Positions 1 to 64,000 of a DNA stretch of 64,000 nt are shown here, in pieces. The translations under genes and the position numbers were made by a program. Every line of letters begins with the position of its first letter. The stretch's first letter is position 1. The stretch comes from Cedecea davisae DSM 4568 (GTDB lineage Bacteria > Pseudomonadota > Gammaproteobacteria > Enterobacterales > Enterobacteriaceae), in contig NZ_KE161030.1 of assembly GCF_000412335.2 (NCBI RefSeq), positions 2,518,526 through 2,582,525 of the forward strand. The letters run 5' to 3'. Under the pieces are notes generated by a model. The model was not told the DNA's origin, made no database searches, and worked only from the letters and a program-made list of their open reading frames with translations.

Positions 1-89
1 CCGCCGCCGCTTTGTGTCTCCGCATGCGGCTGGCTGCAGCCGCCAAGTAACGCGATGCTCAGTACTATGCCGTAGCATTGTCTCTTCAT
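1..89 (-). CDS. DUF3304-type lipoprotein, N-terminal part only (runs off left edge)
   Basis: The minus strand reads ATG at 89-87 after a GAAGAGGG ribosome site, then a short hydrophobic signal ending in the lipobox LLGGC. The residues after the Cys (SQPHAETQSGGG) are the same as those of the next lipoprotein gene (230-766), and 39 bases are identical (1-39 = 672-710). Only about 29 codons are inside the window. It is therefore a tandem paralogue of the DUF3304 lipoprotein and the last gene of the T6SS operon seen here. Its signal sequence differs from that of its neighbour; only the part from the lipobox Cys onward is shared. The rest of the protein cannot be judged. Confidence 0.75.
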   Translation of the reverse strand, partial: MKRQCYGIVLSIALLGGCSQPHAETQSGG

Positions 90-128
90 TACCCTCTTCC
101 TTTTGTTGTGCTGTCCGGTATCTGGAAA

Positions 129-170
129 ATCCTTTAACCCTGCCCGCTGCCGCAGGCACGGTTAAAGGAT
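129..170. repeat. Inverted repeat between the two DUF3304 genes
   Basis: Arms 129-144 (ATCCTTTAACCCTGCC) and 155-170 pair over 16 positions with one mismatch around a 10-base loop. It lies 60 bases beyond the stop of the DUF3304 gene on the transcribed (minus) strand and 40 bases before the next start. There is no T-tract, so it is not a classical terminator. It may stabilise or process the mRNA between the paralogues. Confidence 0.5.
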
Positions 171-229
171 CTGGCTGACGTATTCAGCTATTGCCGGGAA
201 AGGCGGCGGGTACCAGGCCAGATCTGTCG

Positions 230-766
230 TTACCTTGGGCATACCTTCGGCTCCTTCATCTCAAGCGGCAGTTTAATTGGGTAGTTTGCATTGGTCGGCG
301 ACCAGCAGCTGGTGGTTACTTTCACCTCATCGCAGGGTAAAAAATGAACGGTAATGCCGCATACTTCCTGCCTGGTATAATCAGGTACTGGTACTGTTTT
401 GCTGTGCTGACGACGTTGCGCCTTTATCTTTTCTGCCCATTCCAGAAATTTTTTTTCGTCAGCAAACCCGGGAAATCCGGCCGATGACCCTTGCCCAGTC
501 TCCCAGTCAATCCGCACCGTCATACCCGGCTTCCAGACGCCAGGCACCCCGTAGCAGCAGCCTCCGCCCCCGCCATCGAATGGCCCGATAATATCGATCC
601 CCGACTGGCCGTTAACGCTGAAGTTGTTGATGGCCCATTTGGTATGGTTTATCGCTTTGATTGTTCCGCCACCGCCGCCGCTTTGTGTCTCCGCATGCGG
701 CTGGCTGCAGGCAGTAAGAGAGCAAATGCAAAGCACTGCGCTAATGATTTTTATATTCTTTACCAT
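230..766 (-). CDS. DUF3304-family lipoprotein of the T6SS locus
   Basis: A 178-residue lipoprotein. I start it at ATG 766 (MVKNIKIISAVL), which has AGCAAGG in front; an in-frame upstream start at 808 would spoil the signal peptide. Lipobox LTAC, then a Gly-rich linker (SQPHAETQSGGGGG). The body carries the DUF3304 pattern: an HTKWAINNFSVNG segment, a GGGGGCCYGVP Gly/Cys patch and a WKPGMTVRIDWE strand. Such lipoproteins sit next to vgrG/DUF4123 genes and lipase-type effectors in other enterobacteria, where they are suspected or shown to be immunity proteins. That role here is inference, because no effector gene lies beside it in this window. Confidence 0.75.
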   Translation of the reverse strand: MVKNIKIISAVLCICSLTACSQPHAETQSGGGGGTIKAINHTKWAINNFSVNGQSGIDIIGPFDGGGGGCCYGVPGVWKPGMTVRIDWETGQGSSAGFPGFADEKKFLEWAEKIKAQRRQHSKTVPVPDYTRQEVCGITVHFLPCDEVKVTTSCWSPTNANYPIKLPLEMKEPKVCPR

Positions 767-789
767 TACCTTGCTCTCCGCTGCGGTAT

Positions 790-1008
790 TCAATGAGTGC
801 CGATACAAACAGCGTCAACAGGTAAAGTCAGGGTGTCGACAACGGCAGAAAAAGGGACATCAATCCAGAGGATCCAGGCCCAGTGGCCCAGGTTTACCAT
901 CCTTTCAGTTCCCTGATAATATTCCCGGTAACAGCCTTCCGAATGGGTGGCTATAGAACCGCACCCGCTCAGAAAAAATACCGTCGCCAGTACAATAATG
1001 TTTTTCAT
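790..1008 (-). CDS. Small YceK/YidQ-like lipoprotein
   Basis: A 72-residue lipoprotein with lipobox LSGC followed by GSIATHSEGCYREYYQG, then a hydrophobic stretch around WILWIDVPFSAVVDTLTLP typical of the YceK/YidQ family (DUF1375). The ATG at 1008 overlaps the upstream stop codon by one base (TGATG), so it is translationally coupled to the DUF4123 gene; a TTG at 1011 is an alternative. Members of this family are small outer-membrane lipoproteins of unknown function. Its place between a T6SS adaptor and DUF3304 lipoproteins suggests a periplasmic role linked to T6SS cargo or immunity, which is inference. Confidence 0.75.
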   Translation of the reverse strand: MKNIIVLATVFFLSGCGSIATHSEGCYREYYQGTERMVNLGHWAWILWIDVPFSAVVDTLTLPVDAVCIGTH

Positions 1009-1784
1009 CAATGAATAACCTCTTCCTTTTGGTGTTTACAAAGGTGTTCCATAACCCAGGTGTCTCGTTCCTCCTCAAAGAGGATCCTTTTTTTAGTTGC
1101 CGCCTGCATCGCGTTAAAACATGCTGAAAATGCCGCCTCTTTGGTTGCAAAGATATGAGCAGGCAAACTCTGAGTACTTAAAAAATTCTCGGCATCGCAC
1201 AGGCACATAAACGCTTCGAACTGAGCGTCGCTAAAATCGATTTTCTGACATGTTTCCTTAGACGCGACTGCGCCATTTCCCTCAAGCATCGCGGGCCGCC
1301 GGTCCCTGTCCATCCAACTCCAGAAAAGAGCCGGCCGTTTAAGCTGCGCTTTCCCCGCCTCATCAAGAATATCGGTAAATAATTCAGGGAAAACACGCGT
1401 ATCCCAGAAGCGGAACACTCCGGGTCGCCCTTCATGGCTGGCGTCTATACACCGCCTTAGCCAGTCCGCAAGGTCGGAAAACGGCCAGCAGGAAACCACC
1501 ACAAGCAGGGGAGCCTTGAGCGAAACCTCCCGTGCAAGCTCATACAGCCAAAGAACCTGCTGCTGCTCAGCAAGATCGATGCGAATTAATAACGGTGCCT
1601 GCTCCCTGTAGATATCTTCAGGCAACCCTTCATAGAGGGAACACCATGTTATCTCTGGGGAAAACCCGGATAATGCCGGGATAACGGAGATCTCGCATTG
1701 ATCAACGATGATGTCGATATACCCCTGGCCAAATTGCCTGCAGGTATGCTGAATTTTATCCAGCCAGATTTTCGTGCTGTCCAT
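1008..1784 (-). CDS. DUF4123-domain T6SS effector adaptor (Tap/TEC type)
   Basis: A 258-residue cytoplasmic protein with the DUF4123 hallmarks: an N-terminal alpha/beta domain (PLLIRIDL near residue 85) and a RFWDTRVFPELF segment near 125-135. Family members are chaperones that bind the C-terminus of a particular VgrG and load one effector on the spike. It starts three bases after vgrG stops, which fits cognate pairing with that VgrG. Normally the effector gene comes next; here two lipoprotein genes come next and no effector is seen before the left edge. Confidence 0.85.
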   Translation of the reverse strand: MDSTKIWLDKIQHTCRQFGQGYIDIIVDQCEISVIPALSGFSPEITWCSLYEGLPEDIYREQAPLLIRIDLAEQQQVLWLYELAREVSLKAPLLVVVSCWPFSDLADWLRRCIDASHEGRPGVFRFWDTRVFPELFTDILDEAGKAQLKRPALFWSWMDRDRRPAMLEGNGAVASKETCQKIDFSDAQFEAFMCLCDAENFLSTQSLPAHIFATKEAAFSACFNAMQAATKKRILFEEERDTWVMEHLCKHQKEEVIH

Positions 1785-1787
1785 CAG

Positions 1788-4166
1788 TTAGCCCTCCCTT
1801 GTGACAAACCCCTGAGCGCGCTCCTGCGCTCGCTTCAGGCACTCTTTGCAAACAGACGATGGCAGCTCGGGGAGCGGAAATTCCTCGCTCGCCGGTGCCT
1901 CCATTTTGTGCTGCCCTTTGAAACTAAGAAGACCAGGGCCATGAATTTCCACCTCTCCCCCCGGAGCCAGGCGGATATATGCGCCGCCACAGCCCAGGGT
2001 GATGCCATTTTTTGCAGTAAGCTGCAAATGCCCCTGGGTAGATTGCACAACAACGTCTTTCAGGGAGGTCAGGGAGAGAGTATCGGCATGTGACTCAATG
2101 GCCAGAGGCCCCTTGCCTGAAACCAGCCGCATTCCCATTTGCTGCGCAAGAAGAGAAATTTCTTTACTTGAAACAACAGAATGCCGCTGAGCGGTAGTAA
2201 TATTGACTTCGCCCAGACTTTGGAGGCTTAGCCCTTTACCGCTGTGTAACAGCGTTGACTGCGGCGTAACCGCAGCTATGCCATCTGGCGCGCTCATTAA
2301 CAGCGCCGCCGACTTCAGGTCAGTTGCCCCTTCAACCAAAGCCTGAAGAGGCCCTTTATCGGGCACCACATTGTTATGCGACTGGGCAATGCTTCCCCAT
2401 TCCGTTAGTTGATTGAGCGCACCTTTGAGCAGGCTAATAGCCGCCCCCATCTCCAGCGCTTCCCCCTGCGCTTTTTCCTGCCCGTCCGCGCTGATGAACA
2501 TGCCGTTGCGGGCGCGGATGGCCCCCCAGCTGTCGGTTCTTAGCTCGAAGCCCTCGCCGCGCTTTTGTTTCTCGCTGTCGACAAGGTGGCCGAGGTTTAG
2601 CTGGCTCTTACCCCCGTATTCGGTCGAAACCTTAATGTGCTCCTGACCGCGGTTATCATCGAGGCGGATTTTGTTATTGGACGGGGTGCGCAGCACGTTG
2701 CGCTTATAGTTACGGATGGTGACATGGTCGCCGTGCGCCGAGTCGTGCAGCACGCCGGTGATGTATGGCCTGTCCGGGTTGCCGTCTTCAAACCCAATCG
2801 CCACCTCTGTGCCCGCCAGCAGCGGCAGATGCAGGCCGTAAGTGTCTCCGGCATACGGGCGGGACTGGCGTACCCACAGGCTTTCAAACCCGGTTTCCCA
2901 GTTGTCGCGGTCAAACAACATGTTAACGCAGTAGCGGCCCTCTTTGTCGATATGGCCATAGGTATCATTTTCGGTGGTGCTGGTGACGCGAGCGGGCAGC
3001 GTGCCCGCCATCACCGGTCGCCTGCCCGGCCGAGGGCGAAAGCCGTAGTCACCGCCGGCCGGAATAGCGCTGAAATGAACGTCAAAATCGCTGTCGCGCC
3101 GGGCGTGGCTGCTCATTCCGGTGATAACCACACCTTTAGCAAATACCTCCGTCACTTCATCCCCACCGCTGACTGCCAGCACCGCGCCCGGAGAGAGCGT
3201 CGGGCAACTGGTTATCCCTGCCAGCTTCGTCTGTCCGTTAAGGTAGCGCTCATGCCGCAGCCGGGCGTAAAACGCCCCCGACTCCGGGGCGGGGTTACGT
3301 TCCTGCGGGCTGCCCGGCGTCAGATAGTTGTCGGCATAATGGTAGGCGTCTCCGTAGGTTGTGCTGTCATCCCGGGTGGCATCCACCTGCACATTCATAT
3401 CTTCGGTCGCCAGACGGTAGTTATAGTCCCGGGTGCTGACCTGCTTCTCGACCACATGGTAATGGCTCTCCATCCCCCACACCGAGTCCACGCCTTTAGC
3501 ATGTTGCCCCGAAGGCGGAACGGACGGCAGCGCCAGGCTCTTCTCGTAACCCTGCTGGCTGTCGTAAAACTCAACCACATCAATATTAAGGCGGGTATCC
3601 GCGGTAAAGCGGAACCAGATACCCACCTCTCCCAGAAGGCGGGTGATGAAGTGCAGGTCATCCTCGCCGTACTGCATCACCTGCTCCCGCCGCGGGTACT
3701 CTTTGCTGAGAGAAAACAGAAAGTCCTGCCCCTGCATGCCGTGCCGCTCGCGGAGGATTTTCTCCACTATCTGCGGCACGGAAGCATCCTGGTAGATGGC
3801 GTTCTGGTGCGAGCGGCTGAGCAGCGCCAGGCGTGGCTGGAGCGTGAGCGCATAGTGCGTTTGATCTTCTGAGGTGGCAAAACGCTCGAAAGCCGTCACC
3901 ACACCCTGAACCACTCTTACGGGCTGCTGGATTTTAATGCCCGCCCCCTGATCAACCGGGGCCTGCAGCGTCAGAGAAGCGGTTTTCATCAGCATGGCTT
4001 CCCGGCTGATGGCGTGATCCGGGCTGGTAAACTCTATGCGGTAGCTGAACGGCAGGCTCAGGTCTTCCCGGCCTTCAAACGCCAGCACGTCAAGAGAACC
4101 GTCGTAATCACGCACCGCAAGCAGGTGGTGGCTATGGCTGAACATCACTAAGGGATGGGTACTCAT
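1788..4166 (-). CDS. vgrG: T6SS spike protein VgrG
   Basis: A 792-residue VgrG (TssI). The gp27-like N-terminal part includes the YRIEFTSP strand and the GEVGIWFRFTAD region; the gp5 OB-fold carries GHIDKEGRYCVNMLFDRD and ESLWVRQSRPYAG near 400-450, then GTEVAIGFEDGNPDRPYITG. A DUF2345 beta-helix fills about residues 560-720. A short Cys-containing tail (SSVCKECLKRAQERAQGF) replaces any large C-terminal effector domain. So this is a structural spike that likely carries cargo through the DUF4123 adaptor encoded three bases downstream. Its ATG overlaps the clpV stop by four bases. Confidence 0.97.
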   Translation of the reverse strand: MSTHPLVMFSHSHHLLAVRDYDGSLDVLAFEGREDLSLPFSYRIEFTSPDHAISREAMLMKTASLTLQAPVDQGAGIKIQQPVRVVQGVVTAFERFATSEDQTHYALTLQPRLALLSRSHQNAIYQDASVPQIVEKILRERHGMQGQDFLFSLSKEYPRREQVMQYGEDDLHFITRLLGEVGIWFRFTADTRLNIDVVEFYDSQQGYEKSLALPSVPPSGQHAKGVDSVWGMESHYHVVEKQVSTRDYNYRLATEDMNVQVDATRDDSTTYGDAYHYADNYLTPGSPQERNPAPESGAFYARLRHERYLNGQTKLAGITSCPTLSPGAVLAVSGGDEVTEVFAKGVVITGMSSHARRDSDFDVHFSAIPAGGDYGFRPRPGRRPVMAGTLPARVTSTTENDTYGHIDKEGRYCVNMLFDRDNWETGFESLWVRQSRPYAGDTYGLHLPLLAGTEVAIGFEDGNPDRPYITGVLHDSAHGDHVTIRNYKRNVLRTPSNNKIRLDDNRGQEHIKVSTEYGGKSQLNLGHLVDSEKQKRGEGFELRTDSWGAIRARNGMFISADGQEKAQGEALEMGAAISLLKGALNQLTEWGSIAQSHNNVVPDKGPLQALVEGATDLKSAALLMSAPDGIAAVTPQSTLLHSGKGLSLQSLGEVNITTAQRHSVVSSKEISLLAQQMGMRLVSGKGPLAIESHADTLSLTSLKDVVVQSTQGHLQLTAKNGITLGCGGAYIRLAPGGEVEIHGPGLLSFKGQHKMEAPASEEFPLPELPSSVCKECLKRAQERAQGFVTREG

Positions 4167-6817
4167 ACGCTTTCATCCTCCGAAGGATCGAACTCCAGCA
4201 CAATGCCCTGTTCTTCATCCCAGCCGAGCGCCAGTGATTTTGGTTTTTGTTTTGCCGCCATCCAGGTGAGCAGTTGCTGGCTAAGTACCGGCAGGATTTG
4301 CTGATTAAGCAGGCTGTCTACGTTGCGCGCTCCGGTGTCAGGCAGCAGGCAGGCGTCGGTCAGGGCGCCATACAGACTCTCTTCAATATGGGTTGCCAGA
4401 CCGTAATGGCGATTCAGGCGTTTACTTACCTGCGCCAGCTTCATTTCGACTATGGTGCGCATCGCCGCCCGATCCAGCGGGCGGTAAATTACCGTCTGGA
4501 AGCGGGCAAGCAACGCGGGCTGGAAGTGATCCCTGAGGAGGGGGCGCAGCAGCTCCTGGAGATCTGACTCACCCGCTTCGGGCTGCTCATCCAGAAGCTG
4601 CATCAGGTGGTCACCGCCGAGATTGGAAGTCATCAGAATAACGGTGTTACGGAAGTCGATCTCACGCCCTTCGCCGTCGCGCATAAAGCCGCGGTCGAAT
4701 ACCTGATAAAAGAGGTTCATCACGTCGCGGTGCGCTTTTTCCACCTCATCCAGCAGCACTACGCTGTAAGGCCGCTTGCGCACGGCCTCGGTAAGAATGC
4801 CGCCCTGGCCGTAACCCACATAGCCAGGAGGCGAACCTTTAAGCTGGGAAACGGTGTGCGGCTCCTGGTATTCAGAAAGGTTGATCGTGATAAGCGATTT
4901 TTCACCGCCGTACAGGGCATCCGCCAGCGCCAGCGCCGTTTCCGTTTTACCCACGCCGCTAGGGCCAACCAGCAGGAATACGCCCTGCGGTCCGTTTTCC
5001 GAGGTCAGACCGGTTTTTGCGGCACGCAGCCGTTGAGCAATAGCGTTGAGGGCAACATCCTGGCCCACTACGCGCTTGGCGATTTCATTTTCCAGCGTCA
5101 GCAATTCCGTCTGCTGGTCCTTCATCAGCGAAGACAGCGGTACGCCCGTCCAGTCGGCAATCACGTTGGCCACCGTGCGGGTGTCCACATCCACGGAAAG
5201 CAGCGGGTTACCGGACTGCATCTCGTTCAGCTGTTGTTGCAGGCGGTGAGTTTCGCTCTGGCGGGAGATATCCTGTCGGCTTTCCAGCAACTGTTCCGTC
5301 AGCTCCAGCGCCCGGCCGTACTGCGTCTCCAGCTCATCCAGCTCAACAATCAGGCTCACTTCTTCCTGCTCGATTTCCGCCAGCCGTTCGCCACAGGCAT
5401 CGTTGCCCACGGCAATGTCCTCCAGCAGCGCCTGTTTTTCTACTTCCAGGGCGGTGATCTGCACGCGGATTCGGGTTAGCGGTTCCGGCACGGTATCAAG
5501 GCTCATGCGCACGCGAGCGCTGGCGGTATCGAGCAGATCAACGGCTTTGTCCGGCAGCTGGCGGCCTGTTAAATAGCGGCGTGATAACGTAACGGCCGCT
5601 TTTACCGCGTCGTCGGTTATGTGCACGCCGTGGTGCTCCGCATAGCGGGATTTCAGGCCCCGGAGCATCAGGCAGGCGGTGTCGTCGTCCGGCTCATCCA
5701 CTTTCACCATCTGGAAGCGGCGCTCCAGGGCAGCATCGCGCTCAAAATATTGTTTGTATTCGCTCCACGTCGTGGCGGCGATGGTCCGCAGCTCACCGCG
5801 AGCCAGAGCTGGTTTCAGCAGGTTTGCCGCATCCGCGCCGCCCGCCTGGTTGCCCGCGCCGATGATAGTGTGCGCTTCGTCGATAAACAGCAGGACGGGC
5901 GTGGGGGACTGCTGCACGGCATCAATCACGTTTTTAAGCCGCTGCTCAAACTCGCCCTTAACTCCGGCCCCGGCCTGCAAAAGACCGAGATCGAGAGTAC
6001 GCAGGCTGACGCTTTTCAGGCTTTCCGGCACATTACCTTCGGCGATACGCAGCGCCAGCCCTTCCACCAAAGCCGTCTTGCCCACGCCGGGTTCGCCCAC
6101 CAGAATGGGGTTGTTTTTACGGCGACGGGAAAGAATATCCACCATCTGGCGGATTTCCGTATCGCGGCCAAACACAGGGTCAATTTTGCCTTCTTTCGCT
6201 TTAGCCGTAACATCCAGAGTGAACTTGTCCAGCGCGTTTTGCAGCGCCGGGTTCAGTTCACCCTCTTTGATTTCCGCCCCCGCCGGGCGGCCAACAAACT
6301 CAACTTCACCGCCGTAGTTTTGCGCCAGTTCCGCTTCCTGCTGTACTTCAGGGCGTTCGTCCGACTGCATATCCAGCAGCGGGCGCAGCCGCTCCAGCTG
6401 GCTCTGCCCGAGGCTCAGCATCGGCCACAGGCCGTCGCAGCGCAGCAGTTTGGGTTTATCGACCAGCGCCATCAGCAGATGCACGCTGCGAATTTGCTCT
6501 TCCCCCGCCAGGGAAGCCCGCAGCCAGGCTTCCTGCATCAGAGCCTGAATGCCGTCCGAGAGTTTCGGGCGGCCGCGCACCGAACGAGGCAAATTATTCA
6601 GCCAGCCCAGCAACTCTTGCCAGAGCGTATCCATATTCCATTCGTAACGCCGGGCCAGTACCGTCAGGTCGCCTTCGCCCTGTTCCAGCAATTTCAGCAG
6701 CCAGTGTTCGGGCTGGATCTCAGCATGAGCGCGGGTCTGGCACAGGGAGGCGGCACCTTCCAGCGCGCGGGCGCAGTAAGGGTTAAGGCGGCGTAGCAGG
6801 ATGGCTGAATTTTCCAT
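4163..6817 (-). CDS. clpV: T6SS AAA+ ATPase ClpV (TssH)
   Basis: An 884-residue Clp/Hsp100 ATPase. Clp-N domain in the first ~150 residues; first AAA module with Walker A GEPGVGKT (241-248) and Walker B LLFIDEAH (309-316); a coiled-coil middle region around 440-540; second AAA module with GPSGVGKTE (618-626). ClpV disassembles the contracted TssB/TssC sheath in the cytoplasm so it can be reused. Gene position between hcp and vgrG is the usual Klebsiella/Enterobacter order. A 170-base gap with a terminator-like hairpin separates it from hcp. Confidence 0.97.
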   Translation of the reverse strand: MENSAILLRRLNPYCARALEGAASLCQTRAHAEIQPEHWLLKLLEQGEGDLTVLARRYEWNMDTLWQELLGWLNNLPRSVRGRPKLSDGIQALMQEAWLRASLAGEEQIRSVHLLMALVDKPKLLRCDGLWPMLSLGQSQLERLRPLLDMQSDERPEVQQEAELAQNYGGEVEFVGRPAGAEIKEGELNPALQNALDKFTLDVTAKAKEGKIDPVFGRDTEIRQMVDILSRRRKNNPILVGEPGVGKTALVEGLALRIAEGNVPESLKSVSLRTLDLGLLQAGAGVKGEFEQRLKNVIDAVQQSPTPVLLFIDEAHTIIGAGNQAGGADAANLLKPALARGELRTIAATTWSEYKQYFERDAALERRFQMVKVDEPDDDTACLMLRGLKSRYAEHHGVHITDDAVKAAVTLSRRYLTGRQLPDKAVDLLDTASARVRMSLDTVPEPLTRIRVQITALEVEKQALLEDIAVGNDACGERLAEIEQEEVSLIVELDELETQYGRALELTEQLLESRQDISRQSETHRLQQQLNEMQSGNPLLSVDVDTRTVANVIADWTGVPLSSLMKDQQTELLTLENEIAKRVVGQDVALNAIAQRLRAAKTGLTSENGPQGVFLLVGPSGVGKTETALALADALYGGEKSLITINLSEYQEPHTVSQLKGSPPGYVGYGQGGILTEAVRKRPYSVVLLDEVEKAHRDVMNLFYQVFDRGFMRDGEGREIDFRNTVILMTSNLGGDHLMQLLDEQPEAGESDLQELLRPLLRDHFQPALLARFQTVIYRPLDRAAMRTIVEMKLAQVSKRLNRHYGLATHIEESLYGALTDACLLPDTGARNVDSLLNQQILPVLSQQLLTWMAAKQKPKSLALGWDEEQGIVLEFDPSEDESV

Positions 6818-6950
6818 AATTCTCTCTCTTTCTCGGTTCCGGGCACGCTACCGCCCATCGCTTTCCCGGTAATCAGGAACCCAAGCGCATCAGGTCAGGC
6901 AGGTGGAATGATGTGATTTTTTGCTCAACATCCGCACGGCAGACGCTGGG

Positions 6951-6982
6951 GAAAAAACTGCGGACGGGCTGCCCCGTCCGCA
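6951..6982 (-). terminator. Terminator-like hairpin between hcp and clpV
   Basis: On the minus strand a perfect 10-bp stem (6959-6968 with 6973-6982, TGCGGACGGG arms, 4-base loop) begins six bases after the hcp stop and is followed by GTTTTTTCC. This is a classical intrinsic terminator inside the T6SS operon. Partial read-through would give much more hcp mRNA than clpV/vgrG mRNA. Confidence 0.8.
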
Positions 6983-6987
6983 TCGGC

Positions 6988-7479
6988 TTACGCGGTAGCG
7001 CGTTCGTTCCAGGAGTCGGAATGAATGATGTTGCCGTCTTTGTAGGTCCAGGTGATTTTTTCGTAACGCAGTTCAATGCGCTCGAGGTGGTTGTGTTTCT
7101 CTTTCGACGGGTCTTTCACGTCGTACATTTCAGGATTCACTTTCACCACCTTCACGTTTTCCAGTTTGGTGTTGAAATACTCCACTTCCTGGCCCGCATC
7201 GTTAATTTTGTACCACTTGAATTCAGCAGACTTGAGGGTCTGGCCGGTGGTTACCGCTTTGTAGAGATACGGGCTGGAAGAGTCGATTTCCTTGGTGAAC
7301 AGGAAAGGCGTGTGGATACGGGTGCCGGTCAGCTTGCCGGTATTGTTGTCGGTTGGGATATACAGCTTATGCTCCTGAGCGACTACCTCGATGCTGCCCT
7401 CGCGGTCCTGCACATCAACGGACCCCTTAATGTCCGCACCGCCGTCGTCCTTCAGCCAAAGATAAACAGGAATTGCCAT
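6988..7479 (-). CDS. hcp: T6SS tube protein Hcp (TssD)
   Basis: A 163-residue Hcp. It has the typical start MAIPVYLWLKDDGG, the strand IPTDNNTGKLTGTRIHTPF, and the C-terminal RIELRYEKITWTYKDGNI. Hcp hexamers stack to form the inner tube that is shot out with VgrG on its tip; small effectors can ride in the lumen. GGAG lies eight bases before the ATG. The gene follows the ompA-like gene by five bases and is closed by a strong hairpin, which fits its need for high expression. Confidence 0.97.
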   Translation of the reverse strand: MAIPVYLWLKDDGGADIKGSVDVQDREGSIEVVAQEHKLYIPTDNNTGKLTGTRIHTPFLFTKEIDSSSPYLYKAVTTGQTLKSAEFKWYKINDAGQEVEYFNTKLENVKVVKVNPEMYDVKDPSKEKHNHLERIELRYEKITWTYKDGNIIHSDSWNERATA

Positions 7480-7484
7480 GAGAT

Positions 7485-9194
7485 TTACTCCATTTCGTTT
7501 TTTAATACGCCATCATCCTGCGATAGCGCGAGGGTTTCGCCCGGTAACCGGCAGGCATCCGCCTGCGGAACCAGACTGATTTCGACACGGCGGTTAAGCG
7601 CGCGGCCTTCCGGCGTGTCGTTGGTTGCGGCAGGGCGGCCTGCGCCATAGCCCTGAACCGCAAAACAGCTTTCCGGTACGTCTCCGGTGTCACGCATCCA
7701 GTCACGCACCGCTTCGGCACGCTTCAGGGAAAGCGTCTGGTTCAGCTTTGCATTACCGGTATTGTCGGTGTGGCCGCTGACCACAATCAGCCAGCCGGGT
7801 TTGGCTTTAATGCCCACCAGCGAGTTAACCAGCAGCTTCGTGGAGCCGGGTTTGAGCAATGCTTTACCCGAGTCGAAAAGCGACATACTGTCCAGCCGGA
7901 TGATTGCCGGAGCCGGTTTTGGCTTCGGCGCCTTAGGTGGCGGAGGCGGCGGAACGTAGCCGCGTAGAGCGTTAACCAGCGGCAGGCGCAGCTGTTCGCC
8001 CCTGTACAGCCCTAACCCCAAATGGACGGGAAGCCCGTTGCGCGCATAGTTATCAAACTGAAACGCATGCTCGCGCAACCGACCGACCGCCAAGGCCTTC
8101 GGGTCATAATCATTCATGGGGATCTGGCTGTAGTGCTGAATGTCGAAGCCCACCCGCAGCAGCAATTGCCGATTATTCCAGGCACTACCGCAAAGCGCCG
8201 CAATGGCGGCCAGGGTGAAGATCGCCCCGGCCCAGCAAAAAGCCCTCTCTGCGGGCGTAATGCTTCTGCGTACGGGCAGCAGGGGCAGGATAAAATCTGG
8301 CAAAATTGCTGCATCTGCCGCCCCGGACTCCACGGGATGCCAGCCCGCCACGTTTGGCATAGCCGTCTGCATGGTTAACCAATCGGACCATGACGAAACG
8401 CTCAGGCCGCGGGCAAGCACGGGGAATAACCCCCATAATTTTGCCGCAGGCGGGAGCACGTCAGCGTCCTGGTTTTTATCCGTAAAGATGCTTTCGACAT
8501 AACGATGACACCAGGCTACCAGGCTATTTATCAGCACCTGAGATGAAATCTCCATCACGTTGCCAGTCGTTATCAAAGCAGCGGAAGCACCCGGTAATGA
8601 AGACGCTCTCCATACGCTGGCTCCTTCGCCCGGCACCACTGCCTGCCAGAGAACATCCTTAACAAGGGGGGTTCCGGCGTAGCAGCTAAGCACCAGCGGA
8701 AACGCATGCCCCGTATCGCGGCGGAGTTTGGCTATCTGCCAGCGCACCGCCAGCAGTTGGCTGGTAAGAGCCTCCGTATCGTTATGCCTCTGCGGGCAAA
8801 CGTTAACCATTATCGAAAGCTGGCCGCCCCAGCCCGGCCGCCGGTAGAGAACCTGCCGTGCAGTCTCTGCCAGGGCCTGAGCCTCTTCGACCCGAACCCA
8901 ACACCCCTGAGCCACCGTCAGGACGCTGCCCCCTTCCGGCCAGCCGTGCGGTAAATCACCGCAGACCAGAACGACGGGCTGCCTGTAGGTAGCGTCCGGC
9001 AGGTTGTCCAGTTGCTCCGTCTGAGCGGGCTTCGTTTTGCGGCTTAGCGCGAACCAGACCAGCGCCACGCAGGCCCAGGCAGCAAGCAAAATTAAAACTT
9101 TTGCCAGCACGGAGACCGTCAGGTATCCAACGCAAACGCAGCCAGCCAGCAACGCGGCCCACAAAGCCAGGAAACGGAGTTGATTTTGGCTCAT
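7485..9194 (-). CDS. T6SS-associated inner-membrane protein with C-terminal OmpA peptidoglycan-binding domain
   Basis: A 569-residue protein. Two membrane segments (about 8-28 and 30-50), a large central region, a third membrane segment near 320-340 (AIFTLAAIAALCGSAW), a proline-rich hinge (VPPPPPPKAPKPKPAP) near 415-430, and an OmpA-C domain with SGHTDNTGNAKLNQ and SLKRAEAVRDWM. Enterobacterial T6SS loci often encode this OmpA-like protein separately, next to the short TssL that lacks its own peptidoglycan-binding domain; it probably anchors the membrane complex to the cell wall. Start overlaps the tssL stop by four bases. Confidence 0.88.
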   Translation of the reverse strand: MSQNQLRFLALWAALLAGCVCVGYLTVSVLAKVLILLAAWACVALVWFALSRKTKPAQTEQLDNLPDATYRQPVVLVCGDLPHGWPEGGSVLTVAQGCWVRVEEAQALAETARQVLYRRPGWGGQLSIMVNVCPQRHNDTEALTSQLLAVRWQIAKLRRDTGHAFPLVLSCYAGTPLVKDVLWQAVVPGEGASVWRASSLPGASAALITTGNVMEISSQVLINSLVAWCHRYVESIFTDKNQDADVLPPAAKLWGLFPVLARGLSVSSWSDWLTMQTAMPNVAGWHPVESGAADAAILPDFILPLLPVRRSITPAERAFCWAGAIFTLAAIAALCGSAWNNRQLLLRVGFDIQHYSQIPMNDYDPKALAVGRLREHAFQFDNYARNGLPVHLGLGLYRGEQLRLPLVNALRGYVPPPPPPKAPKPKPAPAIIRLDSMSLFDSGKALLKPGSTKLLVNSLVGIKAKPGWLIVVSGHTDNTGNAKLNQTLSLKRAEAVRDWMRDTGDVPESCFAVQGYGAGRPAATNDTPEGRALNRRVEISLVPQADACRLPGETLALSQDDGVLKNEME

Positions 9195-9880
9195 CCCACT
9201 ATTCCCGGTAGCAATGCGGCCAGAGTCCTGTCCAGCCAGCTATCCAGGCCCCACCACACCCCAACGAGCACCAGCACGCTCAGGAAAATCACCGCAGGCC
9301 ATGAAGTGAGCCAGCCGCTTCGCCCTAAACTCAACGGGCTTTCCACCATAACCGGGTGGCTTTGCGGTAATGAAAATGGCGTCACTTTAGCTTCCAGGGC
9401 TTTCACCAGCTTGCTGCGTTCCGGGTCGTTCAGAGAGCTAAAATCGCCCACCAGGCCCAACATCATCACGCGATGAAAACAGGTCAACACCCTGTCGTTT
9501 GGCTGCGGCTCACGCAGAACTTCGCGCATTCGGGTAGACAGCGTGTCTCCGGATTCAATGGTGCCCAGAAAGTGGCCCTGCAAAGGAATGTCATACCACT
9601 GAACGCAGGCATCATCCTGGGTCCCACGGGTTTTGACTGCCTCATCCAATAAAGCGCATTGCGCCAGCAGAATATCCTTGCGGCTGACTTCATCCACGCC
9701 TTGTTCTTTTAGCGACTGCTGAATGTGCTCAACATTTGCCACGCAGCGATCCCAAAGCACTCGCCCTTCGCCATCCTGAAATACCGCCCCTTTCCGCAGG
9801 CTGATGACCTGTAACCAGGTATCCTGTAGCAGCATATCGATATCGCCATCGGCGGTTGTCGCTCGTTTGTTCTCTTTCAT
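9191..9880 (-). CDS. tssL: T6SS membrane-complex protein TssL (DotU/IcmH type, short form)
   Basis: A 229-residue tail-anchored protein. The cytoplasmic hook domain includes LLAQCALLDEAV and a WYDIPLQGHFLGT segment typical of DotU proteins, and a single C-terminal membrane helix (WPAVIFLSVLVLVGVWWGL, about 195-213). With TssM and TssJ (not in this window) it forms the trans-envelope complex that docks the baseplate. There is no OmpA extension; that function is supplied by the next gene. Start overlaps the tssK stop (ATGA). Confidence 0.95.
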   Translation of the reverse strand: MKENKRATTADGDIDMLLQDTWLQVISLRKGAVFQDGEGRVLWDRCVANVEHIQQSLKEQGVDEVSRKDILLAQCALLDEAVKTRGTQDDACVQWYDIPLQGHFLGTIESGDTLSTRMREVLREPQPNDRVLTCFHRVMMLGLVGDFSSLNDPERSKLVKALEAKVTPFSLPQSHPVMVESPLSLGRSGWLTSWPAVIFLSVLVLVGVWWGLDSWLDRTLAALLPGIVG

Positions 9881-11217
9881 GATCTGAGTACCGCAAAGAG
9901 TTCAAGGCCAACCTCGCCAAGCGTACCGGGGGTGTAGAACATACAGTTGCCCTCCTCAAGCATTGCCTGTGCCGACGGATGAGAGAGATCCAGCGAGAAA
10001 TACTGATTTTCCAGGCGCAGCGGGATGGCCGCAGGCACGTGCTGCATAGGTTTGAGCAAAATGCCCTGCCGGGAGGAATTGACCAGGCTTGTCACCTCGT
10101 CCGGGCTCCCAACTTTACATTGACGCGGGAACTGCTCTTGCAGTTGCGCCACCGGCAAAGAAGAACGCACCGAGACATAGTAATCAGCCCCTTCACGCAG
10201 GCGCGGCTCCTGAAGGCGAGCCAACCACTGGCGAAGACGTTTATCGTGAGTGAGTTCAATAGAAACCACGCGCGAAGGCAGGCTCGCTTCCAGCAGAGTA
10301 CCGAGCAAATCGAAGAGCGGAGGAAATGTCGCATTCAGCTGTTCATGCTGGTAGACAGGAATGGCGCTGACCTGATGCTCCAGAGAGAAAGTCAGCAAGC
10401 TCCCCGCCAGCCGGGCAAGTTCAGTGAATAAACGCTCACTGGAACTTTGAGGGGCACGCTGGAACTGCCCCAGTACCGGCTCGGCGCTGTTAAGCGCATT
10501 CAGCAGCCAAAAAAGAGACACATCAGCGACGGCAAAATCGGCCATGCGCTCATTGCTTTCTCTACGCATAGCCATCAGCCGCTTAAGGCGCGCGCGTAAC
10601 TGAGTCATCAGCTGTTCTAGCTGCATCATCAACCAGTGGCTGCTTTGTACCATCAGCACAGGGGGCAGGAAATGGCTATCCAGCTCCCAGCTTCCCTGCG
10701 AGTTCTGCCTCAAACGGGCAACGGGACAGGTCAAGTAATCACTGTTATTTTGATGAGCGTAGCGCAGCGTCAGCTCAGGCTGGAGAACGGCAATTTGCCG
10801 CGTATCTTCGCCAAATTGGTTGCGAACATCACGCCAGCGCTGGCGATAACGGATTGGGCGTTCGGCAACCTCATCGGTTCTCAGGCAGTTGCCACCGTTG
10901 GCGCGCAACAAAGGGAGCGCCAGCACAACCAGAACGTCCTGCTGTTCAGCGTTAAGCTGCAACGCCTCAGGGAGCGCGTCGGCATTGTCGGTATCAACCA
11001 GCGTTCCGTCCTGAAAACGCAGATGCAGCCTGCGGGCATGCAGGCGCCCCAGCTTCAACGCATCCGGTTCAAATGAAACATCAATCACCCCCCAGGGGTG
11101 ATTGAGGCCCATCTGCGCAATGCATTCGGTGAACCAGGCCGTGTGGGCGGCCTGTTGTTGAAAATGCTGGGGCGAGACCATGATCCCTCTCCCCCATAGC
11201 GGCTGTTCTGTCTTCAC
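9877..11217 (-). CDS. tssK: T6SS baseplate protein TssK
   Basis: A 446-residue TssK. The N-terminal signature WGRGIMVSPQHFQQQ is diagnostic for the family. TssK trimers link the baseplate wedge to TssL/TssM in the membrane. The start codon is GTG (11217-11215) with AAGGCGG in front; no ATG suits better. It lies 11 bases after tssC and overlaps tssL by four bases, so tight coupling is expected. Confidence 0.96.
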   Translation of the reverse strand: MKTEQPLWGRGIMVSPQHFQQQAAHTAWFTECIAQMGLNHPWGVIDVSFEPDALKLGRLHARRLHLRFQDGTLVDTDNADALPEALQLNAEQQDVLVVLALPLLRANGGNCLRTDEVAERPIRYRQRWRDVRNQFGEDTRQIAVLQPELTLRYAHQNNSDYLTCPVARLRQNSQGSWELDSHFLPPVLMVQSSHWLMMQLEQLMTQLRARLKRLMAMRRESNERMADFAVADVSLFWLLNALNSAEPVLGQFQRAPQSSSERLFTELARLAGSLLTFSLEHQVSAIPVYQHEQLNATFPPLFDLLGTLLEASLPSRVVSIELTHDKRLRQWLARLQEPRLREGADYYVSVRSSLPVAQLQEQFPRQCKVGSPDEVTSLVNSSRQGILLKPMQHVPAAIPLRLENQYFSLDLSHPSAQAMLEEGNCMFYTPGTLGEVGLELFAVLRS

Positions 11218-11228
11218 AAGTAGCCGCC

Positions 11229-12770
11229 TTACGCTTTCGCTTTCGGCATTTGAGAAACCAGCGACAGGTTGACGTCCATCCCTTCCACCTGGAAGTGCGG
11301 CACGGCGTAGAGTTTCACGCGGAAGAAGCCCGGGTTGTCTTCGATATCTTCTACGGTCACTTTGGCATCGCGCAGCGGGTGGGAAGCCTGCAGGTCGTCG
11401 CCCGGGTCGGTCATCTCGGTTACCAGACTGCGAACCCAGGTGTTCAGCTCCAGCTCAAGCAGGCGGCGGTCTTTGGTGGTGCCGATATTTTCACGCTGGA
11501 TAAGCTTCAGGTAATGCGCAATGCGTGAGAGCAGGAAGATGTACGGCAGGCGCGCGTTGATCCTGCTGTTAGCCGTAGCATCCGCCGTGTCGTACAGCGC
11601 CGGTTTCTGCGTGGAGTTAGCGGAGAAGAAGCACGCATAGTCGCGGTTTTTGTAGTACGACAGTGGGATAAAGCCCAGGTTAGCAAACTCGAATTCGCGG
11701 GTTTCCGGGATCATCACTTCAGACGGAATTTTCACCTGGTTGCCGGTGCCGAGATCGTAAAGGTGAATCGGCAAGTCCTGCACCGCACCGCCGGCCTGTG
11801 GGCCACGAATTTGCACGCACCAGCCGTTATTGATAAAGCTGCGCACCATATTGGCAGCAAAGGCAAACGAGGCGTTGGTCCACAGGTATTTATCGTGATC
11901 CGGGCCTTTGACCTCTTCCACATAGTTAAAGCTGCGCACCGGAACGGTATCCGGGCCATACGGCAGGCGGCCCAGCACGCGCGGCATCACCAGGCCGATG
12001 TAACGGCTGTCATCGGTGTCGCGGAAGGACTTCCATTTAATGTATTCCGCACGGTCGAAATAGTTGCCGATGTCTTTAATGGCCGCGACGTCTTCCATAT
12101 TGTCTTTAAGGAAGAACTGCGGCCCGGCGGAGCCGATAAACGGCATATGGGCAGCGGCAGAAACTTTAGAAATATTACGCAGCAGCGCCACGTCCTGAGC
12201 GGAGGCGTCGAACTCATAGGCTGAGATCAGCGCGCCAATCGGCTCCCCGCCCGGGGTGTCGTATTCTGCCACATAGGTTTGCAGGTAGAGACCGCTCTGG
12301 ATAATTTCCGGACTGTCTTCAAAGTCCTGACGCAGCGCGTCTTTAGACAGATCGAGCAGTTCAATTTTCACGTTCTGGCGGAAGTCGGTTTTATCCACCA
12401 GCGACTTCACGCCACGCCACAGGGACTCAACGGCCTGGAAATCGTCATGATGCATCACCGCGTCCAGCTGGCGACCAATTTGCTGGTCAAGCTCGGCGAT
12501 ATGATGGTCAATCAACGTCTTGTCCAGCTTATCCACTTTAGTACCCGCTTTGCTCAGGCACTCCAGGAATACCTGCATCCCGGCGGTAAGGCGCTCGTCG
12601 GCGGTAGCGTCAGACATCGCCTGGCTGTCCTGCCAGATATCCAGCGCGCTCAGCTCGGAAACGGGGCTAAGGTTAATTTTTTCAAACAGGGAAGCATAAA
12701 CGCCGCCCGCTTCCGGGCGTTCCAGAACCACGCTTTCGCCGGAGGTTGCATTTTCATTTTTTACAGACAT
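11229..12770 (-). CDS. tssC: T6SS sheath large subunit TssC (VipB)
   Basis: A 513-residue TssC, with the family features SVVLERPEAGGVYASLF at the N-terminus, the RVLGRLPYGPDTVPVRSF loop and the NTWVRSLVTEMTDPGDDL C-terminal region. It assembles with TssB into the contractile sheath. I prefer ATG 12770 (MSVKNENATSG); an in-frame ATG at 12776 two codons earlier is possible, as GAGAG sits between the two optimal spacings. It follows tssB by 39 bases. Confidence 0.96.
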   Translation of the reverse strand: MSVKNENATSGESVVLERPEAGGVYASLFEKINLSPVSELSALDIWQDSQAMSDATADERLTAGMQVFLECLSKAGTKVDKLDKTLIDHHIAELDQQIGRQLDAVMHHDDFQAVESLWRGVKSLVDKTDFRQNVKIELLDLSKDALRQDFEDSPEIIQSGLYLQTYVAEYDTPGGEPIGALISAYEFDASAQDVALLRNISKVSAAAHMPFIGSAGPQFFLKDNMEDVAAIKDIGNYFDRAEYIKWKSFRDTDDSRYIGLVMPRVLGRLPYGPDTVPVRSFNYVEEVKGPDHDKYLWTNASFAFAANMVRSFINNGWCVQIRGPQAGGAVQDLPIHLYDLGTGNQVKIPSEVMIPETREFEFANLGFIPLSYYKNRDYACFFSANSTQKPALYDTADATANSRINARLPYIFLLSRIAHYLKLIQRENIGTTKDRRLLELELNTWVRSLVTEMTDPGDDLQASHPLRDAKVTVEDIEDNPGFFRVKLYAVPHFQVEGMDVNLSLVSQMPKAKA

Positions 12771-12809
12771 CAGCATTTTCTCTCGTTAATCCGTTAAACA
12801 TCGCCGCCG

Positions 12810-13307
12810 CTATGCCTGTTTTGGCGCCAGGGCAGAAAGCTCGCTGCGCAGTTCTGCGCTCAGGGAAGAGTCGAGCAGGATTTTTTCCAGCTCTTTACGG
12901 AAAGCCTGGTTGTCCAACAGGTTGGCTTTTAAATCACGAAGGAGATTGCGCATGGCAAGCATGGCTTTTAATTGCGGGATCTGGCGGGCAACTTGCTCGG
13001 GTGTGAAATCATTCATATCACGGAAGTTCAGATTTACATTTTCTTCGCTACCGTCACCTGCCAACGTATTTTCAACCGTCAGGTTCAGCGCAGGAGAATA
13101 ATCTGCCAGAACGCTGTTAAAGTTATTTTTATTAATGTTCATCTTGCTGCGTTCGGATAACGGAGCCGTTTCTCTTCCGTTACTGAAATCACCGGTAACC
13201 AGCAATTTCAGCGGCAGTTCAGTTTTTTTCTGTGCGCCGCCGGTATGTAAATCAAGTTTTAAATTAATACGCGCCTTGGGTATCTCTCTCTGGAAGCTGT
13301 CGCTCAT
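12810..13307 (-). CDS. tssB: T6SS sheath small subunit TssB (VipA)
   Basis: A 165-residue TssB, first gene of the operon as seen here. Family segments: PLKLLVTGDFSNG near residue 35, MNINKNNFNSVL near 57, and a C-terminal helix (LRDLKANLLDNQAFRKELEKIL) that interlocks with TssC. GAGGGAACT precedes the ATG. TssA, E, F, G, J and M genes are not in the window and must lie beyond the left edge or elsewhere. Confidence 0.96.
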   Translation of the reverse strand: MSDSFQREIPKARINLKLDLHTGGAQKKTELPLKLLVTGDFSNGRETAPLSERSKMNINKNNFNSVLADYSPALNLTVENTLAGDGSEENVNLNFRDMNDFTPEQVARQIPQLKAMLAMRNLLRDLKANLLDNQAFRKELEKILLDSSLSAELRSELSALAPKQA

Positions 13308-13573
13308 AGTTCCCTCTTTTCATCGCCATGTGGTAGCCGTCTGACTACATTTCTTTACGCGCCGATGATAGAACATTGCTCTGCCAATGATAAAATACAA
13401 AGATCTAAGATCTGACATTTCACTTTATTAAGAATTTTCCACCAACAAGTGAGTAAATGATCACCAGATGAGACGCTTTTCATGGCACTTATCACCATAA
13501 TGAAAATAAATAGCAGCAGACTAAGCTATAAAAAATCACAATACCGGAGAACAAAGCTTAACTTCACTTTTAC

Positions 13574-13587
13574 TTGATCTAAATCAA
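13574..13587. promoter_or_regulatory. FNR-like binding site upstream of tssB
   Basis: TTGATCTAAATCAA matches the FNR consensus TTGAT-N4-ATCAA at all ten fixed positions. It lies 267-280 bases upstream of the tssB start. Distance to a real transcription start is unknown, so activation versus repression cannot be told. Confidence 0.5.
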
Positions 13588-13797
13588 AGATATATCCTTT
13601 CAGACATCAGAGTTAGGAATTATCTTAATATTTCCAGGATAATTACCGCCGAAAGAATAAAAACCATGAAACATCCGAACAAAAATGTGCAATGGATAAG
13701 CGTTTTTATATAGCTTCAGGAAATAACAGGATTAAAAACTCCAATAAAAATAACCTCAACGTTTCCACAAATAAATTTAACCCGCCACTTCCGCCAT

Positions 13798-13828
13798 AAA
13801 AAAATCCACGCCAAAACGTGGATTTTTT
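13798..13828 (-). terminator. Terminator of the cif-like gene
   Basis: Six-bp GC stem TCCACG/CGTGGA (13805-13810, 13817-13822) with a CCAAAA loop, flanked by A7 and T6 runs, so it can work in both directions. On the minus strand it follows the cif-like stop (13845) by 17 bases and separates that gene from the T6SS operon. Confidence 0.85.
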
Positions 13829-13844
13829 CAGAGGTGATTAAAAA

Positions 13845-14723
13845 TCAGGCGCAGCGGGCTTTAATTAATGTCATATTCTTTTCAAGATTTTTAGGAGAAT
13901 ATTCGGCCAGCTGAAAGTTGAAACTGTTGTTCTTATGCACGTTGAGGCGTTCCGGGCGCAGCATCTTCACGTTGCCGTCAATATCAAACAGCTTTGCGAT
14001 ATGCTCGGGATCCACCTTGCCGCTCGCCATGTTATTGAAATGCTTATTGATATCGTTAAGAGCGATTGGATGGGCGGCTTTGCGGCTCATCCAGTCCTCC
14101 AGACGAAGCGGCCGGGTAGCGCCGTCACCGAGATCGGACTGATAAAGAAAAGCGTCACGATGAGGTTTTGCGCTGGCCGGGAGATCGATAACGTAGGCGT
14201 GTCCCATCCCGCCGTCGTTTACCCGCAGAATAAAATGCTTATCGGCCGGCAGCTTCGCCAGCTGGTGTTGCAGTTGAGAAAGCGAAATAGAATGCCCTTT
14301 TTCAAAACTGTAGCTGTGCCGATCGTCATCAAGAAACAGTTTCATCACGTTGTTGGCGGTCACCCCACAGACCGGCGCGTTAAAGCGCTTACTGCTGCCC
14401 AGCATCGCCTCAACCTCCGGTTTGGAGCATCCCCAGTCGCGGGCGGTTTGTTCAATATTGTCATCAATGGCTTTCAGCAACGCTGAAGGGCTTTTGCGAT
14501 GAATCGGCGTATCGCCGTCGTCGCTATTTAGCAATACGTTGGCCCTGAGGCTGGTAGCGCTCAGCTTTGCAAAGTCCTGCAAATGCCGGGTTGAGGGGTT
14601 ATTGGCGCTCCGCGAAGCGGATGCCGGAGCGTTGGTACGGCCAACACGGCTATGCTGGCCGCTCTGGGTTTGCAGGCGTGGGTCAGGTTGCGATGGGCGA
14701 AAAGTGTTAATGAAGTTTCTCAT
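13845..14723 (-). CDS. cif: Cif-family cyclomodulin (predicted ubiquitin/NEDD8 glutamine deamidase)
   Basis: A 292-residue protein. Residues 1-60 are Ser/Asn/Gln/Pro-rich and look like a flexible secretion signal. The C-terminal domain has Cys119 (NAPVCGVTANNVMKLF), His175 (GGMGHAYVIDLP) and Gln195 (AFLYQSDLGDG). Spacing Cys-His 56 and His-Gln 20 equals the catalytic triad of EPEC Cif (C109/H165/Q185). Cif proteins deamidate Gln40 of NEDD8 and ubiquitin in host cells, stalling cullin ligases and the cell cycle; the known ones leave by type III secretion. No type III genes are in the window; the gene is instead 540 bases upstream of, and collinear with, the T6SS operon. It is a monocistron between two terminators and looks less GC-rich than its neighbours, suggesting transfer. 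Family call strong; activity and export route inferred. Confidence 0.85.
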   Translation of the reverse strand: MRNFINTFRPSQPDPRLQTQSGQHSRVGRTNAPASASRSANNPSTRHLQDFAKLSATSLRANVLLNSDDGDTPIHRKSPSALLKAIDDNIEQTARDWGCSKPEVEAMLGSSKRFNAPVCGVTANNVMKLFLDDDRHSYSFEKGHSISLSQLQHQLAKLPADKHFILRVNDGGMGHAYVIDLPASAKPHRDAFLYQSDLGDGATRPLRLEDWMSRKAAHPIALNDINKHFNNMASGKVDPEHIAKLFDIDGNVKMLRPERLNVHKNNSFNFQLAEYSPKNLEKNMTLIKARCA

Positions 14724-14797
14724 AAGGTGGATTCCACTCGTTGTACTTGTCAGGCTGAGTGGAGTCTTGCCGGGGCAGGTTCCCGGCGGGAGAAACT

Positions 14798-14820
14798 AAA
14801 AAGCCACGCCGAAGCGTGGG
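14798..14820 (-). terminator. Terminator of the SDR gene
   Basis: Minus strand CCACGC-TTCG-GCGTGG (stem 14804-14809 with 14814-14819, stable TTCG tetraloop) followed by CTTTTT. It lies four bases after the SDR stop and insulates the cif-like gene 75 bases downstream. Confidence 0.85.
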
Positions 14821-14823
14821 CAT

Positions 14824-15531
14824 CTAACGTAGGGTGTAACCGCCGTCGCAGTACAGCGTGCTGCCCGTCATGTTGCCGTTATCGAGTAAAAACAATGCCG
14901 AGGCGGCCTGCTCCTGCACGCTGGCCGGGCGGCCAACCAGCGCCAGGCTGTTCCAGTATTGATAAGCGGACTCGCGCTGCGCCGCATCACGGTTACGCCA
15001 GAGTTCGCTGTCGGTAGTCCCGGGAGACAGGCAGTTTACCCTGATGGGGTTAAGTTCAACCGCCAGCCCGCGAGCCAGCCCCTCTAACGCCGCATTACAG
15101 GCCGCATAGGCGGGTGCGCCAATAGGGCGAGCGGACGCCGCACCGGACATAAGCACCACCGCAGCAGACTCCTGCAAATAGGGCAAAGCTTCATAGACCG
15201 CCCAGTATTGAGCCCAAAATTTTGCCTGGAATAGAGCTTCAGAAGTAGCGATATCGCCGTCGCGGAAGTTACCGGTGGAGTAGGAAGCGGCGGGGGTAAA
15301 CAGGCCGGTCAGCGTTGCGCTTCCGGAAAAGAAAGCTTTCAGAGAATCCCGGTCGGTGATATCAACCGTTTTCCCTTCCGCCAGCGGGCCAAGCTGCTCT
15401 ATCGCGGCGTTCAACTTGCCTTCAGAGCGGCCACCAAGCAGCACTTTGTTACCGCGGGCGATGAGTTTATGCGCCAGCGCCAGCCCAATGCCCGAGCTGC
15501 CGCCGACGATAGCGTAAAGAGAGTCTGCCAT
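14824..15531 (-). CDS. Short-chain dehydrogenase/reductase with atypical active site
   Basis: A 235-residue SDR; start at ATG 15531 (AAGG eight bases before) rather than 15555. The Rossmann motif GGSSGIG follows strand 1, LLGGRS suggests NADP preference, and MSGAASARPIGAPAYAACN holds the catalytic Ser and Tyr. The position of the catalytic Lys (Tyr+4) is Asn (YAACN), so the usual YxxxK motif is broken although the fold and the C-terminal SPGTTDS loop are intact. Some SDR subgroups carry this change. Substrate unknown. Monocistronic, 90 bases beyond hutF on the same strand. Confidence 0.85.
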   Translation of the reverse strand: MADSLYAIVGGSSGIGLALAHKLIARGNKVLLGGRSEGKLNAAIEQLGPLAEGKTVDITDRDSLKAFFSGSATLTGLFTPAASYSTGNFRDGDIATSEALFQAKFWAQYWAVYEALPYLQESAAVVLMSGAASARPIGAPAYAACNAALEGLARGLAVELNPIRVNCLSPGTTDSELWRNRDAAQRESAYQYWNSLALVGRPASVQEQAASALFLLDNGNMTGSTLYCDGGYTLR

Positions 15532-15623
15532 GTTTGCTGCCTTGTTGAGTCGCAAGGCAGCATTAAAACCTGAAACCGGGAGGCGGGATATCTCAATAAC
15601 GGATAAGCATTTTTACCCGCAGA

Positions 15624-16991
15624 CTAACGGGTCAGCTGTTTCAGAACCAGGGTAAAGTCAGCTTTTATCTCTTCATCTTTTGCATGACGCCCATCGCGGA
15701 TAACCCAGCTTCCGCCGGTCATCACATCCTTAATCGGGTTAGCCGCGCAGGCAAAAATCCAGCGATTAAGCAGCTCGCTATCCTGGGCGGTAGCAAGGAA
15801 CGGGTCACCGCCGTCCAGCACCAGCAGGTCGGCGCGCCCGCCCACGGCCAGCTCGCCAATATTCTGGCCCAGCGCCATTTTCCCGCCTCGTAATGCCCCC
15901 TGGTACAACACGTTGCCCACATAAGGCTCGTTTGCCAGGTGGAGCAGGTTGCGGCGGCGGTTATTCAACCGCTGCCCGTATTCAAACCAGCGCAAGTCTT
16001 CGCTGACGCTGACGCTAATGTGGCTGTCGGAGCCGATGCCCCAATTCCCGCCCTGGTGCAGATAAGCCTGCCCCGGGAAAATGCCGTCACCCAGGTTTGC
16101 TTCGGTCGTCAGGCAAAGCCCGGCCACCGTACCGGAGTCAGCGATGAGCTTAGTTTCGCTCCCGGTAATGTGCGTGGCGTGTATCAGACACCAGTTTTCA
16201 TCGACAGGCATATTCTCATAAAGCCACTCCACCGGGCGCAGGCCGGACCAGGCCAGGCAGTCGTCCACCTCTTTTTGCTGCTCGGAAATATGGATGTGAA
16301 CAGGCTGAGGATGCGGCTGGCTTTCCAGTACGGCCCGCATTTGCTCGGGCGTAACGGCGCGCAGCGAATGGAAGCACAGCCCGGCGCGCTGCATGGGCTC
16401 GGCGGCAAGCTTAGAGACAATGCTGTCGTACAGCTTAAGGTAACCGTCAGTCTGGTTGATAAAGCGGCTTTGCCCCGCAGAGGCAGGCTGCCCGCCGAAG
16501 CCGGAATGGGTATAAAGTACCGGCAGCAGGGTCAGGCCAATTCCACTAGTTTTTGCGGCCTGAGAAATACGCAGCGCCAGTTCGGCAGGCTGGGCGTAGG
16601 CTTTGCCGCCGCTGTCGTGGTGCAGGTAATGAAACTCGGCCACCGAGGTATATCCGGCTTTAAGCATTTCGATATACAAATAGCTGGCGATGGTTTCCAG
16701 CTGTTCCGGAGTGATTTTACCCACCAGCCGATACATCAAATCTCGCCAGGTCCAGAAGCTGTCCGCCGGGTCGCCGACCACTTCCGTCAGTCCCGCCATT
16801 GCGCGTTGAAAGGCGTGGGAATGGAGGTTAGGCATACCGGGAACCACAAAGCCTTCCAGCCGGATGCTTTCGTCATCCGCTTTGGCGTTAACTTCAACGG
16901 CGGTGATAGTGCCCTGCCCTGAAACGCTTAATTTGACATTCTCTGCCCAGCCCTGCGGCAGAAGCGCCTTCGCCGCGAAATATACCGCCAT
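15624..16991 (-). CDS. hutF: Formimidoylglutamate deiminase HutF
   Basis: A 455-residue amidohydrolase-superfamily enzyme. Metal ligands: H57 and H59 in MPNLHSHAFQRAMAG, a His in HIHISEQQKEV, and the Asp in GSDSHISVS. HutF converts N-formimino-L-glutamate to N-formyl-L-glutamate and ammonia, after which HutG releases formate. This is the five-step histidine route known from Pseudomonas, not the four-step route (formiminoglutamase) of Klebsiella. It is transcribed divergently from hutC over tandem HutC-type operators, so HutC should control it. Confidence 0.93.
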   Translation of the reverse strand: MAVYFAAKALLPQGWAENVKLSVSGQGTITAVEVNAKADDESIRLEGFVVPGMPNLHSHAFQRAMAGLTEVVGDPADSFWTWRDLMYRLVGKITPEQLETIASYLYIEMLKAGYTSVAEFHYLHHDSGGKAYAQPAELALRISQAAKTSGIGLTLLPVLYTHSGFGGQPASAGQSRFINQTDGYLKLYDSIVSKLAAEPMQRAGLCFHSLRAVTPEQMRAVLESQPHPQPVHIHISEQQKEVDDCLAWSGLRPVEWLYENMPVDENWCLIHATHITGSETKLIADSGTVAGLCLTTEANLGDGIFPGQAYLHQGGNWGIGSDSHISVSVSEDLRWFEYGQRLNNRRRNLLHLANEPYVGNVLYQGALRGGKMALGQNIGELAVGGRADLLVLDGGDPFLATAQDSELLNRWIFACAANPIKDVMTGGSWVIRDGRHAKDEEIKADFTLVLKQLTR

Positions 16992-17020
16992 ATCAGCACC
17001 CCGGTTCGATGTTAATCAAT

Positions 17021-17046
17021 TGTATATACATGCATGTATATATACA
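17021..17046. promoter_or_regulatory. Tandem HutC-like operators between hutF and hutC
   Basis: TGTATATACA (17021-17030) and TGTATATATACA (17035-17046) are two palindromes separated by TGCA. The same core recurs at 26631-26640 and, as TTGTATGTACAA, at 26283-26294. GntR/HutC repressors of Pseudomonas bind TGTATNNACA-type sites. The site is placed to shut both divergent promoters. Confidence 0.75.
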
Positions 17047-17098
17047 TCCAAATAACGGTAGAGTAAACTTTAAAGCATACCCGGGCGAGGAATGATGA

Positions 17099-17860
17099 AT
17101 GGCACAAAGCGACGTTTTTAAAGCAGCGGCAGAGACGGAAAGTCTGGAGCAGCCGGCCCCCTATTATGAGCGGGTCAAAAGCATCATTAAGACCAATATT
17201 CATAGCGGACTTTGGCCGGTAAATTACCGCGTGCCGTCCGAAAGCGAGCTGGTGAATCAGTTCGGTTACAGCAGGATGACCATCAACCGCGCCCTGCGCG
17301 AGCTGACCTCCGAAGGCCTTCTGGTGCGCATGCAGGGCATCGGCACTTTTGTAGCCGAAGTCCGCGGGCAGTCTGCGCTGCTGGAAATCAATAATATTGC
17401 CGACGAGATTGCCAGCCGTGGCCACCGCCACCACGCACGCGTTCTGGAGCTGACTCAAGTCTATGCCGACGCGCAGCAGGCGCTGGCGTTCAACCTGCCA
17501 AAAGGCAGCCGCCTGTTCCACTCGCTGATTTGCCACTACGAAAACGGCGTGCCGGTGATGCTGGAAGACAGGCTGGTTAACTCGCTCATCGTACCCGACT
17601 ATTTCCAGCAGGATTTCACCCGCATTACGCCAAACGCCTATCTTTCTTCTATCGCGCCTATTGTCGAAGGTGAGCACATCATCGAGGCGGTAAACGTTAC
17701 GCGCGAAGAGTGCGTTTATCTGGAGATAGACGAGCAGACTCCGTGCCTGCAAGTTAACCGCCGCACCTGGACCGGGCGGCAAAATAAAAAAATCGTCACC
17801 AGCGTGCGCCTCGTATATCCCGGCTCGCGCTACCGCCTTGAAGGGAGCATGCACAAATGA
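17099..17860 (+). CDS. hutC: Histidine-utilisation repressor HutC (GntR family, UTRA domain)
   Basis: A 253-residue regulator. N-terminal winged helix (YYERVKSIIKTNI, RVPSESELVNQFGYSRMT, LTSEGLLVRMQGIGTFV, residues about 20-88) and a C-terminal UTRA ligand domain (about 105-245). HutC represses hut genes until urocanate binds UTRA. Operator-like palindromes lie in front of hutF/hutC, hutU and the transporter-lyase operon, so one regulator may control all three; thiourocanate could be a second inducer (inference). The hutD start overlaps its end by four bases. Confidence 0.92.
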   Translation: MAQSDVFKAAAETESLEQPAPYYERVKSIIKTNIHSGLWPVNYRVPSESELVNQFGYSRMTINRALRELTSEGLLVRMQGIGTFVAEVRGQSALLEINNIADEIASRGHRHHARVLELTQVYADAQQALAFNLPKGSRLFHSLICHYENGVPVMLEDRLVNSLIVPDYFQQDFTRITPNAYLSSIAPIVEGEHIIEAVNVTREECVYLEIDEQTPCLQVNRRTWTGRQNKKIVTSVRLVYPGSRYRLEGSMHK

Positions 17861-18411
17861 TTCGCCTGCTGCCCTATGCCGACAGCCCGGAGATGCCGTG
17901 GAAAAACGGCCTGGGCGTAACGCGCGAGATCTCTCGCCATCCGGCTGTGGAGGCCTATGACTGGCGTATTTCGGTCGCCACTATTCGCGACGATGGCCCC
18001 TTCTCTCGTTTCAGCGGCTATCTGCGCAATATCAGCGTGCTGGAAGGCGAAGGCATGTTCCTGACTATCGACGACGAAGAAAGCGGGTTAATTGCGCCGT
18101 TTCAGGCCACCGACTTTAACGGCGAGAGCGAGGTTTCCTGCAAAATTCACGGCGGCCCGCTGCTGGACTTCAACGTTATCTATAAATCAGAAACAACTAC
18201 GGCCGCCGTAAGCTGGCTGCGAGACGGAGAGTGGTCAGAGCAACAAAATACCCAGTTGCTGTTCAATGCCGGAGAAACTCTGGAGCTTGAGGTGAACGGC
18301 CAGCATTATGCTCTGGGGCATTATGACAGCCTGCTGATTGGCGCTCCGGCAAGCGTGGCGGTCGCATCAGGCCAGAATGCCCGGTTCGCCCGCGTAGTCA
18401 TCGGGCAGTAA
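17857..18411 (+). CDS. hutD: HutD-family cupin protein
   Basis: A 184-residue double-stranded beta-helix (cupin) protein. The N-terminal MPWKNGLGVTREI and DWRISVATIRDDGPFSRFSG segments are the HutD family signature. HutD co-occurs with hut genes in many proteobacteria and has been proposed to tune hut expression by binding formylglutamate or a similar intermediate; its exact function is not settled. ATGA overlap with hutC means they are co-translated. Confidence 0.92.
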   Translation: MIRLLPYADSPEMPWKNGLGVTREISRHPAVEAYDWRISVATIRDDGPFSRFSGYLRNISVLEGEGMFLTIDDEESGLIAPFQATDFNGESEVSCKIHGGPLLDFNVIYKSETTTAAVSWLRDGEWSEQQNTQLLFNAGETLELEVNGQHYALGHYDSLLIGAPASVAVASGQNARFARVVIGQ

Positions 18412-18414
18412 ATA

Positions 18415-18433
18415 CCGGCAGCCAGGCTGCCGG
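18415..18433. repeat. Hairpin between convergent hutD and enoyl-CoA hydratase genes
   Basis: CCGGCAGCC (18415-18423) and GGCTGCCGG (18425-18433) are perfect arms with a one-base centre. It sits in the 31-base space between the two convergent stops. No T-tract is present on either side, so it may stabilise mRNA 3' ends rather than terminate by itself. Confidence 0.5.
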
Positions 18434-18442
18434 GCGCAATCT

Positions 18443-19210
18443 TCAGCGGCCTTTGAACTCGGGCCGCTGTTTGCTTTTAAACGCTTCAAGCCCCGCCGTG
18501 CGGTCCTCGCTGTCGGCAATCAACGCCGAAAGCACTCTTTCATAAGCTACGCCCGCGCTGAGCGGCATTTCGTAGCTGGCGGCCACCGCTTTTTTAATCA
18601 TTACCGCAGCCAGCGGAGCCGCTTTTGCAACCTGCCCGGCGAGCGCCAGCGCCTGCTGTTCAAGTTCATCGGCGGCAACAATGCGGCTCACCAGTCCGGC
18701 CTGAATAGCCTCCTGAGCGTTGATCCTTCTGCCGCCGAGCAGCATCTCCATCGCCAGCGACTTGCCCACCGCCCGCACCAGCCTTTGCGTGCCGCCCGCG
18801 CCGGGGATAACGCCGATATGGCTTTCCGGCAGCCCGAACTGCGCCGCCTCGTCGGCGATGATGATATCGCACAGCAGCGCCAGCTCCAGCCCGCCTCCCA
18901 GCGCATAGCCGGAAACGGCGGCAATCAGCGGTTTTTCAATTTCCCCAACCCGGTCCCATTTTTCACTAAAGCCGCTGCGCCATAACTCAGTGGCGGAAGC
19001 GGAGGCCAGGGTGCCGGTGTCCGCTCCGGCGCTAAAAGCCTTCGGAGAGCCAAGCAGCACAATTGCCCGGACTTCCGGCTGCCCATCCAGCTGCTTTAAG
19101 GTGTTTACCAGCTCGTCCAGCATGTCAGCAGTCAGCGCATTGTATTTCTGCGGGCGATTAAGCGTGACGACGGCAACCGCGCCTTCGAGGCGGCATAAAA
19201 TGTCACTCAT
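18443..19210 (-). CDS. Enoyl-CoA hydratase/isomerase family (crotonase) enzyme
   Basis: A 255-residue crotonase. Oxyanion-hole segments KAFSAGADTGTL and YALGGGLELALLCD; the two acid-base residues of true hydratases are present at E109 and E129 (FGLPESHIGVIPGAGGTQRL). It should add water to an alpha,beta-unsaturated acyl-CoA. Last gene of the eight-gene minus-strand operon; its start overlaps the dehydrogenase stop by eight bases. In context the substrate is probably the CoA ester of the unsaturated acid made by the lyase, e.g. (thio)urocanoyl-CoA. That is inference; a carnitine/crotonobetaine-like role is an alternative. Confidence 0.88.
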   Translation of the reverse strand: MSDILCRLEGAVAVVTLNRPQKYNALTADMLDELVNTLKQLDGQPEVRAIVLLGSPKAFSAGADTGTLASASATELWRSGFSEKWDRVGEIEKPLIAAVSGYALGGGLELALLCDIIIADEAAQFGLPESHIGVIPGAGGTQRLVRAVGKSLAMEMLLGGRRINAQEAIQAGLVSRIVAADELEQQALALAGQVAKAAPLAAVMIKKAVAASYEMPLSAGVAYERVLSALIADSEDRTAGLEAFKSKQRPEFKGR

Positions 19211-20099
19211 CTGCCGCGCTCCCGCCGGTGAGTCCCTTCACAGTTTCATCACGCTTGCGCATTGCGGCGGCGGCCGTTTCCGGCGTCCAGGCGTAGAAAC
19301 CTTCCCCGCTTTTGACCCCAAGCTGATTATCCGCAACCTTTTGCTTCAGCCACGCGGGCAGGCTGTCGCTATTGTCCAGCGCCGGAAGCAGAATCCCCGC
19401 AACCTTCTCAACCGTGTCCAGACCGGCAAAATCCATCAGCTTCATCGGCCCCATCGCCGCCCAGCGCGGAGCCAGCGTGCGCTGTACCGCCCGGTCAACG
19501 TCCTCGACCGAGCCGATCCCCGCATCCACCAGATACAGCGCCTCCCGCAGCATCGCGTATTGCAGCCGATTGATGATAAAGCCGGGAATATCCTGGTTAA
19601 CGGTAATCGTCTCTTTACCCAACTGGCGGCAGATATCACGTATCCGCTCGCAGACCTCATCGGCGGTTTTCTCGCCGCGAACAATTTCAATCATCGGCAT
19701 GGTATCCGCCGGGTTAAACCAGTGCATACCGATAAGCCGCTGCGGCTGGCTAAGGCCCGAAGCCAACAGCGTGATAGAAACGCTGGAGGTGTTGGTCGTT
19801 ATCAGGCACTCAGGGCCGACCAGCTGTTCGACGGTTTTCAGCACGCTTTTTTTGAGCGCCACGTCTTCCGCCACGTTTTCAGAGACCAGGTCGGCCCCGG
19901 CGAGGCAGCTTTCAAGCCCGGTGGTAAACTCAACGCCGCCCTGCGCGCCGAGCGATGCCACAATCGAGCGAGCTTTATCCAGCGTCTGCTCCGAGCGTGA
20001 CCACAGGCTTACGCTAAACCCCGCGCGGGCCATCACTACGGCAATCCTGGCGCCCATCGTTCCGGCACCCACAACCGCCACCTTTTTCATTTGAGCCAT
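19203..20099 (-). CDS. 3-hydroxyacyl-CoA dehydrogenase (short, single-domain)
   Basis: A 298-residue NAD-dependent enzyme. Rossmann loop GAGTMG (11-16); catalytic pair H126 and E138 in GMHWFNPADTMPMIEIV (12 residues apart as in mammalian HADH); NRLQYAMLREALYLVDAG helix in the C-terminal dimer domain. It should oxidise the 3-hydroxyacyl-CoA made by the crotonase encoded next to it. L-carnitine dehydrogenase is a close relative, so a 3-hydroxy acid substrate without CoA cannot be excluded. It follows the CoA-transferase gene by 16 bases. No thiolase is encoded in the operon. Confidence 0.88.
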   Translation of the reverse strand: MAQMKKVAVVGAGTMGARIAVVMARAGFSVSLWSRSEQTLDKARSIVASLGAQGGVEFTTGLESCLAGADLVSENVAEDVALKKSVLKTVEQLVGPECLITTNTSSVSITLLASGLSQPQRLIGMHWFNPADTMPMIEIVRGEKTADEVCERIRDICRQLGKETITVNQDIPGFIINRLQYAMLREALYLVDAGIGSVEDVDRAVQRTLAPRWAAMGPMKLMDFAGLDTVEKVAGILLPALDNSDSLPAWLKQKVADNQLGVKSGEGFYAWTPETAAAAMRKRDETVKGLTGGSAADE

Positions 20100-20115
20100 T
20101 TGCTTTCTCCGCCGC

Positions 20116-21312
20116 TTAAATCACGCCCTGCGCTCTTAGCTGAGTAAGAGTGGCCTGGTCGATAGCCAAAATTTCACTCAGCACGCTGTCGGTGTGCTCC
20201 CCAAGAGACGGCGGAACCAGGGACGGCTCGACCGTTACCGCGCTCATTTTTACCGGCTGCGGCACGATAGCGATATCACCCGCGGTTGGGTGCTGAACCC
20301 GCTTAACCAGTTCGCGCTCGCGCGCATAATCGCTGGTAAGGATCTCCTCAAGACGCAGAACCGCAGAGGCAGGAACCCCCGCGTTATCCAGCAGGGCCTG
20401 AGCGTCGCTAACGGTTTTATCTGCCAGCCAGCGTTCAATTTCTTTACGCAATGGCTGCTGGTTAGCCAGCCGCAGCGGATCGGTAAGGTAGAGCGGATCG
20501 GCTGCCAGCTCCGGCCTTTCCATCGCCGTACACAGCTGGCGGAACAGCTTGTCGTTAGCCACGGCAATTACGATATGCCCGTCCTGAGCCGGATAGCTGT
20601 CCATCGGGGCGCTGATGGGGTGCGCGTTGCCCAGCCGCCCGGCGGAAGGCTGGCCGCCAATCCACTGGGTCAGGGAAACCATTTGCAGCGTCACCATGGT
20701 GTCGAGCATTGAGACATCCAGATGCTGGCCTTTACCGCTAATTCCGCGCTGCAACAACGCGGCAAGTACCGCCCAGCTGCCGTATAGCCCGGCGACCACA
20801 TCCCCGATGGCGTCGCCCACTCGGGTCGGCTCGCCTTGCGCCCAGCCGGTCACCTGCATAATGCCGCCGTAAGCCTGCACAATGTGGTCGTAGGCGGCCT
20901 TATGCGCCATCGCCCCCTGCTGGCCAAAGCCGGAAATACTGGCGTAAACCAGCCGCGGGTTAATCTCCTGAAGCGTCTGGTAATCAATGCCGAGACGCTT
21001 AGTCACGCCTGGGCGGAAGTTCTCCACCAGCACGTCGGCTTGTGCCACCAGCTGTTTAAGAATTTCCAGCCCTTCCGGCGTTTTTAAATCCAGCGTGACG
21101 CTTTTTTTGCCGTGGTTGAGCTGCATAAAATAGCTGCTCTCCCCGGCGATATGCGGGGTAAAGCTGCGCGAGTCGTCGCCGCTGCCCGGCATTTCAATCT
21201 TAATAACCTCGGCACCGAGGTCATTGAGCAGCGAGGCGCACCACGGCCCGGCCAGCACGCGGGACAAATCAAGCACCCGAATGCCCTTCAGCGGCTGCAA
21301 AGCTTCACTCAT
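20116..21312 (-). CDS. CaiB/BaiF-type (class III) CoA transferase
   Basis: A 398-residue class III CoA transferase; the ATG at 21312 has GAGGAG seven bases before it and overlaps the lyase stop by eight bases. Motifs: VLDLSRVLAGPWCASLLNDLGAEVIKIE at the N-terminus, ENFRPGV, and the catalytic Asp at 167 (PTRVGDAIGD), the position of D169 in FRC and CaiB. It moves CoA from a donor thioester to a carboxylate. Set between a lyase making an unsaturated acid and a hydratase acting on unsaturated acyl-CoA, it is the logical activation step. Substrate not determinable from sequence. Confidence 0.88.
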   Translation of the reverse strand: MSEALQPLKGIRVLDLSRVLAGPWCASLLNDLGAEVIKIEMPGSGDDSRSFTPHIAGESSYFMQLNHGKKSVTLDLKTPEGLEILKQLVAQADVLVENFRPGVTKRLGIDYQTLQEINPRLVYASISGFGQQGAMAHKAAYDHIVQAYGGIMQVTGWAQGEPTRVGDAIGDVVAGLYGSWAVLAALLQRGISGKGQHLDVSMLDTMVTLQMVSLTQWIGGQPSAGRLGNAHPISAPMDSYPAQDGHIVIAVANDKLFRQLCTAMERPELAADPLYLTDPLRLANQQPLRKEIERWLADKTVSDAQALLDNAGVPASAVLRLEEILTSDYARERELVKRVQHPTAGDIAIVPQPVKMSAVTVEPSLVPPSLGEHTDSVLSEILAIDQATLTQLRAQGVI

Positions 21313-22864
21313 TTTCGTTCTCCTCAATCAGGGAGCACAGCCTGCGGCTGAGTTCACCGGCCGCAATCAGGTCGCGAACGGCATGCATATCAGGATAAAG
21401 CGCGGTGTCCGTTTCGCGGAACGGGACGCGTTCACGAACCATACCCAGCGTCAGCTCGCTGCCGACGGAAGCCCGCAGCGGCCGATGAAACTCCAGCGCC
21501 TGGCAGGCGCACAGCAGTTCAATGGCGACAATATCGACCGCATTCGAAACGCCCAGTAAAGCCTTACGCGCGGAGGAAACGCCCATGCTGATGTGGTCTT
21601 CCTGCCCGGCGCATGTGGTAACGGTATGCACGCTGGCGGGCGCGGCCAGGCTGCGGTTATCCCCGGCAAGCGCGGCGGCAACATAAGGCGGGATCATCAT
21701 GCCCGAGTTGGCACCGCTTCTGCCGACAAGAAAGGCGGGTAGCCCGCTGAGATGCACGTTGGTAATGCGGTCGGAACGAGCCTGCGAAGCGGTACTGACC
21801 TGCGCGATAGCAACCGCCAACGAGTCCAGCGCCAGAGCCAGCGGTGCGCCGTGCCCGTTGCCGCCCGGCAGAATAACCAGCTCGTCGTGCTCAATTAAAA
21901 ATACCGGGTTATCGGTGACCGAGTTCAGTTCGATTTCAACAATACGGCGGCAATGAGCCAGCTGGTCGCGCACCGCACCGTGAATTTGCGGAATACAGCG
22001 CAGGCTGAGGGCGTCCTGCACGCGGTGGTCGCGGTAACGAGCAAAAATTTCACTGCCGTCCAGCAGGCGGCGCAAAATAGCGGCCGTTTGCCGCTGCCCG
22101 TCATGGGGGCGCAGAGCGTGCAGCCGCGCGTCGTAACCGCGAGTATTGCCCTTCAGCGCCTCCAGGCACATGCCTCCGGCCATATCGGCCACCGGCAGCA
22201 GGCGTTCAAAATCATGTATCGCCAGGCAGGCAAGACCGGTTATTTCATAGGTGCCGCTGATAAGCGCATGCCCTTCACGCGGGCCGGGAATACGTGGCGC
22301 AATCCCCGCTTTTTCCAGCGCTTGGGCAGAGGGCAGCAGCTCGCCCTGATACCAACATTTTCCTTCGCCAAACAGCGACAGGCCAATATGCGCGGTAGCA
22401 ATCAGGTAACCCACGGAGCCGCTGGCAGGTGACCAGGGCGTCACCCTGCGGTTAAGCATTTCGGCCATACGCTGTACCAGCTCAGGGCTAACCCCGCTGT
22501 ACCCCTGCAACAGCGACTTAAGCATCACCGCCATCATGGCGCGCACCTCGCGCACCGGCAAATCTGGCCCCATCCCGCAGGCGTGGCTGCGCAGCATATT
22601 GAGCTGCACGCTGGCAATTTGGTCCGCAGAAAGTCTTTCCGTGACCAGGTCGCCCACCCCGGTGGTCAGCCCATAAATGACCTTCCCTTCATCAATTGCC
22701 CGGCGAATATAGCCGCTCACATTCTCCATGTTCGCCAGCGCGTCAGGCGCGAGTGCAACCTGCGCGCCGTCGGCAATGCGTACCAGCTGTTCGATGGTGG
22801 TCGGTGTGATGCCCAGGGTTACGGCATTATGCTGCTGCCCGGAGGAGCCAGTTTGTGTTGTCAT
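21305..22864 (-). CDS. Histidase-superfamily lyase lacking the MIO triad (ergothionase/betaine-lyase candidate)
   Basis: A 519-residue aromatic amino-acid lyase fold (PF00221). Kept: Tyr64 (KVIYGLTTGVGDL, HAL Y53), His94 (LRSHACGMG, HAL H83), Gln283, Arg289 and Glu422 (QEDHISMG, HAL E414). Lost: after GSVG (149-152) the sequence goes straight to YLIATAHIGLSLFGEG, three residues shorter than histidase, so Ala-Ser-Gly that makes the MIO cofactor is deleted; the upstream PASG is an alignment decoy. HAL N195 is Ser203 and HAL Y280 is Leu286. An enzyme without MIO should not deaminate free histidine but could expel trimethylamine, as ergothionase does. Co-transcribed with a quaternary-amine importer and CoA enzymes. 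Annotation pipelines would call it hutH; I think that is wrong. Confidence 0.82.
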   Translation of the reverse strand: MTTQTGSSGQQHNAVTLGITPTTIEQLVRIADGAQVALAPDALANMENVSGYIRRAIDEGKVIYGLTTGVGDLVTERLSADQIASVQLNMLRSHACGMGPDLPVREVRAMMAVMLKSLLQGYSGVSPELVQRMAEMLNRRVTPWSPASGSVGYLIATAHIGLSLFGEGKCWYQGELLPSAQALEKAGIAPRIPGPREGHALISGTYEITGLACLAIHDFERLLPVADMAGGMCLEALKGNTRGYDARLHALRPHDGQRQTAAILRRLLDGSEIFARYRDHRVQDALSLRCIPQIHGAVRDQLAHCRRIVEIELNSVTDNPVFLIEHDELVILPGGNGHGAPLALALDSLAVAIAQVSTASQARSDRITNVHLSGLPAFLVGRSGANSGMMIPPYVAAALAGDNRSLAAPASVHTVTTCAGQEDHISMGVSSARKALLGVSNAVDIVAIELLCACQALEFHRPLRASVGSELTLGMVRERVPFRETDTALYPDMHAVRDLIAAGELSRRLCSLIEENENE

Positions 22865-22874
22865 CTTGCTGTCC

Positions 22875-23759
22875 TTACTTGCTCAGGCCGTGTTTAACCA
22901 GCCACTGGTGAGCCACGTCATCAATATTCACAAACTCGGCAAGCTGCCCGTTCATGGCGATTAAATCGGCGGTGGTCAACTGGGCAGAGACTTTGTTCAG
23001 GGTATTTTCAATCGTCGGATTGAGCGTGGCGCTGGCCACGATCGGCACAATATTCTGAGCGGCAAACAGGTTTTTAGGGTCACCCAGCGCCACCAGATGA
23101 TCTTTCTGGATTTCCGGCGTGGTGGACGTTAAGTCCGCGGCCTGAATCTGATTGTTTTTCAGCGCGGTCAGCGTCAACGGCCCCGCCACGTCCAGCACTT
23201 TGAAGTTTTTGAAATTCAGACCATAGACTTCTTTCAGCCCCGGCACGCCTTCATGGCGAGTCTTCCACTCCGCGGGGCCGCCCAGTACCAGCTCGCTGGC
23301 ATAAGGCTTCAGGTCTTCAATGGTTTTGAGCTTGTATTTATCCGCCGTTTTTTTGGTTACCGCGATAACGTCGCTGTTTTGCGCCACCGAGGTGTTCAGC
23401 ATCTTCACGTTAGCAGGCAGTTTGGCCGCCAGCGCGCTCGCCACTTCTTCTGAGCTATGGGCTTTGTTATTGGCATCCAGGTAACTAAGCAGCGCGCCGC
23501 TGTACTCCGGGATCACGTTGATGGAGCCGTCCAGCAGCGCCGGGATATAAACTTCGCGGCTGCCGATGTTGAGTTTTTTCTCCACCGGAATGTTTTGCGC
23601 CTCCAGCGCTCCGGCGTAGATGGTCGCCAGCAGCTGGTTTTCAGGGAAGTCAGCCGAGCCGATAATCACTTTCTGAGCGGAGTCTGCCGCCCAGGCGGAG
23701 GAGACAACGGACAGCATCGCGGCACTTAACAGCGTCAAACAACGTTTCTTCATATTCAT
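22875..23759 (-). CDS. Periplasmic substrate-binding protein of an OpuC/OsmF-type quaternary-amine transporter
   Basis: A 294-residue binding protein; ATG 23759 has AAGGTG six bases before it (a GTG at 23768 is less likely). Sec signal peptide MKKRCLTLLSAAMLSVVSSAWA. Family motifs IIGSADFPENQLLATIYAGAL, SREVYIPALLDGSINVIPEYSG. Relatives bind glycine betaine, choline or carnitine, and the ergothioneine binder EgtU belongs to the same family. Ten bases before the lyase gene. The ligand is inferred to be a histidine-type betaine from context only. Confidence 0.88.
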   Translation of the reverse strand: MNMKKRCLTLLSAAMLSVVSSAWAADSAQKVIIGSADFPENQLLATIYAGALEAQNIPVEKKLNIGSREVYIPALLDGSINVIPEYSGALLSYLDANNKAHSSEEVASALAAKLPANVKMLNTSVAQNSDVIAVTKKTADKYKLKTIEDLKPYASELVLGGPAEWKTRHEGVPGLKEVYGLNFKNFKVLDVAGPLTLTALKNNQIQAADLTSTTPEIQKDHLVALGDPKNLFAAQNIVPIVASATLNPTIENTLNKVSAQLTTADLIAMNGQLAEFVNIDDVAHQWLVKHGLSK

Positions 23760-23792
23760 CGCATTCACCTTGTGTAATTAACGGGCTGGAGA

Positions 23793-24473
23793 TCACTGGG
23801 TTTTGATACGTCGGGAAATGCCGCGCGACACAACGAATTTCACCGCTACTGAAAAGAACACGTCAACAAACAGCGCCAGCAGGGCAACCAGCAGCGCACC
23901 GGCGGTCATTTGGGCAAAATCGTTCGCCGCCCTGCCGTCGATAATCAGGCGGCCAAGACCGCCCAGAGAGACATAGGCCGCGATAGTGGCGGTAGAAATA
24001 ATTTGCAGCGTGGCGCTTCGAATGCCGGAAAGGATCAGCGGCGTGGCGCACGGCAGCTCAACCTGGGTCAGGATCTGGAAAGGCGTCAGGCCGATGCCCT
24101 TTGCCGCATCATGAACGCTGGGGTCTACGGAGCGAATTCCGGCGTGAACGCCGAGCGCAATCGGCGGCAGCGCCAGCACCACCAGCACGATGATACACGG
24201 CAGGATAAACGCCATATCCGACTCAAAATAGCCCGCCATCACGATGACCAGCAGGATTATCAGGCCAAAGGATGGCAGCGAGCGCAGCGCGTTAGTGGAG
24301 CCGATCAGCAAGGCTTCCCCCTTCCCGGTGTGGCCGGTATAGCAGCCAACCGGGAAAGCAATAGCGATAGCAATCGCCAGCGCGGCGGCGCTGTAGCCGA
24401 TGTGCTGCGCCAGCAGAGGAAAGATGCCGTCGTCGCCATACCAGTGGCTAAGCGTGAAGAACCAGTCAGACAT
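23793..24473 (-). CDS. ABC transporter permease (OpuCD/YehW type)
   Basis: A 226-residue inner-membrane permease with about six helices. The EAA-type loop DAAKGIGLTPFQILTQVELPCATPLILSGIR lies near 135-165 and contacts the ATPase. It pairs with the permease encoded three bases upstream, as in OpuC/OsmU systems with two different permease subunits. Third gene of the eight-gene operon. Confidence 0.9.
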   Translation of the reverse strand: MSDWFFTLSHWYGDDGIFPLLAQHIGYSAAALAIAIAIAFPVGCYTGHTGKGEALLIGSTNALRSLPSFGLIILLVIVMAGYFESDMAFILPCIIVLVVLALPPIALGVHAGIRSVDPSVHDAAKGIGLTPFQILTQVELPCATPLILSGIRSATLQIISTATIAAYVSLGGLGRLIIDGRAANDFAQMTAGALLVALLALFVDVFFSVAVKFVVSRGISRRIKTQ

Positions 24474-24476
24474 ACG

Positions 24477-25121
24477 TTATCCCCTTACCGGCTGCCAGCG
24501 GCTTAATGAGCGGGTGCCGGCGACCACCAGGCAGTCCAGTACAAACGCCAGCACGATACACAGCACGATGCCGGCGATGATTGGCGTAAGAAATTGCAGC
24601 TGGAACCCCTGAGTAAACAGCGAACCCAGCTGCGGCGCGCCGATGAGTGCGGCAACGGAAACAATGCTGACGTTAGACACCACCGCCACGCGCAGCCCGG
24701 AACCGATAACCGGCACCGCCAGAGGAAGGTCAACCTGGAAGAACTGATGAATCGGCTTATAGCCCAGGGCAAACGCCGACTGCCGGGTGTCGGTTGGCAC
24801 CGAGTCCAGCCCGTCGCACACCGTTCTCACCAGCAGCGCAAAGCTATAAATGGTCAGCGCCACCACCACATTTATCGGGTCGAGGATCTGCGTATTCAGC
24901 AGCGGCGGGAGCAGCACAAACAGCGCCAGGGACGGAATGGTGTACAGCAGCCCAAACAGGTTGAGCACCACGCCCTTCACTCGCGGCATGCTGTTGACCA
25001 GCCAGCCCACGGGAATAGCCAGCAGCAGGCCAATCAGAATCGGCGTTACCGACAGATAGAGATGCCACAGCAGCAGATTGAAGATCTTGTCGCTTTGCGA
25101 CCACAGCCAGTCAAACCTCAT
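24477..25121 (-). CDS. ABC transporter permease (OpuCB/YehY type)
   Basis: A 214-residue inner-membrane permease with about five or six helices and the EAA-like loop AFALGYKPIHQFFQVDLPLAVPVIGSGLR. It is the second permease of the transporter. Its ATG overlaps the ATPase stop by four bases (ATGA) and its stop is three bases from the next permease, so the subunits are made in step. Confidence 0.9.
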   Translation of the reverse strand: MRFDWLWSQSDKIFNLLLWHLYLSVTPILIGLLLAIPVGWLVNSMPRVKGVVLNLFGLLYTIPSLALFVLLPPLLNTQILDPINVVVALTIYSFALLVRTVCDGLDSVPTDTRQSAFALGYKPIHQFFQVDLPLAVPVIGSGLRVAVVSNVSIVSVAALIGAPQLGSLFTQGFQLQFLTPIIAGIVLCIVLAFVLDCLVVAGTRSLSRWQPVRG

Positions 25122-26215
25122 ACCGCCTCCCGGGCCATGCTCTTGCAGGCGTCCAGCACATGGTCGAGCGCGAGGGTGCCCAGCACTTCGCTGCGCTCGC
25201 CAATCACTACCGCCCGGTGGCAGGGGGAGCTAAGCGCGGAGTCCAGCATCTGGCGCAACGTGCCGCTTTGCGGGTAGAAGGTCGCCCCGAGGTTAACGTG
25301 TTCCGGCACAACGGCCTCAACCTGCTGATGGGTGTCGAACCAGCCGCAGGCTTTCCCCTCGCGGGTGACCAGCAGCCAGCGCTGGTCGGCAATATTACGC
25401 GCCATCTCAATTGGCGTTCCCAGTTCGGCGGTGGGTTCCATCAGCATTGAGGCCAGCGGCCCGGAGTTGTAGAAGCTCAGCTTGCGGTAGCCGCGGTCGC
25501 GGCCGATAAAGTCCGCCACAAAATCGCTCTGCGGGGCATTAAGCAGCTCCCCCGGCGAAGCCAGCTGCCCGAGTTTGCCGCCGGGTTTCAGCACCGCCAC
25601 CAGGTCACCCAACTTCATCGCTTCATCGATATCGTGGGTGACCATAATGATGGTTTTACTCACCTCTTTTTGAATACGCAGAAACTCTTCCTGGAGCTGC
25701 TCACGCACGACCGGGTCTACGGCGCTGAAAGGTTCATCCATCAGCATAAACTCCGGGTCGGCGGCCAGGGCTCTGGCAACGCCAACGCGCTGCTGCTGCC
25801 CGCCCGAAAGCTGCCACGGGTAACGCTTTGCCAACTGCGGCGCAAGGCCCACCACTTCCAGCAGTTCGGCCGCTCTGGTCCTGGCCTTGTTTTTGCTCGC
25901 ACCATTGAGGATTGCCGTGGTGGCAATGTTGTCGATGATGTTTTTGTGCGGAAACAGTCCCGCGTTCTGGATGACATAGCCGATACGCCGCCGCAGCTGC
26001 ACCACATCCATTCCTGAAGTGGACTCGCCGTTAAGCAGGATTTCACCCGATGAAGGCTCAATCAGCCGATTGATCATGCGTAATGACGTCGTTTTGCCGC
26101 AGCCGGAAGGGCCAACCAGCACGGTGATTTTGCCCCCGGGAGCGACCAGGTTCAGGCCATCCACCACTACCGTTCCGTCGTCGTAAAACTTGGTCACATT
26201 GTTGAAAGTAATCAT
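25118..26215 (-). CDS. ABC transporter ATPase with C-terminal CBS region (OpuCA/ProV type)
   Basis: A 365-residue ATPase, first gene of the operon. Walker A GPSGCGKTT (35-43), signature LSGGQQQR, Walker B FMLMDEPFSAVDPVVREQLQ, then a C-terminal region (about 265-360) with CBS-like segments (LLVTREGKACGWFD, CHRAVVIGERSEVLGTLALD). CBS domains in OpuA/OpuC ATPases sense ionic strength or nucleotide. GAGG seven bases before ATG. Expressed from a sigma-54-like promoter at 26297-26312 overlapped downstream by a HutC-like operator. Confidence 0.92.
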   Translation of the reverse strand: MITFNNVTKFYDDGTVVVDGLNLVAPGGKITVLVGPSGCGKTTSLRMINRLIEPSSGEILLNGESTSGMDVVQLRRRIGYVIQNAGLFPHKNIIDNIATTAILNGASKNKARTRAAELLEVVGLAPQLAKRYPWQLSGGQQQRVGVARALAADPEFMLMDEPFSAVDPVVREQLQEEFLRIQKEVSKTIIMVTHDIDEAMKLGDLVAVLKPGGKLGQLASPGELLNAPQSDFVADFIGRDRGYRKLSFYNSGPLASMLMEPTAELGTPIEMARNIADQRWLLVTREGKACGWFDTHQQVEAVVPEHVNLGATFYPQSGTLRQMLDSALSSPCHRAVVIGERSEVLGTLALDHVLDACKSMAREAV

Positions 26216-26282
26216 CGCTACGCCTCATGGTCATCTGGCTGCCGAATAAATGAACGGCTGCGTAAAAAAGCTATGTATAGCA

Positions 26283-26294
26283 TTGTATGTACAA
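26283..26294. promoter_or_regulatory. HutC-like operator of the transporter-lyase operon
   Basis: TTGTATGTACAA: TTGTA half-sites around a two-base centre, same core as the hutF/hutC operators. It covers the expected transcription start of the sigma-54 promoter just upstream on the minus strand. Confidence 0.7.
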
Positions 26295-26296
26295 TC

Positions 26297-26312
26297 TGCA
26301 AAGCCTGTGCCA
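26297..26312 (-). promoter_or_regulatory. Sigma-54 promoter for the transporter-lyase operon
   Basis: Minus strand TGGCACAGGCTTTGCA matches the sigma-54 consensus TGGCACR-N4-TTGCW at every fixed position, with the required GG-N10-GC spacing. The start should fall about 26286, inside the operator at 26283-26294. Confidence 0.75.
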
Positions 26313-26497
26313 TAACAAAATAGCAACATCAGTAAAAACAAATAATATTGTTTTAAAACATGCAGATAATTATTTTTAGTAATTTTAATTGTGATCAATA
26401 CGTGATTTTCATCAGGATTAAACGGGGTATGAAGAGTGATTTACCAGCTATCTGAACTGCTATTTTTGCCCTAAAAAGGATCAATCTCTTTGTAAAG

Positions 26498-26514
26498 CGC
26501 GCCAAATTGGTGCG
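26498..26514. promoter_or_regulatory. NtrC-like enhancer site
   Basis: CGCGCCAAATTGGTGCG resembles the NtrC consensus TGCACCNNNNTGGTGCA at 13 of 17 positions (by eye) and is almost palindromic. It sits about 100 bases upstream of the hutU promoter and 185 bases upstream of the divergent one, good distances for an enhancer. CbrB or NAC involvement cannot be excluded. Confidence 0.5.
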
Positions 26515-26610
26515 TAAAGGGGGCTTAACGAAAGCATATATGATGTACACACAGCCACAATCAGAAATAACCGCATGTTTTTATTGATAAATAATTTCAA
26601 TATTGCACCC

Positions 26611-26624
26611 GGCACGAAATATGC
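26611..26624 (+). promoter_or_regulatory. Sigma-54-like promoter for hutUIG
   Basis: GGCACGAAATATGC keeps the invariant GG-N10-GC, a good -24 box and a weaker -12 box (ATGC for TTGC). The predicted start near 26636 lies inside the HutC-like operator 26631-26640, the same geometry as the divergent promoter. Confidence 0.5.
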
Positions 26625-26630
26625 TAATCA

Positions 26631-26640
26631 TGTATATACA
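26631..26640. promoter_or_regulatory. HutC-like operator of hutUIG
   Basis: TGTATATACA, identical to the hutF/hutC core at 17021-17030, 70 bases before the hutU ATG. Confidence 0.7.
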
Positions 26641-26710
26641 AGCAGACGAAAAAATGACATGTTATTTTTCGTGAGCATTTCTCCCGCTATTCCTAAACAA
26701 GGTGAACCCC

Positions 26711-28384
26711 ATGAAGAGTGAGTTTTCTCGTTACCGCGATGTTGAAATCAGGGCGCCGCGTGGCACAAAGCTGAACGCAAAGAGCTGGCTGACCGAAGCC
26801 CCGCTGCGCATGTTGATGAATAACCTCGATCCCGACGTCGCCGAAAATCCAAAAGAACTGGTGGTGTACGGCGGTATTGGCCGGGCGGCGAGAAACTGGG
26901 AATGCTTCGATAAAATGGTTGAAGCTCTTAAAGAGCTTAATGATGACGAAACCCTGCTGGTGCAGTCGGGCAAGCCGGTCGGGGTATTTAAAACCCATAC
27001 CAACGCGCCGCGCGTGCTGATTGCCAACTCCAACCTGGTTCCCCACTGGGCAAACTGGGAGCACTTTAACGAGCTGGACGCCAAAGGGCTGGCGATGTAC
27101 GGGCAGATGACGGCAGGCTCCTGGATTTACATCGGCAGCCAGGGGATTGTGCAGGGTACTTACGAAACCTTCGTTGAAGCTGGTCGCCAGCATTTTGGCG
27201 GCAGCCTGACCGGGCGCTGGGTACTGACGGCGGGCCTCGGCGGCATGGGCGGCGCTCAGCCGCTGGCCGCAACTCTGGCCGGAGCCTGCTCCTTGAATAT
27301 TGAGTGCCAGCAGTCGCGCATCGACTTCCGCCTGCGTACCGGCTACGTGGACGAGCAGGCCAAAGATCTCGACCATGCGCTGGCGCTTCTCAAACGCTAC
27401 ACGTCCGAAGGCAAAGCGGTTTCTATCGCCCTGCACGGCAATGCGGCGGAAGTTTTACCCGAGCTGGTTAAGCGCGGCGTACGCCCGGATATCGTCACCG
27501 ACCAGACCAGCGCCCACGATCCGCTCAACGGCTACCTGCCGGTTGGCTGGAGCTGGGAAGAGTACCGCGAGCGCGCCGCCGCTGAACCTGCGGCAGTGAT
27601 TCAGGCGGCTAAAGCCTCTATGGCGGAGCACGTCAAAGCGATGCTTGCCTTCCAGCAGCAGGGCATTCCGACCTTCGATTACGGGAATAATATCCGCCAG
27701 ATGGCAAAAGAGATGGGCGTCAGTAACGCCTTTGACTTCCCCGGCTTTGTGCCGGCCTATATTCGCCCGCTGTTCTGCCGCGGCATCGGCCCGTTCCGCT
27801 GGGCCGCGCTGTCCGGGGATCCGGAGGATATCTACCGCACGGACGCTAAAGTGAAAGAGCTGATAGCGGACGACAAGCACCTGCACCGCTGGCTGGATAT
27901 GGCGAGAGAGCGCATCAGCTTCCAGGGTTTACCGGCCCGCATCTGCTGGGTAGGCCTGGGCCAGCGCGCGCGCCTGGGTCTGGCGTTTAACGAAATGGTC
28001 AGAAGCGGCGAGCTTTCTGCTCCGATTGTTATCGGCCGCGACCATCTGGACTCCGGCTCCGTTGCCAGCCCGAACCGCGAAACCGAAGCCATGCAGGATG
28101 GCTCCGATGCGGTTTCCGACTGGCCTCTGCTGAACGCCCTGCTGAATACCGCCAGCGGCGCAACCTGGGTTTCTCTGCACCACGGCGGCGGCGTAGGCAT
28201 GGGCTTCTCCCAGCACTCCGGGATGGTCATCGTTTGTGACGGCACCGACGAAGCGGCAGAGCGAATCGCCCGCGTGCTGAATAACGATCCTGCGACCGGC
28301 GTAATGCGCCACGCGGACGCTGGCTATGAAATTGCTATCGAGTGCGCAAAAGAGCATGGCCTGAATCTGCCTATGCTTAAGTAA
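26711..28384 (+). CDS. hutU: Urocanate hydratase HutU
   Basis: A 557-residue urocanase. Start at ATG 26711 with AAGGTG before it. Tightly bound NAD motif [15 protein letters not shown] (about residue 175), [15 protein letters not shown], and the active-site Cys region [15 protein letters not shown]. It adds water across urocanate to give 4-imidazolone-5-propionate in the cytoplasm. First gene of hutU-hutI-hutG; the usual downstream hutH is missing here, so the urocanate must come from the MIO-less lyase or from a histidase elsewhere. Full length, no defects seen. Confidence 0.96.
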
Positions 28385-28434
28385 TGTCCCCGTGGCGCGG
28401 CAGATGTCGCGCCACATCCTCAAGAGAGAATGCT

Positions 28435-29643
28435 ATGCGGATTTTATGGCACAACTGCCAAATCGTCACCATGGCCGAAGGCCGTTACAACCTGATAAAA
28501 GAGGCATCACTGATTACCGGAGACGGCAAACTACTGTGGCTCGGCGAAGATGCCGGGCGGCCTGACATTGCCGTTGATGAACACAAAGATTTGCAAGGCA
28601 GGCTGGTGACACCGGGGCTTATCGACTGCCATACCCACAGCGTGTTTGGCGGCGACCGCAGCCAGGAATTCGAAATGCGCCTTAACGGTGCAACCTATGC
28701 CGACATTGCCGCAGCCGGCGGCGGCATCGCCAGCACGGTGAAAGCCACCCGCGAGGCCAGCGAGCAGCAATTGCTGGAAAGCGCCCGCCGCCGCATTAAC
28801 GCCCTGCGCAAAGACGGCATTACCACCCTTGAAGTGAAATCGGGCTACGGCCTGAGCCTCGAAGATGAACGCAAAATGCTGCGCGTTATTCGCCAACTGG
28901 GGCAAAGCCTGCCGTTAACGCTACACAGCACCTGCCTTGCCGCCCATGCCCTGCCCCCTGAATTTAAAGGCCGCAGCGACGAGTTCATCGCCGAGATTTG
29001 CGACAGCTGGCTACCGGCGCTGCACGCCGAAGACCTGGTTGATGCGGTAGATGCCTTCTGCGAACACCTTGCGTTCTCCGTTGCCCAGGTTGAACGTGTG
29101 TTTATTAAGGCCCGCGAACTTGGCCTGCCGGTAAAACTGCACGCCGAACAGCTCTCGTTGCTGCACGGAGCCGGGCTTGCCGCCCGTTACAATGCGCTTT
29201 CTGCCGACCATCTTGAATACCTGTGCGAAGAAGATATTGCCCTGATGGCCGAACACGGCACCACCGCCGTGGTGCTGCCGGGTGCATTTTATTTCCTGCG
29301 CGAAACCAAAAAGCCGCCGATTGAGCTGCTGCGCCAATATCAGGTGCCGATGGCGATTTCCAGCGACCTTAATCCCGGCACTTCTCCGGTGCTGTCCCTG
29401 CGGCTGATGATGAACATGGCCTGCACGCTGTTCGGGCTAACGCCGGAAGAAGCCCTGGCTGGCGTTACGTTGCATGCGGCACGCGCGCTTGGCGTCAGCG
29501 ATACCGCAGGCTCGCTTGAGCCGGGGAAAGAAGCGAACTTCGTGGCGTGGGAAATCGACCATCCCGCAGAGCTTAGCTACTGGCTGGGCGGCACATTGTC
29601 AAAACAGGTTATTTATCAGGGTAAAGAGGTGTGGAATGACTAA
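28435..29643 (+). CDS. hutI: Imidazolonepropionase HutI
   Basis: A 402-residue amidohydrolase; start at ATG 28435 (AAGAGAG upstream), not the earlier in-frame GTG. Metal ligands H66 and H68 in [16 protein letters not shown], then KLHAEQLS and [12 protein letters not shown]. It opens the imidazolone ring to N-formiminoglutamate, the substrate of HutF encoded 11 kb away. Fifty bases after hutU; its last codons overlap the hutG start. Confidence 0.96.
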
Positions 29644-30433
29644 CGCATTTGAGCTACACAAAGGCAACCTGCCGCTGCTTATCAGCATGCCGCACCCCGG
29701 CACTCGCCTGACGACGGAAGTAGCAAACGGGCTAACCGAACGAGCCAAAAAGCTCGAAGACACCGACTGGCATATTCCGCAGCTTTATCAACCCATTCGC
29801 GAAATGGGCGCCAGTATTCTTAGTGCCGGTTATTCACGCTATGTGGTTGATCTAAACCGCCCTGCCGACGATAAACCGCTTTATAACAGCGCAACCACCG
29901 GCTTATTTACGGATATTTTCTTTGACGGTGAACCGCTGTTTGAGGCCGGTAAAGCGCCAGATGAACAGGCCAAAGCGGCAATCTTAGAAAACATCTGGCA
30001 GCCCTACCATCAGGCTCTGGCTCAGGAACTGGCGCGGCTGCGGGAAACCTTTGGCTATGCCCTGCTCTGGGATGCACATTCGATAAAATCCGTGGTGCCA
30101 CGCCTGTTTGAAGGCCGCCTGCCGGACCTTAACTTCGGTACCGCCGACGGCACCAGTTGCTCCCCGGAACTCAGCGATGCCCTGCTGCACGCCAGCGCTG
30201 ACTTTACGGATTACAGCAAGGTGCTGAACGGGCGCTTCAAAGGCGGCTATATCACCCGGCATTACGGTTCGCCGCAGAACAATATTCATGCGGTACAGCT
30301 TGAAGTTGCCCAGTGTTGTTACATGGATGAAGAAACCTTCGTTTACTCCGACGAGAAAAGCGTTCCGTTCCAGCAGTTGCTGACCCGTTTGATTGGCACC
30401 GCGCTCGACTGGGGAAAACGGCACTACGGCTAA
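29636..30433 (+). CDS. hutG: N-formylglutamate deformylase HutG
   Basis: A 265-residue N-formylglutamate amidohydrolase; ATG 29636 overlaps the hutI stop by eight bases. Family features: [13 protein letters not shown] at the start, [18 protein letters not shown] (metal His) and [16 protein letters not shown] near the end. It releases formate and glutamate. Together with hutF it completes the five-step pathway; an arginase-type formiminoglutamase is absent. Confidence 0.93.
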
Positions 30434-30439
30434 CCGCTA

Positions 30440-30456
30440 TTGACTTAATTTGTCAA
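30440..30456. promoter_or_regulatory. Inverted repeat before the GlxA-type regulator
   Basis: TTGAC (30440-30444) and GTCAA (30452-30456) flank a 7-base A/T-rich centre, 18 bases before the regulator ATG. Placed well for autoregulation. Short, so only suggestive. Confidence 0.35.
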
Positions 30457-30474
30457 AAGAGTACGTTTCAGGAC

Positions 30475-31455
30475 ATGAAAACGATTCTGATCATTGTTCC
30501 TGACGGCGGCATGCTGTTCGAGGCCGCCGGTATCGCCGATATTCTGATGCAGGCTAACTGCCTGCATGTGGATGAATCCGCCCCGCCGCGCTACCGGGTA
30601 AGCATCGCCACCACTCAACCCCACCACGTAGTTCATGGCCGTTCGGGACTTAACCTGCTGGCCGACCACCGGCTGGCGGATCTCGACCCGAATGAGCCGC
30701 GCGATACCATCATGATAACCGGCAAAGGCCTGAGCGAGCCGGAGGGCAGCGAGGTGGTTAGCTGGCTGAAACGAGCAGCGCCAAACGCAGAGCGCATCGC
30801 CTCTATTTGCGGTGGCGCGATTTTGCTGGCCCAGGCGGGGCTGCTGGACGGCCGCAGGGCTACCACCCACTGGCGGCTACTCGAGAGCATGCAGGCCAGC
30901 TGGCCGAAGGTAAAAGTGGAAGCCGGGCCGCTGTATATTCAGGACGGCCCCGTCTGGACATCCGGCGGCGTCAGCTCCGGGTTTGATCTCACCCTTGCGC
31001 TGGTTGAAGCCGATTACGGCTTTACCCTCGCCCGCGACGTAGCGCAGGATCTGGTGATGTTTCTGCATCGCCCCGGCGGGCAGCTACAGTTTAGCCGCTA
31101 CCATCTGCGGCAGGCGGCAAACTCAGGGCCGGTATCTCAGTTACAAGACTGGCTGCTGGATAACCTGACCGAAGACCTGTCGGTGGAGAAACTGGCGGAG
31201 CGCCTCGCCATGAGTCCGCGCAATTTTACCCGCGTGTTTACCCGTGAGACCGGCGTATCGCCCGCCCGCTATGTTGAAGAGGCCAGGCTCGCCGCCGCTC
31301 GCCATCGTCTCGAGCAAACCAACGAAACCCTGGAGCGGGTTGCCATTGCGGCCGGTTTTGGCAGCGCGATTAATCTGCGCCGCGTTTTCGAGCGCCATCT
31401 CCACCTGACGCCGGGTGAGTATCGCGAGCGTTTTCACTGCCGCAGAATGGCCTGA
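30475..31455 (+). CDS. GlxA-type AraC regulator (DJ-1/PfpI domain plus HTH)
   Basis: A 326-residue protein. Residues 1-190 form a DJ-1/PfpI-like domain with the nucleophile-elbow Cys in RIASICGGAILLAQAGLLDG; residues 225-322 are the AraC/XylS DNA-binding domain (LAERLAMSPRNFTRVFTRETG and VAIAAGFGSAINLRRVFERHL). Such regulators sense small metabolites and control neighbouring catabolic genes. It lies 41 bases after hutG and 78 bases before the GAPDH-like gene on the same strand, and could regulate either. Ligand unknown. Confidence 0.88.
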   Translation: MKTILIIVPDGGMLFEAAGIADILMQANCLHVDESAPPRYRVSIATTQPHHVVHGRSGLNLLADHRLADLDPNEPRDTIMITGKGLSEPEGSEVVSWLKRAAPNAERIASICGGAILLAQAGLLDGRRATTHWRLLESMQASWPKVKVEAGPLYIQDGPVWTSGGVSSGFDLTLALVEADYGFTLARDVAQDLVMFLHRPGGQLQFSRYHLRQAANSGPVSQLQDWLLDNLTEDLSVEKLAERLAMSPRNFTRVFTRETGVSPARYVEEARLAAARHRLEQTNETLERVAIAAGFGSAINLRRVFERHLHLTPGEYRERFHCRRMA

Positions 31456-31533
31456 ATTGATCCTTTTTCGTCGTTTACGCCACCGGGCTCCGGGCATACA
31501 GTGACTCCAGACATTAAAGAGAAGGAGTCAATC

Positions 31534-32544
31534 ATGGTTAAGGTCGGCATTAATGGTTTTGGCAGGATCGGACGCAACGTACTGCGTGCCGCGCAGGGTA
31601 ACCCGAATATTCAAATCGTGGCGATTAATGACCTGACGGACAGTAAAACGCTCGCTCACCTGCTGAAGCACGATTCCCTGATGGGGAAATTCCCTGCTCC
31701 GGTTGAGGCGGGTGTTGGCCAGTTGCTGGTTGACGGTAAACCTGTCCGCGTATTTAGCGAGAGAGATCCTGCGCGTATTCCGTGGCACGAAACCGGCGCT
31801 GAAATCGTTATCGAAGCAACCGGCTTCTTTACCTCCCGCGAACAGGCGGCGGTGCATATCACCAGCGGCGGAGCAAAACGCGTCATTATTTCCGCTCCCG
31901 GAAAAGATGATGACCTCACTATCGTCCTGGGCGTGAACCACGACAGCTACAACCCTGAAAAGCACTTTGTCGTCAGCAACGGCAGCTGCACCACAAACGG
32001 CCTGGCCCCGGCGGCTCAGGTGCTGCATCAGGCATTCGGCATTGAGCACGGACTGATGAACACCACCCACGCCTATACCAACAGCCAGGCACTGCATGAC
32101 CAGCCTGAAAAGGATTTGCGCGGCGCTCGCGCGGCGGCACTCTCCATCGTGCCCTACTCCAGCGGTGCGGCAAAGGCGCTCGGCAAGGTGATACCGGAGC
32201 TGGACGGCCGCCTGACGGGTTATTCCCTGCGCGTGCCGGTACCGGTGGTCTCTATCGTGGATTTGACCGTAACGCTTAAACGCGACGTCACGGCTGAAGA
32301 AGTGAATGCGGCATTCAAAACAGCGGCTCAATCCGGCCCGCTGAAAGACATTCTCGGCTACAGCGACGAACCGCTGGTGTCCAGCGACTATCAGGGCGAC
32401 CCGCGCTCGTCGATTATCGACGGGCTTTCTACCCTGGTGATTGGCGGCAACCTGGTCAAAATCCTGGCCTGGTATGACAACGAATGGGGCTTCTCGAACC
32501 GCCTGGTTGACCTGGCGGTGCTGATGGAAAAACGCGGGCTGTAA
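31534..32544 (+). CDS. Glyceraldehyde-3-phosphate dehydrogenase paralogue
   Basis: A 336-residue type I GAPDH; ATG 31534 with GAAGGAG before it. NAD loop NGFGRIGR, INDLTDSKTLAHLL (Asp after strand 2, NAD preference), catalytic Cys in SNGSCTTNGLAP, catalytic His in NTTHAYTNSQ, C-terminal WYDNEWGFSNR. The usual motif is NASCTTNCLAP; here Ala is Gly and the second Cys is Gly. This context is not that of housekeeping gapA, so it is a second isozyme (GapC/GapB-like or for another aldehyde-phosphate). It may form a unit with the GlxA-type regulator. Confidence 0.9.
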   Translation: MVKVGINGFGRIGRNVLRAAQGNPNIQIVAINDLTDSKTLAHLLKHDSLMGKFPAPVEAGVGQLLVDGKPVRVFSERDPARIPWHETGAEIVIEATGFFTSREQAAVHITSGGAKRVIISAPGKDDDLTIVLGVNHDSYNPEKHFVVSNGSCTTNGLAPAAQVLHQAFGIEHGLMNTTHAYTNSQALHDQPEKDLRGARAAALSIVPYSSGAAKALGKVIPELDGRLTGYSLRVPVPVVSIVDLTVTLKRDVTAEEVNAAFKTAAQSGPLKDILGYSDEPLVSSDYQGDPRSSIIDGLSTLVIGGNLVKILAWYDNEWGFSNRLVDLAVLMEKRGL

Positions 32545-32562
32545 TTCACCCGCACGTTGAGA

Positions 32563-32594
32563 AAAGCCAGTCATTTGACTGGCTTTATTTTTTA
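32563..32594. terminator. Bidirectional terminator between the GAPDH-like and serine hydrolase genes
   Basis: AAAGCCAGTCA (32563-32573) pairs perfectly with TGACTGGCTTT (32576-32586), followed by ATTTTTT. It serves both convergent genes; the serine hydrolase stop lies inside the T-tract. Confidence 0.88.
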
Positions 32595-33902
32595 TTTCAG
32601 ATGGTTGGCAATGGCGTTAAACATCAGCGAAGCCTCAAGCGGCTGAGCGCTGAAGGAAGGTTCCGCCTTCGGCCAGGTTGACCACTGCACGATGACCAGC
32701 TTCTCTTTCTGGTTAACCATAATTATCTGCCCGTAGATGCCAAGCGCCCACATGGAGTCTTTACTTTCCAGGCCGTGCTTCGGCCCCACATCGCCCGCAT
32801 TAGCCGGGACGCTATTGTTCCACCACTCATAGCCGTAGCTGCCGTCCGGATGCGCGGCGGTGACGGATTTCTCAGCTTTATTCCAGCTTCGAGCCTGCTC
32901 AACCCAGTTATCCGGGAGCATTTTCTTGCCGTCCGGCAAGACGCCGTTATTCATAATGAACAGGCCAAATTTGCCCCAGTCTTCAAGAGTGGCGTTGAAG
33001 CCGTGCGCGCCCACGTCGTGTTTGCCTTTCAGGTAGCTGTGCCAGACGCCGTCATTCGTCATGCCGTACGGCTGCCAGATAGCGTCCTGCAGGTTCTGCG
33101 CCAGAGACTTGCCGGTGGCTTTTTCCAGGGTATCGCCCAGCAGCCACGCGCCGCCGGAAGAGTAAGACCAGGCCTCGCCGGGCTTAGCGTAAGCTTTACG
33201 CTGAGGATCTTTTACCAGCTTATTCACGCAGTCGTAAGTATTGCTGCTGGCTTCGCACTGGGTGAGTTTGGCAAAGTCGGACTCTGGATTAGTGTAATCT
33301 TCACCCCAGGTCACGCCCGAAGTGTGCTGCAACAGCTGGCGCACGGTGACGTGCTCCCAGGCTGTCCCTTTGACGTCAGGATTATATTTAACAATTTCGT
33401 CGTCCAGCGAGGCGATCTTGCCCTCTTTGAGCGCCACGCCCACCAGCGTGGAAACCACCGACTTACCTACCGAGCGTGAGGTCCAAAGCGTGGTCGGCGT
33501 ATTTCCCTCAGCGTAATAATCCGAGACAACTTTACCGTCTTTAATCACCATCATGCCGGTCACGCTGTTGCGCTTGAGGTAATCCGCCAGTTTAAAATCG
33601 TGCCCCTGGTATTGATAACTTACGCTGGATAAATCCTGCCCGGCACGCGGGATTGGCACCGCCTTTCCGGCTTTAAAGACATCGCCTTCATAAGAGCGAT
33701 AGTCATTGCGAAAACCAATCACCCGCTGCTGTTGGTTCCACGTCAGCATATCTTTTACCGCGGGCAGCTGAGAGTCAGCCGGTGCCGGGCAGTGGGTCAA
33801 TTGCAGAGTCTGGCAGTCGCTCGTTGCGGGAGCCGCATTTGCCTGCATGGCGGCACCCAGGCAGAGGGCAAGCAGGCAAATTCCGGTTTTCATTTTAGTC
33901 AT
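32592..33902 (-). CDS. Exported serine hydrolase of the class C beta-lactamase/PBP family
   Basis: A 436-residue protein with signal peptide (MTKMKTGICLLALCLGAAMQANA, cleaved after ANA). Active-site SxxK is SVGK in TSRSVGKSVVS near residue 147; second motif is YSS (AWSYSSGGAWLLG); the HTSGVTWGEDY loop is typical of EstB/6-aminohexanoate-hydrolase-like members. Substrate unknown: peptidoglycan peptide, ester or amide. Not expected to be a strong beta-lactamase, since YxN is YSS. AAGGA seven bases before the start. Confidence 0.85.
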   Translation of the reverse strand: MTKMKTGICLLALCLGAAMQANAAPATSDCQTLQLTHCPAPADSQLPAVKDMLTWNQQQRVIGFRNDYRSYEGDVFKAGKAVPIPRAGQDLSSVSYQYQGHDFKLADYLKRNSVTGMMVIKDGKVVSDYYAEGNTPTTLWTSRSVGKSVVSTLVGVALKEGKIASLDDEIVKYNPDVKGTAWEHVTVRQLLQHTSGVTWGEDYTNPESDFAKLTQCEASSNTYDCVNKLVKDPQRKAYAKPGEAWSYSSGGAWLLGDTLEKATGKSLAQNLQDAIWQPYGMTNDGVWHSYLKGKHDVGAHGFNATLEDWGKFGLFIMNNGVLPDGKKMLPDNWVEQARSWNKAEKSVTAAHPDGSYGYEWWNNSVPANAGDVGPKHGLESKDSMWALGIYGQIIMVNQKEKLVIVQWSTWPKAEPSFSAQPLEASLMFNAIANHLK

Positions 33903-34029
33903 AGTGTTTTCCTTCAGATTGGCGTAATGGCCTGTTAACCCGAGGAACTTTAGGGCAGAGATCTCAATAATTGATATCGGTTAGCGGGGGAATATCCCCC
34001 GCCAGATAGCGTTGTCGAGTCTGAGGGGC

Positions 34030-34057
34030 AAAAAAAAGCCCCCGCGCTGGCGGAGGC
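34030..34057 (-). terminator. Terminator of mqo
   Basis: Minus strand GCCTCCGC-CAGC-GCGGGGGC (one G-T pair) followed by T7, 28 bases beyond the mqo stop. Confidence 0.85.
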
Positions 34058-34085
34058 TTGATTCAGTTCGCTATAGCGCGGAGGT

Positions 34086-35744
34086 TTAGAGCGCCATATC
34101 GTGCTGCGGGGATGCTTCAGCTTTTGGCTCCGCCGGTTTGGCCTGCGGGAGCGCGCTCTGGTCGTTCATCTGAATAACCGGAGGTTTGGTCAGTTGCAGC
34201 GTCGCCGCAGTGTCGTTCCAGACCTTCTGGGTCAGTTCAACATTGCCGTTCATCTCCTGGCCGTAGCTTGGCACCACGGAGCGGATTTTGCTCTGCCATT
34301 CCGGCGAGTTGAACTGCTCAGGGAACATTTTCTTAAGCACGTTCAGCGTAATTGGCGCTGCGGTAGAAGCACCAGGAGATGCGCCCAGCAGTGCAGAGAT
34401 GGTTTTCTGCTGGTCAACAACCACTTCGGTACCCAACTTCAGCACGCCGCCTTTATCTTCATCTTTTTTGATGATCTGTACGCGCTGGCCCGCCTGAATA
34501 AGTTTCCAGTCTTCTTTACGCGCGTCCGGGTAGTACTCTTTCAGCGCTTCAAAACGGTCTTCATCGCTCAGCATAACCTGGCCAATCAGGTATTTAACCA
34601 GATCGAAATTATCCAGGCCCACGTCGGTCATCGGCATAAAGTTGCTGGTGGTCGTGGTGCTCAGCAGGTCAAAGAACGAGCCGTTTTTCAGGAACTTGGT
34701 TGAGAAGGTTGCGAATGGCCCGAACAGCACCACGCGCTTGCCGTCGATAAAGCGGGCATCGATATGCGGGACGGACATTGGCGGTGCGCCAACGGAAGCC
34801 TGGCCGTATACTTTTTCCAGATGCTTGCTTGTCACCGCCGGGTTTTCGGTCATCAGGAACGAACCGCCTACCGGGAAGCCAGCGTAATTTTTAGATTCCG
34901 GAATGCCGGTTTCCTGCAATAATTTCAGCGCGCCGCCGCCGGCACCGATGAACACATATTTAGCGTCGATAGCGTGCTCTTTGCCGCTATTTACGTCTTT
35001 AATAGTGACGTGCCAGGAATTGTCGCCATTGCGTTTGAAGTCGGTAACTTCAGAAGAGGTTTGCAGCGCAAAGTTCGGGCTTTTTTTCAGGCTGCCGATC
35101 AGCTGGCGGGTAATTTCGCCGTAGTTAACGTCGGTGCCTACCGGCGTCCAGGTGGCGGCGACTTTCTGGTTTGCGTCGCGGCCTTCCATTACCAGCGGAG
35201 CCCATTGCTTAATTTGCTGGTGATCGGTGGAGAATTTCATCCCCTGGAACAAGGTTGTTTTTTGCAGCGCATCATAACGTTTGGTCAGATACTCGACGTT
35301 TTTATCGCCCCAGACAAAACTCATATGCGGAGTGGAATTAATAAACGAATGCGGGTCATTCAAAATACCGCGCTGAATTTGCGCCGACCAGAATTGTCGG
35401 GAAATCATAAACTGTTCGTTAATTTCCAGCGCTTTGCTCACGTCGATAGAACCGTCCGGACGCTCCGGCGTATAGTTCAGTTCCATATTCGCCGAGTGGC
35501 CCGTACCGGCGTTATTCCAGCCGTTAGAGGACTCAAGCGCAACGCCGTCCAGCTTCTCAACCATGACCTGTTTCCAGTCCGGTTGCAGCTCCTGAAGCCA
35601 GGTGCCAAGGGAGGCGCTCATGATCCCACCGCCAATTAGCAGGAAGTCGGTTTTTTGCGCGGCGTCGTCTTTAGCGTAGCTAGCTGAGCTTGCCAATAAC
35701 GCAAGTGTAGTCAGGGAAATAATTGTCTTTTTCATTGCAGGCAT
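34086..35744 (-). CDS. mqo: Malate:quinone oxidoreductase Mqo
   Basis: A 552-residue FAD enzyme. FAD motif [16 protein letters not shown] near residue 35, then the family signature [23 protein letters not shown]. It oxidises malate to oxaloacetate and passes electrons to quinone at the inner membrane. The N-terminus ([20 protein letters not shown]) looks like a signal peptide, as in E. coli Mqo, although the enzyme is described as peripheral membrane. Start at 35744; ATG 35735 is the alternative matching E. coli. A Pro/Ala/Gln-rich tail (about 25 residues) is at the C-terminus. Confidence 0.95.
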
Positions 35745-36042
35745 AATATTAATATTGCATCGCAGGTGAATGAAGTCATTCTATGTTAACCCAGTTTCAC
35801 GATATTTTAAAATCTCATTCACAATTTTAATAGTCCATACAATTAATACCGATGATTTTTTTAATTAAAAAAACCAAATATCTTTCAGTAATTTGATTTA
35901 ATATTCCGGTAAAATATATCCTGTAACGTTGCGTTATTATCGGCTAATTCGCTTATTTATCGGGATGTTATTAGCAAAAAATCCACGCCGCGGCATGGAT
36001 TCTGAATCCCGAATACAGGACATTAATGATTTGCTTTCAGGG
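35745..36042. promoter_or_regulatory. AT-rich mqo upstream region (298 bp)
   Basis: No gene. Very A/T-rich around 35800-35940 and must hold the mqo promoter; I see no unambiguous operator. Its right end carries the terminator of the FMN reductase gene (35975-36002). Confidence 0.5.
35975..36002 (-). terminator. Terminator of the FMN reductase gene
   Basis: Minus strand AATCCATGCC-GC-GGCGTGGATT (one mismatch) followed by TTTTGC, 41 bases beyond the reductase stop. Confidence 0.75.
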
Positions 36043-36603
36043 TTAGCCGTTTGTGCTATTTTTCTCTACCACGTTTAAAAACACCTCCAGCTGAGCGCGA
36101 ATATGCGCCCTCGTCACCGGGTCGGTCAGACGGCCATTCTCAATTTTTTGTTCGGCAAAACTGATCGCGATTTCCGGCAGCGGCACCATATTGCACAGCA
36201 TGGATGCCAGCGTTTCACGCAGTTGATACTGCGCGCGAACCCCGCCCAATGCCCCCGAGGACTGCGAAACAAAGAAGACATATTTGCCCATCATGCAGCT
36301 GGCGCGCACGGGCCGTGAGAGCCAATCAAGCGCGTTCTTTAATACTCCCGGCATGCCGTGATTGTATTCCGGTAGCGTAATAATGACGGCGCCGGCCTCT
36401 TCAACCCGCCCTCTCGCGGCGATGACGGCCGCCGGAAGTTCACCTTTTTCCAGATCCTGACAATAATGCGGTAAAGCACCGATATCGAGCGCATCGAGGC
36501 TTACCTGCGGCGGCAGGCACTCGCCAATGCTGGTCAATATCGCGTGGGAGGCAGAAGCCGCCCGCAGGCTGCCAGCCAGCCCAATAAATCGTAATGTTTT
36601 CAT
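36043..36603 (-). CDS. NADPH-dependent FMN reductase (ChrR/YieF-like)
   Basis: A 186-residue flavodoxin-like quinone/chromate reductase-type protein. FMN phosphate loop GLAGSLRAASASH (residues 8-20) and the signature ITLPEYNHGMPGVLKNALDWLSRP near 75-98. These enzymes reduce quinones, azo dyes or metals with NAD(P)H and protect from oxidative stress. AAGGAG seven bases before the ATG. Divergent from the AraC regulator 98 bases away, which likely controls it. Confidence 0.9.
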   Translation of the reverse strand: MKTLRFIGLAGSLRAASASHAILTSIGECLPPQVSLDALDIGALPHYCQDLEKGELPAAVIAARGRVEEAGAVIITLPEYNHGMPGVLKNALDWLSRPVRASCMMGKYVFFVSQSSGALGGVRAQYQLRETLASMLCNMVPLPEIAISFAEQKIENGRLTDPVTRAHIRAQLEVFLNVVEKNSTNG

Positions 36604-36701
36604 ATTTATTCTCCTTAAATATTATCGATGGGCGTATTATCTGCGAAAGAAACACGAACTTCTTTCGCCAATCCGCCATGATTATTTGCTGGAGCGCCAC
36701 T

Positions 36702-37472
36702 ATGTCAGGATCGCCGCTGCCGACCATCGTCGCTTCGGGAATGTCCCATCCCCGGGGAGATGAGGTAACCTTTCATCACCATTCACAGGGGCAATTGAGC
36801 ATTGCGCTGCAAGGCACCATCAGGCTGCAAACCGAAAGCGGATGGTGGCTGGCAACGCCGGGTAATGGCATCTGGGTGCCGCCGGGGGTTCCACACAGGG
36901 CTGTGTATGCCGAGCAATCGCGGCTCATTAATCTACGCTTTGCCGGAGGGTTTGAGAGCCAGTTGCCCCAGCTTTGCACGCTGGTAGTGGCGTCTACGCT
37001 ATTAACCGAACTGGCGAAAGAGGCGCTGGCTATTTACGAAACGGGCGAAGCTGACGCTCAGCTCGAGCCTATTTCTCAGTTAATTCACTTTCAGATCCGC
37101 AAACATGTGCTGAAAGTGGAGCTGTTTGTGGCCGAAGGGAAGGATAAGCGATTGAGGATAATCACTCAGTTGCTCAGGGAAGATCCGGCCTGCAATAAGA
37201 CCCTTGATCAACTGGCCGCTCAAGCATTTACCAGCCCACGGACGCTCGGCAGGCTGTTTGAGAATGAAACCGGCATGAGCTTTACCCGCTGGCGCGAGCG
37301 GCTGAGGATGATCGGTGCCGTAGAAAAATTGGTTAATGGTGAGCCCATCATCCGGGTGGCCGGAGATATGGGCTATCAAAGTGCCAGCAGCTTTACTACC
37401 GCTTTTACCCGAATAATCGGCTCACCGCCTGCACGTTACCTTAAAGCGACCTTAGGGCCAGATAAGAGCTGA
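36702..37472 (+). CDS. AraC-family regulator with N-terminal cupin
   Basis: A 256-residue regulator; I choose ATG 36702 with GGAG seven bases before it. N-terminal cupin (FHHHSQGQLSIALQGTIRL, WVPPGVPHRAVY) and C-terminal AraC domain (LDQLAAQAFTSPRTLGRLFENETGMSF and MGYQSASSFTTAFTRIIGSPPARYL). NimR-like overall. Candidate targets are the divergent FMN reductase and the convergent MFS pump, whose 3' end overlaps this gene by 37 bases. Inducer unknown. Confidence 0.9.
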   Translation: MSGSPLPTIVASGMSHPRGDEVTFHHHSQGQLSIALQGTIRLQTESGWWLATPGNGIWVPPGVPHRAVYAEQSRLINLRFAGGFESQLPQLCTLVVASTLLTELAKEALAIYETGEADAQLEPISQLIHFQIRKHVLKVELFVAEGKDKRLRIITQLLREDPACNKTLDQLAAQAFTSPRTLGRLFENETGMSFTRWRERLRMIGAVEKLVNGEPIIRVAGDMGYQSASSFTTAFTRIIGSPPARYLKATLGPDKS

Positions 37473-38857
37473 CGCCGGGTAATGGCCGCAGCGCCCAGCG
37501 CGAGCATCATCACAACTTCCACGGCCAGGAAGCCAATCATCGCCAGCGAATAATCCCCGCTTTGCTGGTGCAAATGCAGGAATAATGCCCCGAGAATGGC
37601 AGGCCCAAGGCCCAGAGCCGACTGCTGTAAAGTGCTGAGGATGGCGCTCGCCGCTCCGGCATCATTTAGCTCGATGTCACGCATCCCGATGCGGTAGAAA
37701 CTGTTGACTATCAGCGCCTGCCCGTAGCCCACCACCAGCGTGGCGGGCGCAATGGCCAGCGGCCCGGCATGAACGCCAAAGTGATAAAGCGTCGCTATCA
37801 GCCCCAGCAGGCCAGCCACCTGAATGGCTACCCCGCTAAGCAAAATCGTGCTTAGCGAATGGCGAACAATCAGCCTTGGCGCAAACCAGGCCGAGACAAA
37901 ATAAGAGATACCCATAGCGATAAAACTGTTGCCCGACTGCCAGGGTGCCATGCCCATTCCAGACTGCAACGTCAGCGCCATGCAGAACATAAAGCCCGAC
38001 CAGCAGGTGAAGAACAGCAGCGCAATCAGCAAGCCGAAGCGAATGCTGCCCAGTTTGAGCAGGCGCGGCGGCAGTAGAGGCTGCAAGCCGCGCTGCTGCT
38101 GGCTAAGCGCGCCGACGCGCATCAGATAGCCCAGCGGGAGCGTCGCCGCCAGCATCAGTTGCAGCTGCCACGGCCAATGTAGCTCCGGTCCGAGCGCCAT
38201 CGGGAACAGCAGGCAGCAGAGCATCAGCGCCAGAGTCAATGTGCCCTGCCAGTCGATACGAGAATGAGCGTCACTCCGGGTTTCGGGAATATAGAAACGG
38301 CTAAGCAGCAGCACCAGCAGGCAAATCGGCACGTTAATAAAGAAAGCGTTACGCCACCCCAGCCCGGCAATATCCGCCGAGACCAGCCAGCCGCCGCCCA
38401 TCTGGCCGATAATAAACGCGATACCGCCTATTCCGCCGTAGAGACTAATGGCGCGGGCGTGCGCCGTCCCCTTCAATGTAACGTGCAGCGTGGCGAGGAT
38501 CTGCGGCACGATAAGCGCTGCCCCCATACCCTGAAGCGTGCGCGCCGCCAGCAGTTCGCTTACCGACCCGGCTATCCCGCATAGCAAAGAAGCAATGCCG
38601 AACAAGGCCACGCCCCAAAGCAAAATGCGCCGCCGGCCGTGGTTGTCGCCCAGCTTGCTGCCTACCGCCAGGCTAACGGCAAACGCCACGCCGTACAGCG
38701 CCACAATTAGCTCCAGCTGGGTCGGCGTGGTGCCGAGTGACTGGGTAATAGAGTCCAGCGCAACGTTGGTTATCGAGGTGTCGATTAGCGGCAGCATCTG
38801 GCCCGTTAACAACAGCACCAGGCCAGCGCGGCCGGGTGAAACAGGCGAATTATTCAT
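37436..38857 (-). CDS. MFS multidrug transporter, DHA2 (EmrB/QacA) type, 14 helices
   Basis: A 473-residue transporter; ATG 38857 has GGAG six bases before it. Motif A in GSKLGDNHGRRRILLWG, motif C-like region GGIAFIIGQMGGGWLV, and 14 predicted helices. Drives export of drugs or metabolites with protons. Its 3' end overlaps the AraC gene on the other strand by 37 bases. Divergent from the XRE-type regulator 38969-39844 with a clear inverted repeat between the starts, so that protein is the likely local repressor. Confidence 0.92.
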   Translation of the reverse strand: MNNSPVSPGRAGLVLLLTGQMLPLIDTSITNVALDSITQSLGTTPTQLELIVALYGVAFAVSLAVGSKLGDNHGRRRILLWGVALFGIASLLCGIAGSVSELLAARTLQGMGAALIVPQILATLHVTLKGTAHARAISLYGGIGGIAFIIGQMGGGWLVSADIAGLGWRNAFFINVPICLLVLLLSRFYIPETRSDAHSRIDWQGTLTLALMLCCLLFPMALGPELHWPWQLQLMLAATLPLGYLMRVGALSQQQRGLQPLLPPRLLKLGSIRFGLLIALLFFTCWSGFMFCMALTLQSGMGMAPWQSGNSFIAMGISYFVSAWFAPRLIVRHSLSTILLSGVAIQVAGLLGLIATLYHFGVHAGPLAIAPATLVVGYGQALIVNSFYRIGMRDIELNDAGAASAILSTLQQSALGLGPAILGALFLHLHQQSGDYSLAMIGFLAVEVVMMLALGAAAITRRQLLSGPKVALR

Positions 38858-38915
38858 CAGGGACTCCATTGCATAGTTCGGGATACCGACGTAGCATTCC
38901 TGATAATTTAACCGG

Positions 38916-38941
38916 GTACCAGTTCCTGCTTATACTGGTAC
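38916..38941. promoter_or_regulatory. Inverted-repeat operator between the MFS and XRE regulator genes
   Basis: GTACCAGT (38916-38923) and ACTGGTAC (38934-38941) are perfect 8-bp arms 10 bases apart, and an overlapping CTGGTACTGG extends the right arm. It lies 58 bases from the MFS start and 27 from the regulator start, ideal for joint control. Confidence 0.6.
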
Positions 38942-38968
38942 TGGCACTACTATTCTGGAGTATTTGTG

Positions 38969-39844
38969 ATGCTGCTCACTCAACCGGAGATGCGAACCGG
39001 CCCGCTGGACGACAGTCGAAAAATGCTGGCGCTGTTTTTACGCACCCGGCGCGAAAGCCTCGATCCCCAGCGGCTCGGCCTGCCGCGCAGCGGGCGGCGG
39101 CGGACGCCGGGTCTGAGGCGTGAAGAAGTTGCGCTACTCGCCGACATCGGCGTGACCTGGTATACCTGGCTTGAGCAGGGGCGTGAGGTAAACCCTTCTT
39201 CCGTCGCCATGGCGGCCATTGCCAGCGCGCTCCAGTGCTCCCCGGCGGAAACCCGCCACCTGTTTATTCTCGCCGGATTACCGCCTTCCGAAGCGCCCGC
39301 GGCAGCCCAATGTGAAAACCTGAGCCACGCCTCTCGCCGTATGCTGGACGCGCTGATGCCCAACCCGGCCAGTATTCAGAAGCCAAACTTTGACATCCTT
39401 GGCTATAACACGCACTTTTGCCGCCTGATGGGCGTTAATCTTGACGACGTTGAGCCGGAACATCACAACTGCATTTATCAGTATCTGACCAATGAAACCT
39501 GGCGCAGCCGGGTAGACTGCAATGAAGATGTGCTCCCGAAGTTCGTGGGCTGGTTCAGGGCGGGAATAACCGAGTATCGGGGCGATCCCCGCTGGGAGGC
39601 GCTGCTGGAGCAGTTTTTCAGCGTCTCGCCGGCTTTCCGGACGCTCTGGGAGCAGCGCTACGAAATTCGCAATATTGAAAACCACATTAAGCACTATACA
39701 CACCCGCAGATTGGCACTTTCGGTATGCAGCAGGTTAACTGGTATTCAGCCCCGCGCGACGGCTCGCGCCTGCTGGTTTATTTACCGATAGATGAAGTTG
39801 GAGAGCGCGCTTTGCGGCTATTTTCGGAATTGAAAGACGTTTAG
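38969..39844 (+). CDS. XRE-family regulator with MmyB-like ligand domain
   Basis: A 291-residue regulator (ATG 38969 with GGAG eight bases before; GTG 38966 is possible). Helix-turn-helix around residues 45-75 (TPGLRREEVALLADIGVTWYTWLEQGR), then an MmyB-like PAS/ligand-binding region (about 120-285, e.g. ILGYNTHFCRLMG and HPQIGTFGMQQVNWYSAPRDG). Relatives bind small hydrophobic ligands such as fatty acids. Divergent from the MFS pump across a palindrome. Confidence 0.9.
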   Translation: MLLTQPEMRTGPLDDSRKMLALFLRTRRESLDPQRLGLPRSGRRRTPGLRREEVALLADIGVTWYTWLEQGREVNPSSVAMAAIASALQCSPAETRHLFILAGLPPSEAPAAAQCENLSHASRRMLDALMPNPASIQKPNFDILGYNTHFCRLMGVNLDDVEPEHHNCIYQYLTNETWRSRVDCNEDVLPKFVGWFRAGITEYRGDPRWEALLEQFFSVSPAFRTLWEQRYEIRNIENHIKHYTHPQIGTFGMQQVNWYSAPRDGSRLLVYLPIDEVGERALRLFSELKDV

Positions 39845-40346
39845 CGATCCGCGCCGGGGCCAAATCGTTTCTGCACTGACCTTTAGACGACAAATCCCGG
39901 CATTTTTTTTGATTTAAGAATAACCTCAGGGAAACCCGCCCCGCCCGCAGAGATTGACCAAAGAATGAAATTTATGCCACGGCGAAATAGTTAAATTTAT
40001 CAAATAAATTCAAAAAATTAGCCTTATTTCACTGTTTATCGCCGCCGTTAGCCAAACCGCCGTTCAATTTTACAACAGGCAAAAATTCCCCTTCGCCCTC
40101 ACGGCGTGAAACATGCATCCGGCTTATAGGTTACTCAGGTGTTATCTCGCCATTGAATTGTTAACCAGGCTATGTAAAATCACGCTACTATGCTGAAACC
40201 ACGTAAATTCCTTTAACGCGACGAGCCGATAAAGCCGTTGCACGGTTTTGCGTGGCCGTATCTCACGTCGTGGACCATTTTCCTGTGCGGCGCTCCTGGC
40301 ATCCCGCGGCGGTTGGGTTTTAACCTTTTTCTCAGGGAACGTCTCA
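39845..40346. other. Gene-free stretch (502 bp) before the pseudokinase module
   Basis: No ORF that I trust. The left part (39890-40060) is A/T-rich; the right part (40200-40340) is G/C-rich with CACG/CGTG repeats (CCACGTAAA, TCACGTCGTGGACC) near 40200-40275. The 5' end of the SH3-lipoprotein mRNA must lie here, possibly with a long leader. No promoter box stood out. Confidence 0.4.
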
Positions 40347-40841
40347 ATGAAATTGCGAAGCCTGTTAGTCCTTCTTGTTGTCACTACGGTTGTCGGCTGC
40401 AAAGCGCCACCGCCTAAGATGACCGACGACACCATTGTGACCAGCACGGTGAACGGCGTCACCCTTACACACCGCTATATTGTCGAAGCTCCTGGCGAAT
40501 TTACGCCGGTTGATGCCAGCTATCGCGCACTTTATCCCGGCTCCATTATGAGCAAACCTGACTTTAGCGGTAAGGTGATTGGCCAGCTTGAGAACGGCCA
40601 GAGTTATACGGTACTTGGCGAAGTTGAAAATCATTGGTTCGCTATAGCCGAGCAGGATAAGCAGGAGCTGCTGGGCTACGTTCCGCTAAGAGCGCTGGTA
40701 AAAAGCGAGCTGTACGCCCAGGCTCTGAAGAAAGATCGCCCACGCCCGCGTCGCGCATCAAAAAAATCAACCTGCGTTGCGGTAGATGACAAAAGCAAAG
40801 CGTGCCAGAACGCGGATAGCGGAACCTGGATTATTAATTAA
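40347..40841 (+). CDS. SH3-domain lipoprotein (first gene of pseudokinase module)
   Basis: A 164-residue lipoprotein; ATG 40347 preceded by CAGGGA. Signal MKLRSLLVLLVVTTVV with lipobox VVGC. A bacterial SH3-like domain lies at about 58-115 (PGSIMSKPDFSGKVIGQL, HWFAIAE, LLGYVPLRALV). A basic stretch (KKDRPRPRRASKKS) and a short Cys-containing tail end it. SH3b domains bind peptidoglycan peptides or proteins. Same strand and close to the two next genes, so probably one operon. Not recognised as a named protein. Confidence 0.75.
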   Translation: MKLRSLLVLLVVTTVVGCKAPPPKMTDDTIVTSTVNGVTLTHRYIVEAPGEFTPVDASYRALYPGSIMSKPDFSGKVIGQLENGQSYTVLGEVENHWFAIAEQDKQELLGYVPLRALVKSELYAQALKKDRPRPRRASKKSTCVAVDDKSKACQNADSGTWIIN

Positions 40842-40964
40842 GCTTCCCGCAGGGGAAGCTGATAAAAAGTTGTTTCCGTGAGAGCACGGCGACGGTCAGC
40901 CAGGCAGTCTGAGCAGGCATTGATTGTAGCCCTCCCCCCTACACACAGGCTAACAAGGATTTTT

Positions 40965-41927
40965 ATGAAACTCTGGCTTTCGGGTATGGCGCTGCTGTTT
41001 GCCTCCACTACCGTTTGGGCAGGGAACTACCGCATCGTTCAATCCCCGTCACAGAAGCTGGACGTCTGGATAGACAACGTCAAAAGCAACTCTCCGCAAA
41101 GCTGGTGCGGCAGTGAACTCCCGCTGCGCATCGTGGCCAACGGCGATAAAAACCCTCAGGTTCTGAAAAGCTTTATGCCCCGCCTTGGGGTTTTGCTGGA
41201 AAACCAATGCAGCGAGATTGAGCGCGTAAACTGGCAGTTGGAAGATACCGGCGGCACCACCGTCGCCCACGGTACGGCCAGCAAAGCTAAAGATTGGGAG
41301 CTCTCGGTTGACTCGCAGCTCTCTTCCCTTGCCGCTACCAGCGAGCGCCCTGAAGATCTTTCTACGCCGTTGGACCGCACGCCGTGGCTGGAATTTACCC
41401 TGCAGGATGGCTGCCATTTGCGCACCTTCTGGCAGGGCGATGCCAGCAGCAGCGCGCTGTTTATTCCGAGTAAAGTAAACGGCAAATGTGAAAAGGGCGG
41501 CTGGCTAAACGGCAGCAGCGAAGTGGTGCAAAACGCCAGCAACGGCGCACAAAAGCGCATGACGATGTCCTTTGTACACGGTTTCCCGGTGAGCGGCCTT
41601 AATCCGGCGGCAGATGCCGACAGCCTGCTTATCACCAGCGTGAATAATGAGCGTATGGTGGTCAGCAATGAGCATGCCCCGCAGAGCTGGCTGATTTTGC
41701 CCTACCGCCCGGAAATTAACGGCTGGAAAACCAGCGGCACCGTCGCCGTCGAAGTGCCTCGCGACATGGCTCTCGATGAACAACGCCTCCAGGCGAGGCT
41801 AAACGACGTGCGTAAGCTATGGGCTGGCTGGCTGACTCCCAATACCACCATTACGCTGGTGTTGATCGAGTCTCTGCATCCGCAGCTGCGCGATCCGGCA
41901 GCCGGTGCGTGGCGCGTCCAAAAATAA
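40965..41927 (+). CDS. Exported protein of unknown function (second gene of pseudokinase module)
   Basis: A 320-residue protein; ATG 40965 with AAGGA before it. Clear signal peptide (MKLWLSGMALLFASTTVWA, cleavage after VWA). The mature part is predicted soluble and periplasmic, with a few Cys (in SWCGSELP, ENQCSEIE, DGCHLRTF, NGKCEKGG) that could form disulfides. No domain recognised. It lies 38 bases before the pseudokinase gene and 123 bases after the SH3 lipoprotein gene. Confidence 0.7.
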   Translation: MKLWLSGMALLFASTTVWAGNYRIVQSPSQKLDVWIDNVKSNSPQSWCGSELPLRIVANGDKNPQVLKSFMPRLGVLLENQCSEIERVNWQLEDTGGTTVAHGTASKAKDWELSVDSQLSSLAATSERPEDLSTPLDRTPWLEFTLQDGCHLRTFWQGDASSSALFIPSKVNGKCEKGGWLNGSSEVVQNASNGAQKRMTMSFVHGFPVSGLNPAADADSLLITSVNNERMVVSNEHAPQSWLILPYRPEINGWKTSGTVAVEVPRDMALDEQRLQARLNDVRKLWAGWLTPNTTITLVLIESLHPQLRDPAAGAWRVQK

Positions 41928-41965
41928 TCATTTTGCATGTTGCACGATTTCGCGCAGAGAACATC

Positions 41966-64000: not shown

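Follow-up and report, generated by a model that had tools for sequence, protein, structure and literature searches.

The closest described relatives of the lyase discussed here are ergothionase, for which the solved enzyme of Treponema denticola (PDB 6S7J/6S7Q) serves as reference, and histidase (HutH), represented by the Pseudomonas putida enzyme (PDB 1B8F). The window, i.e., the whole 64,000-nucleotide stretch of Cedecea davisae DSM 4568 that was analysed, encodes a 519-residue protein of the PF00221 family which, like ergothionase, has the PF00221 fold but no MIO triad. In both enzymes, Y280 of histidase is replaced by Leu and N195 by Ser, whereas His83, Arg283 and Glu414 are retained (residue equivalences are given in P. 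putida HAL numbering). They differ at the MIO site itself, which is E-G-D in ergothionase and a lone Tyr in the window lyase, and also in that ergothionase has Gly at 382, Lys at 386 and a retained F329. With HutH, both that of P. putida and the copy encoded elsewhere in its own genome, the window lyase has in common the ring- and carboxylate-binding residues, the hut setting and a HutC-type operator, but it differs from HutH in lacking the MIO triad and in the substitutions Y280L, N195S, F329G and R354A.

The open reading frame and its sequence are as a first-pass annotation of this DNA had described them, including the GSVG at residues 149-152. In our alignment, the window lyase reads GSVGY---LIATAH at the MIO site, where 51 of 54 histidase-type rows carry ASG; a lone Tyr153 takes the place of the histidase ASGD, and the net loss is three residues. 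Aligning the protein with histidases thus places no Ala-Ser-Gly at this site, as had been claimed, though the additional statement that exactly the three MIO residues are missing depends on the alignment, because Asp145, present in every one of the 54 histidase-type rows, is altered as well. The triad is absent from all clade-1 rows (28/28, 27 of them distinct), which were named by their best BLAST match to the window protein, independently of the motif, and from 10/10 rows of a second clade. Since the same site recurs in every clade-1 row and the frame is open, the loss is not a sequencing error.

Further residues of the active site agree with the first reading in that N195 and Y280 are replaced (Ser203, Leu286); F329 and R354 are replaced too (Gly337, Ala362). 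Y53, H83, Q277, R283 and E414 are retained as Tyr64, His94, Gln283, Arg289 and Glu422, and their equivalents persist throughout clade 1 (28/28 rows), even at 56% identity. The change of Y280 to Leu is present in 44/44 MIO-less rows, T. denticola ergothionase among them, and in none of the 54 histidase-type rows. We take the roles of H83, M382, E414, R283 and the other named residues in histidase to be contacts to ring or carboxylate, or catalysis; the four that contact imidazole and carboxylate (H83, M382, E414 and R283) are all present in the window lyase, and the ring residues H83/M382/E414 are histidase-like in 26/28 clade-1 rows, the two exceptions (M382S) being Pantoea proteins. A role for Lys or Tyr at position 386 as a new catalytic residue was considered and dropped, since Tyr is also found there in 4/54 histidase-type rows and Cys in the Pantoea proteins. 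The window lyase scores below the curated HutH cut-offs (TIGR01225, 502.6 versus 539.15 bits; NF006871, 523.7 versus 524, short by 0.3 bits only), and it is 41% identical to the separate, MIO-bearing HutH of its own genome. The lost triad, the uniform Y280L, this second HutH and the phylogeny all favor the earlier view that the protein is not HutH, but probably a lyase that has no MIO and releases an amine that is already a good leaving group.

Table 1. Features of the lyase locus (positions within the window).
Feature	Positions	Strand	Remark
hutF, formimidoylglutamate deiminase	15624..16991	-	
HutC-type palindrome, one mismatch, between hutF and hutC	17020..17031		
hutC, GntR/UTRA repressor	17099..17860	+	81% identical to annotated hutC of L033
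hutD	17857..18411	+	
Enoyl-CoA hydratase, accessory	18443..19210	-	
3-hydroxyacyl-CoA dehydrogenase, accessory	19203..20099	-	
CaiB-type CoA transferase, accessory	20116..21327	-	missing in many relatives
Proposed hercynine trimethylamine-lyase, clade-1 member of PF00221 without MIO	21305..22864	-	sequence comparison
ABC substrate-binding protein, PF04069	22875..23768	-	EgtUC as best PDB match; cage not retained
ABC permease	23793..24473	-	
ABC permease	24477..25121	-	
ABC ATPase	25118..26215	-	best NCBIfam match ProV subfamily, under its cut-off
HutC-type palindrome TTGTATGTACAA, 5' of ABC-lyase operon	26283..26294		consensus TGTA-N2-TACA
HutC-type palindrome, one mismatch, 5' of hutU	26630..26641		
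hutU, true urocanate hydratase	26702..28384	+	TIGR01228
hutI, imidazolonepropionase	28384..29643	+	ORF as listed; 72% identical to annotated hutI of L033
hutG, N-formylglutamate deformylase	29636..30433	+	75% identical to annotated hutG of L033; start picked by eye within ORF 29474-30433

In a 68-row tree built without the MIO columns, the window lyase (clade 1) and T. denticola ergothionase, whose MIO-site replacement differs from that of clade 1, fall into separate 100/100 clades, and the branching order of the clades is open. A single origin of MIO loss, with all MIO-less rows as one clade, received a p-AU of 0.35, and a grouping of clades 1 and 2 one of 0.355; clade 1 together with clade 3 and ergothionase had a slightly higher likelihood (p-AU 0.648). 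None of these groupings is rejected, and a single origin is not demonstrated by them either. A quick 92-row tree that included the MIO columns grouped clades 1 and 2 (SH-aLRT 89, not starred), but it carried a long-branch warning. From the 100 rows, 8 had been left out for the larger tree and 32, including those 8, for the smaller one, in order to thin the set and to remove long branches. The first-pass annotation had named ergothionase as the likely identity, and here we disagree: the protein stands apart from the solved ergothionase in the tree, lacks the E-[GA]-D motif, retains Met382 (replaced by Gly in the T. denticola enzyme and by Ser in two Pantoea relatives that lie beside ergothioneine genes) and adjoins a true urocanate hydratase rather than a thiourocanate hydratase.

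The hut genes around the lyase, to which the first-pass annotation makes no reference, are the main clue to its product. Lyase and ABC importer are embedded in a cluster of hutF, hutC, hutD, hutU, hutI and hutG (Table 1), and the HutU, the only one in the genome and common to the lyase setting and the separate HutH, is of the true urocanate type (TIGR01228, 1019.6 bits versus 694.5 bits for thiourocanate hydratase). Neighboring thiourocanate hydratase or Ert genes are not found for the window lyase, only at the Pantoea loci L112 and L114. Judging from gene order, the lyase and the ABC genes would be co-transcribed; the ABC genes adjoin the lyase in 24/25 clade-1 loci (L107, L109 and L110 with three of the four in the ORF list), the exception, L111, being a 6.7-kb contig. 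Urocanate as the product of the lyase is well supported by this context.

In Pseudomonas, HutC is reported to bind TGTA-N2-TACA and to respond to urocanate (PMC12977541). The perfect TTGTATRTACAA occurs at two places in the 4.9-Mb genome, before the MIO-bearing hutH and before the ABC-lyase operon, while palindromes with one mismatch are not enriched genome-wide (21 matches versus 15 in a reversed control). TGTA-N2-TACA precedes the operon in 18/25 clade-1 loci and is missing in 7/25; the former include five (L102-L106) whose retrieved sequence shows no genes for hut enzymes. The distribution of these sites suggests that the lyase operon is probably under HutC control, i.e., governed by the same switch as the hut genes.

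From the residues, gene order, operator sequences, co-occurrence and phylogeny described here, we propose that the window lyase probably acts as a trimethylamine-lyase on hercynine (histidine betaine), the substrate that we infer, and supplies the Hut pathway with urocanate. A MIO-free C-N lyase of histidase fold would bind an imidazole substrate as histidase does, with His94, Met390 and Glu422 surrounding the ring, Arg289 holding the carboxylate and Tyr64 presumably acting as the base. As the lyase has no electrophile, a primary amine should not be activated; instead, trimethylamine would be eliminated from hercynine (N-alpha-trimethylhistidine). The resulting urocanate would be converted to glutamate via HutU, HutI, HutF and HutG. 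The substrate would enter through the co-encoded ABC importer, and urocanate may relieve the control of the operon by HutC.

Related lyases of clade 2, from hut loci of Enterobacteriaceae, share the lone Tyr at the MIO site and Y280L with the window lyase, but they are only 41-43% identical to it, retain N195 and carry F329P. Their loci have hut genes in 9/9 cases (L040: hutD only); in 6/9 the gene for the binding protein is preceded by a HutC-type site, and five of the loci (L041-L043, L045, L046) also encode a true HutH. The importer differs as well, being octopine-binding-like in L041 and ProX-like in L043, the two that were searched.

The identity of the imported ligand bears on the substrate. 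The binding protein of the window (PF04069, 159.5 bits) has EgtUC, of the ergothioneine importer EgtU, as its best PDB match (95 bits) and retains the equivalents of EgtU Glu375 and Arg379, but the cage positions F/Y293, Y341, Y419 and Y443 are Y, D, T and Q, such that three of the four cage aromatics are lost, and Lys242 with them. The earlier designation as a quaternary-amine importer thus stands at the family level, and not at the level of the cage. Clade-3 binding proteins retain N339, Y341, Y443 and Lys242 and have F at 419. The loss of the cage counts against hercynine, and the ligand of the window protein may be another N-substituted histidine instead of a trimethylammonium compound. 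It is conceivable, though unlikely, that the lyase acts on such a compound (N-mono- or dimethylhistidine, an opine-like molecule such as histopine, or a sugar adduct), expelling another amine and still yielding urocanate for Hut; the Asp/Thr/Gln in place of the cage aromatics would fit this, as would the clade-2 binding protein of L041, which is closest to proteins that bind octopine (216 bits) and nopaline (204 bits). Histopine was considered because the clade-2 protein resembles OccJ, but it was set aside, since the published octopine keto-acid signature is retained at 0/5 residues in six aligned clade-2 binding proteins (S91V, N111A, T163V or L, A164Y and N202D; the source paper of the signature found Asn202 not to be critical). 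Furthermore, Y280L is common to ergothionase, whose leaving group is trimethylamine.

A second ergothionase lineage, in which ergothioneine or S-methylergothioneine would be cleaved to (methyl)thiourocanate and trimethylamine, is improbable for the window lyase, although some of its relatives invite the idea. The Pantoea clade-1 proteins are 56 and 60% identical to it, and the lyases of L112 and L114 adjoin a hydratase that scores best as S-methyl thiourocanate hydratase, albeit under the cut-off and with the gene cut at the locus end; L112 also has ErtD and ErtE, both over their cut-offs. However, these proteins have Ser at 382, and no HutC site was found at the Pantoea clade-1 loci, whereas the window combines a true HutU with a retained Met382.

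Further points against hercynine are the octopine-binding-like clade-2 protein of L041, the 7/25 clade-1 loci without the operator, the lack of enrichment of one-mismatch palindromes and the CoA genes. These last accompany the lyase not just in the window but at 11/25 loci, five with hut genes and six without (at L109 only the dehydrogenase adjoins, while the transferase and the hydratase, at 45 and 36% identity, come after a regulator gene). Plain urocanate does not explain them at the six clade-1 loci without hut enzymes nearby, nor in the window, which has both. They could be accommodated if the lyase cleaved tyrosine betaine or hypaphorine and the aryl-acrylate were degraded by the CaiB, hydratase and dehydrogenase products, but we hold this to be quite improbable: the H83/M382/E414 set is of the histidase type, versus M/L-K-Q in two PAL-like rows, eight hut-linked loci lack the CoA genes, and HutC-type sites precede the operon even where hut genes are missing. 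That the protein is a histidase homologue which is dead as a catalyst or serves in regulation, as the loss of the catalytic electrophile and the changes at N195, Y280, F329 and R354 could suggest, is very improbable, given the five catalytic-site residues conserved throughout clade 1, the linked import genes and its status as sole PF00221 protein in three hut-bearing Pectobacterium genomes.

Those three are exactly the genomes with the MIO-less lyase among 25 of Pectobacterium, and exactly those with hutU (3/25), and no MIO histidase was found in any of the 25. The three plasmid regions examined (two of Klebsiella, one of E. coli) are likewise hut clusters with a MIO-less lyase and without an annotated HutH, and each of the two from Klebsiella has just one PF00221-like place in its record (H3, H8). 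In a survey of 72,556 plasmid records, 178 contained a sequence matching at 60-80% identity, and 161 of these records are from Klebsiella; the MIO-less site itself was read in three of the plasmids. We lean, if only slightly, towards a class of MIO-free histidine-betaine lyases that is distinct in sequence from ergothionase and would support a HutC-regulated Hut pathway without histidase, with urocanate and trimethylamine arising from hercynine. Several genera, and plasmids too, would carry it as a module together with hut genes and an importer of its own, and ergothioneine clusters would contain a sulfur-tolerant offshoot.

Among the matches listed from open-licence PMC papers, titles and abstract openings describe no hercynine lyase. 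If the proposal is true, bacteria possess a route dedicated to the degradation of hercynine, the precursor of ergothioneine that lacks sulfur; this route feeds into histidine catabolism and sets trimethylamine free. As the annotated records listed name the lyase a histidine or aromatic amino acid (ammonia-)lyase, a possible source of trimethylamine may have been missed by annotation. Within the family, moreover, natural enzymes with MIO and without it share their ring-binding residues, which makes them suited to asking what purpose MIO serves.

The lyase gene product of Cedecea davisae carries GSVGY---LIATAH at the MIO site of a 100-row alignment, where 51 of the 54 histidase-type rows have ASG, one has ACG and two, from PDB chains, have the MIO written as X. 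Loss of the MIO triad, as claimed in the first-pass annotation, is thus borne out. The MIO-less form is found in all 28 rows of clade 1, to which the protein belongs (27 are distinct, L037 and L105 being the same), and in all ten rows of a second group, clade 2 (L017 and L047 represent one genome), with clade names assigned by best BLAST hit, independently of the motif. The annotated residue list also holds: Tyr64, His94, Gln283, Arg289 and Glu422 are retained, and N195 and Y280 (P. putida histidase numbering) are replaced by Ser203 and Leu286, to which the alignment adds F329 to Gly337 and R354 to Ala362. Position 280 is Leu in 44/44 MIO-less rows and Tyr in 54/54 histidase-type rows, a pattern whose mechanistic meaning is limited by long branches and common ancestry. 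H83, M382 and E414, the ring residues of histidase, are as in that enzyme.

The protein was rightly held not to be HutH: besides lacking the MIO triad, it scores under both curated histidase cut-offs (NF006871 is missed by only 0.3 bits), and the genome encodes one further PF00221 protein, elsewhere on the chromosome, which carries GSVGASGDLAPLAH and is 41% identical to it. The two clade-2 lyases scored, both MIO-less, pass NF006871 (542.6 and 536.1 bits, cut-off 524), such that this model alone would annotate them as histidases.

The more specific suggestion, ergothionase, is probably wrong. The structurally solved enzyme of T. denticola has its own MIO-site sequence, SSIGEGDITTLSH, unlike the C. 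davisae protein, and in a search with the latter it scored 186 bits, behind histidases and tyrosine enzymes, as compared to 348 bits for the top match. Clade 3, another MIO-less group, with GSIGEADLAPLAH, has it as best PDB match (239.7 bits). When the MIO and Y280 columns are left out, the tree gives 100/100 support to each of three groups: clade 1, clade 2, and clade 3 joined with ergothionase. It does not settle their branching order, and topology tests reject neither a single clade of all MIO-less proteins nor a grouping of clade 1 with the ergothionase group. The proposed alignment and tree check upheld the absence of ASG and placed the protein in a clade apart from ergothionase. Of the 28 clade-1 rows, 26 have Met at position 382 and the two from Pantoea have Ser; T. 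denticola ergothionase has Gly there, and clade 3 has Ala or Gly. According to a study of ergothioneine and TMAO from 2026 (PMC13405746), ergothionase is MIO-less and confined to few genera; by its own statement, the analysis there leaves divergent homologues out of account. In five loci (L049, L051-L054) the clade-3 protein reads GSIGEADLAP or GSLSEADLAP and has Arg where histidase has His83, and in four of these the lyase adjoins an importer whose binding protein retains residues of the aromatic ligand cage; this group is ergothionase-related, though its substrate may be a different betaine.

The ABC importer genes (binding protein, two permeases, ATPase) lie 5′ of the lyase and on the same strand. 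On one side the set is flanked by hutF, hutC and hutD, on the other by hutU, hutI and hutG. The urocanate hydratase model gives HutU 1019.6 bits, the thiourocanate hydratase model 694.5. A scan of a genome collection (84,980 species per its description) with two peptide patterns, which yields lower bounds, found at least 27 loci, 25 of them clade 1, with ABC genes beside the lyase in 24 of the 25. Five clade-1 loci have both hut and CoA genes (CaiB-type transferase, dehydrogenase, hydratase), eight have hut without CoA genes (including the broken L113), six have CoA genes but no hut enzyme genes close by, and three have importer and lyase alone (in one, L110, a CaiB-like gene lies several kb off); one is a short contig. 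In L113 and L038 (Enterobacter sp. EA-1), hutI, hutU, lyase and hutF are split over more than one frame, by decay or assembly error. In the remaining two clade-1 loci, both from Pantoea, an S-methyl-thiourocanate-type hydratase adjoins the lyase, and these clusters probably serve utilisation of ergothioneine or S-methylergothioneine with a lyase unlike ergothionase. At an E-value of 1e-150, 178 of 72,556 plasmid records give a match, and Klebsiella accounts for 161 of these. The three regions inspected (two Klebsiella, one E. coli) carry hutG, hutI, a cytosine permease, hutU, the importer, the MIO-less lyase, hutD, hutC and hutF, and no annotated HutH.

Features with coordinates, in the window and in loci from other genomes
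Feature	Locus	Position	Strand	Remark
MIO-less PF00221 lyase, 519 aa	window	21305-22864	minus	PF00221 550.9 bits
HutC-type palindromes	window	17020, 26283, 26630		TGTA-N2-TACA-type matches
CaiB-type CoA transferase, 3-hydroxyacyl-CoA dehydrogenase, enoyl-CoA hydratase	window	18443-21327		accompany lyase in some genomes, even without hut genes
Type VI secretion-like VgrG, ClpV, TssK, TssC	window	~1788-12776		by eye from translations
292-aa protein	window	13845-14723		adjoins type VI-like genes
Clade-2 lyase	L041	9046-10548		over NF006871 cut-off
Clade-2 lyase	L043	8989-10515		over NF006871 cut-off
Clade-3 lyase	L049	9050-10594		
HutC-type repressor	L102	14462-15220		over TIGR02018 cut-off; behind CoA-type lyase operon without nearby hut enzyme genes
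HutC-type repressor	L106	14402-15196		BLAST; same setting
S-methyl-thiourocanate-type hydratase, ABC importer, clade-1 lyase	L112 (Pantoea)	2-11521		also BisC-family S/N-oxide reductase, ErtD, ErtE by score
S-methyl-thiourocanate-type hydratase, ABC importer, clade-1 lyase	L114 (Pantoea)	2-11479		ORFs similar to the L112 extras, by eye
OccJ-resembling binding protein (alignment), HutH-like gene	L055 (genome G004)	2893-7040		adjoin hydantoinase-like genes (by eye); ~9-12 kb from clade-1 operon

HutC of Pseudomonas binds TGTA-N2-TACA and responds to urocanate (PMC12977541). The number of such palindromes in the window is not striking (nine with up to two mismatches; shuffle mean 3.8, with 5/100 shuffles reaching nine). 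Genome-wide, the perfect TTGTATRTACAA occurs in two places, 5′ of hutH and 5′ of the ABC-lyase operon. One-mismatch sites lie in ten more places, two of them inside the lyase/hut cluster, without genome-wide enrichment (21 matches versus 15 for a reversed control). Across the 27 loci, which are related and hence not independent, 46 copies of the core were counted in 550,758 bases, 44 of these at hut or lyase promoters by manual reading. It lies 5′ of the ABC-lyase operon in 18 of the 25 clade-1 loci, including L102-L106, where no hut enzyme gene lies within the fetched ~20 kb; it is absent from L107-L112 and L114. In six of the nine clade-2 loci the core lies before the gene for the binding protein; in two more (L043, L045) it lies before hutU of the long operon.

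Of the 25 clade-1 genomes, 19 were examined, and every one has a true hutU (at least 73% identity). A search with the C. davisae HutH finds a match other than the lyase in 18 of these, by similarity alone and whatever its MIO site; in the P. betavasculorum genome there was none. Among 25 genomes of that genus, of unstated completeness, three have a PF00221 protein and the same three have hutU, a coincidence of 1 in 2300 under independence that measures linkage rather than function, because the genes share one cluster. In all three (L098, L127, L128) the MIO-less lyase, located within the hut cluster, is the sole PF00221 protein, which leaves these clusters without a known histidase feeding them.

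Several observations count against hercynine as the substrate. The CoA genes are not accounted for. The binding protein, nearest to EgtUC (95 bits), has lost three of the four cage aromatics and Lys242, although Glu375 and Arg379 are kept (EgtU: PMC9732360). Since four clade-3 binding proteins have N, Y, F and Y at 339, 341, 419 and 443, the loss in clade 1 is a genuine difference. Aromatics F, Y and W at 244, 293 and 376, identical in 25/25 clade-1 rows compared, might form an alternative cage, but this is a guess. Among clade-2 binding proteins, that of L043 is ProX-like and that of L041 most resembles octopine- and nopaline-binding proteins, but six aligned members keep 0/5 of the keto-acid signature residues (signature from the OccJ paper, PMC5740067).

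Urocanate as the product is indicated by the true HutU, by operators of HutC type and by hut clusters that lack a histidase, and the ring residues agree. Without MIO, a primary amine would be a poor guess for the leaving group; trimethylamine, by analogy with ergothionase, would be the simplest choice. Hercynine would yield both, and the sulfur contrast at position 382 (Met versus Gly, Ala or Ser) would fit it. None of the open-licence PMC papers listed, judged by title or abstract start, describes hercynine breakdown to urocanate. The broader earlier suggestion of a related betaine lyase is probably right: the C. davisae protein is probably a betaine lyase, with hercynine as its most likely substrate.
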